Assembly: GCA_950295325.1 (NCBI GenBank)
Contig: OX485805.1
Location: 16,789,501-16,853,500 of the forward strand
Origin: Polytrichum commune
Lineage: Eukaryota; Streptophyta; Polytrichopsida; Polytrichales; Polytrichaceae
Length of the DNA: 64,000 nt
Direction of reading: 5' to 3'
Program-made: the position numbers and the translations under genes
The notes under the pieces: generated by a model
Told to the model about the DNA's origin: nothing
Databases searched by the model: none
Seen by the model: only the letters and a program-made list of their open reading frames with translations
In this document: in pieces, positions 1 through 64,000 of the stretch
Position numbering within the stretch: position 1 is the stretch's first letter
Layout: the number at the start of each line of letters is the position of its first letter

Positions 1-2702
1 CGACAGTGCTAATTGAGATCTTGTGTATCGACACATTTAGTTGCAGAGTAGGATCAGGTCACTGACGCACATTAGGCTCTGAGTACCACTGTAAAGACGC
101 TAGTTCTGTACATAGGCCGCAGAGGCGGGGATCGTTTTGGCCACGAATTGCCCCAGCAGTTAGAGCGATAAGAACTCCAAGGCCCGGTGGCTATCTATGT
201 GTGTGGGATAGCTACATTTTTCAAGACCTTCTATGTAACTTCATTTTGGCATGCTATATGTATGTACAGTGTTTTCCTGCACATCAATGTATAATTATCG
301 CACTATGTTCCATTTATCCCCTGTGCACATTACTTGTAACCAAAACAGAGTCTGCCGCACTCCATGGACATTTATGCAGTTGGGAAGCCATTGTTGTGGG
401 ACAGGCCCCACGTCACGCCCCTCTTCACACCCTCTCCCCATTCGTCCACGCTGCAATCAGTCCTTGCCCATGATGTCACGCAGATCCGCGATATTGGCAG
501 CAACAGGCTAACCCGGTTACCAGAGTCATCGGGGGACTCTCTGGCGCGCGTCACATCAGCCACGAAGGACGCACCCAAACCCCCGCCCAGCGTATGTCCA
601 ACCCCCCTGCTCACAGCGTATATACACGGCTCGTATACGTGGACAATTTCCTCGAACCACTGCACCTGGCCGCACTAAGAAATTTTTGGGTAATTCATAT
701 CAAACCCAATTCAAGAAAGGACTTCACCACTATCATCCACACTTCGGGGCCCACCTGACAAAAAATATCGACTCTGCATCGTATCACTATAGCGGAGTAT
801 ATGAACATATACCAACACCTGGCCCCCAAAATACCGAGAGTCTATCTGCTTTGTGTCACAGGGCAACCTCTTTTAAGGGTTAACTCAAGAAAAAGAAAAA
901 TTACCAATATCCTCAAAGTAGATGAATATTTGGACACTATAATATTGGCGAGAGTGGCTTATGTTTGAACATTTATATACATTGCCAATTGAGACACCTT
1001 TAAGTTTACATTGTCAATTAGCATGTGAAATCCAACATAGTAGCCGTCCACATGTTCCCATTCTCTATTGTTAGAGATGTTCTCTCCTCTTTAAACCTTC
1101 CCACCCCTTTAGAAATGCAAAATGTGGAGGGGAGGGTTTCAACTCCTCTTTAATGAAATCAACTATGAATATTCCAAAAGCTTTGAAACAAATACAATTA
1201 CATTGTCAACCATTTTTGTACGAAATCTTATTTATCATTGGATTTTTTTGGACCATGGAATATGTAACTTTAAGTGCTCATACAGAGTGAGCATGTGGAG
1301 CATATAGAGTGGCTACTTGGAATAGGGTTAATACATGATCACACATTGTACACCAAGGTGTTAACATCAAGAGGTGTTAAATCATGTAACTTTAGCTTAA
1401 AGGAGATCACCCCCTACACATCTTCCACACCTTCACTCTATATGAGTGGTTCAAGTTGTTATGATAAAATCTACTTTCTTACCATACACAAGGCTATACA
1501 TAGAAAAAGTGGAAACTAAGGTTTTCTTTGGTCAAAGTCTGAGAGCTATTTATATATAGCCCAAAGGAACGTTGTTGTTTGCAAGACATTGAGCAATTAC
1601 ATGGACCCACTTTTCATTTGGTTCAAAAGAAAAAGCAAGTTTGCCTTCAATTGGGATGTTGATTATTTGAGTTTTCAAAAACACGTGATAGGTGGTTGAA
1701 ACATGAGTTGAAGGGGTCTTTACATACAACCACCATTTTGGTGGTTGTTGGTTGTAATTTAATTTCTTTAGCATTGTTTTCATATGAATAATGAAGGCAA
1801 AGGTGTTTGATGACAACCACAACCACAACCACAACTACCGGTAGTCACTCCTACTTGCCCAACTTCCAATAAAAGTTGTAATTGGGGAGATTCTTGGGAT
1901 TGGTTGTGATGGTTGTAGGTTACTTCTGTTTTTTTGTTGGTTCTGTCTATAGGACAGAGACTATGCATCAACTTCATCGTTTCAAGAGCAAATTTCCTAA
2001 CCGCTTTGTGTTCACACTTGGACGTTACTTGTTCTTGTTATTTTGGTCCACTTTATGTAATGTGGATGTTAACTATAGTTCATATATATATATATATACA
2101 AGTGCTCCCTAAAATGCATTGAAAGAAATCTAGTTAACTATAGTTAATTTGGCAGTTCTTGATTATTTATTTTTAAAAATTTGGGTGATAAATGAGTTGC
2201 TTCAATCCTTGACCTGTATTTGAGAAGAAGGTGCACAAAATCCAAGAAAGGTTTGGTATAGTGAATAGCCATGGATTGGCGTGAGCAAAGTAATCAGCTA
2301 CAATTATAGTCTTTCATAGCAAAGGACATAGCCTCACGGTTCTACCGTTTTCTTGTTTAATATTATTTAGTGCACTTACTTCATGACACCAAGCAAGAAC
2401 TTCATGGCACTAGGCAAGAACTTCATGCCCAAAGCATGGACAACATTTATAGGAGGCAATTACTCTTAGACAAAATGTTCCACTAAAATCCATAAATTTT
2501 TGTCTTGACTACATATATTATTAATAGAAGGGACAATAAGTGAGGTCAAATCCACTCTTCAACTACAAGTACACCTTGTCTATGGATGATGGTGTTTTTT
2601 TTTTTGAAAACATAAATAAAAAGTTTTGGTAGTCGTGAGTGAAAGTGGGCCCAAACCACAACTAACACTCGAGTGGTTGCTTAAACATGTGGAAGAGTAA
2701 CC
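1..2702. other. gene-poor stretch, no supported gene
   Basis: I see no convincing exon here. The open frames at 200-680 overlap one another on both strands of a GC-richer patch and have no recognisable domain. There is a short ACAACC-type microsatellite near 1815-1835 and an AT dinucleotide run near 2082-2098. A short repeat around the words AAGAACTTCATG sits at 2394-2430. Confidence 0.5.
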
Positions 2703-2925
2703 ACATTGAATATCATATTTAGTGTCACTTACCATTTGGAATTGTGCAACACTACATCTATGTATTGTATATCTCACATTGTACCAACAAATGTCCAACT
2801 GGTTGTTTGGACATGATAGAATATTAGCAACTTTACTTGATAAAAAAATTACATCAATGATAAAAGTATTATAACATTGCATAATTCCAAATAGAAAGTG
2901 ACACTAAATGTCATATTTAGAGTAG
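2703..2925. repeat. short inverted-repeat element (MITE-like), copy 1
   Basis: The left end (2728-2760) and right end (2880-2916) are imperfect inverted repeats built around TTTAGTGTCACTT followed by an ATTTGGAATT word. The interior is AT-rich and non-coding. A second copy with the same left end lies at 14280-14480. Size and structure fit a non-autonomous DNA transposon; the superfamily is not determined because no clear target duplication is visible. Confidence 0.5.
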
Positions 2926-4448
2926 ACAAAACATCTGAATGATATTGTGGTACCTAGAAGGCTTCAATCTAAATTATATTATTCCTAAAATTGCCAAAGT
3001 ATTATAACACAGATATTGCTACATGTTTATTGTTAGAAATAGATCACAATATTCACTTTCATTACAAATTTGTTTAGCATCTTGGTTTAAGTTTTGAAGC
3101 CACTAAGGGATGATGATAACATGTCGGTTGAATATTGCCAAGAGGTGGCACGAGAGTTCCAAGTGGTAGTTCCTTGCTTTTGTCAAGTGTTTTCGGACAA
3201 TGAATTTAAGATTCAAAGCAACTTACGAATGTTGGTATCGATACCATGTTAAGGTAGATGGGTCTTAAGTGGCTCCTTTTCTTGAATGGATCCCTCTATT
3301 TGAGTGGTATGTGGTTCAGTGAGGATCAAAGAGCAAACATCATGAAGACACGTGTTCAAAGGAGATTGGACTACATTTTCAAATACTAATACCTACTTTA
3401 CACTTAACAGTGAACAAATTTGGGAGGACTTGTGTATCCAATTGATAAACCGACAAACACACACTTCTAATAATCATAACTAAATCAAGGAAGGCCCAAT
3501 TTTCAATCCGGTTTTGCACATATTTCATTGTAGATTTGCTAATGCAACACAAGTTTTGTTGTGTAAATGCAATCAATAGAAGTTGAAGAACATGAAAAGC
3601 AAACCAAATAACACCCATGTACCTTACCATAACTAAGATTTGAGTATATTTTGATGTATGCATGAATTTTGGACAATTCCAACCGCCAGTATGACTTCCA
3701 CTACAATGCAAAACTACACAAATACGGTGCTAACGAACATGAAATACAAATAATCAAGTTATGATTGTTGTGTTGTTGCTTTTTGTTGTTGTTATTTTAT
3801 GTTTTGCCTCCATAAATACACATCCCTTATTGATTTTTGGACAAGTGGTATATACTTAAATGACTCTTCCATCTTTTTTGAGGAAATTTTCCTTTTAGTT
3901 GGCGGTACAAAGGTGAGAGATGCCAGTTCTTCACTTTCATCGTTGGTTTCTTTTAAATGGAAAATGAATTCAAAAACCAATAACATAAAATTCGAAGCCG
4001 CTAAGGAATGACGGTAATGAGTTTAGACGGGCCACCAAATGCACGGTTAGAGATGTCTCTATTGACAATGTGTGAGATGCCATTGGGTCTTATCACCATA
4101 TTTGTACTATTTAGAAGCCCATGTGACACCCCATGGCATGTGGACAAATGACCTTGGGAAGCTCAAGCATGGTCGTAACATGACGTGGTCAATGAACAAA
4201 GTTAGATATGTTCACTTCTTTACTTTTGTCAATGAATTGAAATGAAATTGATTTCGGAGTGTGGGAAAACGAAAGGCTTATGGGACTAAAGATACATCAT
4301 GGTGGCGTCAAACTGGCTGATTCTCTAGAGTGGTGGAGTGCAACGGCTTCCATGAGATAGAGGCTAATATCAACTTGATAATCTAATTGAAAGAAAGACT
4401 TGAGACTCTTTACTATTCATCTTTTCAAATAATGATTGAAACTTATCT
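2926..4448. other. gene-less stretch with dispersed repeat words
   Basis: No supported gene. The phrase GAAGCC(A/G)CTAAGG(A/G)ATGA occurs at about 3097 and again at 3993. The block at 3300-3375 resembles 59170-59250. The block at 4045-4175 (ATGCCATTGGG...CCATGTGACAC) resembles 6075-6200. These are copies of uncharacterised dispersed repeats. Confidence 0.4.
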
Positions 4449-5930
4449 CTAACATGGGTTATATTGGGGACACACCAACACAAAGTGTGCTTCATTTCCA
4501 ACTACATTATAAGAGCAAAAGTGGCATAATCTACTATCTGTAAAGATAAGGATACTTGACCACCGTCTAGTTTCGATGGCAAGTCTATGATTCAAGGTAC
4601 AGTAAGTAGATACAATCTTGCATTGTGGTGGTGTTGGTGATTGCTTCAAGTACAATTCACATTTATTTTTGAGAAAATCCTTCAGATGTAGGTAATTTAA
4701 TTATTTCTTGAGAGATGGAAAGAGATCCACTCTTTAGCAAGAAAAACCTCTTTGATATTATCAAATGTGAGTTTTGATGTTATTGGGTTGCTCCCATGAT
4801 GAGGTAGACCCCATGATGTTTTCCACACAGTTGTAGATTTATGCCAGGGGTTAGCCCCTTGTTCAACAAGGTGACGAGAAAGTGAGATTGCTTGACTGAC
4901 TAACCAAAAGGATGGCAAACCATTGCTGAAAACTCATAGTTAGCCTTAGAGCATATAATTATGTAGGAAGTTCTCCAAATTCACCAACAAAATATGATAG
5001 GTTGTTGAAGAACACACTTTGATGTGGAACATCATATGTATGTTCATGCCTTTCTTGAAAACATTCAAATGAGATTTTTTCAAGTCACCTCCCCAAATTC
5101 TAGTGCCATTAGTGAAAGTTGGAAGCACCAAAGCCTTACAAAGATGTGATTTGAGTTCCCAACACGTAACTCCAACTATTGTTTTTTTTCCTTGAGGTGC
5201 CATTAGGGCTTTCATACATGTAGTTCTTTGCCTTTCACTTGAAGGTTCAAAGTGGCCATGCGAGTAGAAATCAACAAGGTATTTATATTTATGGATCATC
5301 TCAATTTGGTCCATGCCTAGGTAAAAAAACCTCTTGGTCTAATTTCCTTTTGTTGGAGCCAAAGATCAAGATGTTGGTCTTAAATAAATTGACATCGAGG
5401 CTAGAAAAAAAATGAAAAACCCATATAATTTGTTCAGAAGTCTTTATAAGTCTAATCTTGATTCAGAGAGCACAACAACATCTTCGACTTAGAGAACATT
5501 GGCAACCACCATAATAAATAAACTCCGAGATCCATGTCGATCTCATCCAAATATGTTTCAAGTTCTTCAATGTATAAGCCGAACATTGTAGGGGAAAGGA
5601 GACATCCTTGTTCAACAATAACACCAACACCAAACATTACTTCACCATGTGTATCTTCATTGATTCGTACTTTTGCATATATTATGGTATACATTGCTTT
5701 TACAACTTGTTGTAAATGTAGTGGTACGCCTAAATGTTGGAGGTGTTCTCAAAGTTTGTCACGTGGAACCATGTCAAAATCTTTTTTGAAATCAACAAAA
5801 CAAGAGTCAAGACATTGACTTGCATGTGCTTCTTGTTCAGTTAAAGTACGTAATGTAAGAATGTGGTCCAAAGTAGATCTACCTTCCCCAAAACTTGTTT
5901 GTCAATGGCTCTTCATTGAAACAATGCTTA
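4449..5930 (-). pseudogene. LINE (non-LTR retrotransposon) relic: RT and C-terminal zinc region
   Basis: Read on the minus strand, broken frames spell a LINE reverse transcriptase. First comes GRSTLDHILTLR with LTEQEAHAS, then FVDFKKDFDMVPRDKL (RT palm motif A region), then VEQGCLLSPTMFGLYIEELE (the usual QGCPLSPxLF block). Further downstream are KYLVDFYSHGHF and, near 4460-4600, CHFCSYNVVGNEAHFVLVCP, the Cys/His-rich C-terminal tail typical of plant LINEs. The catalytic YADD box is not recognisable and the frame is broken by several stops and shifts. It is an old dead copy; both ends are uncertain. Confidence 0.75.
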
Positions 5931-6074
5931 GACTACATGGACATTGCCATTGTTAAATAATATCAGATCGCGGCTATGATCAAGGGTGAAGCGTCCCCAT
6001 TCACGCCAATCTCTATAAAGCTCTTCTATCTATCTTTCTATCCATATAAAAATCGGTGGGACACAAGGGTTAGA

Positions 6075-6545
6075 GTTGTCTGTAATGACAATGTATGGGA
6101 TGCCATTGGGCCTTATTACCACAGTCTCATTAGTCCATGTGACACTCCATGCACAAGATGCGGATAAATGGCCTTGGGAATCTCACTAGGGCAATCACAA
6201 AAAGTTCACTCTAACTTGATTTGGATCGCAAGCCAATGAGAATCACCACAAAATCATCATTATTGTGGAAGTGAGTCGTCTATTAAATGAAAGTCATGTT
6301 GTCCCCCTTTTAATGGATATAGTACTCTTACATTGCCTCGTTGAGTGGATAGATCCGTGATCGTCATTTGTGATTGGGCCAGAGTTGGTGCTATTTTGTA
6401 CATAATGCCGCATATGATCAATCATTTTTTTAACGATGACATTACTCGATGACACTGTTCCATTGCACGCACATGAGCTTCTTGTTGATAGTTTAAGGAC
6501 GGAAAAATAGTAGGTGTTGCCAAAAGGAAGATGTTAAGTACTTTA
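6075..6545. repeat. dispersed repeat shared with 4045-4175 and 21115-21370
   Basis: The first part (6075-6200) repeats the 4045-4175 block. The second part (6230-6545), with ATGTTGTCCCCCTTT, GAGTGGATAGATCC and CCAAAAGGAAG, recurs in the same order and orientation at 21115-21370. No reading frame is conserved between the copies, so this looks like a non-coding mobile element family or a UTR. Confidence 0.5.
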
Positions 6546-6637
6546 ATGCACGACTATCTTAACCACTAGGAGTACATACCATTGTTGGCTTGCACTTTTT
6601 GATACTAGTATGATATGAGTATTCGATAGTATTTTTA

Positions 6638-8709
6638 GGCCGGGGATTTGTGGCACTCATGTATTTTCATTAGTGAGAGTTCATTCCAGAGTTCGGGAAG
6701 TTTGTGAAGCCTTAGTGGCGAATTGCCGGTAGTTGCTACGAAGGGTCGGATTTTTCCCAATTTACATCGGCAAGAGCCGGTCTTTTGTAAAATCAATCGG
6801 CCAATTGCCTATATTTTCATATTTTCATTGGCCAATATCCGATTAAATGGAATTCATATCGGCACTAATTGTTTAAAAAATGTATGAAAAGTTATTAGAA
6901 ATCATTTCTTACTACAAAATCTTGAATAAGTGAAAAGAAAAGGCATGTTCAAAACTTTAAATTTGAAGAGTTAATATCCTTGGCAGGAATTGAACCTAGC
7001 AATGCCTTCACCGCTTGAAGGCCAAGGGTCCCCCAATTCTTCATAGAAGCAATTGGATTTGGTCATGGAAGGGTTGCATAATTCAAAAAGTTTAAGGTTT
7101 AGGGTACTTCCTCAAGTGCATCATCAAATGCCCCAGACAAATAGCGCTATGGATGCTTCCAGTTGAAATCCAGTAACTCACAAGAAGAATCAGCTACATT
7201 TCCGGGACATTTTTTGGTCCATCGGCTAATTGCCGGAGGATTGAAATTACAGTCGGATTGCCATCTGATGGTTGGAAATTTGGACCAGCCATGAGGGGAA
7301 ATCCATCAGCTGATAATGAACTAGCCGTCGGTTTTCCCCGACCATTGGTTCATTCATCTTTGCGGATGAGATGAACCACTTTAGACACTACCTCACATCG
7401 TCGGCTCCTTGTCTCAAGGGTTTCAAAAATACCAAGTTTTAGTAGTTCTAAATGATCCTAGTCTAATCTAATACTTAAGGCAATAAAACAAAGGAGGTTA
7501 GATAAAATAAAAATGCCTCATCTAGAAACAAATGGGTGCATCATGCGTTGCCAACCTATCATTACTAGTCTGGTTATTTTTAAGAAATTAATATGGGCGG
7601 ACATTAAATACCCCCTCACGAACTTTTGGGGGTGTCAAATCCGGGCTAGGGCAACCCTCTAAAGAAATTTTCTGAACCCAATTGAAAAATGTTGCCCATC
7701 CCGCCCAACTTCAAAAAAAAACATTGCCCTTGCATTCTTGAAGGTCGCTTGACTACAAATCCCATATTGAGTGCACTTCACTTCAAGGTCTAAAATCCAA
7801 TACATATGTGCACTTCCAAATAGTAAATAAGCAATTGATTCGGATTTCATTCCGGAAGTGAAACCATCAATGAAGCATGTAATTAACTTGGAGGTCAAAA
7901 ACATTACAAAATCCTCATTAACATTGACATTATAATTTTGTGACCTAAAACTATCTTTGTCATCCTAATGATAGATTAGTGCGAGTGTTCATAAAATGAC
8001 CAAAATGAAACAATGAACGTAGAATATAAAACAGACAACAACAAAATTATTCAAAAATCAATCTTATTTTTAGGTAATATAATATGAGTTCTAAATAAAT
8101 GGTACGTTATTTGGAATTAGACTTGTGGGACAACGTTATGGATGGAGTATACTCATAAAATCATAAGTTTTTTATTATAGCCTATCTGAAATATTGTAAT
8201 ATTTTATTCTCATCAAATATTTTATTATCTTTAAAATTACATGATGTATATTAATTACTTTCAAATAATAATACTAATAATTTTGAGTTCACCAATTTAC
8301 CATAAGTTGATATATATTATTTTGACATATTACAAATGTTTGAGCAGTCACACCCGTGCAAATAAATGAATTATGAACAAAAAAATGTCTATGACAACAC
8401 ATCATAATTATATGTTGCACACGTTGATATCTTGTGATATTTATCAAAATAACCATGTGGAAGTCAAAGCCACATCATGGCCTTGGAAACAACTCATGGG
8501 AGGTTAGAAAATAGGCTTAGAGCATCCAAGGCCACATCATTGCCCCTGCCAACTAATTAATATTTATAAAATAACTATGAGGGAGAAAATAGGTCTTACA
8601 TGCCAACTCGGAGGCGTTTCACTAAAGTAAGCTCCATCCGAGCTTCTTGATGGACTCATCCGATTTTTGTTACCGGATGACTTTACTTGAGTGCCACGAA
8701 TCCCCAGCT
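6638..8709. mobile_element. Mutator-like non-autonomous DNA transposon, 2.07 kb
   Basis: The ends are inverted repeats of about 26 bp: GGGGATTTGTGGCACTCA at 6642-6659 and its near complement at 8688-8705. Immediately outside both ends lies the identical 9-bp word GTATTTTTA (6629-6637 and 8710-8718), a target site duplication of the size made by Mutator-like elements. No transposase frame is present inside. The interior has repeated CGGC/AATTGCCG words near both ends (6720-6830, 7215-7340) and the tRNA-like segment at 6978-7027. A solitary end of the same type lies at 34147-34173. The superfamily is inferred from duplication length only. Confidence 0.7.
6978..7027 (-). ncRNA. tRNA-like fold lacking an anticodon arm (possible SINE head)
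   Basis: On the minus strand, a perfect 7-bp stem CCTTGGC/GCCAAGG closes a 50-nt segment. Inside are a D-arm-like hairpin (CCTTCAAGCGGTGAAGG) and a B-box/T-arm-like word GGTTCAATTCC. A normal tRNA would be over 70 nt, so the anticodon arm is missing. It may be a degraded tRNA gene or the pol III promoter head of a SINE captured in the surrounding element. Confidence 0.4.
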
Positions 8710-8710
8710 G

Positions 8711-8985
8711 TATTTTTATTTTCAATACCATTCGGGTCTATAAACCATGCAAGAACTTTCATACCTAGGTAAAATCACCCTAGTACCAATATGGTGTAGA
8801 ATGATATTCACCCGATAATAATGCAGGTATACAAAGATTCTCTCACCTTGACAAACTCATCAGATATCAACATTTCACTGGTATTACGATTTTGATACCC
8901 GCAAGTAAGTTCTTTGATACCATTATTAATGTTGTTTATTGATACCATGCATTCACATATATATATATATATACCAGTCCGACAT
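8711..8985 (-). repeat. ATACC-rich dispersed repeat, copy 1
   Basis: About 275 bp with many ATACC/GGTAT words. Read in reverse it matches 39485-39760, inside an intron of the Fpg/Nei gene, with the same order of landmarks (GGTCTGGTATATA, AATGGTATCAAAGAAC, TATTTTCAATACCATT reversed). It abuts the Mutator-like element. Non-coding; class unknown. Confidence 0.6.
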
Positions 8986-9231
8986 TAGCACATACCTTCA
9001 AAAGCCACCGAATCAAAGGGCGGAATATTCTTGGGCCACCCCATACAAAATTGGGTCCGGCCAATCATGTGCCCAATGACTCCAACTCCACTAACAACAA
9101 ACATTCCCCGAATAAAATTGGTAGTGAATTATCCACGTCATTTTAACATAGTAGGCGGGTATTCTATGCAGGCCCTTTAATACAAGAAAGAGGGTTAGTG
9201 GAGGGTAGAGGTACACATGATGCATGTGCTA

Positions 9232-9614
9232 CACTAAATAGGTAGATTAGTGTTAGAGCCAATAGTTACCCAAAACACTAAATGTCACTTGAAAGTACAA
9301 TTAGTGTTACAATTTTCTTTGTCTTTATTTTGCATTGTCAAAGTTGAGTTCCATTAAGTTTAAATTTTGTAATATCAAATTCCTAGCATATTACATTTTC
9401 TATGAGGCTCACATATTCTACCTCCAATTCTTCATTTGAAGATCTACAAAAAATGTCATCTAACACTAAATGTGCTTTTGTAAATATTCAAAGTTACTAA
9501 TTGGTACAAATAGTGTTAGAGTTGACATTTAGTGTTCTAACACTATGAAGACAATTGACATTTAGCGTTTTCGTCGACTATTAGTGTTTCCAACACTAAT
9601 CTACCTATTTAGTG
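9232..9614. mobile_element. 383-bp MITE with 23-bp perfect inverted repeats
   Basis: Both ends carry CACTAAATAGGTAGATTAG as perfect inverted repeats of 23 bp. The dinucleotide TA flanks each end (9230-9231, 9615-9616), suggesting a Tc1/mariner (Stowaway-like) MITE, although the ends also begin CACTA. The sequence just outside the left end (GGAGGGTAGAG...GCATGTGCTACACTAAATA) recurs at 11407-11449, so the true left boundary could lie further out. Confidence 0.6.
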
Positions 9615-10496
9615 TAGTTGTGGCTCGGCAAATTAAACATGGACGGATGGATGTACTTTTCAGGCAACGGATGTCTTACAATTTTTTTAATCCCGTTTGC
9701 AGTACCTAACTACACTAATTATCCCAATTAGTGCGGGAGGCTGATAGTGCATGTGGGAAATTAGTGAAGGTGACACTAAAGTTCCTTTCAAGGAAGCACT
9801 TTTCATCCCGACACTATTCGCTTAAAATATTACTCATAGCAACATTATCCACTATTCAGTATGGGACTATAAACTAACAAGCATGTGTTTGCATAGTTTA
9901 GAAACTAATAATCGCTCTACAAGCACCTCATAGCAAGCACTAATTTTCTTGAAACGCATGGTAAATGACCATGTGTTCATGAATTTAGCATCACTCGGTG
10001 AAAAATTCAACCCTCATTGATATTGAGACTTGGCAAAATAGCGCGTGTTTCATGCATTATTACCACATGCATTAACAATTGGGGTAATTAGTGCAAATTA
10101 GAGCAATGTCCATGGAATAAATTTGGGCATAATCACTCAAGATCTTGTTGGTTCTATGTCAAACCGGTTACATGCAGTGTGTACGTTTGACAAACCTCAT
10201 TTGACATTCAACTTCAAATCCAAAGTGTCACGTGACGTTTTCAAAAACAAAAACGAACGTCAATCGACATCTACATTTTGCTTCCCAAATGTCACCTCAA
10301 TGTCACAAGCTCAGTAGTACATGATATTCCAATCTCCAAAGTGTCGATTGACGTGTGGTTTTTTCCTTCACAAGTCACACTACGTGTCAAAACCTACATT
10401 GTGCATGTCAATCGACGCGCAATTTACTTTAGTGCAAGTTTTGCGTGCCAAATGTCAAAAACTTGCTGAAACTTTGTCAAAAAATACACACATGTT

Positions 10497-10885
10497 AAGG
10501 TAGGGGTGGCAATTTCCGTGCGGGTCCTAAAGTCGACCCCTATGTCGGAAGCACCTATCTAGGTGCTTTTACCCGGGTTTACAAAAGCACCTATCAAGGT
10601 GTTTTTACCGTTCACAGCGCTGCCAACATTTCATTGGTTGCCAGCGGTCCGTTTTAGAAATCCACCCTGTGGATATACCACGTACCCTATGTGCGAGTGT
10701 TGGTCACTCTACAAGGTTTCCTTTAAAAATTTGTAGGAAATCATAAACATGCTGGAAAATTTTGATTTTTTCATAGTTTCTCTTGCACCAGCTTTGCGGA
10801 GCGCTCAAAATTTTTTAAAAAAAATAGTTTTAGCATCCCAACTAGGCACATCTGAAATTTGGATGGAAATTGCCACCCCTACCTT
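10497..10885. mobile_element. 389-bp inverted-repeat element (MITE-like)
   Basis: The ends are perfect 21-bp inverted repeats containing AAGGTAGGGGTGGCAATTTC. TTA/TAA bases adjoin the ends but a clean duplication is not obvious. Inside, AGCACCTATCTAGGTGC and a second AGCACCTATCAAGGTG form smaller palindromes. It appears to split a dispersed repeat whose pieces lie at about 10118 and 10887 and whose uninterrupted relatives are at 12290 and 13030. Confidence 0.55.
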
Positions 10886-12289
10886 ACATGTTGACATCTT
10901 CCGGGATTTGCTTCATCGATTCGAAGTATCATTCATTCTCTAGATTCCTCTTGAAAGATCGGTAAGTTTTTTGGAAGTCTTGAACTTCGACCATTTGTGT
11001 CTCAAACACATCTGGGTCATCTATAATTAGCAATCGCTTCTCCCTGTTCATTAGATTCGAGGTGATCCGACATTAATTAAGGTGTGTTCCTTGCACATGG
11101 AAAACAATGCATCAAAGCACATGTGCATCTAAATTAAGGGTGGCACTTGAATTCAAACATATAGCTACATTCGGCCAAGTGCTTGCCCGGCCACTCCAAC
11201 TCTTCGTCGTCCATGTTGTTGTTTTGGGATTTGAGAGAGAGAGAGAGAGAGAATGCCAAAATTAAAAGCCAACGCTAAAAAGAATGAAAACCGACTCCGA
11301 CTCTGACTCGAAATGATGATTTCGTGGATAAATTGGTGGTGGGATGTCTATGTTATCATAACATATCATACGTAGGGTAGGCTTTAATCCGCGATGAGGG
11401 CTTAATGGAGGGTAGAGCTACACATGATGCATGTGCTACACTAAATATGGTACTTAGTGTCATACGGTATTTCATGTCACAATGGTAACTTTTCGGATGA
11501 CACTTCTTATGAATAAATGAACAAATGTTGTCGTGGATGATGGATGAGGTCATTCGTTGGTCAAAACCCTACCTCCTCTTGTCAGTAACTTGTAATGAAA
11601 TGTTGTCATGGATGATTGAAATTTGGATGAAAATTCACTTTGGTGAGTGACAGTAATTGCAACGATGTAAATCTATAAATCCCACCTAGCCTAGAATTGC
11701 ATGTTCTTGTCATGCTAAAATAGTTGTAACTATCGCTCACTCATTTGGGGTTCATTACAAACACTAGACTACTCTAACAACAACAACAACATTACATTGC
11801 TTGAATAGATGAATGGCCACAATCTAATCCACATTTAGTGACTCATTGGGGCATAAAGTAGCGATTATCCAATGTATTGTGGGACATATCCTCCCACTTG
11901 CATTTGCACGTTTCCTCTAAGTTGGTTATTATGACAAGTGGCATGCCAACCTATCATTGCAACCGCATATTGTTGTGATGTTGAAATAAATGTAACTATC
12001 ACTCACTCATCCAAAGTTCATCGAAAAACACTTACTACTCTTACAAGAGATTGCACCATTGTTCAACAAAAATGTCTTACTAAATATAATATCTGTAATT
12101 AGATATTCATAGTAAAATGGAAAACATTGAAAATATTTGAGAATGAACTAAACCGTTGCTTCCAATTTTATGGTTGAAATTACATCATGCTGAAGAATTT
12201 TATGAATCTAATGATAACATTTACTTTGTCCTTTGTTCACTGGAATATAGTGAGCGAGTGGCCTACATGGAAACTCACCCTAATTGAAG

Positions 12290-12560
12290 TGTCCGGGGAG
12301 GTCTTTGCACATAATCAGTCGAGATCCTAGTGTTTCCAAATCTAACTACAGTAGTTTCATGTTGACATCTTTCGGTTTTCTTAATTAGACTAACGAGAAA
12401 AATGTAGATTACTCGAAATGGATGGTAATTTTCATGAAATCTTGAATTTCAACTAGTTTTCTCTTAAAGTCAATCTAACGATCATGTAACTAACGGTCAT
12501 CTCTCCCAGTTCATTAGACATGTCATGTTCAATATCATGATTCATAGCATTATTCAATTG
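12290..12560. repeat. dispersed repeat family, copies also at 10887-11090 and 13030-13265
   Basis: The landmarks CATAATC, GATCCTAGTGTTTCCAA, ACATCTTTCGG, TTTTCATGAAATCTTGAA and CAGTTCATTAGA occur in the same order at about 13030-13265 and, interrupted by an insertion, at 10118-11090. There is no conserved reading frame. Identity is unknown. Confidence 0.45.
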
Positions 12561-12567
12561 CCTTGAC

Positions 12568-12896
12568 TTCATATACAGTCTAAAGCAGTGGGATTCCGAC
12601 ATATGGAGGCTTTATTCTCGAATCTATTGCATGGCCCGTGAACCAACTCACCAGTTGAGTAATGTTACGGTCAATCCCAAATAGTCAAATATTTCTTGTC
12701 GTGCAATCAAAGTGAAGTTGTAGCCCAATACAATACTACAGTAGTGGGCAATATAAAATCCAGCAAGTGAATAAGTTCAATCTCGTGATTGTTCCATAAC
12801 ATTACTCAGGTGATGAGTTGTATTCATGACACATGAGTAGATTCAAGAATAAAGGCTCCAGATGCTGGAATCCCAGTGCTTTAGATTGAATATGAA
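12568..12896. mobile_element. foldback element: 110-bp arms around a 110-bp spacer
   Basis: 12568-12676 and 12787-12896 are imperfect inverted copies over their whole length, for example GCAGTGGGATTCC...GGAGGCTTTATTCT against AGAATAAAGGCTCC...GGAATCCCAGTGC, and GAGTAATGTTACGG against CCATAACATTACTC. A transcript would form a long hairpin. It resembles a foldback transposon or MITE; it could also act as a small-RNA precursor, which is inference. Confidence 0.6.
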
Positions 12897-13320
12897 ATCA
12901 TGGTACTTGAACACATCTAAAAGAATCAGGATCTCGCACTGTGAGCCATAAAGGAGAGGGAGAGTATATACGATAATGTGCGAAGTGTGTCCCTATCAGA
13001 GGAGGAATCTGGAGCATGAAAGCCCAGAGCCCAGTGGAGACTTTTTGGGCATAATCGGTCCAAATCCTAGTGTTTCCAATTCGAGGAGGTTACATGTTGT
13101 GATCTTTCGGTTTTTCTTTATTGAATTGGGGAATATTCACTCAATTCCTTTAAAATGATCAGTAATTTTCGTGAAGTCTTCAACTTCAACCGGTTATTTC
13201 TCAAACTCAACTGGTTTATTATGTAGTTGTCGATTCGCTCTGTTCATTGGAGCATCAATGACAACTGTATGCAATATTGCCCTTCATATTTTGCCTAGAG
13301 ACGATAGCAAGAGAGAGAAA

Positions 13321-13805
13321 GAGAGGAAATTATTGTATGCGAGTGTATCTTCTATCCATCCAACATAAAAACTTGATCTCTTATAGATTCGTTGCCGATT
13401 CATCTCAATAGGACCTCATTTACATTAATTCGGGATCTTTGAAACTAATTTTGGTGTCAGATCGACTTCAAAAAACAACCTCCATGTTGCATACTATTTC
13501 AAGGCTTTATGATGAATACAATGAAGTGGATTTGCTCATATGCAATAACTCCCTCATTTCTATGGTATGGAGGGAGGGAGTTATTGCATACGAGTGTACC
13601 TCTCATTCATCCAATTTAAAAACTTGATCCCACGTAGGTCGTTGCCGATTCATCTCATCTACTTGGACTAGACTAATTTGGGGTCTTTAAAACTAATGAT
13701 GGTATGTAATTGACCCAAAAAGTAACCTCTAGATTGCATGATGTTTCAGAACATTTATGTTGGATGAATGAGAGGTATGTATGCTCATATGCGGTAATTC
13801 CCTCT
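13321..13805. mobile_element. two tandem MITE copies of one family
   Basis: Unit A (about 13321-13554) and unit B (about 13575-13805) are related along their length, about 249 bp apart (GTTGCCGATTCATCTCA at about 13390 and 13640). Each begins with a GGGAGTTATTGCATACGAG-like end and finishes with its inverse (CATATGCAATAACTCCCT). The facing ends are separated by about 20 bp. The terminal CTCCCTC words recall Stowaway MITEs, but no target duplication was resolved. Confidence 0.5.
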
Positions 13806-14279
13806 CTCCTTATGGCATGCTTTCTCCCATCCATGCCCTAAAAGTGGAACCATGCATTCATGATGTCTACATAAACTCATCCATTAGCAAGGTGGAATTG
13901 TAGCGAACTATATTGTAGTATGAATACAACTATTTCTAGATAATTTGACTATGGAAATGGCATCAAAGATCCTATTTCATCCAATGGGCTTCAGTTGGAT
14001 TGAATAATCCTTCAACCTTGTAGAGGACTTGCTTTTACTAGAGCCCCTTCGTCCACGATGGACGAGTTTACACAACCGCCACAAACCCCAAGCCTAAAAG
14101 TGGTGATGGGCATGGTGATGAATGGGGAGGGGGGGGGGTAAATGAAGGTAAAGTTACAAGTAGGACCTAGGTGAGAGGCTTGGGATTTGTGGCGTCCATG
14201 AAAACTCATCTAGCATGGATGAAGGGGCTCTAGTTAAAATAAGTCCCTCTGCAAGGTTGAGGGTTGATTGATTCCATGT

Positions 14280-14480
14280 AGATTCCACCACATTGTTTAT
14301 GGTATTTAGTGTCACTTACTATATGGAATTACTCAACGCTATAACTTTTTCCTAAGAATGTAATTTTTTTACATATTAAAGTCATTTATATTGTATATCA
14401 TCCATACAATATTTTTAATCTTTGTTGGTAACAAATGAAATCTATGGTGAGAAGCTATAGCCTTGTGTAATTCCTAATAG
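14280..14480. repeat. short inverted-repeat element (MITE-like), copy 2
   Basis: It shares TATTTAGTGTCACTTAC and TGGAATT with the element at 2703-2925, and its right end (TGTAATTCCTAATAGCAAAT) is the weak inverse of the left. It is AT-rich and non-coding. Confidence 0.45.
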
Positions 14481-14710
14481 CAAATCCACAAGCTTTCAAA
14501 ACACATATGCTAGCCACAAATATCTACTTTAGAGGCCAACCAATCCTTATACTTAGTCAACACAAACCATATGTCTACCTTGGTATCCACTTAGTTCCCT
14601 CGTTATAATGGAAAATACAAACCCACACAACCACAACCAAACTCATAAAACAATGTAGACTTTTGATCACAAGCCCAACCACCATGGAAAAAATAAAAAA
14701 ATAAAAAAAT

Positions 14711-17700
14711 ATGGTAGATACAATCATTAGAGTCAATATCTCATGCAATTTTTACGTTGTCCTATATTCGCTTCCATCCATTAAGAAATTGGATAGGAAA
14801 GTGATAGCCCTACCTAAAGCCATGTATGGCCTCCCAATATCAATTTTAAATGATGTCACACAACTCCCACATGATATTGACACAAAAGCATTACCACCCA
14901 AAAATATGTACATGAGATGCATTGGAGAACAACTTGTCAATGCCCTCAATGACAAAGGTATACTTGGAAAAATATACAAGGGATTATTACAACATACATT
15001 GGCTAAGCATGGCAAAGCACAAAACCTAACAAAGAACCTCATGCCATGATTATACAAGATTACCAATCACCTGAACTCTCTACCTATTCAAAATTCTCAG
15101 TAAACCCACCTTCAAAGCACACTCAACAAATTATTCCTCTTTCCCACACCACATCCTTGGAAACACAAGGGTTGCTTCAAGCCATAAATATACCAGCACT
15201 AACCCCCACATTGTTCTAAAAGATTTACACAAACTAATATTGAACAACATATTCGACTCAAACACATAACTAACTTTAATGAGGCACACCTATGACTAAC
15301 AAAGAATCCAACACTATTACTCCACACCCACTACAACAACAAAAAACAACCCTAAACTACGCCAAACCACTCTTATGCGGGCCCTCATGCCAAAACCAAT
15401 GTGTTGATCCATGCCTAATACATACTACATCAAACACCCTAAAGAATGATTATAGGATACCAAACCATCACATCCGCCCCATGCCACAAGCCCACACTAA
15501 TCACCCCTTACCCCTCACCACAACTAGTATTCCCAAAACCTCCCTTTTATATCCTCAAAGACCCCACATACTTCCCAATACACACCATACTAAGACCGCC
15601 TTGACAAATACAAAGGTAAATGGATTTAAAAAAAATAATTAACGTATTACTTGTGCCAATGGAGACAGTCAACTGAAGTAATATACAACAAATGGTTGCC
15701 ACAAGGAGACCTCTTCCCTTGGAACAACCAAGACACCATAAATCACAACATTTTACTACTAACACAATACTACACCCACAAACAACACCAACACTATACC
15801 GACATACTACAACTTAACTTCAACCATGAACAAATAAGGGACACTAGACACATCCCCTCACCACAAATTATACCTTTATTCTAGATACACACCAATGAAT
15901 GCAACCTAGAAAACAACATTGCCCACACAAAAAATACCTTCCAAACCGAGCATGTTGTAGCACACATCTACGACAACACTAACCGACACTTGATCACCAT
16001 CCCAAAGTCGAGATTCCAATGGCTATGGAAACAATACCATGCAACACTAAGTAGATCAAACAACCTTGAACCTCCTACTCAATCATTTGAAACATAATTA
16101 ATATGCATGTACCAACAATTTAAATATATATCCCAAAAAAACAACCCCTTGAAACTCTCGCAATGTATAGTCCCAACTGTAATCCAATAACACATCACAA
16201 ATTCATCACAAATTCATTCCAAATCACTCACTCCTATTTCTCATCACCATTAACATGCCCCCCCCCCCCCTCAAATGATTGTACTGGCCATTTCCTAGAG
16301 ATGCACCCTTCCAATATAAATGGCAATGGAATGGATATACCAATGCACACACAAAGACAAACACACAACAAACCTTCCACTAGGCACGCCTTGCAACCAA
16401 AAACAACCCGAACTTCATTACAATAAATTGCTACAAAACCAAAATGGCTACCATAACCCCAACCCCCATGAAGGATCCTTTCCAAATTCCCATATCATCA
16501 CTCATTTTAAAGTTGACATTGTCATCTACAGGAACCAACAATCCCACCAAAATTACAAATCAAACCTAGAATAGAAAGTCATGCCATCCAAACACTCTGC
16601 CTACATCATCATAATCCATTTATTGGATCCGACGAACATACAAAATGAATCAACGCTATTGCTAACACCCTGCAATTCCCCACAATATTCACACAAATTG
16701 TCACCACTTACATATGTAAACATCCCAATGGATTGCAATACAAAATGGTCCAAACTTGTATACCCTGCCCTACTTCCACCAACCACCTAAATTCCAGCAA
16801 CCCCACCAATTATTCACCTTGAAATATGTTTTCCCCTAAAATACCCACCAAAAAAATAGTTATTACACAAACGACTCGTTCATACCACCACCCTACATCA
16901 TACTACCTCTAGAAAGAGTGGTGGCACTCAATGCAAGACACACTAAACAAAGGCCCCATTAGACACCTCAAAAAACATATCCTCAAATACAACAAAAAAC
17001 ACAATTTAACAACTAGAGTTGATCAAACCCATCAATTACACAAATGGCTTAAAAATGAAGATATAGACAAACCTTTATCGAATGACTTTTGAAAAAACCA
17101 TGCTATCACAAACAAATCAAAAACATGCCTAATTAAATTCCAAACTGGACAATATATGGGCCACACGCACAAACAACTATGATTTGGCAGAGAAGCCTAC
17201 CCATCACACACATGCCCCTATATACAATTCAACAAACACAAATACATGGCAGCATGTACTCCTCAAATGCAAACAACAATATGCTCATGTGTTAATAACC
17301 ATAAAACACAACAAAATGGTATGGAATCTACGAAAACTTCTTCTATCAAACAAAGTATCCAAACACTACACGCTCATGAATGTAGGAACTCACAACTCTT
17401 GACAATCCCAAAAGAACACAATATCAACATGGCTACTTCCATGCATCTATGGCACCCAAAGATGCCATTGTAATGCCATGTTCAAATCTAACTTACTTTG
17501 TGTCATAGGCCACCCACCAAAGAACCCTACACCAGATCTTACCACATACTTTATCAAACCTACATATTGCAATGAAAAATTCGCCACATAAGCCTTTGAT
17601 AGGAACACTGCAAAATACCAATTGCTCATCAACAACATTGCAATAAAAGGATGGAATGTAGCCCAAATCACGGTCTTAGCTACAAGATCTAGAACCACCT

Positions 17701-17900
17701 CACTTATTTTGTCAATGAAAAATATTGAAACTAAACTAAAACTCCATGTCACAAAAATCAAGAGCACATTTAAACAAATCAACACAATAGCCATAGAGTA
17801 CGCACACTCCATATTAGACCACATAAAAAAGACTATAAAATAGACAAACCATCACAAACCTCCACAACCTACCATAGACCGCACCATTCACGACTCAAAC
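14711..17900 (+). pseudogene. long G-poor retroelement-like coding relic
   Basis: The plus strand across roughly 3 kb is strikingly poor in G and rich in A and C, and reads as a chain of broken open segments. Recognisable pieces are SIKKLDRKVIALPKAMYGLP...GEQLVNALNDKGILGKIYKG (14760-15000), IYDNTNRHLITIPKSRFQWL (about 15970), and a Cys/His-like WQHVLLKC (about 17250). The last part, at 17500-17840, holds TKIKSTFKQINTIAIEYAHS. The order resembles the end of a plant or algal LINE-type ORF2, but I do not recognise a catalytic motif, so the class is inferred. The frame is destroyed by many stops and shifts. Confidence 0.45.
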
Positions 17901-18154
17901 ACCATAATTCAAATCCTCCAACTTAGCAAATAAATAACATGCATCCCACTACGAACCCCCCACATCCCATTGCAAAACAACACAAGAATAAAACATTGGT
18001 GGTGGTACAAACCGCTTTTAGCTCAACTAGCAATTGCTCGGGGATAGGCCACTGGTTGATACACACTTCCTGCCTACCATTCACATCTAGCAATACCAAG
18101 TCACATCACACCCATATCCACTCAAACAAGTTCCCAATAATCAAACCCGGACCA

Positions 18155-18860
18155 TATATCGTAGACATGCTACTGACCGTGCATATTTGGGTTTCAAATG
18201 GTTTTCCACAAGGTGGGTTAAACTTTTTTCAATTTTTTTTTAAAAATTGTAATTAGTAAATGAGATGAGAGTATTGTGGTAAAATGAAATGACAATTGTA
18301 TTTGAAAAGTTGTAACCTTTCTACAATCAAGTTCACAACTATATGCATCAATGTGTGATCAATGTGCCATTCACTAACCGTGCATGTTAGGTTTGACTAA
18401 AGGAGCTACAAATGTTGCCCTCTTCTTTGTAGGCATAGGAAATTGATGAGGTTTTGATATTGTCCTTTTGACTTGTGTAGCCATTTTCTTCTCAAGTTGT
18501 TGAATTTTTGCTTCTTTTTTGGCCCTGGCAAGGTCTGCTCTTTTCTTCTTCTTGTCCTCTTTCTCATAAAAATTTTCCTCTTCTTCTTTTGGAGAACATT
18601 GCTACATCTTCATCAAATTGCTACATCTACACCTTGCTATGTGATTTGAGTGAAGGAGACTCCATGATGAGTGTGAGTTGACAGTGACGTTTTAGGTCAT
18701 TGGCGCGGTCGTGATTGAGTTTGAGAAACATCGGACGGTTGAGATTGCATGTGATATAATTTGACGGCCGAGATTAAAAGTACACGGTAAGTGGCATGGT
18801 GGAGTATCGTGACATGCACGGTAAGTGGTGCTGCACGGTCAGTAGCATGTCTACGATATA
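18155..18860. mobile_element. CACTA-like element with nested terminal repeats
   Basis: A 29-bp word ending TACTGACCGTGCA (18155-18183) recurs as a perfect inverse at 18832-18860. Further copies of CACT(A/T)ACCGTGCA lie inside: at 18372 forward, and near 18780 and 18808 reversed. Subterminal repetition of a CACTA-type word is characteristic of En/Spm (CACTA) transposons. No 3-bp target duplication could be confirmed. The interior carries the coiled-coil reading frame at 18374-18601. Confidence 0.5.
18374..18601 (-). pseudogene. charged coiled-coil coding remnant without a start codon
   Basis: A 75-codon open frame on the minus strand reads CSPKEEEENFYEKEDKKKKR, then ADLARAKKEAKIQQLEKKMA, and ends ATFVAPLVKPNMHG followed by TAG. 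It has the heptad spacing and charge of a coiled coil. No ATG precedes it in frame because a TAG closes the frame upstream, so it is a C-terminal fragment or a last exon. Its stop codon lies within the CACTAACCGTGCA terminal word of the host element. I do not recognise the family. Confidence 0.45.
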
Positions 18861-21114
18861 CATAGGGCACAAACACTCACTTCCAACCGGTACGAAACCA
18901 ATGACCCGATGTCCATCCTCTCCCAAAACACACTTGATATCCTACTCCCCAACATCCACACACCCATTGGACAAATATTCACTCACAACCAATCACAAAC
19001 CACTGGTCATGATCAATGATTGTTGGTTACTAATACAATGTCCAACTCCCTGCAAAGGGTGAAGTAGTCCCACATCCAAAGCCATTGTCATGGCGGGCGT
19101 TGCCATGGATGTTTTACGAACAAACACTTTATTCACTCCGGACCTCCATACAGGACATCGGGATTCTCCTTCTGCTTAATATTCTTATTCCGAACAGTGA
19201 GTGACACTAAACATCACACACAATGCAGACTAATTTGGGGCCTTCAAACCGTCTTCAAAGGCCATCACCTACATGCTACAATACATTGCGTTTTCACCTT
19301 TGCAATGGACGAGTGTATGTCGACACCATGAATCCCTAGGCTGGGGGGAGAGGAGGGGGGGGGGGGGGGGTTTGGCTCTTGATAATTCCGAAAAGGTGGG
19401 TGCCATTGTTTGTGGGTCGAGTGTATTTCGGTAAGCATGACGAAAGCTGCCACAACCCGAAGCCGCATGCTTTCCTTCGTTGCATCCACCGTTTCATCCA
19501 TCCATTGTTTCATCCATCCATGAATCTATTCATCCAGCCACGAAGCTTCAAGTCCATCTGCACACTCCATCGCATCAGAGGAGGCTGTGATTGGACTTGA
19601 GGTACTGAGGGTCACTTCACACACGAGCCAAGAGCTGTGACCGTGAAATTGTGAGAGCCCAAACGAAAGTCTCCAAAGGCCGTCCCAAGACACCTCCGAA
19701 ATCATGTAGTGCGGTCATGGATCCTCAAGTGTAGTGTGAAGTCATATGTGACCGGGCCCCCAACCAAATGCTATTTCAGTTCATTTTTATTCATGTGGGT
19801 CCTCACACATGATAAAATAGAATAACTCAATGGTTGAGAACGTTTGGAATGCCATGGCCGCCTGGTTTTGTGTTAGGCTTACCTCCAAGAGGTGGTTTTT
19901 GAAAATAATCCAAGTGACCATAAAACGTGATCCATTTGATGCCAGTGGGAATCCATATAGACTTTACATCCATCTTGCATTCACATACTCCGTTGGTCCC
20001 TCAAGCGCAGTGTGAAGCGAACTTGGACCGGCTATGCCTTTTCCACCAATGAGAGTGCTTAAAGTGTACTGGTCACGGGCTTTCAGTCTCGTGTGTGAAG
20101 TGGCCTTGAGGTCTTAACCCTTGAATGCTTAAGCAATTCGAAATGGGTTGCCACCTAATATTCTACTGGGTTTGCGATTCATTAGGTGGCAATCTACGTG
20201 GAGGGAAAGGTACCTACTGGTGTAGGGTGTTGTCCACTATCATGCGGGCTAAAATAACGTATTGTAATCTCATATTCCAAGCATGTAGGATTTATTTTAT
20301 TTTATTTTATTAAGTTGGCATTGCTTTGTTTTAAGAGGTGGTTTCATGTGTTGCTCAAGTTTAAGAGCCAAATTTAAGAGACATTATCTTTCACATATGA
20401 TGCCTAGTTTGGGCGGGTTTTCTTTTCCCCTTGGGACAAGGTGACGGTTGTGCACAACATGAGGGGATGGATTTGGAAAGAAATAAAAAGTGCGCATGTT
20501 GCTTGCTCCATGAAGAAGGGAAAATCTCCCAAAATGACCTCACGCGGCCCCTCCAACTTTGAGGGTGACGGACTTCATCTAACTTTTCTCAAAAACACCC
20601 AAATTTTTGGGCGTAGCTCATTTGTCATCCACGTAACATATTACGGCAATGTTGCCAACTTTCTAAAATTCGTGGCATGACCGAAATGGTCATGACACGA
20701 AAAAAATTCAGAGGTTTCTCTAACTGCCCCTAGATGAAGGCCATGTTCATATGCTGAGCTGACCTAGTAAATGCGGTCCGATTGGCTGCAAATTCCCAAC
20801 ACAAGAATATATGTCAATCTAGTTCACATCTGTACAGTTGGATTTGAAGAAAACATATTCTATATTGACATAACATAAATGTTCAACACTGGGTGTTGGA
20901 GGCGCCTGAAAAAAAAATGTGAATGCTTGAGCGTTTAGGGGTTAAAGGGACGCTTTAAGGTTTAAGTGGCTTGGAAAAATGTCAAAACAAATTCCTTAGA
21001 TTATAAAATCTATACTAATTCTACATAAATTCAAAAGAAAGACCATATGCAACGTACATAAATTGTAAAGTCGATTTAAAGAAAGTGCCTTTTACTTTCC
21101 ACTAGGGAGGGTCT
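18861..21114. other. gene-less stretch
   Basis: No supported gene. A G homopolymer lies at about 19345-19370. Blocks at 19620-20110 share phrases with 22330-22390 and 28080-28450 (GTGAAATTGTGAG, CTCAAG(C/T)G(C/T)AGTGTGAAG), a diffuse dispersed repeat. Confidence 0.4.
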
Positions 21115-21370
21115 ATTGATGTTGGATTTCTAAGTGATAATCATCACAAAATGAACCTTATTGCGGTGAGGATCTTTTATAAGACAAAGATGTTGTCCCC
21201 CTTTGTGGATCACTTCTTACACCACCTTGTTGAGTAGATAGATCCATGATTAGCCAATGCGATTAATCATTTAACAATGAATTACTTGATGGTATCGTTG
21301 CACTCACTTGTTGATGGCTTAAAGTTAAAAAACAAGTGTCACCAAAAGGAAGGTGTTACTTTAAGGCCTC
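21115..21370. repeat. second copy of the 6230-6545 repeat
   Basis: The same ordered landmarks as 6230-6545: GATGTTGTCCCCCTTT, TTGAGTAGATAGATCC, CAATCATTT, TTGTTGATGGCTTAAAG and CCAAAAGGAAGGTGTTA. Divergence is considerable and no coding frame is seen. Confidence 0.5.
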
Positions 21371-22219
21371 ATCACCTTACTTAGGCAGGTTTCCATGTAT
21401 GTTGCTAACCCACTCTACACTAAATATTGTATTTAATGTCATAAGGTGTTTTATGCCACTATGGTAACCTTTCTAATGCCACTTTTTGTGACCAAGTTTA
21501 CAAGTACTGTCATCAACGCCTTGACATTGAACGATATCTGTGCCAAGCATTGAAACAAAGTTTGGTGAGTTTTGCATCCTAATGTTTGTGTGATGAAATA
21601 TTGTCATGTATGGTTGAAAGTTTGATGGAAAATCAATTAGGAAGTGACAACAATTACAACTTTGTGACTCTATAACACCCAAAGTTGTTTACAAGGAACG
21701 ACAAATAAGGTTAGGTTTACAGTTAGTGTTAGTGCCACTTCAGTCTTGAATGTGAAGTGGCCCTAAGTTAAGTGGCCCTGCCCTAGTGTGGGCTTGGCAT
21801 TAGTCTCCCGAGTCCCAAGTCCTGATTCCCGAGTCCCAAGTCCCGGGTTCCGAGTCCCAATTTTTTGGCCGCTCAAGTTAAGTTATCACTTTACCTTTTC
21901 GTCGTTATGACGAATTGGCACTGTTCAGGGCTCTTGTAAAGTGGTGGTACTCAACACTTAACTTAGCTGGGGCAGGGTGCGACCGAATCTGTGGTGTTGT
22001 GGGTAGTACTATGCCATTTATGGCATTTAGCATCACGTACACTATGTAGCAAAGGGCTTGAACTAGACGCCTAAAGGTATCAAGTCTAAGATCTCTCATT
22101 GGTCAAAAAGGACGAGACTATCCAACTTCACTTCACTTCACTGCACACTAGAAGGTGAAGGCTTAAGGGTCCGAAGAATTTATCATGGGTTTCTACATGG
22201 CAGACTGTGGATAATGTTT

Positions 22220-22294
22220 CATGATCTGTCGGAATTTGCGTCAAGCCCACCTTCAAGATTCCGGTAGGCTTGACGCAAATTCTGGTAGACCATG
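22220..22294. repeat. 32-bp inverted repeat with 11-nt loop
   Basis: GAATTTGCGTCAAGCC (22232-22247) faces GGCTTGACGCAAATTC (22267-22282), and pairing extends with a few mismatches to CATG at both outer ends. The loop is TTCAAGATTCC. This is long enough to fold in DNA or RNA; no T-run follows, so a terminator is unlikely and a small MITE or small-RNA hairpin is more plausible. Confidence 0.55.
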
Positions 22295-22789
22295 TCACAA
22301 TTGAACAATTGATACGACCTTTGGATGAGAGTCAAGGGCCCTCGTGATCACGGTTGTTGGCTCTTGTGTGAAGTGCCCCTTGACGTAAAGACCTGGCCTT
22401 GATTTTTGTTTGTTATTGTAGAGTACCTCACGTCACGTATTCTCCCTCTGGCTTTTCCGGAGAGCATTTAGATTTCCTATTACATGTGGAAGCGTCTAGA
22501 AATCATAGCTAAGGCTTTTAGGTGTGGTGAGTCCCTCGAGACATGACATCATTGGGAATAAGCCCCCCCGCTTGGGCTCTTGTTCTTGGGCCTCGTTTCC
22601 AATAACGCCATGTCTCTTGGGCCTCACCTATTGCATACTGAAGTCACTTGAGGCCAATCCGTGCAATCTTAGCCGTTGAGAGCAGGGAAGTTGAGACTTA
22701 CCACTTCACACGGGGTCCCAACTCCTAATTAAGTCCCAAGTATGACATGGATGCACATATGGTCCTCATGTCAATCCGTCCTCATGGCA

Positions 22790-23935
22790 ACATGAGGAGT
22801 TCCTCTTGATAGGAAAAGGCCGTGGATATCAAGTTAGTGGGTCAATGTGAATGAGGGTTGTTATGGTCCCCGCTCCCAATACAGTCACTAGAGGTAATGG
22901 TGGCAACATGAGGAGTCTCTCTTGATAGGAAAAGGCCATGGATATGAAGTTAGTGGTTCAATGTGAATGAGGATGTTTTGGCCCCGCTCCCAGTATAGTC
23001 ACTGGAGGTAATGGTGGCAACATGAGGAGTCCCTCTTGATAGGAAAAGGCCATGGATATCAAGTTAGTGGGTGAATGTGAATGAGGGTTTTTGGGGTCCC
23101 GCTCCCAGTACACTCGTTGGAGGTAATGGTGGCAGCATGAGGAGTCCCTCTTGATAGGAATAGGCCATGGATATCAAGTTAGTGGTTCAATGTGAATGAG
23201 GATGTTTTGGCCCCGCTACCAGTATACTCACTGGAGGTAATGGTGGCAGCATGAGGAGTCCTTCTTGATAGGAAAAGGCCATGGATATGAAGTTAGTGGT
23301 TCAATGTGAATGAGGATGTTTTGGCCCCGCTCCCAGTATAGTCACTGGAGGTAATGGTGGCAACATGAGGAGTCCCTCTTGATAGGAAAAGGCCATGGAT
23401 ATCAAGTTAGTGGGTGAATGTGAATGAGGGTTTTTGGGGTCCCGCTCCCAGTACACTCGTTGGAGGTAATGGTGGCAGCATGAGGAGTCCCTCTTGATAG
23501 GAATAGGCCATGGATATCAAGTTAGTGGTTCAATGTGAATGAGGATGTTTTGGCCCCGCTACCAGTATACTCACTGGAGGTAATGGTGGCAGCATGAGGA
23601 GTCCTTCTTGATAGGAAAAGGCCATGGATATGAAGTTAGTGGTTCAATGTGAATGAGGATGTTTTGGCCCCGCTCCCAAGACACTCACTGGAGGTAATGG
23701 TGGCAGCATGAAGAGTCTCTCTTGATGGGAAAAGGCCATGGATATGAAGTTAGTGGTTCAATGTGAATGAGGATGTTTTGGCCCCGCTACTAGTACAATC
23801 ACTAGAGGTAATGATGGCAACATGAGGAGTCCCTCTGGATAGGAGAAGGCCATGGATATGAAGTTAGTGGGTGAATGTGAATGAGGGTTTTTGGGGTCCC
23901 GCTCCGAGTACGCTCGCTGGAGGTAATGATGGAAG
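22790..23935. repeat. tandem satellite, ten units of 114-116 bp
   Basis: The phrase CATGAGGAGT starts at 22791, 22907, 23021, 23136, 23250, 23364, 23479, 23593, 23707 (variant) and 23821, a period of 114-116 bp. Units 3 and 6 are identical, units 4 and 7 are identical, and units 2 and 5 nearly so, giving a higher-order repeat of three units (343 bp). Each unit contains CCATGGATAT(G/C)AAGTTAGTGG and a GC-rich CCCCGCT. No variable spacers separate the units, so it is a satellite and not a CRISPR array. The last unit fades into the GC-rich upstream region of the next gene. Confidence 0.9.
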
Positions 23936-24521
23936 TTGCTGCCAGTTTCCCACGTTCACTTGCCTGCGTAAATTTGCCACGAGACAGACAGAAGCTCGAG
24001 GGATCCACGTGTAGACTTGGGCCAGTCGCAGCGAAGCCAGGAGGCTGCTCGGCTGGGATAACTTGCCCTGCTCGCTCGCTCTCATCATTCTTGCTCCGCC
24101 TGCATCGTCTCCTCATCAGGGGAGGAATCGGGCCTTCTCGCCGGGGTTGTTAGGATTCTTCTGCGAGCGCGCCTCGCCACGTCGCAGCAGGTGGGAGCCG
24201 ATAGGAAAGTGAGAGAAACAAATGAAAAAGATTTGAGGGTCCGTTGGAGTGGCCCTGCTGGAAAAGCGCCGAGGTGGCGGTGTAGCTTCCGCCACTTGCG
24301 TGGCGAAGAATTGCTTTGCGGGACGTTAGTAGGCAGTTTCGTGTTTCGGTTGCCTTTGTGGGGAAAAAAAAAAGGGAAAGAAAAAGAAATGCGGGGATCG
24401 GGTTGTGTGTTTTTATTTTGGTGTGTGGCTGACACTCTGGTGGACTGGTGGTGAGGCTGATTCCTTTGTTTGTGCCGTCTTATTATTCTGTCGCTGGGTA
24501 GGTGTTCTGTTGTTGACGAAA
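23936..24521 (+). promoter_or_regulatory. presumed promoter and 5' leader of the quinolinate synthase gene
   Basis: This stretch is clearly richer in G and C and in CpG than the surrounding DNA and holds no satellite units. It lies directly before the start codon at 24522. No TATA box or transcription start could be pinned down, so the regulatory role is inferred from position and composition. Open frames on both strands here have no recognisable domain. Confidence 0.4.
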
Positions 24522-27500
24522 ATGGTGACCATGGGGGCTTCGATGCCCTTGGTGCGGGAGGTGTTGAGTTCCACGGTGCTGGCGAATGCGCACTCCAGCA
24601 GCTCAGGAACCTCCGCGTCCTACAGCAGCAAAATCCTCACCTCCTCTTTGGCGCCCAAATCCTGTCGTGTGAGGGACGCTGGCAATGCTCTACGAAGATG
24701 CGTCACGTTGTCTACCCGGGCTGCTCCCAAGTGTGCTGTAAGTCCACGAATCGCCTGGGGCTCGGATTTGTTGATGGTCGTCACCATAGGGGAAAAAATG
24801 GTGGAATCGTGATTTAGGCTTTAAATTGAGTTGTGCACATTGCTTCAAGGAGTGGTGCCAGGGCATTGATTTTTCTGATGGTTTCCGAGGCATCGCTTGG
24901 AGATACCGCGATCCTGAATTGAAATCCTACGTGACCAGCAGATCCTGTTCAGTTGAGGATCTTCCTGGTGTATTACACCCGTGCCCAGATTACCAACCGT
25001 GGAGCATACGTTTTGTGTTATCACAATTACCTTCTGTCTGCAAGGGTTTAGGTGGTTAGGTTGGAATTTGGTCGGAATGGATGTTTGGGTGGTGGGTGTA
25101 TAATCCACTGCTTTTTTCGAGCAAGGGTTACCATTGAGTGCAATCCCCCCTAGAACCGCTCAAGATTATGATAGGAATCCGAAAATAATCTCAGCGAGGG
25201 AGCACCTTCTCTATGTGCATTTAAATTTCTATACCGAAAACAATGAAGTCATCAGCAGATTATTAGGCGGCGGCTTGTCTGCCCTGCTCAAACGATAGAG
25301 GTGATGGTTGCGGTAGATTTGCATAAGTAAATTCAGGTGCATCTCAAGTTGCAGAGAAGTAATTGAAGATGGGTGTATGTTCAGAGCTCCACACGAAGTG
25401 CGCTTGTGGAACCAGAACTGATGCAAGCATCCACCGTAGAAGACAGTGGTCTTGAGAAATTGCACCAGATGGTCAAGAATGTTTCAAGCGTGGGGGACAC
25501 GCGAGCTCGCACACAGATTATCCTGGAATTGGCTGCACAGTTACCTCGCCTGCCTGCAGAGGCAAAGGTCTCTGCGAATCGAGTGATGGGTTGCACTTCA
25601 CAGGTCACTCACAACATTCTTCTAAGCTTTCTGTTGAATAGGAGGAGTTTTGTTCTCAAATTAATAGTATGCTGTAGAGATTACACTGGACAATCCTGTC
25701 TTTATGGCTTTAACATTGTGGCGTCTCTCTATGCCAAATTGTCAATGGGCGTTTCTTCTGAATTATTGTGTAGGGTCCTCATTGTCAGGAACAGAATGTG
25801 ACGCTAAATGTTTCTTGCTGGACTTCACAGGTTTGGCTTACAGTGGAGCTCTCCAATGATGGGAGAGTCTATGTTGGAGCAGACAGCGATTCTGAAGTGA
25901 CTCGAGGATTATGTGCATTACTGCTGCAGGGAGTGAATGGAACCACAGCTGAAGAATTGCTTGCTGTGCCACTTAGCGTATTAAAAGGTCTGAGGATTGG
26001 AGTGGAATCGCAATCTCGTGCCAACACTTGGTCCAATGTTCTTCTTACATTGCAGAAGCGAACGAGCCTCCTGATTGCAAAGAAAGCTGGCCTGTCACCC
26101 GTTGAACCATTCCCATCGCTTCTCATTACCGCTGACAATGTTGTTGCACAAGGAGCATTTGCAGAAGCGCAGGTTAGTCATACCTTCAAATCTGTGTGAT
26201 GTACTCCCAATTGAGTTCTCAAATCAGTCATACGTTATATTGTATTTAGCTCTTCCTGAAGGTTCCTTCTGGAACTCTTTAGGGATTGATATTTATTTTC
26301 TTGTTGCGCAGGCAAAGTACTTGTTGCCAGATGCCATAAAAGTGCAAGAACTAGCAGCCTTACTAGAAGCGAAGCAGATTGGCGTCGTTGCCCATTTCTA
26401 TATGGATCCAGAGGTGCAAGGGGTCCTTGTGGCAGCACAGCAGTTATGGCCACATATACACATCTCAGATTCACTGGTGATGGCTGACCGTGCCGTTAGT
26501 ATGGCAAATGCTGGATGCAAGCACATTGCTGTGCTAGGTGTAGACTTTATGTCCGAAAATGTGCGGGCTATTCTGGACCGTGCTGGGCATGAGAAGGTGA
26601 GTTGTGAGTTGTTGCAAATTTAGAGAGTAGCTTGTCTAATCTGTCACTTGAATTGCAATATCTGGAACACTTCTACTATTCTCGGAATACAGTTCCATCT
26701 TAGTTATGCAGTTAAACTGGTTAGGGTCTGTGCTGTCTCAGCCTGTTGCAGCTGTGCATATAAATTAATGTCAGTCATCCCTGCACTGTCCACCTGACAT
26801 GCTACTGTCGTTGGTGGAACTCTGGAATGGCCTCTGAGTAAATGCCCATTCGACCTTGCAGATCCAAAGTTCCAAAAAGTAGAGTAGACTAATTTGGGCC
26901 TGTGCTATCTTCGCTTGTTGCAGCCACGCATATGAATTAATTTTCAGGGCCATCCCTGCATCGTCTGCTCAACATGCTGCTGTTAGTGTCTGGTTGTTTT
27001 GGAACTTTGAAATGGCAAGTGTGTCAATGCCCATGTGCCCTCTCCATCCCAAAGTTTCAAAATGTGTACTAGATGTGTTGACTAATCTTCGAGATGCATA
27101 TGGGAGAGATTAAAGTGTTGACCAAATTCTGGCTTTGAGCTTTGCAGGTAAGCTTGTATCGCATGTCAGCAGGTCATATTGGCTGCTCTTTGGCAGAGGC
27201 AGCTGAAAGCCAGTCATATCTCAATTTTCTGCAAGAAGCAGCAGCCACTCCAAAGTCGATGCACGTTATCTACATAAATACATCTCTTGAGACTAAAGCA
27301 CAGGCTCATTCGCGTGTGCCAACGATCACATGCACTTCTTCCAACGTGGTGCAGACAGTTTTGCAGGTGTGGATTCGCTACTTCAATTATCTTTCATGTG
27401 AATGATGCGATTTCCATTTTCTGATGTGTTTATTTTATTGCATTTTTGATTCAACAGGCGGACTGTTGGTTAGTTGGTCTGGACACCAAAGTGCAGAAAT

Positions 27501-29854
27501 ATTGAAGTTGAAGCATCTTTGTGAATATTGATGTCTAACTCTCTTTTTGTTTGTGTCTTGTGCTATCAACAGGGGTTTGCTCAAGTTCCAGATTTGACGG
27601 TATGGTATGGTCCAGATTCATACATGGGTGCCAACCTTGCTGAAATGTTCCGGCAAATGCTATCTTTCAGTGATGAGGAAATAGCAGCAATTCATCCCTC
27701 TCATACAAGACAAACTATATCTGCACTCCTGCCCCGGTTGAAATATTTCCAGGTTTGTACATTGCAGCAACATATAACTCATAACTGATAGTTTAAACAG
27801 TGGCTGATGCTTCCAGAACTATGGTAAAGATTGTGATTATATGCACTGTTGAAAACTGAGCAGGGTAGTGAAAAGTGGTGTCAGTAATAACAGTAGTGAA
27901 TACAAAACACTCGCGGCTTTTTGAAAACTTTGTGCTTGTTCTCTTATGCATGTCTGTTGCCATGTGAGCGCCCTGAGGAATTTGAAGTCTGACTCCTCAA
28001 GGTGATGGTTGGTTGGAGGATATAGAGTTTAAAAATAAGTGAAGCATCAGTAGTCATTACAAGAACACAGCACAATTTAGTCGTTCATTGATGGTGACTT
28101 TGGGGGAACTTTCGGCCCACTTTACCATAGCCAAGGTCCTTGAAGCATTGACCATGAAATTGTGAGGGCCCTTGAATCTTATCTGAAGGCTGTACCATGG
28201 AAATTGAAACTAAATTTTGTGTGGTCACGGGCCTTAAGCGTGCTCTTTAGGTGAAATTGATGCAAAAACCGATAGGCCATGAAATATTATTCACTGCAGG
28301 CCATTGAGGTCTCCATGTAGGTTTTTCACCCATTCAAAAATCTCTATTGTAAAGTCCTTAGGTTCTGAAGCTCTAGTGTGATGGTCTTGGCATTTTAATG
28401 GTCACGGGTGCTCAAGTTTTAGTGTAATGTGCCCCTTAGGCAGGCAGGCTTCCATTTTTAATAGAATTGCCACTTACCTAGTCTACTTTCTGATTTTGTT
28501 TGTATGTTGCCCTGCAGGATGGAACATGCATAGTGCATGACATCTTTGGCAAGGATGTGGTTGATCGGGTGCGAGAAGGCTATGGAGATGCTTTTCAAAC
28601 CGCCCATTTTGAGGTTCCTGGGGAGATGTTTGCTCTTGCCATGGAGGCCAAGCAAAGGGGTATGGGAGTTGTAGGATCAACGTCAAACATACTTGACTTC
28701 ATCAAAGCACGTGTGTCAGAGGCTCTTGACAGAGGATTTGATGACCACCTTCAGTTTATTCTTGGAACTGAAGCAGGAATGGTTACTTCAATAGTGGGTG
28801 GTGTGCGCAAACTCTTAGCTGAGAAGCAAACAGATGCTAAAGGCAGTCAGGTAGAGGTGGAGATTGTGTTTCCAGTATCTTCGGACGCAATTAGTTCGAC
28901 TTCTTCACTTTCGAGCAATAATGCAGGTTATGAGTCGACTTTTGCTAAGCTCCCAATTGTTCCAGGAGTGGCTTCTGGAGAGGGATGCTCAAGTAGTGGT
29001 GGTTGTGCATCTTGCCATTACATGAAGGTTAGTACAATTTTCCTGCCTTCACTATTTTACCTTGTTGCAGTCTCTATCCAAATGATAGACAATTGCATTG
29101 TATTGTCATTTTTATGATTTGTGCTGCTGTCAAGGTAATCAGGCCTAACTCGGTTACTGATCTTAACCAAGCACCTATTTCTGAGTTGTTTGCATCTAAG
29201 AACTGACACTAAGAAGATATGTGCTTAAAATCTATTAACTATTTTAGGTTCAATAAGCAACATAGTTGGCGGACGTTTTTGATCATTTAAGAGACAAATT
29301 TGTCACTACGATAGTGAATATCAGTTATGAAAATTATGAGGAAAATGTCTACTACGTTGATCTGGATTTGCAATATGAATTGTGTTTTCAATAATCTAGG
29401 AGAAGTGGGTGAAGAGCTCAAAATGTTCATTTTAGACCCACTTACCTTAATGACTACGAATTTCAACTTCAACCTTTCATAAAATGGACATGCTATTATT
29501 TTTACAGATGAACACGCTGGACTCTCTGCTCCATGTCTGCCGGTTAGTGGAGACACCAGGTGAACCACTTCTATCTGCCCATCAAGCACGAACATACACC
29601 TATCTTATAGATGGTCAAACTTTGGGAGACCTTGGGTGCGAGCCTATTCTACACATGCGCCATTTTCAGGTACTGCACTTCACTGGTTGTAACAGAATTT
29701 GAAGATAAGCTTATTTGGTCTATTGTTTACAAGCGAGTCTCTCACTTAGCTTGATCATGACAACTCCATCTTTTGCGAGAGATAACAAAGGATTGTTGTA
29801 TTGCAGGCGACGGGACTTTTGCCAGATGCTCTAGTACAGCAAATCTGCAGATGA
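24522..29854 (+). CDS. QS: quinolinate synthase, plastid (SufE-NadA fusion)
   Basis: Exons 24522-24737, 25385-25603, 25831-26172, 26312-26596, 27148-27366, 27573-27752, 28518-29027, 29508-29669 and 29807-29854 join in phase to 726 aa, close to the known plant protein length. The enzyme condenses iminoaspartate with dihydroxyacetone phosphate to quinolinate, the second step of plastid NAD synthesis. Residues 1-72 are a Ser/Ala-rich transit peptide. About 73-230 is a SufE domain with RVMGCTSQ (putative sulfur-accepting Cys142) and supports repair of the Fe-S cluster. About 260-726 is NadA, with GVVAHFYMDPEVQG, ITCTSSN, LGTEAGMVTS and the cysteine cluster GCSSSGGCASCHYMK (C644, C650, C653) expected near the [4Fe-4S] site. 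The usual CPYM is CHYM here. All introns are GT-AG and all lie in phase 0. Confidence 0.95.
26719..27075. repeat. tandem duplication inside quinolinate synthase intron 4
   Basis: Two diverged units with a 172-bp period lie within the intron. GGGTCTGTGCTGTCT...CTGTTGCAGC at about 26724 matches TGGGCCTGTGCTATCT...TTGTTGCAGC at about 26896, followed in each by CATCCCTGCA, CATGCT and CAAAGTT(T/C)C. It is non-coding. Confidence 0.6.
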
Positions 29855-31736
29855 GGTGCAGATACATCTGAAGTTTCATGACCATTCCTGCAAATTGTGG
29901 GGTGGAAATGGCTTCACACTACATGGAGTTTCCAAGTTATGCTTCGGATTAAACTTGAATAGTACACATAGCCCAAGTTACCTTGTTTTCCAGATCAAGT
30001 GCCTTTGAAATCTGAGGATGTCATAACAGGCTCCCTTGTACACTAATAGGTCAAATTGAATTGCTCTTGCAAGAGAGTCTTACGTACTGTATTGATTATT
30101 CACTGAAGGGGAATTGGAATTGCGAGGTTGTGATGGAATGTGGGTTGAGATGGTATGTGTTGCATTTATTTCATCTCAGAAGCTTTGAAGGTACATTGTA
30201 AATTGCAGGAGATAACTTTTCTATAAATCTACAAACGTAACTGTGAGTGAAGAATCTATCACAGATTGAAGTCATGGTAATCTGAGCAATTCAAGTTTAT
30301 TTGAAGACTATGTACTTCAAATAACTGGATGCACCAAAAAATGAATGTGAAAAATAGCAAAGCTTTCTGCTCACAGGAAAGCTTTTCAAAGTGGCCACTG
30401 TTTTGCGTTTTTGCAATTCTAAAATTATCCAGCAGTGAAAACCTTCATTAAATGCTATTATGTTATACATTGTGTACTAGATTTACCTGCACCTACCATA
30501 AAATCAACTCACGGAAATCTCTAGAGGATAGAGTTGTTATACCTTATTCAAACACTAGTTTAAGTGTTCAGAACGCATGTGTATGTATTTAAATTAGAAT
30601 GTATGTTCAAATTAAAATTGTTGTCCTGGAATTCGTGGAACTCTGTTAGCAAAGTCCAGCTGAATCCATCAAGTTAATCAGATGAAGTTTACTTTAGATA
30701 AGTACCTTGGAGTTGGCACTTAAATAAGACCTTTTGCTTCTAGTTAGTATAGAGTTGTTATTTTGTAAAATCACAAATAGGTGGCAGAGAACCATGATGT
30801 GGCTTAGGACATTCTTGCCCTATTTTTTAAGTAAGGATTGGCAAGAGTATTATGAGTTTGTCACCAAGGTCATGATATGGCATTGGATTGCACGCATCTA
30901 TTTTATGTAATAGTGGAGGTGTCCACTTGTGTAACATTGTGGCAAGGTGTTATGATGTAGTGTTACAATCAAATTTTATTTAAAAAAATCCATCATTTAT
31001 TGTAGTATATAATATACTTAATCAAAACATATTCAATTGTGATGAATATAAACCATAATAAATATGTATGTTTATCTTAATTCATCAATTTATTGATGAG
31101 AATATAATAGTGATGATATAAATCATTATTGTATATGTTGCACTATTATTAATCAATAAAATAAGAGAAGTATAATGATATTAAGCAGAAAAATCATCAA
31201 TATATATGTCTTATTTCAACGAATGTATTGTTTGATTTATTTATCCCTTTGAATTTATTGAAATCAATCTCACTTGTCAACTAATTACATTTTATAATTG
31301 TATGACATGATACACATCACAATCATAACATTAAACAATCATAAAAATCAATTGTGATGGATCATATATGTTATCACACATCCACCGGACAGAATATATT
31401 AAAAAATATCAAGTTTTTTGACATAGCCTTATCCCCACATATATATAAAAAGTGATTTTTTTTTTTTTCGTTTAGGATATCTTCTAGTGGGCGCATTTTA
31501 ATGCTATCTCCATGTTTATCATATGGATTTCAATTTTCGTGAATATTAAAAAAAATCAAGTTCATAAATAATGATGTTAGTAAGTTCATGGTAAAGCCAG
31601 GGTAAATGTCACCAAAAAAAAAATTCCATCTTTGCTAATCATGAGATTAACAAAGGCAATACATTAGTTGCAATCAGTTAAATGAAGTATATATCATGAT
31701 AGTTTCCAATAATACAAAATAAAAACAGAAGGTGAT
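29855..31736. other. 3' flank and AT-rich gene-less stretch
   Basis: The first few hundred bases are probably the 3' UTR of quinolinate synthase. From about 30960 to 31700 the DNA is very AT-rich (many ATATA, ATTAT and AATCA words) with no open frames of note. I see no gene. Confidence 0.5.
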
Positions 31737-33985
31737 TGTAAGTAACAAGATGAAATCAAAGGTTATCTCAAAATAAAGGAGGTGAAAGGTATTAGCAAAG
31801 AGAGAGTTATAGAAGATGAAGGAAATGTTCTCAAAAGTAAGAGATATTGTAATGTAAATAGAGATATTTTATGGATGATACAATCTTCTAGCCACATGTG
31901 CCAGTGTATAAGCATAGGATGATGGGAACAAGACAACTCCCAATTGAAGATGGATGGACTGGAGTTAGACAACTCTAAGTTGACAACATGTGTATTGGAA
32001 TTAGACAACTTCACATTTAGTGCACTGGAATTAGACCATTCCAAATTGAGAACATGTGCACAAGAGTTAAATAACTCTAGATGAGGTGCATTGGAGTTAG
32101 ACCACTCCAGATTGAGAATGTGTGCACAAGAGTTAGACAACTCTAGATGAGGTGCATTGGAGTTAGACTACTTTGATTTTAGAAGGTAAAGGACTTAAAG
32201 AATTATGGACTAGATCTAATCATGAAATAGAAAGTAAACGATTAGAGATAGATTACTAGTTCTTATGGTGTGGGAACTTAGGAGAATAAGGCTCGGAGGA
32301 GGGAAGGTGGAAGTTCTCTTTTGTTGAGATCTCTTCTCTATGGTTGGGTGGCAGAGCTTAGACCAAGATATAGTTGGTTTATGATTGTAGATAGATGTTA
32401 TTAAGAAAATAAATTGAGTTTCTTCAACTCACCATTGAATTAACAATTGATTATTGTGAAGTATCGTGAGAGTTGGTGGCAAACATGTGAAAGGTTTGTT
32501 ACAATTTGATATCAGAGCAGTTATGGATCCCATGGAGGGTTTAGAAGAGAGGATTGTGAGAGCAGTTTTGGTAGCATTGAGGGAAGGCCAAAGTATTGTA
32601 CAACTTGGGATTTCAACTCTTCCTAGGGAGACTCCAAACACCCCATTTATTCCGAGGGAGACTCCTTTAATTACACCACCTATTTCAAGAGATGTGGAGA
32701 GGAAGTTATGTCATATATTTCTATAGTAAAGAACTTCTTCCCTTCAAGATACAAGAATATTGATAAGATCAAGGCCATGGTGATTTTTCTTCAAGACAAG
32801 GTTCGTCTAGTTTGATACTTTGAAGAGGGATCGAGAGAATCATGGACTGGAACCTATTTCAACATGGAGTGTTTTTAAAGAGTGTTTTCAAAGAGTTGTT
32901 TCTTCGACAATTTCTCTCTGGCAACTATGGAGAGGGCATGTGCCAAGAGTTGTATGGTTTTAAAACACAAAGGTTTGTGAGTTACTCAATTCAAGTCAAA
33001 GTTTGATGAGCACATTGTCTATATTCCCATTTGGGATGAGAGTGACAAAATTGAATTATTTGTTTGCAACTTAAAGGATTCAATCAGGTTTAAAGTTAGT
33101 GCTCATAGTCCAAAGACTTTAAATGAAGCTTATGGTTTGACTATGAATTTTGAAAGAGAAATCAATAACAAGATGGAAAGGAATAAAAGTCAATTAGGAA
33201 AAAAATCCTTAGAGTCTAATTATCCTGCCAATCAAAGCTCCAAGTCTACCAAGTTTTCTAAGACTTCTAGACCTTCTTAATTTTCAAAATTCAATAGAGG
33301 GAACAAAACTTTGATGCAGAGCAAAGAGGATCAAGAGGAGCATGTCAAGAAGGGGTTCTGCTTCAAGAAGAGGAGTATGTCATAATCCTTTGCATCGGAG
33401 TTTTGAATGCCCAACATTCAAAAGAAATACAATTGTATTGGATGTAGAACAACAAAATGATAGGTCAGATAGTGAGCCAAGTAAGGAAGAAGTCCCTAGT
33501 ATCTCAGCTGCAGTCATGAACATAGAAGTATAATAAGAACCAATGCTGCTTCAGATCAAGGAATTTATAAATTTTTTTTCTTCAATGATTTTCATTGATC
33601 CTAGTAACACACATAACATGATGTCAACTTCATTTGCTCATAAGATAAGACTTCCTTTAATTCCTATCCAACCTTGTTTAGTATGGTACCAAACAACCAA
33701 TCAAGTTCTATTACTCACCGCATGTTTTAGGTTCCTGTGAACATCCAAGGAGTGGATACTAGGGTGGACTTTGAAGTTTGGAATCGAAATTTATGAAGTA
33801 ATATTGAGTATGGCATGGCTAAAACAAGTGGATGCATGGGTTGCATGCAAGGAGGGAGCAATCCATGGAAAACTTTACAATGGTAAAATTTTCTCTATCA
33901 AAGGTAAGAGATCTTTACCAAGCATTCCTACACTTTCTCATTTACAAGTAACATGGTCCAATCTACCACATTACTTTTGTGCGTA
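31737..33985 (+). mobile_element. decayed Ty3/gypsy element: presumed 5' LTR, primer site, gag and protease relics
   Basis: A primer-binding-like TGATATCAGAGC (32508-32519; the initiator-Met tRNA site is normally TGGTATCAGAGC) follows a presumed LTR from TGTAAG (31737) to TTACA (32503). Inside that LTR, 36- and 30-bp units alternate at 31960-32170. ATG at 32523 opens a gag start (MDPMEGLEERIVRAVLVALR). Broken frames follow with gag-like EFVTQFKSKFDEH, a Cys-poor knuckle remnant (HRSFECPTFKRN), retropepsin-like IFIDPSNTHNMMSTSFAHKI where the catalytic Asp-Ser-Gly is lost, and MAWLKQVDAWVACKEGAIHG. RT, integrase and the 3' LTR are absent, so the element is truncated as well as mutated. Confidence 0.7.
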
Positions 33986-34146
33986 AATGCTAGTTTAAAC
34001 AATTTTAGATATTGTCAACATGCATATATTATTATCATGCACTATACAAGGAACCATCTTATTGCTTATTGCTTAAATTGCTTGAAACAAAATTAGCTAT
34101 ATCATTGACAAGATGAAAGCAAAAGAAAAGCGCTATGGTAATGAAA

Positions 34147-34173
34147 TTACTTGAGTGCCACAAATCCCTGGCC
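34147..34173. repeat. solitary end matching the Mutator-like inverted repeat
   Basis: TACTTGAGTGCCACAAATCC here matches the right end of the 6638-8709 element with one difference over 20 bases. I found no partner end nearby, so it is either a truncated copy or part of an element whose other end is lost. Confidence 0.5.
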
Positions 34174-35142
34174 AAAATTGTTCATAGATACTCATGGCTC
34201 TGAAATTTGTAAACTCTGAAAATTGTACACTAGATGCTTATAATCCTCATTTGAATTTGCTGTTGTGCTCATGTCTACCTAATGTAATATTCCTGCAATC
34301 ACTTGGGAGTTGAGCATCTGGCATTTTTGCATCAAATTAACAAATGTACAAATAAGCAAATGGATACTTCACAAGGATTTAGCAATTTCCTCAAAGCAAT
34401 CAAAGTATGGTTGATGTAGATAACCCTGAAAACTATTGAATACTTGATGTGGGACTGCTTTTATCACATCGCCCTTTACACCTAGCTTGTTGGATGTCAA
34501 TGACTAAAGCTCCACAACAACAAAAACATGAAGAGTACAGCTGCTAGAGAAAAACAAGCAAGCTTGACTTTAACCATCTGCCGACTTTTGGTAGACCATG
34601 CCGATCCATACGTGTGGAAATTTATAGAAGATTGGAGACCTACACCAGTAGCAAAAAATTACCATAATACTCGCATTAAACATAGTGGCCTGTGCCACCA
34701 AGCATTTTTGAAGCCCAGTAGGTTACTGGTGTTCTTGAAATACATGGATTAACAATTGATTCTCTATAATGTACCATACTTTCACCTGCACTGCAACAAA
34801 AAATGAACTGTAGCACGAAGAAGAGTTGATGAAAGGCCTGTAACGCCACATGCAGGACCACGAAGAAATCGACCAGGAGTGACACAATACAACTTCCTAT
34901 GCGATAAATTATACTGACTAAAAATGGATGAACCTATCCGAGACCCAACTGAAGATGCTGGAGAGGTTTGAACATGAAATCTTGTCCCTTTTGGAGGTGA
35001 AAATTCCAGCATTCCCTGAGGACCCACAAGACTGTAAATTAACAGATACGTCAATGGGCTTGTGTGCTATTGAGTAAAAAATCAACAGGCAAGAGGTCTA
35101 AATAATGTACAAAAACATGAAATACAATTGCATCCTAGTAAT
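34174..35142. other. gene-less stretch, probable 3' UTR of the glycosylase gene
   Basis: No supported gene. The bases immediately after the stop at 35143 on the minus strand (towards 34700) are presumably the 3' untranslated region. The open frames in both directions have no recognisable domain. Confidence 0.4.
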
Positions 35143-38100
35143 CTACTTTGAAAGGGTCCTCTTTTTACGAACCCTGAACCCTAGAGTAGTAGTGTTGCCT
35201 TCTTTCTGAGTTGGCAACGCTTGCTGCCTCACACGTGTACTGCGCCGTTGCCCTGCTGCTTTCTCCACAAGTGCCTCGTCCATATTTACATCAATGTCAA
35301 GTGCCTGCAATTTATTCGCACTATCTCCTGAAACCTTCCTTCTTGTTCTTGACGATTTTGGCACTTTCTCAATGGCAATTTCCTCCTGCATATCTTTCTC
35401 AATGCTTTTGTCTTCTCCTAAAACTTTCCTTCTTGCTCTTGATGTTGGAGCTTTCTCAATGCCCACTTCCAATACATGACCTTTTTCTTGAGTCTCCTTA
35501 ACCAATGTGTTCAAATCTTCATTTAAGCCTTCTGTGGTCATGTCCTTCAGTGCTTGGTGCACAACTACTTTGCCACCTTCTGCCACCTTCTTCCTAGCAT
35601 ACACCCTGGACCTCACACCATCAATTCAAAATTCCAATATAACTCCCAATTTACACCACAAACACTTTGGCATAAAAATCCTCCAGGCCAGAACTCAGCA
35701 ATAGCAGCCTTATGCTATTATCTACACTACATGTCTGAATTAGTGTGGACCACACTATTCGTCATTGACCCATGACAATGACCATTAGAGTAATTACCAT
35801 GGGCACATTATTTTTCTTTTGCTGTTTGCTACTATACACTACTCGCATTTGCAAGGGTGAAATCTCTATGTGCCGCAAATGTATCTGAAGAAGCCAGGAT
35901 CAATCCCAGAAAGTTGTGGAGCTAATCTCAAGTTTCTCTGAATAATAAAAGTCTACTGACAGTGAGCCATAAGAAGGCTGGATAGGTCCCCAAATTGTGT
36001 TGACTATTAACCCTAGAATGGTTTGCAGAATGTAAGCACGTAGTCCAATTTCTTTTGAACACATGTCTTCTTAGTGACCTTTCTTAGATCTGCACCTACC
36101 CACCCACCTGTCAAATATAGGTCTCTGATTAAGATAAGTACCCGAATTGGGCTTGCTTACATTGATGTTTTATTAAGGTGGACCGAATGGGTCAGTACTA
36201 TCAGAACATAAAAATTAGCTGATATTCTGACACGAGGCTTCAGTAATTTATAACAAGACACCACATCAATCTTGAAGCGTTTGAATATTAATATGGCCCA
36301 CAATAGATATGTAGCACATTCATTCCAATGCCACACTAAATTTAATTTTTAGTGTAGTGAGCTGGCCATGAGGGTGTGTTCACTGACAAAACAGTAGAAC
36401 AATCCACAGCTATCCCAAGTCTTACACTGTCAGGCACTAAGGACAGGCTCTCTCACCTCCATTAGCATTGTCATCCAGCACAAATTTAAGCCCATAAAAC
36501 AAATAATAAGATTCTTTGCATCACAATTTTGAAAAAACATGCAATATCAAGCACATGTCCATTGTTGATGCAAAACAGTTTTAGTGTAGCAACAATACCT
36601 TGGAATGCCCTTTATTTCTGTACTGACAGTCTCAGCTTCAATTACACTGTCACTATCTGCACTCTCGGCGGACGGTGCAGCCACCACTTTTTTTCGACTG
36701 GCAGATACTCTTTTGCTTGATGTCACAATGACAGGTGGTGGAGGTTGACATGTTTCACAAGCATAGACACCCCTGCAATGTAACATCCCAATTCACTTTT
36801 AAGAAATACACACCTCCAATTTAACCCCTCAAGGTTTTGAAACCTGATTTGGGCCTCTTATACATACAGTAATTTGAAATTGTACAACTTAAATATATAT
36901 TGTGATGTGACTATTGGTAGATAGTGATGGCTTGTTGTCTTGCAAGGCTGTTCTTCTTGACACCCACACAAAGTAACTCAAAAAGAGTTTGATGTAGATT
37001 TCATATCATCCAGTATAAAGAGAATACACAATCAGTATGAACATGCTAAAACTGTTGAGGGTTGAGCTGATCCTATAATGAATGGCTATTTGGATGGAAG
37101 GACGACGAATACTAAGTAGCCAACAAACACATCTGCCATGATTATTACGACAAACTGAAGCCTATGATGTTAGGCCCCCTTTACACTAGAGCTCAAATTG
37201 AGTTGAGAGCTTGAAGTTGGAATTTTGGGAGTTTAATACTTGATCAAGGGGGGAATGACACTAAACAAAGAAACATTCGTGACAAGCCAAAGAATGCTTG
37301 GAAGCCCATTGGCTTGGGGCCCACAAAATGAGAGCTCGAGCTTTTAACATTCCTAGGCTCCCTCATGGAGGTAGCTTAGATATTTAACTGAGAGCTTGTA
37401 AAGAATGACCACGAGCTTGTTGTAGTCATTTCACATGGGTTCCATCAAGGCTTACACCACTACGTGTTGTAACTCCAGTGGAACGTTCAAGTTCTCAAGT
37501 TGAAAGCTCATTTGTGAAGTGGAATTGGTGAACAAGCATGCGCAAGAGGCCCCCTTTCCACTATTTCAGATATACATATCCTTAGAAGACCTCAACATCT
37601 TGACTGTCTTTGTATAGTTATACATGAACATTTGTAAAATTCAAGCTAAAAATGTCAGAGACTAACTTCTCATGAATAAGTTCTCAGTAGTACAAGCTGC
37701 ATTTACCTTTGAGCCATTCTCCAGGTTTTGACAACTCCGCCACATTTGCCACAAGCCTTCTGATTGTACACATACCGCATTCTGTCAATCTTCTTCTTTG
37801 GAATCGGTTTGTCTGGAAATTCCCCAGAAGTGTTAAAAAAAAATCAAAAGATTGCTTCAATCACATGTATTTTTTCTTCAGAACAAGTGTACTTCTGTGT
37901 ATGAATTCTGCAACTGTCTAAGGAAATACAACTGGAAACCACCGTATTCTGGAGTCCACATGATAAAACCAGATTCTGAGAATGTTTGAAAATCACAGAC
38001 AATTTGTGAATCTGAAATGAAAAGGCACGGAATTGGCGATCTTTGGCACAAACCTGCATCCTCAGGAAGTGTGGTCAAAATCCAGCCTGTTTGTACTCCA

Positions 38101-41100
38101 ATCTCCATTAGGCGAACTGTCTGACCACAAAATCAATCCACTCTTTCTCAAGAAAAATACTTCAGCTTAAAAGATGGAAACAAAGACCAGAATTAGAATG
38201 TCCAAAATATCTGTAGGGCACAACAGGAGGCAGAGAAAAGGTACCTGATCCCACAAAAACTCAAATTCAGGTCGAGTGACTGTGTAAGCAGATTTCTCTG
38301 GATGCAGTCCCACCACTAACAATATTTCTGTGATACCCAACATCACAAACTTCCTGAGGCAAATTTATCATGTAGAAACAATAAACTGCTGAAATAACAT
38401 ACTAAATTCCTCATTAATTAATATGTGATAATTGCACTATTGTCTCATTTTCTTTTAACATGTGCCACATTCTGCTGCTACAATCAAAATGTTACATTAA
38501 AATAATACATATATCTTAATTTAATTGCATTATACACCACTAGGTATAATGTTCAAGTAAGAATTACATTATACACCACCCTTTGGAAATTTGTGATGAA
38601 AGCTCAGAACTAATGCCATTACATATGCCCAAAACAAATAGTACATCCATGATAATCTGAAGTCAAAAGATTATTGTACCTGACCTGTAAATGTTGCCTA
38701 CTCCAGCTATAACCGATTGATCCATCAGAATAGCGCCAATGCTTCGTTTGGTACTCTGTTCATATTTTGTTCAGTTAAATGCCACTGTCAAGAACTTTCC
38801 ACTGTAACGATTAATAAAATTGAAGAGACTGGAAGAAGGGAGACCATGACAAATAAGTGTGGTCCAGAATTTGTTGAAAAATAACAAAATTTTCTCATAA
38901 ACGCAAATTTGTTCAACATCGTCATGAGACCCAGTGTAGGATTTCCCGTGCCTGCATACTCGCCCAGACCAATTCCTTGTCAGCATCTGCTCGCACTGGA
39001 TCAGGTCCTAACTCCCGCAATTTCTTCCTGACCACCAAGGCACCAACTGAATACATGAGATGATCAACCACAAATAGAATCAACACTGACATTAACCAGT
39101 CAGAAAATGCAAATTCCCATAGCACAAGTTCAACTTGGATGTCTCACAAAAGATGTACAGCACAACCTTTGCCTTTCATCTGACCAGCAGAAGTTAGTGG
39201 ACCTTTAGCAGTGAACATAGTAACAACTTATCATCAACCCACAAAAGAATATGTTCATTTCTTCCCTACACCAAGTGTGATTTTCACAAGCAAATGCATG
39301 TGCTCACACTCAGTGTCGAACTCAAGGGTCGTGGATAAACTTCAAGTTTAAAGGATGTTCCTTAACGAGTGGTCAAACTTTGATTTATTGCTTGCAACAT
39401 CCCTTTCACCTTTTTGGTTGCCCTACCACTATCCTGACAGAAAACTAAGCCAAGTTGTGAAACCTGAACAACAGTTAGGACCACTGTCGGTCTGGTATAT
39501 AGATGAATGCATGGTATCAATGATCTATATTAATAATGGTATCAAAGAACCTACCCATGGGTATCAAAATTGTAATACCAATCAAATAATGATATTTGGT
39601 AGGTATCTCAAGGTGAGAGAATCTTTGTCTACCCGAGTTATTATTTGGGTCAATACCATTCTAAACCATATTGATATTAGGGCGATTTTGCCTACGCATG
39701 AAGCTTCTTGCATCGTATATAGACCTGAATAGTATTGAAAATAAAAATACTGTCAAATTCCCATACCCTACTGGTTTCAAAAAATGTGAAATCTTCATTA
39801 TCAGACTCAAATGGTCTAAAAAAAGACCATACCAGATCAACACTGGTGAAGACAGCAGCCATAATATGTGACTTCTGCAGTGCACTGGACCATGACCTTT
39901 ATAACGCATTTATGGCAAGTTACACACCCACAATATTTAAGCCTAATAGATTTCTGTGAACATATATAGAACAAAAATGTGGAGAGAGAGATGTACATAC
40001 TGGTAAAGTTCCATGTCACCGTAATCACAAACTGATGCACTCAAATGTGCTTCATGTGTTTCTTCCTCGTTAATTAACTGCAATCGTGTCGCTTCCCTTG
40101 GTTCTGGCCCTACAAATCCACAATGGAATATTTAGGGTTCTATAACAATTTCCAATTTTTCCCAGTGCTATTCTTGATCATCAACAGTAACATTGCTACT
40201 TCAGAGAACTGCAATTCCTTACAACCCATCCAAGTCATCTGTTGAAAGTCACAACTTGCATGAATGTGACATTATTATAATAACATCTGCTCTCTATCAA
40301 ACATAAGGTTCTAGATATTAAAGAATCAAGAAAAGTGCAATGTATCTATTCACCTGGAAAATTGTAGGTCTGAAAGGAGCCTGACATTCCAAAGTGGATA
40401 TGCACAACAACGGTGCCATCTCCGAGCTTCTCCAACACTCCTTCCTCTTTAACCTTTTTGGGGGTGAAAAACTGGCGATCCAAGAAAGCACAATGACACA
40501 AATGCATAAGTATACTTGAAGACATATATATCCTCGTGAGTATCGATGTTCAAACATCAACACTTATAGATAAGGTAACCATTATTTTATCAACTAAATA
40601 ATCAAGAGAGATAGTGAATTCAAGGGTTTTAGAGTTACGTACTCATTACGCAACAAATCAAGAGAGAGTCATCAGAAATTGAAATGATATAGAAAACATC
40701 AAATCCCACATGCGATAATAACCAAATGGTGGCAAGCCATTTGACCAGGGGCCATCCACAACAATCTCCATGGAACTCAAGCAAATTTTTGTATAGCATG
40801 TGTACTAAGACCTCACTTTCACGGACACAAAAAAAGCCAGGAGATTTTAGACAAAAACCTGAGCAGGAAAAATAAGAGCCAAAAGTTTAGTTTATTCGAG
40901 AACACACCCTAATTTTGTTTGCTAGGTACATTTGACGACATATCATTAAAGTCGCAATTTAGCATCCATCCATCTCATTCTCTTGCCCTTCCCCAAATTC
41001 CTCCAAAAGTATCATGAAAAGGGAAAGAGTTTTGAAATTTAGCTCATGTACATAGAAAATATTTTTGCCATGCGCCTCAATGTGGCTGAGCACATAGCCA

Positions 41101-41384
41101 TTGATAGCTGCCGCCCCATCCACAAACCGCCCATTTGGCGATGTCGCCTTGAATCTCTGCCCAAAACCAAAAAAGAGAGATTATTCAGTTCCACATCCCA
41201 AGTTAACCCAAAAATACACACTTTCTCCAACACCATAATTTCTGAAGTACTCATCCTTTTGCAGAAATGAAAAAAAGATGGAGAAACCCAACAAACTTGC
41301 GTTCCACGTCCACTCCAAATTCCTTGCAGAGCTACACTCCATCAAAGTTTACTCTAAAACTTTCACACCCTTGGAATATCATTT

Positions 41385-41420
<36 letters not shown>

Positions 41421-41483
41421 GTAACCCAAAAGAAGAGCGCGGTGCGCAATTGCGCAACGCTGCACCATTGGACCTTCCACCAT
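35143..41483 (-). CDS. zinc-finger Fpg/Nei-family DNA glycosylase with valine in place of the N-terminal proline
   Basis: Eleven exons (41421-41483, 41052-41156, 40354-40471, 40001-40109, 38952-39027, 38680-38755, 38245-38327, 38054-38120, 37707-37812, 36599-36772, 35143-35605) join in phase to 479 aa. Members excise oxidised bases and nick the abasic site. The start reads MVEGPMVQRCAIAH where the family has MPEG; Glu3 remains, and Lys52 in EAHGKNIFY matches the conserved lysine. Helix-two-turn-helix IGAILMDQSVIAGVGNIYR is at about 163-181. The zinc finger (YNQKACGKCGG, C253/C256, and GVYACETCQ, C273/C276) spans an intron. The core resembles bacterial zinc-finger Nei proteins more than the zincless FPG of plants. 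Residues 280-479 are a basic, low-complexity tail (QRRSTRVRQQ, RVRKKR) that could bind DNA or target the nucleus. Intron 5 has a GC donor. Confidence 0.88.
39485..39760 (+). repeat. ATACC-rich dispersed repeat, copy 2 (in intron 4)
   Basis: It matches the reverse complement of 8711-8985 in landmark order (CTGGTATATA, ATGCATGGTATCAAT, AATGGTATCAAAGAAC, AGGTGAGAGAATCTTTG). It lies inside the 973-bp intron of the glycosylase gene, so it inserted there or the family is older than the gene structure. Confidence 0.6.
41387..41416. repeat. GA microsatellite in intron 1 of the glycosylase gene
   Basis: An uninterrupted GA run begins six or so bases past the splice donor of exon 1 (minus strand, where it reads CT). 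On the transcript it forms a long pyrimidine tract at the start of the intron. Confidence 0.85.
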
Positions 41484-42423
41484 GATTCCACTTCCAACTT
41501 CGCCACCCAAAAAAATTACTTCTTCTTCTTCTGTTCAGTGATACCACTTGAAGATTCACCAAGTCGTCTCCTTCTTCTGATGACGAGTCAATCAGTGGGA
41601 GTGGTGAGGAAGGGGCATCGTTGGAATTCGAAAGAGCTCCGGCCTCCGCGTGGGTAGGTGTCGGCGCCAGGAGCTTTCTTTCTTTTTTAAATAATTTTAA
41701 TAGTTTTTGTGATACCACGATGCATACCCGGTTGAAAGGTTGTTGGATTGGGTCATTTGTGTTTGTGGCTACGAATATGCGGATTTTGTATTGTTTTGGT
41801 GGCGTAATTCTGTTCAAGAGCTTATGCAAGGGGGTAGAGTGTGCATGTTGAGTTAAGGTATGCTGGCCTGACAACCGAGGGGTGCCCTTTCGTCGAGCAC
41901 AAGGGAACACATTCAAAAAAATAGGGTTCTAGGGTTCTCCAAGTTTCCAATGCAATGAACTGATGAGTGAGGAAGGGAGGTATCGGAATTAGGTGAAGCC
42001 CATCTTCATGAAGGAAATTTCAAAGTACTCACGTGGGAGAGGCGACACACTGAAAAGAAGGAACACAATTCTCAAGTCATGGAGGCATTGTGAATGAGCC
42101 TTTTGTGGTTGCGAGCAAGGTGGATCTGCATCGTCGATCCACAAAAAGCCCATGTGGCACCATCAATTAGCCTACGTGGCAACTACCATTATGGGGCCCG
42201 CGACCACCAAGGCTACAGAGCAGGTACCTGGGAACATAGTTGGTTTCAGGGCCTATTTTCATGCTTCATAGGTATACTGGCCCATAGCAACTATGTTCAC
42301 AGGTGGGCTTGCTTACTAGTGGGTAGCTAGCTAGGTAGATTAGTGTATTACTAGGTGTCTATTAGTCCCTTCTCACATGTGGACTACAGGTATTGAGGCC
42401 TTAAAGCGTCACCTTCATTTTGG
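41484..42423. other. upstream region of the glycosylase gene
   Basis: No gene supported. The first few hundred bases, rich in C and G, are probably the promoter and leader of the minus-strand glycosylase gene. Frames overlapping exon 1 on the minus strand are in the wrong frame for the conserved MVEGP start. Confidence 0.4.
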
Positions 42424-42426
42424 TGA

Positions 42427-42534
42427 CTGTCGTGTAAACTAAGATCGTTAAACACAACAGATCGAGTGTCGTCGTCAACATCAATTAGCAAAATAAAATA
42501 GCAAACTAAAATGCTAAACAACCACCTCTTCAAG
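42427..42534. repeat. 108-bp direct repeat, outer copy beside the 3' LTR
   Basis: Identical over 108 bp to 42970-43077; it begins CTGTCGTGTAAACTAAG and ends CCACCTCTTCAAG. It lies outside the 433-bp LTR core. No copy adjoins the 5' LTR core at 52457-52887. Confidence 0.9.
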
Positions 42535-42535
42535 A

Positions 42536-42968
42536 TGAGGGTTTCTCTCTCCAAGCTTAAGAAACTAAAATGTCTCCTTACAAAGCTTAAGAAACTCTAA
42601 AATTCACACACAAGAGTCAAGCTATCTCTCACTCCACGAAGGGAGAATCCAAGAGTGCAAATGGTGGAGAAAGAATGCAAAAGCTTTACTCATAATCTAT
42701 TACACCATAGCCATGAGAAAGCAACAACAAGCTCTCTCTCTCTCTCAAAACACACTCACAAGACTTGACTTGACAACAATGGCAAGTCAAGAGGCCTTCC
42801 TCTCCATACAACCCCAATCCTATGTGGAGTTCATCCATGGAGTGGATGAACAACTAACTAGGACTCCCAATGGAGTCCGTTACTCATCCCAACACACATG
42901 GACTCCTAGTGGAGTCCATTTACTCCTAAATTGACGTGACTTAGCCCCCGATGTCACCTCACGTGACA
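42536..42968 (-). repeat. 3' LTR core (433 bp)
   Basis: It starts TGAGGGTTTCTC and ends CACGTGACA on the plus strand (TG...CA). It differs from 52457-52887 by two substitutions (both within CAAATGG/CAAGTGG and AAAAGC/AAAGGC words) and by one extra CT in the CTCTCT run. The near identity indicates recent insertion or recent homogenisation. Confidence 0.9.
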
Positions 42969-42969
42969 G

Positions 42970-43077
42970 CTGTCGTGTAAACTAAGATCGTTAAACACAA
43001 CAGATCGAGTGTCGTCGTCAACATCAATTAGCAAAATAAAATAGCAAACTAAAATGCTAAACAACCACCTCTTCAAG
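42970..43077. repeat. 108-bp direct repeat, inner copy beside the polypurine tract
   Basis: An exact copy of 42427-42534 lying between the LTR core and the polypurine tract (TGCCCCCACTA on the plus strand at 43078). Its place next to that tract suggests it is the true start of U3, so the complete LTR may be about 540 bp. Confidence 0.9.
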
Positions 43078-43402
43078 TGCCCCCACTAGCAGATAAGGAG
43101 CCCCTCCAATCGGCTAGGAACACACACACTCATCGGTAGAGTTGTTGAACATGATGAAGTTGTTGCTACATCTATACATATTCAATTGGGTAGTGGTAAT
43201 CTAAGGAATTAAACTCATGATTGAGAAAGTAATCCAAGAACTATAGGCTGGGTGCAATTTGAGCCCCATCCTTAATCGCCTTCAACCATTTAATGTTGAA
43301 TTCTTGGATAACTCTTTCAATGTGGTCTTAATTCCATAAAATTTCCAACCAACTAAATAACAACTTCACCACTAAAACATGAGGTAAACATCCACAAAAT
43401 TC

Positions 43403-44720
43403 TCAATCATGACCATTAACGGCCACGGAATGAGAGGCTTTCCGATAACGAGGACAAACCCAATTGCCAGAAGGAAGAGTAAAAATGGGAGGTGTCAAAC
43501 ATGCCATGTGCCATCCACGTTGACATTGGTCGCACAATAACATTGTTGCAGCTCTTTTCTTCTCTCCACAAACATAACAAGGCAGACCCTGTGGTACAAC
43601 CGCCAACTCGGGATGCACAGAGCCGTCGATGGGAAGGTGACATGGAGCACAATTCTTTGAATGCTCACGACATTCCCGTCCATCCTTGCCTTCAAGCAAT
43701 AATATACCACTTGGCAAGACATCTTTTACCCGCAAAATCGTGCGCCCAGCCTTAACATCCAATGTCGTAGGCGCCTCCCGTTGCAAGTAAACATAATCCC
43801 CCTTGGAAAATCTACGAACCCGAGGTCGATAAGCTCCACTGCGGATCCGGGCATACCGTAATGTATCACGATGTTGAGCAATATTTAAGTTCTCCATAGC
43901 CATAGGCATGGCCTTTTGGAAGAACGCTGCTCGGTCATGAAGACATTGAGCCCAAACATCTGGATCATCCAAGTTTACCACGGGAGCCAATTTCTCTCGC
44001 ACCGAGCTAGGTAAAATTGGTTCCCGTCCATACAAGAGTTGGTAAGGACTATAGGATGCCAAAGATGCTTGCCTGCTGAAACGATAACCCATTGCTATCC
44101 ATGGTAACATCAAGTCCCAATCGCGATGGTTGCCATGAAGCAATCCTTACTTCCGCAAACCACGCTTAACTATCTGAACAACTCGTTCAGCTAAGCCATC
44201 TGCCTCAGGGTGATCTCTGGAAATTGTCCGATGATCCATCAAAGCCTTGGTACACAAAGCCTCGAAAGATCCAAGGAATTCTCTCCCTTGATCCGTCAAC
44301 ACCTCTGCAGGTGCTCCAAACCGTGCCAAAACTCGATCAAGAAATGCCATAGCCGCCAATTATGAGGAATTTTGGGGAAGAACCACGAGTTCAATCCACT
44401 TACTAAAATGCTCCACCATTACAAGCACATATTTGGAACCACGTGGAATGATAGTAAGCGGTCCGGCAAAATCCAAAAGACCAACGATATCCCAAGCCCA
44501 TAATAGGTAAAGGCTGAAGTTGAGGTGACAAAGTATTAAAACTTGACCTGACCCGGTCACATACTTCACACCGAGAAACATAAGTGGCAACCTGTTGATA
44601 CATACCAGTCCACCAATATTGGTTGCGCAACATAGAGTACGTCCTTCGCACTCCAAAATGTCCAAGCTCCTCGTGCACTTGCCGCACCAAAGAAGCTCTT
44701 TGTTCTGGCCTTGGAACGAT
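43403..44720 (-). pseudogene. integrase with GPY/F-like region and C-terminal PHD finger
   Basis: The HHCC zinc module (RQVHEELGHFGVRR, RCEVCDRVR) is at about 44560-44690. The catalytic core follows across a one-base insertion near 44473: DFAGPLT holds the first Asp, VLTDQGREF the second, and the ADGLAERV region the Glu. The core is cut by TAA at 44360 and TAA at 44147. Then come YQLLYGREP and a strand-rich KGDYVYLQREA segment that resembles a GPY/F module. The last module is a PHD finger (43445-43579). Integrase joins the cDNA to chromosomal DNA, and C-terminal reader domains in related chromoviruses steer site choice. Confidence 0.85.
43445..43579 (-). other. PHD finger domain fused to integrase
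   Basis: CYVCGEKK, LLCDQC, GWHMAC and WVCPRY give the spacing C-x2-C-x11-C-x2-C-x4-H-x2-C-x14-C-x2-Y, the C4HC3 pattern of PHD fingers with the last zinc ligand changed from Cys to Tyr (codon TAT, one G-to-A step from TGT). PHD fingers read histone H3 tails. Most related elements carry a chromodomain here or nothing. Confidence 0.88.
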
Positions 44721-45953
44721 GCGCCTCGTTCTGTTCGGCCACACACGAAATAACAAGCTGTTTACCCAATGAAACCTTGTTATCCGGTGACTAACTCTAT
44801 CTCGCTCCATAGAATATAGTCCAAGAGGAAATATCCCTTGTTGAAGTTTGTGCAAGACCGCCTGGTCTTCCCACACATCACTAACAACGAGAGATTTATC
44901 AACCTCCTCATCTTGCTCTTCCACAAGGATTTCAGCAGCCAATCCCGACATCATTGTGAGATGCGTGGCAGCATGCCAACCCGGCACTGCCTCACGATTA
45001 CAATTTCCATGCCACCTGGCTCCAGTTAAATCCTCATCTGAAGGACTTGGATTGCGAGACAATCCGTCTGCATCCAAGTTGGCAATTCCTGCTCGGTGAA
45101 CAACTTCAAAATCATATTCCTGAAGTAACAATGCCCACCTAGCAAGTTTTCCGGTGAGCTTATCTGATTCCATAAGCCATTTTAAAGGCTGATGATCAGT
45201 CATCAAAGTAAACTTCTGCCCATACAAATAAGGTCGAAAATGTGCAATGGCCCAAACGGCCGCCAAGGCCTCGCCTTCATAAGAAGAATAATTAGATTCA
45301 GCACTATTATTACTTCTAGATACATAAGCCACCACATATTCCTTTCCCTCTTTATCTTTCTGTGTCAATACCGCTCCCAATCCCACTGCACTCCAATCCG
45401 TGTGCAATTGAAAAGCTCTAGACACATCCGGGCGTCGAAGCACTGGCGCTGAACCGAGCCTCTGTTTCAATGTATCAAATGCATGTTGTTGTTCCCGACT
45501 CCAAATCCATGGTTGGTCTTTCCCCGTGAGAATGGTAAGAGGTTTGGCAATCAAACTAAAGTTTTTGACAAACCTCCTATAATAATTTGCCAATCCTAGA
45601 AATGCACGAAGCCGTGGTACATCACTAGGTGCGGGAATTTTGTGCAAAGCATCCACCTTCGCCTGTTGCACACCAAGACCGCCAGGAACAATCATGTGGC
45701 CTAAATAGGGCAATTGATCATGGAAAAACTTACATTTCTCATGATGTAAACGGAGTCCCCACCGTTGAAGTCGTTCAAATACCGCTTGCAAATGTCTCAC
45801 ATGATCCTGTGGACTGTTACTAAAGATGATAACATCATCAATGTAATATCTAGCAAACGGCAAACCAGCCAATAATTGGTCCATCACCCGCTGAAATTCA
45901 GCTGGTGCATTCTTGAGACCAAATGGCAGAAATTTCCAATGATAAAGTTGATC
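44706..45953 (-). pseudogene. reverse transcriptase C-terminal half and RNase H
   Basis: After the DNA transposon insertion the frame resumes with WKFLPFGLKNAPAEFQ, the RT motif before the catalytic YYIDDVIIFS (about 45830-45850). The thumb and connection follow (RLHHEKCKFF, LGHMIVPGGL, RAFLGLANYYRRFV). RNase H (about 45047-45410) has HTDWSAVGLGAVL, YEGEALAAVWA and TDHQPLKWL with Asp, Glu and Asp in the expected places, then NLDADGLSR. The order RT, RH, INT defines Ty3/gypsy. This segment is free of stops. Confidence 0.92.
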
Positions 45954-45961
45954 CTTGCCAT

Positions 45962-46372
45962 CACGGGGAGGTCACTCCATTGTCAAATTGAAAACCACGT
46001 GCGAACAAAAAAAATCTATTTTTTCTAAGTTGCATCAACAAAATGGGTCAAAATTTTATCAAATTTTTTTTATGAGTACATATACATGGTATCTATTACA
46101 TAGTAAAAATTGACAACCAAATGTGATAATTTGTTTTTTCTAGAAAACATACCGTTTCTAACTAGAATGACGCAGAAGTGAACTAAAACAATTACTAGAA
46201 AAAATGGAGATAACTAAATATTTCAAAAAAATATACAAAAGATATTATAAATGGATATGTATATATAGAAAAAATATCATAATTTTTAAAATTATCTATA
46301 GCATATAATATAGGGGTAGCAAACTTTGTTCGCACGTGGTTTTCAACTTGACATTAGAGTGACCTCCCCGTG
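45962..46372. mobile_element. 411-bp non-autonomous DNA transposon inside the RT gene
   Basis: The 48-bp terminal inverted repeats (45962-46009, 46325-46372) match at 45 of 48 positions and begin CACGGGGAGGTCACTC. The 8-bp word CTTGCCAT is duplicated on both sides (45954-45961, 46373-46380). An 8-bp duplication fits hAT-type elements, although the repeats are long for that group. The interior is very AT-rich and non-coding. Removing the element and one duplication restores the RT reading frame exactly, so it inserted into an intact frame at this point. Confidence 0.92.
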
Positions 46373-46966
46373 CTTGCCATCTTTATCAATTCCCCAAAAT
46401 GCGGTCTTCACCCGATCACCCAACAACAAAGGTAATTTGTGATAACCAGACCTCAAATCCAAAGTGCTGAAGATTCTAGAAAATCCTAGTGCATCAAACA
46501 ACTCCTCCGGCATCGGCATTGGATATCGATCCGACTTGGTCTTGTGGTTGACTGGACGATAATCACCATACATCCGTTTTTCCGTCCAGTTGCCAAAGAT
46601 ATCCTTCTTTGACGGCATAACCGTAGCACAAGCATACTCTCCATTGGAGAGTTCAATCAATTCCGCTGCCAATAACTCTTGACATCGAGTTTGAACACCC
46701 AACCTTTCAGAGGTACTAAGTCTGTACGGCCGTCTGAAAATAGGGTGGTTGTCCTCGAGTTGAATACGAACAGGTTTACCTTTATATCCTTCAAGATCAT
46801 GAAGACTAAAGGCAAAACAATTACGGTAAGAGCGAATAAATGCCCGTACCTTTCGTGCTTCGGCACCAGTAAGCTTTGGCCCCACTTCAATTGGCCAATC
46901 GTCAAACTCCGTGGTTTCCTTCTTCATAGAAGAATTGCCACTTGGTGCCAGCACAGCCTGTGATTG
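46373..46966 (-). pseudogene. reverse transcriptase N-terminal half
   Basis: It reads GYKGKPVRIQLEDNHPIFRR, PYRLSTSERLG, then KKRMYGDYRPVNHKT-like NWTEKRMYGDYRPVNHKTKS and DRYPMPMPEELFDAL. RT motif A is IFSTLDLRSGYHKLPL with the first catalytic Asp. The end is KTAFWGIDKDGK, where the 411-bp transposon interrupts. A TAG at 46967 separates it from the upstream linker frame. RT copies the element RNA into cDNA. Confidence 0.9.
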
Positions 46967-47299
46967 CTAGTCCGTGAAGAGGGCAATACCTTTGCCCCCA
47001 TCATCTGCATTTGAATCCAAATGCGTATCCTCTCCACTACAATCAGTTTGTGTAGCTAAATAGCTACCCACATATGAAGTATCACCAAGAAATAGAAGTG
47101 GAAACATTTTATGGGCCTCCAACTTTCCAAACTCTTGGGCCAAAGCCGAAAAAACACGTTGGGCTCGAAGCTCTTCCGCAACATAAAGTTTCAAAGGAAA
47201 TAATTCCTCGGTGTCATTGACCTCAATGTGATCCTTGGATTGCGGCTCCATTGCCCCTTGACCATTGTTCTCTGCCCTCAGAGTACGCAATTGGTCATC

Positions 47300-48262
47300 C
47301 ATACGTTGTTGAGCAGCAAGACAAATTCCAATTATCCACACAATGCTGTGAAGATCCATAGCTTACCCTAATAGGAAACGTCTCTGACCTTCCTGAAGCC
47401 CGTGAGCAGCCGTGGTACCTGTAAGAAAACCCATGGCGCGTTCCCGCTCATCTGCCGTAGGCTCCTCATAAGTTTGGAATTTTGAATCCCAAACCATGCC
47501 AGGTCCACGAGATCGAAATGCAAAAGACTGTGGATATGTCACAAAAGTAGGTAGTGCACCTCTTGGAATGCCCACCTTATTAATTAATGCAAATGGCAAG
47601 GTGTCATCCTTGGTAACTGCCAAGGAAACACGATGATCATCTAAAATGTCATCCACTTTGCGATCCATAAGGCGGGGAATGCGGGCAATCGCCGCTGAAA
47701 GCACCCGAGGTGATACCAAGTTGGTCCAAAACCAACGAGGCCGATGAGCAAAGGATCCCAAAGATGCAGCATCCAGAAATGTTGGAATACCCAGAATTTG
47801 GTTAATGTACTCACCATCCTTCACCATTTTGTGCCGGGTATCACCCAATAATGGTACATTTTCGAAAATGTACCCTGGCGGAGTTGATTGGTGGGTAAAC
47901 CACCATTGCGTCAATCGCGTCAAATCCGCAAACAAACTAGACCTAGGATCATCCAATCCCTGGCCAGTTCCTGCCCGCGAATGGCCTTGACAAGGCCATC
48001 CTGCAAGAATCAAATCCACGTGGCCCAACCTTCTCAAATCCTCATCACTAATCATAGTGACATCTTGAGGAAGTTGACCACAACATCCATGAATCGCAGA
48101 GGCTGACAATTGTGCGGGGTATCTCAACAACAATTGTTGGATGTGGTGTCAGACGGCTCTGTTGGCTGCATACCCATTGTCCACATGAATATATCGTCAA
48201 ACTGTAATTCCAGCTTCCAACACTGCCGCCAAACCTGTGTCAATGCCTCCAAAAATCTCCAC
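47300..48262 (-). pseudogene. C5-cytosine DNA methyltransferase domain (DNMT3-like) in the retrotransposon polyprotein
   Basis: About 320 codons hold the catalytic motifs in the canonical, unpermuted order. Motif I is VEIFGGIDTGLAAVLEAGI. Motif IV is LILAGWPCQGHSRAG, with the catalytic Cys in PCQ. Motif VI is YIFENVPLL, and motif VIII is AHRPRWFWTNL, close to the AHRARYFW of DNMT3. A target-recognition-like stretch is followed by ADERERAMGFLTG and by RRFLLG/AMDLHSIVW as motif X. The order excludes the rearranged plant DRM type. TGA stops at 48197-48199 and 48149-48151 and a TAA at 47363-47365 (inside motif X) break this copy. It shares one frame with Gag-protease and RT, so it was made as part of the polyprotein. 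It transfers a methyl group from AdoMet to cytosine C5; the substrate is presumably the element's own DNA, which is inference. Confidence 0.93.
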
Positions 48263-51049
48263 AAGGACAATACCTTCAGATGATGGTTGCCAACGAATGG
48301 GTTGAACAAAAGAAAATGAGGATAAAGTTGGAGGTGCCTCTCCAAGCTCCAAATCCGCTACGATGTGTCGACAATGGTCGGATAACTCCTTAGGAGTTCG
48401 CCATGGTGGAGGTGGATCCTTGAAATGTCGAGCAAGAATTTGAAAAGATGGTAAAAATTGTTGTTCTGCCGCATTACAAGTGTAGTCCATTGTTTCCTCC
48501 AATAAAATTGGAGCACAAGGCAAATCTGCAACTGAACCGCTGCAACCAAACATTGCCTCCGCAACCATAGTCATAGCAGTGGCTGCAAATGTGATGGGAA
48601 TAAATACCTTCCTGCCATCTCCAGTGGACCATCCCGGTCTAATCCATGCCTCTTCCGTCCAATTATCCAAACCAAAGCCAAGTGGGTAAAGAGCTTGCTG
48701 ACCAACAAGTATATCATAGTTGGTAGCATTAGTAACAACACACTTCATTGACAAATGAGTGTAAGTAGGCCCTGCCCCCACATGAAAAATCAAACGTAGA
48801 GGTGCCTTGGTGTAACCTGTTGCACGTTCAGTGCCCCCTACTGAAGTCACAATAGTGAATGGACAAGGATCCAAGCTTGCTGGCGTCAATCCAAGACTGT
48901 CAGCAAGTCCTTTGCCAATCATAACCGGTTGAGCACCGGAATCCATCATAACTCTCAGTGGTGTAGCACGGATAGTGGGCATATCCGTGCGTGAAACGAC
49001 AAACAAAGATTTGTCGTTCATCAGCCGTACAACTCCAGGTTGCAAATTATGCCGTTCGCGAGCAGGCCTTGCAGAAATGTCTGCAAGATATGCCGCTCCC
49101 GACGCATAATTCGAAAATGACGTATCCACTGCTGAAATTGATGCTGGAGGAATATCAGTTTGCTTACCAAAAGTAATGATCGCCGCATCCGCAAGACTTG
49201 CTCGCAAATTGGCTAAGTCCTCCACCTCGTCAACCACAGCTTGGGATACTTGAAGGGATGGCAAAGCCGCCTTACCTTCTAACATTCTCCCAGCTAAATG
49301 AAAAACTGCAGCAGGCTTGAAATCCGAAGCCATAAATTCCGAACCCGAGAAAATTGGCATATGGAGAATTTTGTATGCCAATGCCTGCGTAACATCCTTC
49401 GAGATGGAATCCCCATCTCTCAAAGGTACAGGGTTTTTAGCCCCAACAACAGTGGTGTCTACCAATCCAAATGACAAAGGTAAACGTGCTTGACCAATCT
49501 GATCAGCTGGTCCGGCATGGCGAGGATGTAGCACCTCGTTGCTACCACCACTCGTGGAAGCCACCGCATCTGCTAATGTTTGTGAACGAGTAGAAGCCGC
49601 CGCCACCACCTCTCCAGCTGCTCCAAACATATACATGTCCGAACCCGAGGTGCCACCACTCACATGCGGCTCAGAAATTTGAGCAAAAGATGCAGAAGAT
49701 TTAAGCTTTTGCTCAAGCTCTGCCACCTTAGCCTCAAGACTTTGCTCCCTTTGAGACTTTCCAGTGACATAACTGGCAGGCCGCATCTCAGGATGTAGTT
49801 GGAAACAATGATCCACATCGTGATTAGTGCCACCACAATGGTTACATTTCAATTGTCTCTTCTTAGAATTGTCCCCTGCCTTTACTGGTTCCATCTTTTG
49901 TTTTAATTTTCCCAAAGGTTGAGTTTTCTTCTTCTTAGGACAATTGGGATCATTCTTCGAATGACCAGCTTCTTCACAACCCCAACAATACAAAATCTTT
50001 TGCTCCTTGACGGGTTGAGTCTCAGCTAAACTACTAGTAGCTGTGACAATTCTTCTTGGTTTCGGATTCTCTGTCATCCAAGATACCATATCCGTGGCAT
50101 CATGTTGGCAAAGAGCCCGATCACATCTCTCAACCACGGCAAACGCTTGTGCAAGCGTAGCTCGGCCCTCGTAATCGAGGATAATCCGAGGTGATGCCAA
50201 CTCAAGTAGCCGCTTGTCAATCTTAGACAAAAAAAATTTAACAAGCTGACTCTCAGCAAAAACACCTCCCGACTCCACAGCAAATCGCGCGAGTCGCGTA
50301 TACATGGTCCGTGGAGTATCATCCTTCTCTCGGCGGAAATCCTGGATGCGCTGCATCTGGTCTCGCCGAAACCCACCATACTCCACTTCCAAATGTGCGA
50401 CAAATTCAGTAAGGGGATTAAACGGAGGTGGTGGACCAACAGCCGTCAATGCTGCCTGTGTAGCACGTGCCACCCGTAAAAGGGTTGCCGTGCTACTGCT
50501 AGCCACCATTGGCCCAAGTGCCAGTTCCGTGTCCTTAGACTCCGCCGGCGATTCCTCCTCCTTTAAGGTGGGTGGAGCTAATGTAGCAATCGCCCCATCT
50601 TTAAGGGCTGAAATAAGCTCAACCCGGGCCTCCCAATACTGCTCCACCTCCCGAAGTTGTCGCTGATGACCCTCTGTCCAGCGTTCATAAGTTTGGAGTG
50701 CCTCATACTCCAAATGCTGAGGCAGAAGTTCAAAGGCATACCAATCATTGAAATTGGAAGACCTTTGGCGTTTCTCCTTAATCCAGGTACGAAACCGGAG
50801 TTTCCAATCGGGCAAGGAAATGCCCCCAGCTCGACCTAAGAACCGATCACGCACTGAATTGTGGCGATCGTCCTCCATTTCGTCGAACGTGCCGACACTC
50901 CAAATCCGAAGCCTACTAGTAGTGTCCAACGCCGAAATAGGCTCAAAAGCCTCGTTGGTATCTACCTCTGGCTCAAGATTTGTGGTATGCACGTCCTCCA
51001 AGTAATCTGGTGATGGCGATCGATAATATCGGCTCCTAGTTTGCACCAT
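48197..51049 (-). CDS. Gag-protease polyprotein running into methyltransferase motif I
   Basis: This is the longest intact frame in the window (950 aa, ATG at 51049). Residues 40-330 are an alpha-helical capsid-like Gag (FGKQ-free, rich in Arg and Glu; RDRFLGRAGGISLPDWKLR, EFVAHLEVEYGGFRRDQMQR). There are two CCHC zinc knuckles, CWGCEEAGHSKNDPNC (355-370) and CNHCGGTNHDVDHC (402-415). An Ala/Ser-rich linker follows, then a retropepsin-like protease with MMDSGAQPVMIG (catalytic Asp703) and YDILVGQQAL (778-787). Residues 930-948 are the AdoMet-binding motif I of the methyltransferase, so the frame ends inside that domain at a TGA. Gag packages the RNA and protease processes the polyprotein. Confidence 0.9.
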   Translation of the reverse strand: MVQTRSRYYRSPSPDYLEDVHTTNLEPEVDTNEAFEPISALDTTSRLRIWSVGTFDEMEDDRHNSVRDRFLGRAGGISLPDWKLRFRTWIKEKRQRSSNFNDWYAFELLPQHLEYEALQTYERWTEGHQRQLREVEQYWEARVELISALKDGAIATLAPPTLKEEESPAESKDTELALGPMVASSSTATLLRVARATQAALTAVGPPPPFNPLTEFVAHLEVEYGGFRRDQMQRIQDFRREKDDTPRTMYTRLARFAVESGGVFAESQLVKFFLSKIDKRLLELASPRIILDYEGRATLAQAFAVVERCDRALCQHDATDMVSWMTENPKPRRIVTATSSLAETQPVKEQKILYCWGCEEAGHSKNDPNCPKKKKTQPLGKLKQKMEPVKAGDNSKKRQLKCNHCGGTNHDVDHCFQLHPEMRPASYVTGKSQREQSLEAKVAELEQKLKSSASFAQISEPHVSGGTSGSDMYMFGAAGEVVAAASTRSQTLADAVASTSGGSNEVLHPRHAGPADQIGQARLPLSFGLVDTTVVGAKNPVPLRDGDSISKDVTQALAYKILHMPIFSGSEFMASDFKPAAVFHLAGRMLEGKAALPSLQVSQAVVDEVEDLANLRASLADAAIITFGKQTDIPPASISAVDTSFSNYASGAAYLADISARPARERHNLQPGVVRLMNDKSLFVVSRTDMPTIRATPLRVMMDSGAQPVMIGKGLADSLGLTPASLDPCPFTIVTSVGGTERATGYTKAPLRLIFHVGAGPTYTHLSMKCVVTNATNYDILVGQQALYPLGFGLDNWTEEAWIRPGWSTGDGRKVFIPITFAATAMTMVAEAMFGCSGSVADLPCAPILLEETMDYTCNAAEQQFLPSFQILARHFKDPPPPWRTPKELSDHCRHIVADLELGEAPPTLSSFSFVQPIRWQPSSEGIVLVEIFGGIDTGLAAVLEAGITV

Positions 51050-52456
51050 AAAATAATCACTTGAGAACCTGCAACTATCTACAAGGTAATGGCAACCTGC
51101 ACCTGTTGCGGGCTATCTAAATGGCAATTCCTTGCCAAATGCCAAGTGTTTATGCCCCCAGAATTCCAAAATTGTGCAAAGGTTTGAGATTGGTAATTAA
51201 AATGAAAAATCAGCGTTGAAAAGGCTCATTTCCAAGGTGATTATGAACTCCAATCAACAAACTAAGTGCACCAATGGACTCCTAGGAAGATTTCACACAA
51301 ATTAGGCTCAAATTTCACTCCAATCGGAGTTAATTTGCTCCCAAAAACAAAAATCAGCGTTGAAATTAGCAATTTCAGCAATGATTTTGACTTCCAATCA
51401 AAAATCCAATTACACCATTGGATTCCTTGGAAAATTTCACACAAAATAGGCTCAAATTTCACTTCAATCGGAGCTAGTATGCCCCCAAATTTGAGCCTCA
51501 AAGTTTGTGACAATGAAATGCCAAATTTGAAAGTGAAAGTAAAATAAAATAAAATAAAATAAAATCCGGTTTATTTAAAATTTTAAAAAATAAAAAAATA
51601 AAACAAAAAAACAAAACAAAAAAAATAATTAATTAACTTAATGAACTTAATCTAAGTAACTTAATTAGCCTAAATGAATTAACTTAATTAACTTAATTAA
51701 ATTAAACTAATGAACCTAATTAATTAAGTTAATCTAAGTTAATGAACTAACCTAATTAACTAAGTGAATTAACTAACCTAATTAACTAAGTGAATTAACT
51801 AACCTAATTAACGAATTAAGCTAACTAACTTAATTAATCAACTTAATCAAGCTTAGTCAACTTAATCAAGCTTAGTCAACTTAATCAAGCTTAGTCAACT
51901 TAATCAACAGTCAAACTTACCTTGAAAAAGGGGGGGGGGCCAGGCTGGCGCCGCCCGCCACCTCGGCCAGGCTGTCGCCCGCCCGCCCCCGGCCCCGGCC
52001 CGCTGCCACCTCGCCGCGGGGCCCGGCTGGCGCCGCCCGCCCGCCCCCGGCCCGGGATGTTGCCGCCCCCAGATGCAGAATTGGAGCTCCAAGAGGGTCC
52101 GGTGAGCTCCGGATCCGTCCGGAGCTCAACCAAAATTAAAACTAAATCGGATTTTGATTGTGGTTTATGTTTGTATTTAAATTAAACTTTGCTTCACAAT
52201 TTGCAAGCAAGAAAATGTGACTTGAGAATCTTGAAACTAAATGGAATCTCAAGATTCAAACATCAATAATTGAAGAAAATACAAGAGACAACCAAAGAAA
52301 AATGGGAAGATTTCTCTCAAAATCTTCTTGAGGATTGCAAGAAATGACGAACTAAGCTTTCAAACACTTGTATCACTCATTTGCTCTCATTACTGGGCCA
52401 TTCTAGCTCAGAAATACAACCAAAAATTAAAAATTTGAATAAATTGTTGTCAAGTA
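51050..52456 (-). other. long untranslated leader of the retrotransposon
   Basis: 1.4 kb lies between the 5' LTR core and the gag start. It contains a two-unit tandem repeat of 144 bp (CAGCGTTGAA at 51211 and 51355), an AAAAT run (51540-51565), a 250-bp block of AATTAACTTAATTAA-type repeats (51630-51900) and a sharply GC-rich block (51930-52075, G-rich on the transcript strand). No usual TGG primer-binding site adjoins the LTR: the transcript-strand sequence there is TACTTGACAACAATTT. Confidence 0.7.
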
Positions 52457-52887
52457 TGAGGGTTTCTCTCTCCAAGCTTAAGAAACTAAAATGTCTCCTT
52501 ACAAAGCTTAAGAAACTCTAAAATTCACACACAAGAGTCAAGCTATCTCTCACTCCACGAAGGGAGAATCCAAGAGTGCAAGTGGTGGAGAAAGAATGCA
52601 AAGGCTTTACTCATAATCTATTACACCATAGCCATGAGAAAGCAACAACAAGCTCTCTCTCTCTCAAAACACACTCACAAGACTTGACTTGACAACAATG
52701 GCAAGTCAAGAGGCCTTCCTCTCCATACAACCCCAATCCTATGTGGAGTTCATCCATGGAGTGGATGAACAACTAACTAGGACTCCCAATGGAGTCCGTT
52801 ACTCATCCCAACACACATGGACTCCTAGTGGAGTCCATTTACTCCTAAATTGACGTGACTTAGCCCCCGATGTCACCTCACGTGACA
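52457..52887 (-). repeat. 5' LTR core (431 bp)
   Basis: TG...CA ends identical to those of 42536-42968, with two substitutions and one CT unit fewer. It lacks the 108-bp block that flanks the 3' LTR core. It should carry the element's promoter. TGAC follows at 52888. Confidence 0.9.
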
Positions 52888-52891
52888 TGAC

Positions 52892-53948
52892 ACTTGTTTT
52901 AAAATTTGATGTTGAGCGAAAAATCTCAAAGACATTGCTTAGACTAGGAGATGGCATCTCGCTTCTATATTGGGTATTGCATCAAAATGAGTTTCCTCGA
53001 GGGAAATTGGAGAGATCACTTGAGATTTACGAGGCTTGTTGCCAATTTTAGATTGCAAAGAAGGAACTGTAATTCAAATATCTCTACAATGGGCTTCAAA
53101 AATTTCCCAATCCTTCTGGAGTAAGGTCTAACACATGATCTCAAAAAATCTTCTAACTGTAAAGTTCCTCAAAGTAGGATGAAACTCACATTTTCGTTCC
53201 GCTTTGAGATACTTGATGGATAGTTTTGATGCATTCAGAATTTGGGTTTGCAAAATGCATCATGTTTGAAACTGTTTCCACCAATTCAACTGACTTAACC
53301 TTTGATAATAATCTGATAATAATTCAATTTCCAAAACTTCCAAGACAAACGAACAACGTAGGTCTAATTGGCTCCCAACATTGATGGGTCGACCTATAAC
53401 ACCGGTTATGTTGGGTAATTACATTACTAGGATAGGAGTCCTACGCATCATCTCATGTCAATGAAAGAATAAAGCAAATCTACTACCGTTATGCTAGATT
53501 TGTAAATTTTTCAATTACATAAGACAAGTTCCCAATGATGTAAGTCAATTGCCCAGAACTCATATGCTTATAGTGTTGCTTCAGCGCTACCAATCATAAC
53601 CTGGCTCCCCACAATCGGTTACCCGATTCAAAAAGCTTGAGCCAAAATACACCTGTATCCATTGGTATCACTGACCAAAAATGAAAAAAATGAAGAAAAA
53701 AAAACCAAACAAATAAACAAACCACAAATCAATAAATCATCTACTGAGCTACAGAGGATGAAAACTATTGGATGCCACTCACCAACGTTCATCCATGCCT
53801 ACGTTATCTGAAAGCCACAAAGCCCCGCAAGAGCTTCAACGCATCGAAGATAAGCTTCCGAGACAGTGCGAATACCGAGAAACGGAGTCGCAACAGCCCA
53901 CGGTTTCACAAGCGTTGGCAAGCGATTTGAAGTGTTTTGGGAGCAGCG
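52892..53948. other. gene-less stretch and upstream region of bL35
   Basis: No gene supported. An A-rich stretch lies at 53680-53720. The last 200 bases are richer in G and C and presumably hold the bL35 promoter and leader; open frames there lack any domain and overlap the true exon in other frames. Confidence 0.4.
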
Positions 53949-54933
53949 ATGGCGATGCTGCAGGCGTGCGCTGTAGCGCGTCCCGTGTCTTCATCAGCTG
54001 GCAATGTGGAGGCGCTCGCCTCGTCATTCAAGGGCTTGTCCGTCCGGAGCAGCCTGTCGATGGCGCCCTTGTGCATCAAGGCACAGCCCGCATTGCAAAT
54101 TTGCAGGAGGATTCAAGTTCTGCCCCCTGTCTCCGCTGCCGGCTACAAGCTCAAGTCTCACAAGGTACGTGGGTGTCAAGAAGCTTTCATTTCCTAAGGT
54201 TTGTGGTTGCCAAATTATGGGGGCATTGTGAATTTTCCTTTCATTGTGAGTTTTCCTCCAGTGCACTAGGAATGTCGCAGAGGACTGCCAATTTTAGTTG
54301 GTTTCTTTCTCATAGTGCATAGCCGGCGGAAGCCATAGGCGAAGTGTAATTTGTGTCGCATTGGTGTGATGTAACTTGGTGAGGTTCACTATTAGCAAGT
54401 GTGTTCGGGGATTGAATTGAGTGAAATGGATGGTTTCCACATGCAAGTGTCATGCTCTTCCAGAAAGGGTTTAGTTAAATTTTTTGTCACTACATGAAGC
54501 TGTGCTTTGGAATTTCTGTTTGTAATTGGGAGCTGCAAAATCGCAGGCATCAGCGAAGAGGTTCAGTGTAACAGGTAGCGGTAAGATTACAAGGAGACAG
54601 GCTGGAAGGGCCCATCTTTTGAGGAAAAAGACCACCAAGCGCAAGAACCGGCTCTCGGGCAAGGTATAGTGACTTCAACTCTGCATTTGAACATGAATTG
54701 GCAAATGTTGTGTGTTTGCCGTTTTTTCTTTCAATTTCTCGACCAATAAGGTTCTTGGAAGGAAAAGTGAACCCTAGTGGAAAACCCTATCTCATATGTG
54801 CCGTCTGCAGCATTTGACTATGTGATAAGGAAACTAAGTAATTGACGTGGGATTTCAATTACAGACCGATGTGCAGCACTGCGACTGGCAGAACGTCATT
54901 GGCGCTTTGCCATACCTGAAGACAAAGAAGTAG
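53949..54933 (+). CDS. RPL35: plastid large-subunit ribosomal protein bL35
   Basis: Exons 53949-54164, 54547-54663 and 54865-54933 join in phase 0 to 133 aa. About 65 N-terminal residues are a Ser/Ala-rich transit peptide ([20 protein letters not shown]). The mature protein begins near [20 protein letters not shown] and has [20 protein letters not shown] and RKNRLSGK, the basic bL35 core that binds 23S rRNA, then [12 protein letters not shown] as in chloroplast homologues. The first ATG in frame is used; an upstream frame starts only with TTG. A GT donor-like AAG/GTTAGC 14 bases after the stop hints at an intron in the 3' untranslated region. Confidence 0.95.
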
Positions 54934-56602
54934 AGATGATTTTCAAGGTTAGCATATTGATTGTGACTGGCATGTTTTAGCTTAGAAGACCTGATTGTAA
55001 ACATCAATGGTATGATAGGAATCAAGAGCATGACAATCTACGACAACAAGTGCCCTCTGCATTTCTTTCAATGCGATGAGATATACTTAAAGACTGCAAT
55101 TTTTCATACAGAAGTCTGAAACATGATGCTCACAGGGGTATCTTTCACACAGAAGTCTAACTGGTTCTAAGTTGATCTCGCAAGGTTCAGGTTGAATCAG
55201 CATTGCATTTTATACTAGAATGTCATGTGATCATTGGAGGCTTACCTATCCATCCAGGGAGCTTGATTAGTTTTTTTGGAAAGACTATCAATATGGAGAT
55301 TCAGTCATAGAATGAGAGCAGGATTTTAAAATGCAAAGTGTGTTGGAGACTGGTGCATAAACATGGGTCAAAAGTTACAGTAGGTTACATTAGGTTAATT
55401 AGAAATTTGTCAAAGGCCGGGTTTGTATCTAACAAAGAGCTTGCCATATTTGTTTAACATCAGGACCGATCTATATCCATATATTAAGTCATCTTACATA
55501 ATTCACAACTAAAGTGCATAAACGAGATGAGAAGTACTGCAAAGGGACATTGTGAAAGTTTGATTTTTTGTTTAGTTTTTGCTGAATTAAGAATTGATCT
55601 GCCCTCATACAATATGATCACTGTTAATTATGGAATAACATTCTGCAAATTTGATACTGCAAATTTGCTTTAGATACTCAAGATGTATATGTAAATGTCA
55701 ATGATTGCAGCAAGCACACTCCCTCACTTGCTACTGCAGACTGTCTTTGGAAACTGTAGGCCATCTCAACTGCATGATTCCCATATAGCACCTACACTAT
55801 GCACCTACATTGTCTGAGTGGTGGATAAATGTGAGGTTTAGAATTTCCACTAGAAATCCAACACTTATATTAGAGATTCTTATATGACAAATATATAAGT
55901 GAACAATAATGACAAGTATTTGAAGGAAGTTTACAAACGTCCTCACTTACTACTGCAGATTGTCTCCAAAAACTGCAGACCCTCTCAATGCATGATTCCC
56001 ATATAGCACCTCCACTACACAAGTTGTCTGAGTGGTGGGAAAATATTTAAGTTCAGAGTTCCCACTAGAAATCCTATATTCATATTACACCTATATCAGC
56101 GATTTGTATATGACACAATATAAAAGAAATGGACAATAATGACACAGCTGATTTCGAAGGGTTCCAGATTGTGACAGTGCATCACAAGTAATTGCCTCAA
56201 ACACCATCTTTGAGGGTTGTGAATCAAATTTCCTCTGTGTACAGTTTACATATCTTGTGGTGCCTCACTGAAGATGACTATTTTGCACAATATGTGCATT
56301 CCCTTGAGCTTCAACTATGCTAAGCCTACCTGGCTTGTAGTCAGATTTTTGGTACATGTTGCAACGCATGCAACAGTAAATTGTATTCCTGATTCTCATG
56401 GTAGGTTGATCTTCCACGGTATGATCCAGAGAGTTTTGATTGGAATACAATGAAGCGCTAAAATTGGCTTGCTAGAATGTGAGATCTATATCCACCCACT
56501 TTCAGTTTCTTCAATCATAAGCTTGGGGAAACCTTGTTGGCAGATAGGTATGAAGAGCACACAGTTTATGAACAGGCTTACACCTGAGCTTCAAATACAC
56601 TA
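54934..56602. other. intergenic region between bL35 and the small minus-strand gene
   Basis: No complete gene. It contains the bL35 3' flank, a tandem duplication (55709-56150) and an exon-like open segment at 56405-56461 on the plus strand, preceded by GGTAG and ending in TAA. Confidence 0.4.
55709..56150. repeat. two-unit tandem duplication, period about 219 bp
   Basis: CCTCACTTGCTACTGCAGA at 55722 returns as CCTCACTTACTACTGCAGA at 55941. Each is followed by CATGATTCCCATATAGCACC, GTCTGAGTGGTGG, CCACTAGAAATCC and GACAATAATGACA in the same order. It is non-coding. Confidence 0.7.
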
Positions 56603-58250
56603 CTACCTTTGCAGGCTCTCTTCTTTCCGTGTCATTGCTTCCATCAGAACATCAATGGCCCAGTCTTTGATATCCTCCTGGATGGGCCACGAAAAAGACC
56701 AACATGTGTCAAGAGGAGTGTTTGGAATTCCAGATCAACATCTAGTATGTATCACCATTGAATTTTGGACAACTTCGACCTTTCAATTCTTGAGCCTCTG
56801 GTGCAGGGGTAACAAATGGCACACTACATGTAGCTTGACAGTGAAGATCTGAAGTGCTAAGGAAATGGAGAAATCTTAAACTGTTGAGATTAAAAGGCTC
56901 AAAATTAATTAGCATGCATACATGTTTAGGTCAAGGATTCTGAAGTGAAAGAAGAGGACAACTTACGAGGCTCATTGGTTCCCCTGACCGAATGCGAGCG
57001 TGTGACCGACCAATTTTGGACTCAAAGGGCGTGCGAGGCCGCAGCTCTTGAATTTCATCCCATTGCTCACGACTGAGGGGCTTAAGGTTGGCTTGCACCT
57101 CAGCAAACTCCTTGGCTTGCCTCTCAATTCGTTCTGGCTCCAGTGATTCGTCGTACTGCATTCACCAAACCACACTCCTCAACATTCAAAATTCCAAACC
57201 ACTCTTATCAATCAAAGTAGACTCATCAAATCACTGCACTAAGGTTCCAATATGATGTGGGAGTTATTTGAATGGTACCACTAGAAGCAGGGGAAAAAAA
57301 ACAACCTCCTACTGCCCATCGTATCATTTAACTGTGTGAACCACGGAGAGGAAGCACCACTTGCAGGTAAATTGCAGGTACATTTGAACCAACAAGTGTG
57401 TGGATAGTTGCCTGTCGCGAGTAGGGAAAATGACTCCCAAGTAGGTTAGTCACTAAAACACATAAATGTTTGAGACTGGAATGCGACAGCCTCGTAGGTT
57501 AGTCATTGCAACATTTAAGATGCTTGAGAAATGGAAGGCAGTTGCGTGCACACATGTAAGAAAACCACCTTATTCAAGAGCCCCTCTCTTTTCCATTAGT
57601 GCAATCACAAGTTTATACATATAAGAGAGCCACCTTCATCAAGACGACGATGAAGGTAAAGTTTATGCTTGAGCAATATGAGCAAGAAATGTTTCACTTT
57701 TGTCATGACATAATCCCTTTTTCTTTTCTTTTCCCCCTCCCCCCTTTGCGGAATCTGTATGGCAAGGGAGAGGGGCACTAGTCCTAACGAATCAAGTTCC
57801 AATTAGAGGTAAATCAACAAACGACAAACAGGGATTTCACAAAAACACCATCTCACGGTGGTGCCCCCTGTTCGCAGAAAACCCTAATTACAACCATAGG
57901 AATCAACACAGGAGGAAAACCCAATTTGCTAAGACCACCAGACCAGGATCGGCTATATTGCAATGCAATTCGACCATAACAAAAGCGAGAAGAAGCAATG
58001 TATAGAGCATGCATACCATCATGGTGAGCTTGGCAAGCACGATGGCAGCTACCATGCCTACAGCCACTTTGAGATTAGGGGTGTCAAAGTACTCTCGACT
58101 TTGAGGCACTTTCACAGGATACGGTGGCTCCCTCTTCTTCTCGGTCTTGGCTCGCGCAGGTCGTAGAACGATGGGTCCTCCTCCGCTCCGGAGAGCCAAC
58201 TGCTTCGACCCATTTCGAAGAAGATGCTTGGCCGCCCTCCCGACCGCCAT
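56603..58250 (-). CDS. unrecognised small membrane protein, probably mitochondrial or plastid
   Basis: Exons 58017-58250, 56967-57155 and 56603-56677 join in phase 0 to 165 aa. I do not recognise the family. The first 40 residues are basic with few acids (MAVGRAAKHLLRNGSKQLAL), typical of an organelle presequence. A proline-rich YPVKVPQSREYFDTPN precedes one membrane segment, LKVAVGMVAAIVLAKLTMM (about 60-78). A charged tail follows, with ERIERQAKEFAEVQANLKPL, LRPRTPFESKIGRSHARI and DWAIDVLMEAMTRKEESLQR. The layout recalls small accessory subunits of inner-membrane complexes, but that is only a guess. ATG at 58250 is the first in frame; the upstream in-frame TTG was not used. Exon 2 could also be read through GTAAGT to a stop at 56931, but the third exon gives a better coding end. 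Confidence 0.75.
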
Positions 58251-59533
58251 CGCCACAAAATTCCCAACCAAATTACCACATTCTTCTTCCTGAATTCCTG
58301 CACTCCAACTCGCAGGAATGCCTCCTTCTCTCTCTCTCTCTCTCCTCTTATCTAAAACCCAAAACCCCTAAAGTTTTGAACTTCAGGGAGATTTTCCCAT
58401 ATTTTCATAGATTGAGTCTCCAAATTTGGTGTGCTGAGATTCGAGAGCGAGTGACTGCTTCCGCGTAAGTTAGGTGTGTGGGCCTTATATGGACACTTTT
58501 TGAGTGGTAATGTTAGTATTGGAAAGGCTTGTAGTTGTGGATGGGAACTAAAAAGACAAGTGGCTCGATGAGATTGAACAATGTGCTCAAAATATAAACA
58601 ACATCCTTGGTTTACTAAATAACACAGTTGGGAGGACATGATATGTGAAATGTAAGGTGAAAGAGTATCTTCACTATGACCTCCTATAATTACATGCATC
58701 TTAACTCCCACTTTTGAAACTTGAAATGATATTCTACTTGGTTCACAATTGTTAATTTGGATGAGACAATTCTTTAATTGATCTAATGATCAAAATTGTA
58801 AGTGTAGTTCAAAGTGCCCACTAGGGAGCCACATGTGAAAATGATGTGGCCCATAATTATTAGCCAACATGTATTTGAACTATAATACCCATATATGTAC
58901 TCACAAGAAGTAGAATTGTTCACACACACACACAAAGAGAATATATATAGTGTGTAAAGACACTAATTCCTAATAAACAAACATCAAATTTGGAACCAAC
59001 AATGTCAAAATGTTATGGCATTTAGACATTGACTTTGTACAAGATATCCTAATCGACTAGATTTTTATCTTGGATTATACTGCACACCATAGAAGCCAAC
59101 CCTCATGAAAATAATCATTAAGATAGACATGCCTAACTCGGTTACTTATTTTAATTAGACACCCATATTAAGAGTGGTATGTGATTTAATGTGGATCCAA
59201 GAATAGATACCAAAAGGACATGTATTTAAAAGAGATAAGTTGGACCGCGTTGCTTAGAATATGATAACCATCATAAGCTTAATACTCAACGTAAATTGGG
59301 GATACCTATATGACCATTGAACGAGCACGAAAATCCTCACTTTGATAATGAAGAAAATTATCACACGAGCTCCATATTTTGGAGTTGCTAGCCATCTCGT
59401 ACCAATCGCGTGTTTCATATCCTTGGTTGGGGAAAAAAAAGTAACCATTTAAGAGCCATCTACCTTTGTAGGCTCGTCTTAGCTTAGCAACACAAGCATG
59501 AAGTTGAAGGAGCCCCCCGGAGAGGCTCATCAT
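58251..59533. other. intergenic region before GatB
   Basis: The first 200 bases, with a CT run at 58326-58350, are the presumed promoter and leader of the small minus-strand gene. The rest is AT-rich with a CA run at 58921-58933. The block at 59170-59250 resembles 3300-3375. No gene is supported. Confidence 0.4.
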
Positions 59534-59572
59534 GAAGAAGAAGAAGAAGAAGAAGAAGAAGAAGAAGAAGAT
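59534..59572. repeat. GAA trinucleotide microsatellite upstream of GatB
   Basis: About 13 uninterrupted GAA units, 60-100 bases before the GatB start codon, probably in the promoter or 5' untranslated leader. Confidence 0.9.
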
Positions 59573-59633
59573 CCACAAGAGCTGAGCTGAGAGAGTGAAG
59601 GAGCGAGCTCAAGCGGAAGCTAAGAGGCCGGCT

Positions 59634-62600
59634 ATGGCGTCCTGGCGATGCCTGGGCCGCGCAAGGCTCGTTCTACAACCCGCGCTGGGCCAACAAATTC
59701 ATCTCCGACCACTACAATCCTCCTCGCTCGCAAGGGCGCAACCATGGAAACGCACCAACGCTTCCGCCTCTGTTCGTCGTCCCGCAACGACACCCACAAC
59801 TACCGTGTTGCATTCGACGACGACGACGACGACGAGGAGCACTCGGCCCAGGCCCACTGCAACGCAGGTGATGACTAAGGAAAGCAACTCCACCAGCAGC
59901 ATTAACCCAACAGAGACGGAGTACGAGGCCGTGATAGGAATTGAGACGCACGTCCAGCTGTCGACAGCCACCAAGGCGTTCTGCGGCTGCCCTTCGCAGT
60001 ATGGAAGCAAACCCAACACCAATGTGTGCCCCGTGTGTATGGGATTACCGGGCGCACTCCCCGTGTTGAACGAGAAGGTGGTGGAGTCAGGGGTGAAGCT
60101 GGGGCTGGCTCTGCAGTCCGACGTTGCGCTTAAATCCAAGTTCGATAGGAAGCAGTACTTTTACCCTGACTTGCCGAAAGGGTACCAGATTTCGCAGTTC
60201 GATGTGCCCATTGCCACCCGGGGTTTTATTGAGGTGGACTTGCCTGTGGAGTTTGGGGGCGGCCATCGAAAGTTTGGGGTTACCAGAGTTCACATGGAGG
60301 AGGATGCTGGAAAATTGATTCATGCGGGGAATGACCGGTTGTCAGGGTCCTCTTCGTCCCAGGTTTGTATTTTGGTGATCAATTCCTTCTCTGAATCTAC
60401 TTTTGAAGTGGACAATTTTTTTGTGGATTGAATTTTAACGGAAGTGTGGAGCTAAAACCCTGTGCATGTTTTAGCCATGTGAGGACATTCTCTTTCTATT
60501 CTAGCGTCGAGAAGAATTTTTGGAAAATTCATGTCCTTCATTGCGTGCATTCAGTGTAGAATGTTGGTGTCATGACCCCCAGGTTTGGATGATGATGTTT
60601 CCTTCTGTGAATTGCACATTTTGGATTGATGATGTTTAACAGAAGTTTGAGCTAAACACTAAGCATTCCTGAGCCATGTGATGACCATCTCTTTTTTAAT
60701 TATAGGTTTGAATGTTTTTTGAAAGAAATTCTATGTCCTTGATTGCGTGCATTCAGTGTTGCACATTGGTGTCATGGTACCTTTCCTTCTCCACATCATC
60801 ACGTTCACATGCCTCCTTAACTGATAGAAAATGGCATTTCAATGTCGTTCTCTTCAGCCATAGGTTCACAAATTCTATCTACAATGGTTTTTTTTCTAGC
60901 AGTATGCATCACAAGAAACAACACAGTGCATTCTTGGAAAACCTAGTAAGGATTCTCTCTTTCTAATCTAACCTCAAGAATAAACTTCCAAGAATCAAGG
61001 TCCTTGTTTGTCTGCTTGAGTGCCGAGGATAGTCAAGTACCAAAGCTCTCATCAGTCGACACCTCATGATTGTGGCCTATCTTCAGACACAAAGCCTTCT
61101 CCCATCTACCAAGATTCAATTGATATGGAGGTTTGCCTCAAATAGAATCATTCTTAGGTTATCTGGATTACCTAAGAATGATTCCGTTTCCACCAGACCC
61201 TAAATAAGTTACTTAAGAATGTTATGCATGAAGGACAGCGATGCTTCGAAAAGACAGTGTACCTCCACTTTGCACTTTGTGCTGTGGAATTTAGGCGGAG
61301 CTGATTATGTGACGGTAGATTGGAATGTTATGCTTGGTTTTGCTCCTTGAGCTTTTGGAGCGGTTGGGGTGTTCCTCAAGCCGCGGATATATCTGAGATG
61401 TAGGAATCTACTTGCAGGTGGATTTGAATAGGGCTGGTGTGCCCCTGCTGGAGGTTGTTTCGGAGCCAGAGATGCGTACAGGACTAGAGGCAGCCGAATA
61501 TGCTGCAGAGCTGCAACGGTTAGTGCGGTACCTGGGTATCAGCAATGGCAACATGCAAGAGGGGTCCATGCGATGCGATGTCAACATATCCGTGCGCCCA
61601 AAGGGTCGAGCCCAGTTTGGTACCAAGGTTTTTCTTTACTCCTAATGACATACCACAATGTGAAACAATAAGTGATGTTCTTGGTGGTAGGGTGGAAATT
61701 TGGAGCAGGGCACTACAGCTTGAGACCATTTCACGAGAGAAATAATGTGCATTGCTTGTTCTTCCTGCTGAATTGCACACTCTGTTGCATTTGCTTCCAA
61801 GTTACACACTATGGAGGGTCAATCTTTAGACAAAGAAAATGACCTGACATGATTGTAGAATCCACCATTGTCTAACAGAAGCATGGATTCCGAGGGTTAA
61901 ATGGTCGGGTAATATAATTGTGCAGAAGCACTTTGAGGTGCCTTGATGTTGAAAGATACGGTCATCAATTTTGGTTATAAGTATGGCAGGTTGAATTCTT
62001 ATGAGAAATCGTTGTGTTGCAAGGCAAAAATTTCTAAGTGGTTCAATATTTTGTGAGGGTATTATCTGGTATTTGATCCATTGAGGTTCATGCTACTGAA
62101 GTTAGGAAGCTGTCCAATATCTGGAACCAGATCATGCCTTTTCCTCATTATTGTCATGGTGTGTCTGAAATGCTGTTTGGCAGGTGGAAATTAAGAACAT
62201 GAACTCCTTCTCAGCAATGCAGAAGGCTATTGAGTTTGAAATTGACAGGCAGGTTGCCCTTGTGGAAAATGGTGAGCACGTAAAACAAGAAACAAGGTTG
62301 TGGGAGGAGGGTTCTCAGGTACATTGTTGTCATTCTTGCTGTGTGTCATTATCTGCTAATTATTTTGACCTATCTTTTTTTGAGGAACCCATCAGTTTGA
62401 CAACTGTCAAAATGGTTTGTCAAAATGGCAAGGCAGATTCCATTCTGACGCAATAGTGCAATTTCCTTGAGCATAGTGCAATTCTAGGACTTCAAGTGGG
62501 ACTCTGTGTGTATCACCTATTGGTAACAGTCTGATCACCACTTGACACATGTTTGATTGTTGCAGAGAACCATAAGCATGCGCAGTAAGGAGGGCCTTGC

Positions 62601-63933
62601 CGATTATCGCTACTTTCCCGAACCCGACCTTTTGGACGTCCTCTTATCCCAGGACTATGTAGATGCCACCAGGGCTAGCTTACCTGAGCTTCCGGATGCA
62701 AAACGTCGCCGGTATGAGAGCTTGGGCCTCTCTATGCAAGACACGCTTGTTCTGGCCAATGACTGTGACGTAAGATTTCTGGCTTCTCATGCTTGTTTTT
62801 CATGCATTTGTCTTCTGAGGTAATATGTTTGAGAGGGTCAAAGTGTAGATTAGAACCAACCTTGTCTATCATTATCTGTTGCAGATTTGTTGTGACACAT
62901 GCCGAAGACTTACTGCATACAAACCTAAACATTGAGGGTGTTGCTGAACTGACAGGTTGCGGCGTTCTTTGACGAAGTCCTGGCAAATGGATCAGATGTG
63001 AAGCAGGCTGCAAACTGGATAATGGGTGACATAGCTGCGCACTTGAAATCAATTAAATTGACCATTAATGAATCGAAGCTCACACCAACATCGTTGGCGG
63101 AGCTTATTGGTCTCATCAAGGATGGGACAATCAGTGGCAAGATTGGGAAAGAGGTTTGTGCATGCCCACGTAATTTCCAGTGTTTAAAGCCACTTGTCCT
63201 ATCTTGAAATCTAGATGCAGAATGCTGAGTGTTACTTTTTAGGTATTTGAAGATAGTCTTGGACCAAATTTCAGTGGAGAGCAGTTTTCATACTGAACAG
63301 ATGTTTCTTGGAAACAGATTCTGCCAGATCTCATTGAGAAAGGAGGTAGTGCAAAGGAAGCTGTTGAATCAAAAGGTTTAAGTCAGGTGATGTTCATAAG
63401 CTACTTAGAATTTGTATATATTGCAGAAACTTTTCATTCGTATGCCCCCATCAAGCATTGGGCACTCTAAAAATCTTAATGATCATTTGCACCTGTGAAG
63501 CAAAAATTATGAAGTCCGGACTTAGGGGGGCTAGTGTTTCTGCATCAAAGTGATAGTAAAAGCAGAATTCCCAATTTTACATATATAATTTGTCACTGGA
63601 AACTCCAAACCTTCCATGTTGCCAAGTAGACTTTAGTAACAAACAATTTGCATAGAAGGAAATTTTCTTCTACCAAATGCAAAGTCTTCGTGATGGAGCT
63701 CATCATTGTAAGAATAAGCCATCATGTATAGGAACACTGCAATGCTAAGCCTTGTGCCTAACCTAGTCATTATTACCAGTGGGCCATTGACAGTAGTGGG
63801 TGATTTGCTGAAACAGATATCGGATACGGCTGCCATTGAAAGTATGGTGGAGAAAATTCTAGCAGATAATGCAAAACAGGTTGAGGCCTATCGTGGAGGC
63901 AAGACCAAGCTTCAGGGCTTCTTTGTTGGACAG
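59634..63933 (+). CDS. GATB: glutamyl-tRNA(Gln) amidotransferase subunit B, organellar (3' end beyond window)
   Basis: Exons 59634-60362, 61418-61627, 62184-62318, 62566-62769, 62956-63153, 63318-63386 and 63817-63933 join in phase 0 to 554 aa. The last short exon(s) lie beyond 64000. GatB, with GatA and GatC, converts Glu-tRNA(Gln) to Gln-tRNA(Gln) in plastids and mitochondria, where GatB binds the tRNA and activates it. A targeting peptide of about 95 residues rich in Arg, Ser and Thr precedes [20 protein letters not shown]. The zinc site is CGCPSQY...CPVC, followed by [69 protein letters not shown] and [12 protein letters not shown]. The C-terminal YqeY/GatB tail domain ([28 protein letters not shown]) is present. 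ATG at 59634 is the first in frame. Confidence 0.95.
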
Positions 63934-64000
63934 GTTCTCTATTCTGACAACAATCATGCTTTTCCTTCAAATTTTGCCACATGTCACTCCCACAATCGTT

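Follow-up and report, generated by a model that had tools for sequence, protein, structure and literature searches.

A disabled Ty3/gypsy-type retroelement copy in Polytrichum commune with a DNMT3-like cytosine methyltransferase domain that appears to end its first ORF

The window analysed here is a stretch of 64,000 nucleotides of Polytrichum commune DNA (contig OX485805.1). Its minus strand contains a Ty3/gypsy-type element with a DNMT3-like C5 DNA methyltransferase (MTase) domain. The features of the window are the following.

25367-29117 and 59586-60431, plus strand: host exons of SufE and NadA (quinolinate synthase) and of GatB
42427-52887, minus strand: whole Ty3/gypsy-type element, about 10.5 kb, with the repeat order A1 - coding - B1 - A2 - B2
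52450-52887, minus strand: terminal repeat A1 (5'), 98.9% identical to A2
48200-51049, minus strand: Gag-protease (Gag-PR) part of ORF1 up to MTase motif I, 39-66% identical to intact relatives (P0121-P0135)
about 47300-48262, minus strand: DNMT3-like C5 MTase domain, from PF00145, a profile search and the model of an intact relative, L001
46967-46969, minus strand: TAG, the predicted ORF1 terminator, followed by CAA TCA (fits UAG-CAR-YYA); identical in L001 at 3489-3497
44406-46966, minus strand: ORF2 with RT, RNase H and integrase zinc-binding domain (Pfam), broken by a MITE-like insert
45962-46372, minus strand: MITE-like insert in RT, with inverted ends of about 48 bp that are 94% alike and GATGGCAAG on both sides
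43406-44500, minus strand: integrase core (in a shifted frame) and PHD finger, with stops near 44360 and at 44149
42970-43077, minus strand: repeat B1, 100% identical to B2, with the tract AGTGGGGGCA immediately before it
42530-42968, minus strand: terminal repeat A2, from repeat comparison within the window
42427-42534, minus strand: repeat B2, the 3' end of the element, from the same comparison

We take the tract before B1 to be PPT-like, and the features of the insert in RT to be those of a Mutator-type non-autonomous element. The host genes of the window look plant-like; GatB and the SufE-NadA gene are presumably of the plastid type found in plants. The window also contains a tandem array of about 10 copies of a 114-bp unit (22785-23932), a region of strong strand asymmetry (14001-18000; GC skew -0.31 to -0.47, AT skew +0.20 to +0.29) and, in the leader upstream of gag, two direct repeats of 144 bp that are 78% alike (51199-51486).

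The initial annotation, made from the letters of the DNA, had proposed a DNMT3-like cytosine methyltransferase with its motifs in order, and searches with HMMs bear this out. An open piece at 47366-48148 (minus strand, 261 aa) matches Pfam PF00145 at 5.6e-12 (46.2 bits, cut-off 22) and includes motifs IV (GWPCQGHSRAG), VI (FENV) and VIII (AHRPRWFW). Motif I (VEIFGGIDTG) belongs to the last part of the upstream ORF (48197-51112), and the stop at 47363-47365 falls within motif X. The domain has three in-frame stops (48199, 48151 and 47365). The motif order I-IV-VI-VIII-X is unrearranged. Of the best 60 PDB rows for a family profile (A4), the top 29 are all DNMT3A/B/C with 71-84 bits, against 43 bits for DRM2, 41 for HhaI, 36 for DNMT2 and 14 for DNMT1. 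By profile, DNMT3 is the nearest class, ahead of DNMT1, DNMT2, DRM and bacterial MTases, whereas a single-sequence search of the PDB does not separate DNMT3A (26.6 bits) from M.HaeIII (26.2 bits). Identity between the family and animal DNMT3A/B is about 21-25%, motif IV of the family has PCQ rather than PCN, and no ADD or PWWP domain is matched, and a PHD finger is on the other ORF.

ORF1 starts with the ATG at 51049 and encodes two CCHC-type knuckles, seen by eye, and then an aspartyl protease (PF13650, 3e-4, below the curated cut-off). Matches to RT, RNase H and the integrase zinc-binding domain range from 6e-39 to 1e-18 (Pfam). This domain order places the MTase between the protease and RT of a Ty3/gypsy-type element, as had been suggested, and the PHD finger said to accompany it is also present (1.8e-10, Pfam). 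The order RT-RNase H-integrase with a DDE core is that of Ty3/gypsy in the window, in L001 and in the listed relatives. No tyrosine recombinase is detected by Pfam in the five open coding pieces of the window element or in ORF1 and ORF2 of L001, and these do not belong to the DIRS order. Nor is there a chromodomain after the integrase, as in chromoviruses, just the PHD finger (Pfam, window and L001).

The termini of the element are TGTCACG...CACGACA. Both flanks have GTCA, a candidate 4-bp target duplication from one insertion; the chance of an equal 4-mer at two random places of the window is 0.6%. Since A1 and A2 differ by just two mismatches and two gap openings in 440 columns, the insertion looks recent. 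The copy itself is dead. Three in-frame stops other than that at 46969, the MITE in RT and the integrase frameshift with its stops make full products impossible. The near-identity of A1 and A2 contrasts with these many coding lesions: the copy may have been mobilised in trans once it was already broken, or the A repeats may have been homogenised.

A scan of prokaryote genome contigs yielded one relative with DNA sequence. This contig, L001 (9285 bp), is recorded as part of a cyanobacterial (Synechococcales) MAG, closes on itself as one 9158-bp unit and is presumably eukaryotic contamination. Its ORF2 (1047 aa; RT, RNase H, integrase and PHD) is in the same frame as its ORF1 and is intact (rve 1.2e-13, PHD 4.3e-10, Pfam). 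P0001, a protein from an Obscuribacterales MAG, is named a DNA cytosine methyltransferase; eukaryotic elements in such bacterial MAG records (L001, P0001) are likely contamination that misleads annotation. Other relatives abound. The 261-aa MTase piece found 136 proteins, of which the 120 best were listed. The top ones, mostly from metagenomes, share 78-89% identity with the query; among named hosts is the liverwort Calypogeia fissa (MTase 46% identical). The last among those listed, from P0106 on, match weakly, several of them being named bacterial. The upstream ORF found 18 proteins. Ten of them (P0121-P0123, P0127-P0131, P0133 and P0134), with 1330-1435 aa and a conserved start Met, are Gag-PR-MTase proteins. 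Viral contigs scanned with protein query A2 gave 28 loci whose match is confined to the MTase region and adjoining residues, and with the ORF2 query none. Named relatives are liverworts and green algae. We rejected the possibility of a one-off insertion of the MTase, because close MTase relatives abound and MTase and RT share an ORF elsewhere. The domain neither falls outside the C5 MTases nor is absent from other family members, the two points on which the original proposal had been staked.

The layout of the family is ORF1 with Gag-PR-MTase and ORF2 with RT-RNase H-integrase-PHD, the MTase being DNMT3-like and unrearranged. A single frame that opens with the ATG at 51049 takes in Gag, PR, MTase and the first part of RT. 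Thus the earlier claim of the same frame for protease, MTase and RT stands as to register, but not as to one continuous ORF, which is interrupted at 48199, 48151, 47365 and 46969. The last of these stops appears to be a conserved ORF1 terminator and not damage, and since it occupies that position, a single continuous ORF is not expected in the family. RT is present in none of 24 ORF1-type proteins. Motif X is recognized by pattern in 18 of the 24, with a stop 98-143 aa later in every one of the 18; by alignment, the ORF1s of P0133 and P0134 end likewise, while P0124, P0126, P0132 and P0136 end earlier. Because the ORF1s of relatives stop soon after motif X without RT, the MTase of this branch can be assigned to the C-terminus of ORF1, outside Pol. 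The proposed capture into the polyprotein therefore holds as capture, the domain recurring in many relatives, but not as a position within Pol.

Both DNA copies at hand, the window element and L001, have TAG-CAA-TCA with ORF2 in frame downstream. A random hexamer fits CARYYA with a chance of 1/512. According to the accessible text of one study, UAG with CARYYA is essential for readthrough in TMV and gave 32% in one plant assay (PMC2754532). The UAG of ORF1 looks leaky, and Pol would be expressed by its readthrough. In ORF2 of L001 no Met precedes the one at the edge of RT. P0139 and the window copy have a Met shortly after the stop, so that a separate ORF2 start is possible in these two.

What might such an element do with its MTase? 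We consider it fairly probable that the window holds a disabled recent copy of a Ty3/gypsy-type LTR element of the KnitGypsy-Dnmt3 kind, for which the whole of the following scheme applies. The UAG would halt most ribosomes, so that the MTase is made at the level of Gag and packed into the particle, while readthrough of UAG-CAA-UCA would give the Pol extension. In the particle or in the nucleus, the MTase would methylate newly made cDNA de novo, chiefly at CpG sites. The cDNA (B-A-coding-B-A) would circularise at A|B, and the DDE integrase would open the circle at the palindromic B|A junction, giving A-coding-B-A-B and a short target duplication. Such opening would remove the dinucleotide GC that separates the CA end from the TG end, and the flanks would then show GTCA twice. 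We infer this circle step from one insertion with both ends. The PHD finger may read histone H3 at the target. MTase dosage at the level of Gag would not be general, since a single ORF encodes both MTase and RT in K. nitens, Closterium and others (13 of 120 listed ORF2 relatives).

That the predicted MTase methylates the element's own cDNA is plausible. Instead it could act on host chromatin near the insertion, or be retained as a nucleic-acid-binding portion of Gag or as a brake on transposition. We regard this as the less probable of the two, but as a serious possibility. We looked for CpG depletion in the element and did not find it; with CpG observed/expected at 0.69 in the element and 0.48 in the rest of the window, the element is the richer in CpG, so that no scar of self-methylation is visible and the idea of such a scar was rejected. 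The lack of depletion suits these alternatives. In the accessible text of the 2018 paper its authors also list a transposition brake and chromatin effects at the insertion site, and note that relatives without DNMT transpose too (PMC5890265). The same text reports that the KnitGypsy MTase domain gave no methylation in yeast, a result that the authors regard as inconclusive since DNMT3B did not work either, and that the SymbioDIRS MTases methylate CpG in yeast (PMC5890265). Against these alternatives stand the constraint on the MTase and the conservation of its catalytic motifs in intact relatives. Judged by substitutions between the window and L001, the family MTase is evidently under purifying selection (pN 0.186, pS 0.785; RT-RNase H 0.096 and 0.728; Gag-PR 0.285 and 0.785).

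The order A-coding-B-A-B could also be a rearrangement of one insertion rather than the natural form of the family. With one insertion available with both flanks the suspicion is legitimate, but we consider it unlikely. GTCA flanks the element on either side, the order PPT-B-A is the same in the self-closing unit of L001, and DIRS-like repeats of the same structure are reported for the K. nitens elements (PMC5890265, Fig. 4 legend). The PPT-B-A block of L001 is 74.6% identical to that of the window element over 201 bp and shares with it an exact 16-base match, CACGACAGCTGTCACG, at the B|A junction; this junction seems to be conserved between the two elements.

Very improbable, in our opinion, is that the MTase is a Pol domain here as in KnitGypsy-Dnmt3, the TAG before RT being another lesion of the window copy. 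The window copy does have other stops, and K. nitens P0192 and 12 other listed relatives do have MTase and RT in one ORF. However, TAG-CAA-TCA is also in the otherwise intact L001, and the intact ORF1s (1330-1435 aa) of relatives end at the same place. For this branch, one continuous gag-pol with the MTase inside Pol was rejected on account of these ORF1 ends and of the TAG before RT. Non-seed plants do have DNMT3 genes, but a host DNMT3 gene beside the element, or inserted there by chance, can be dismissed, for intact relatives encode the MTase as one protein with Gag-PR, 43 of 120 listed others encode it in one ORF with RT, and the RT and MTase trees have their deepest split in common.

The position of the MTase differs across the family. 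Searching with L001 ORF2 gave 997 proteins, of which the best 120 were listed. An MTase profile matches the same ORF in 43 of these and does not in 77; PHD is found in 92. Thirteen have the MTase before RT, including K. nitens P0192 and Closterium P0219 and P0244. In the other 30 it is between RNase H and integrase, with less than 100 bits in five (P0207, P0221, P0224, P0235 and P0241). RNase H and integrase are 506-753 aa apart in the 30, against at most 344 aa in 76 measured relatives without MTase. P0241 (Tetrabaena socialis) has a stretch of 568 aa there with an 18-bit MTase match and none of three motif patterns; is its MTase decayed or repurposed?

Two quick trees, with SH-aLRT support only and long-branch warnings, set the relatives with RNase H-MTase-integrase order apart. 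The RT tree (97 rows: 95 of the 120 listed proteins, the window and L001; 25 with RT or RNase H short or missing were left out) has a 100% branch with 31 rows of this kind on one side, 28 with and three without MTase, and all others on the other side. In the MTase tree 26 rows of this kind form one branch (99%). It has 94 rows: the window, L001, one DNMT3A on a long branch, five bacterial MTases and 86 proteins, kept from 178 with a match above 15 bits if they had more than 80 bits and at least 225 model positions. Since the clade is separate in both trees, the MTase either moved once or was captured twice. Its three members without MTase (P0187, P0195 and P0201) have a gap of about 200 aa and are either MTase losses or relatives predating capture. 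A wider suggestion can be made, which we hold to be possible but rather doubtful. There would be an old green-lineage clade of PHD-gypsy elements that retained a DNMT3-like MTase while its position shifted: in Pol ahead of RT, between RNase H and integrase, or, in the land-plant branch of the window element, behind Gag-PR and before a leaky UAG, with capsid dosage. Unlike ordinary LTR elements, these would integrate by a DDE enzyme from a circle opened at the conserved B|A junction.

We know other examples of retrotransposons with C5 MTases. The KnitGypsy-Dnmt3 class was published in 2018 from one green alga, Klebsormidium nitens (de Mendoza et al. 2018, PMC5890265). As its accessible text describes it, that class shares with the window element Gypsy domains, a DDE integrase, an unrearranged DNMT3-like MTase under purifying selection and the DIRS-like repeat layout. 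K. nitens P0192 (PR-MTase-RT-RNase H-integrase; 47% identical to L001 ORF2 over 88%) is among the listed relatives, and the annotation was right that this kind of element had been reported from charophytes. The two differ in that KnitGypsy-Dnmt3 has MTase and RT together in the Pol ORF, whereas the MTase of the window branch closes ORF1 and a TAG-CARYYA stop precedes RT. Because the MTase is not within the Pol ORF, the window element is a variant of that kind. In the main text of PMC5890265, as accessible, the words PHD and moss are absent and "stop codon" occurs once, on premature stops. SymbioDIRS-Dnmt3 and SymbioLINE-Dnmt of dinoflagellates likewise carry C5 MTases but are DIRS and LINE elements, which have a tyrosine recombinase or an endonuclease, and are described there as independent captures (PMC5890265). 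Suppression of a stop codon is described in another plant retroelement, the soybean Sirevirus SIRE1 (PMC2829016, accessible text). SIRE1, however, is Ty1/copia, its stop is between Pol and an envelope-like ORF, and it has no MTase. DIRS/PAT elements have the A-coding-B-A-B repeats but use a tyrosine recombinase, in contrast to the DDE integrase and candidate target duplication of the window element. In the accessible parts of a mostly non-subscription literature, including PMC5890265, PMC12344493, PMC6317226, PMC8226300, PMC2829016, PMC9033089, PMC3441728 and PMC2754532, we found no description of the land-plant layout, the TAG-CARYYA stop or the RNase H-MTase-integrase order. The kind itself is published. 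What is added here is an MTase that closes ORF1 ahead of a conserved stop of the readthrough type, a third MTase position shared by a sister clade, the breadth of the family, and the conserved B|A junction.

The family extends well beyond the published K. nitens case, and the position of the MTase has changed within it, so that methylation can be set against gain, loss and dosage of the MTase. If a gypsy integrase works with DIRS-like ends, two modes of replication that textbooks keep separate would be joined. If the MTase is made at the level of Gag and packed with the cDNA, these elements would offer a natural test, in culturable plants, of why a parasite marks itself with the silencing signal of its host.
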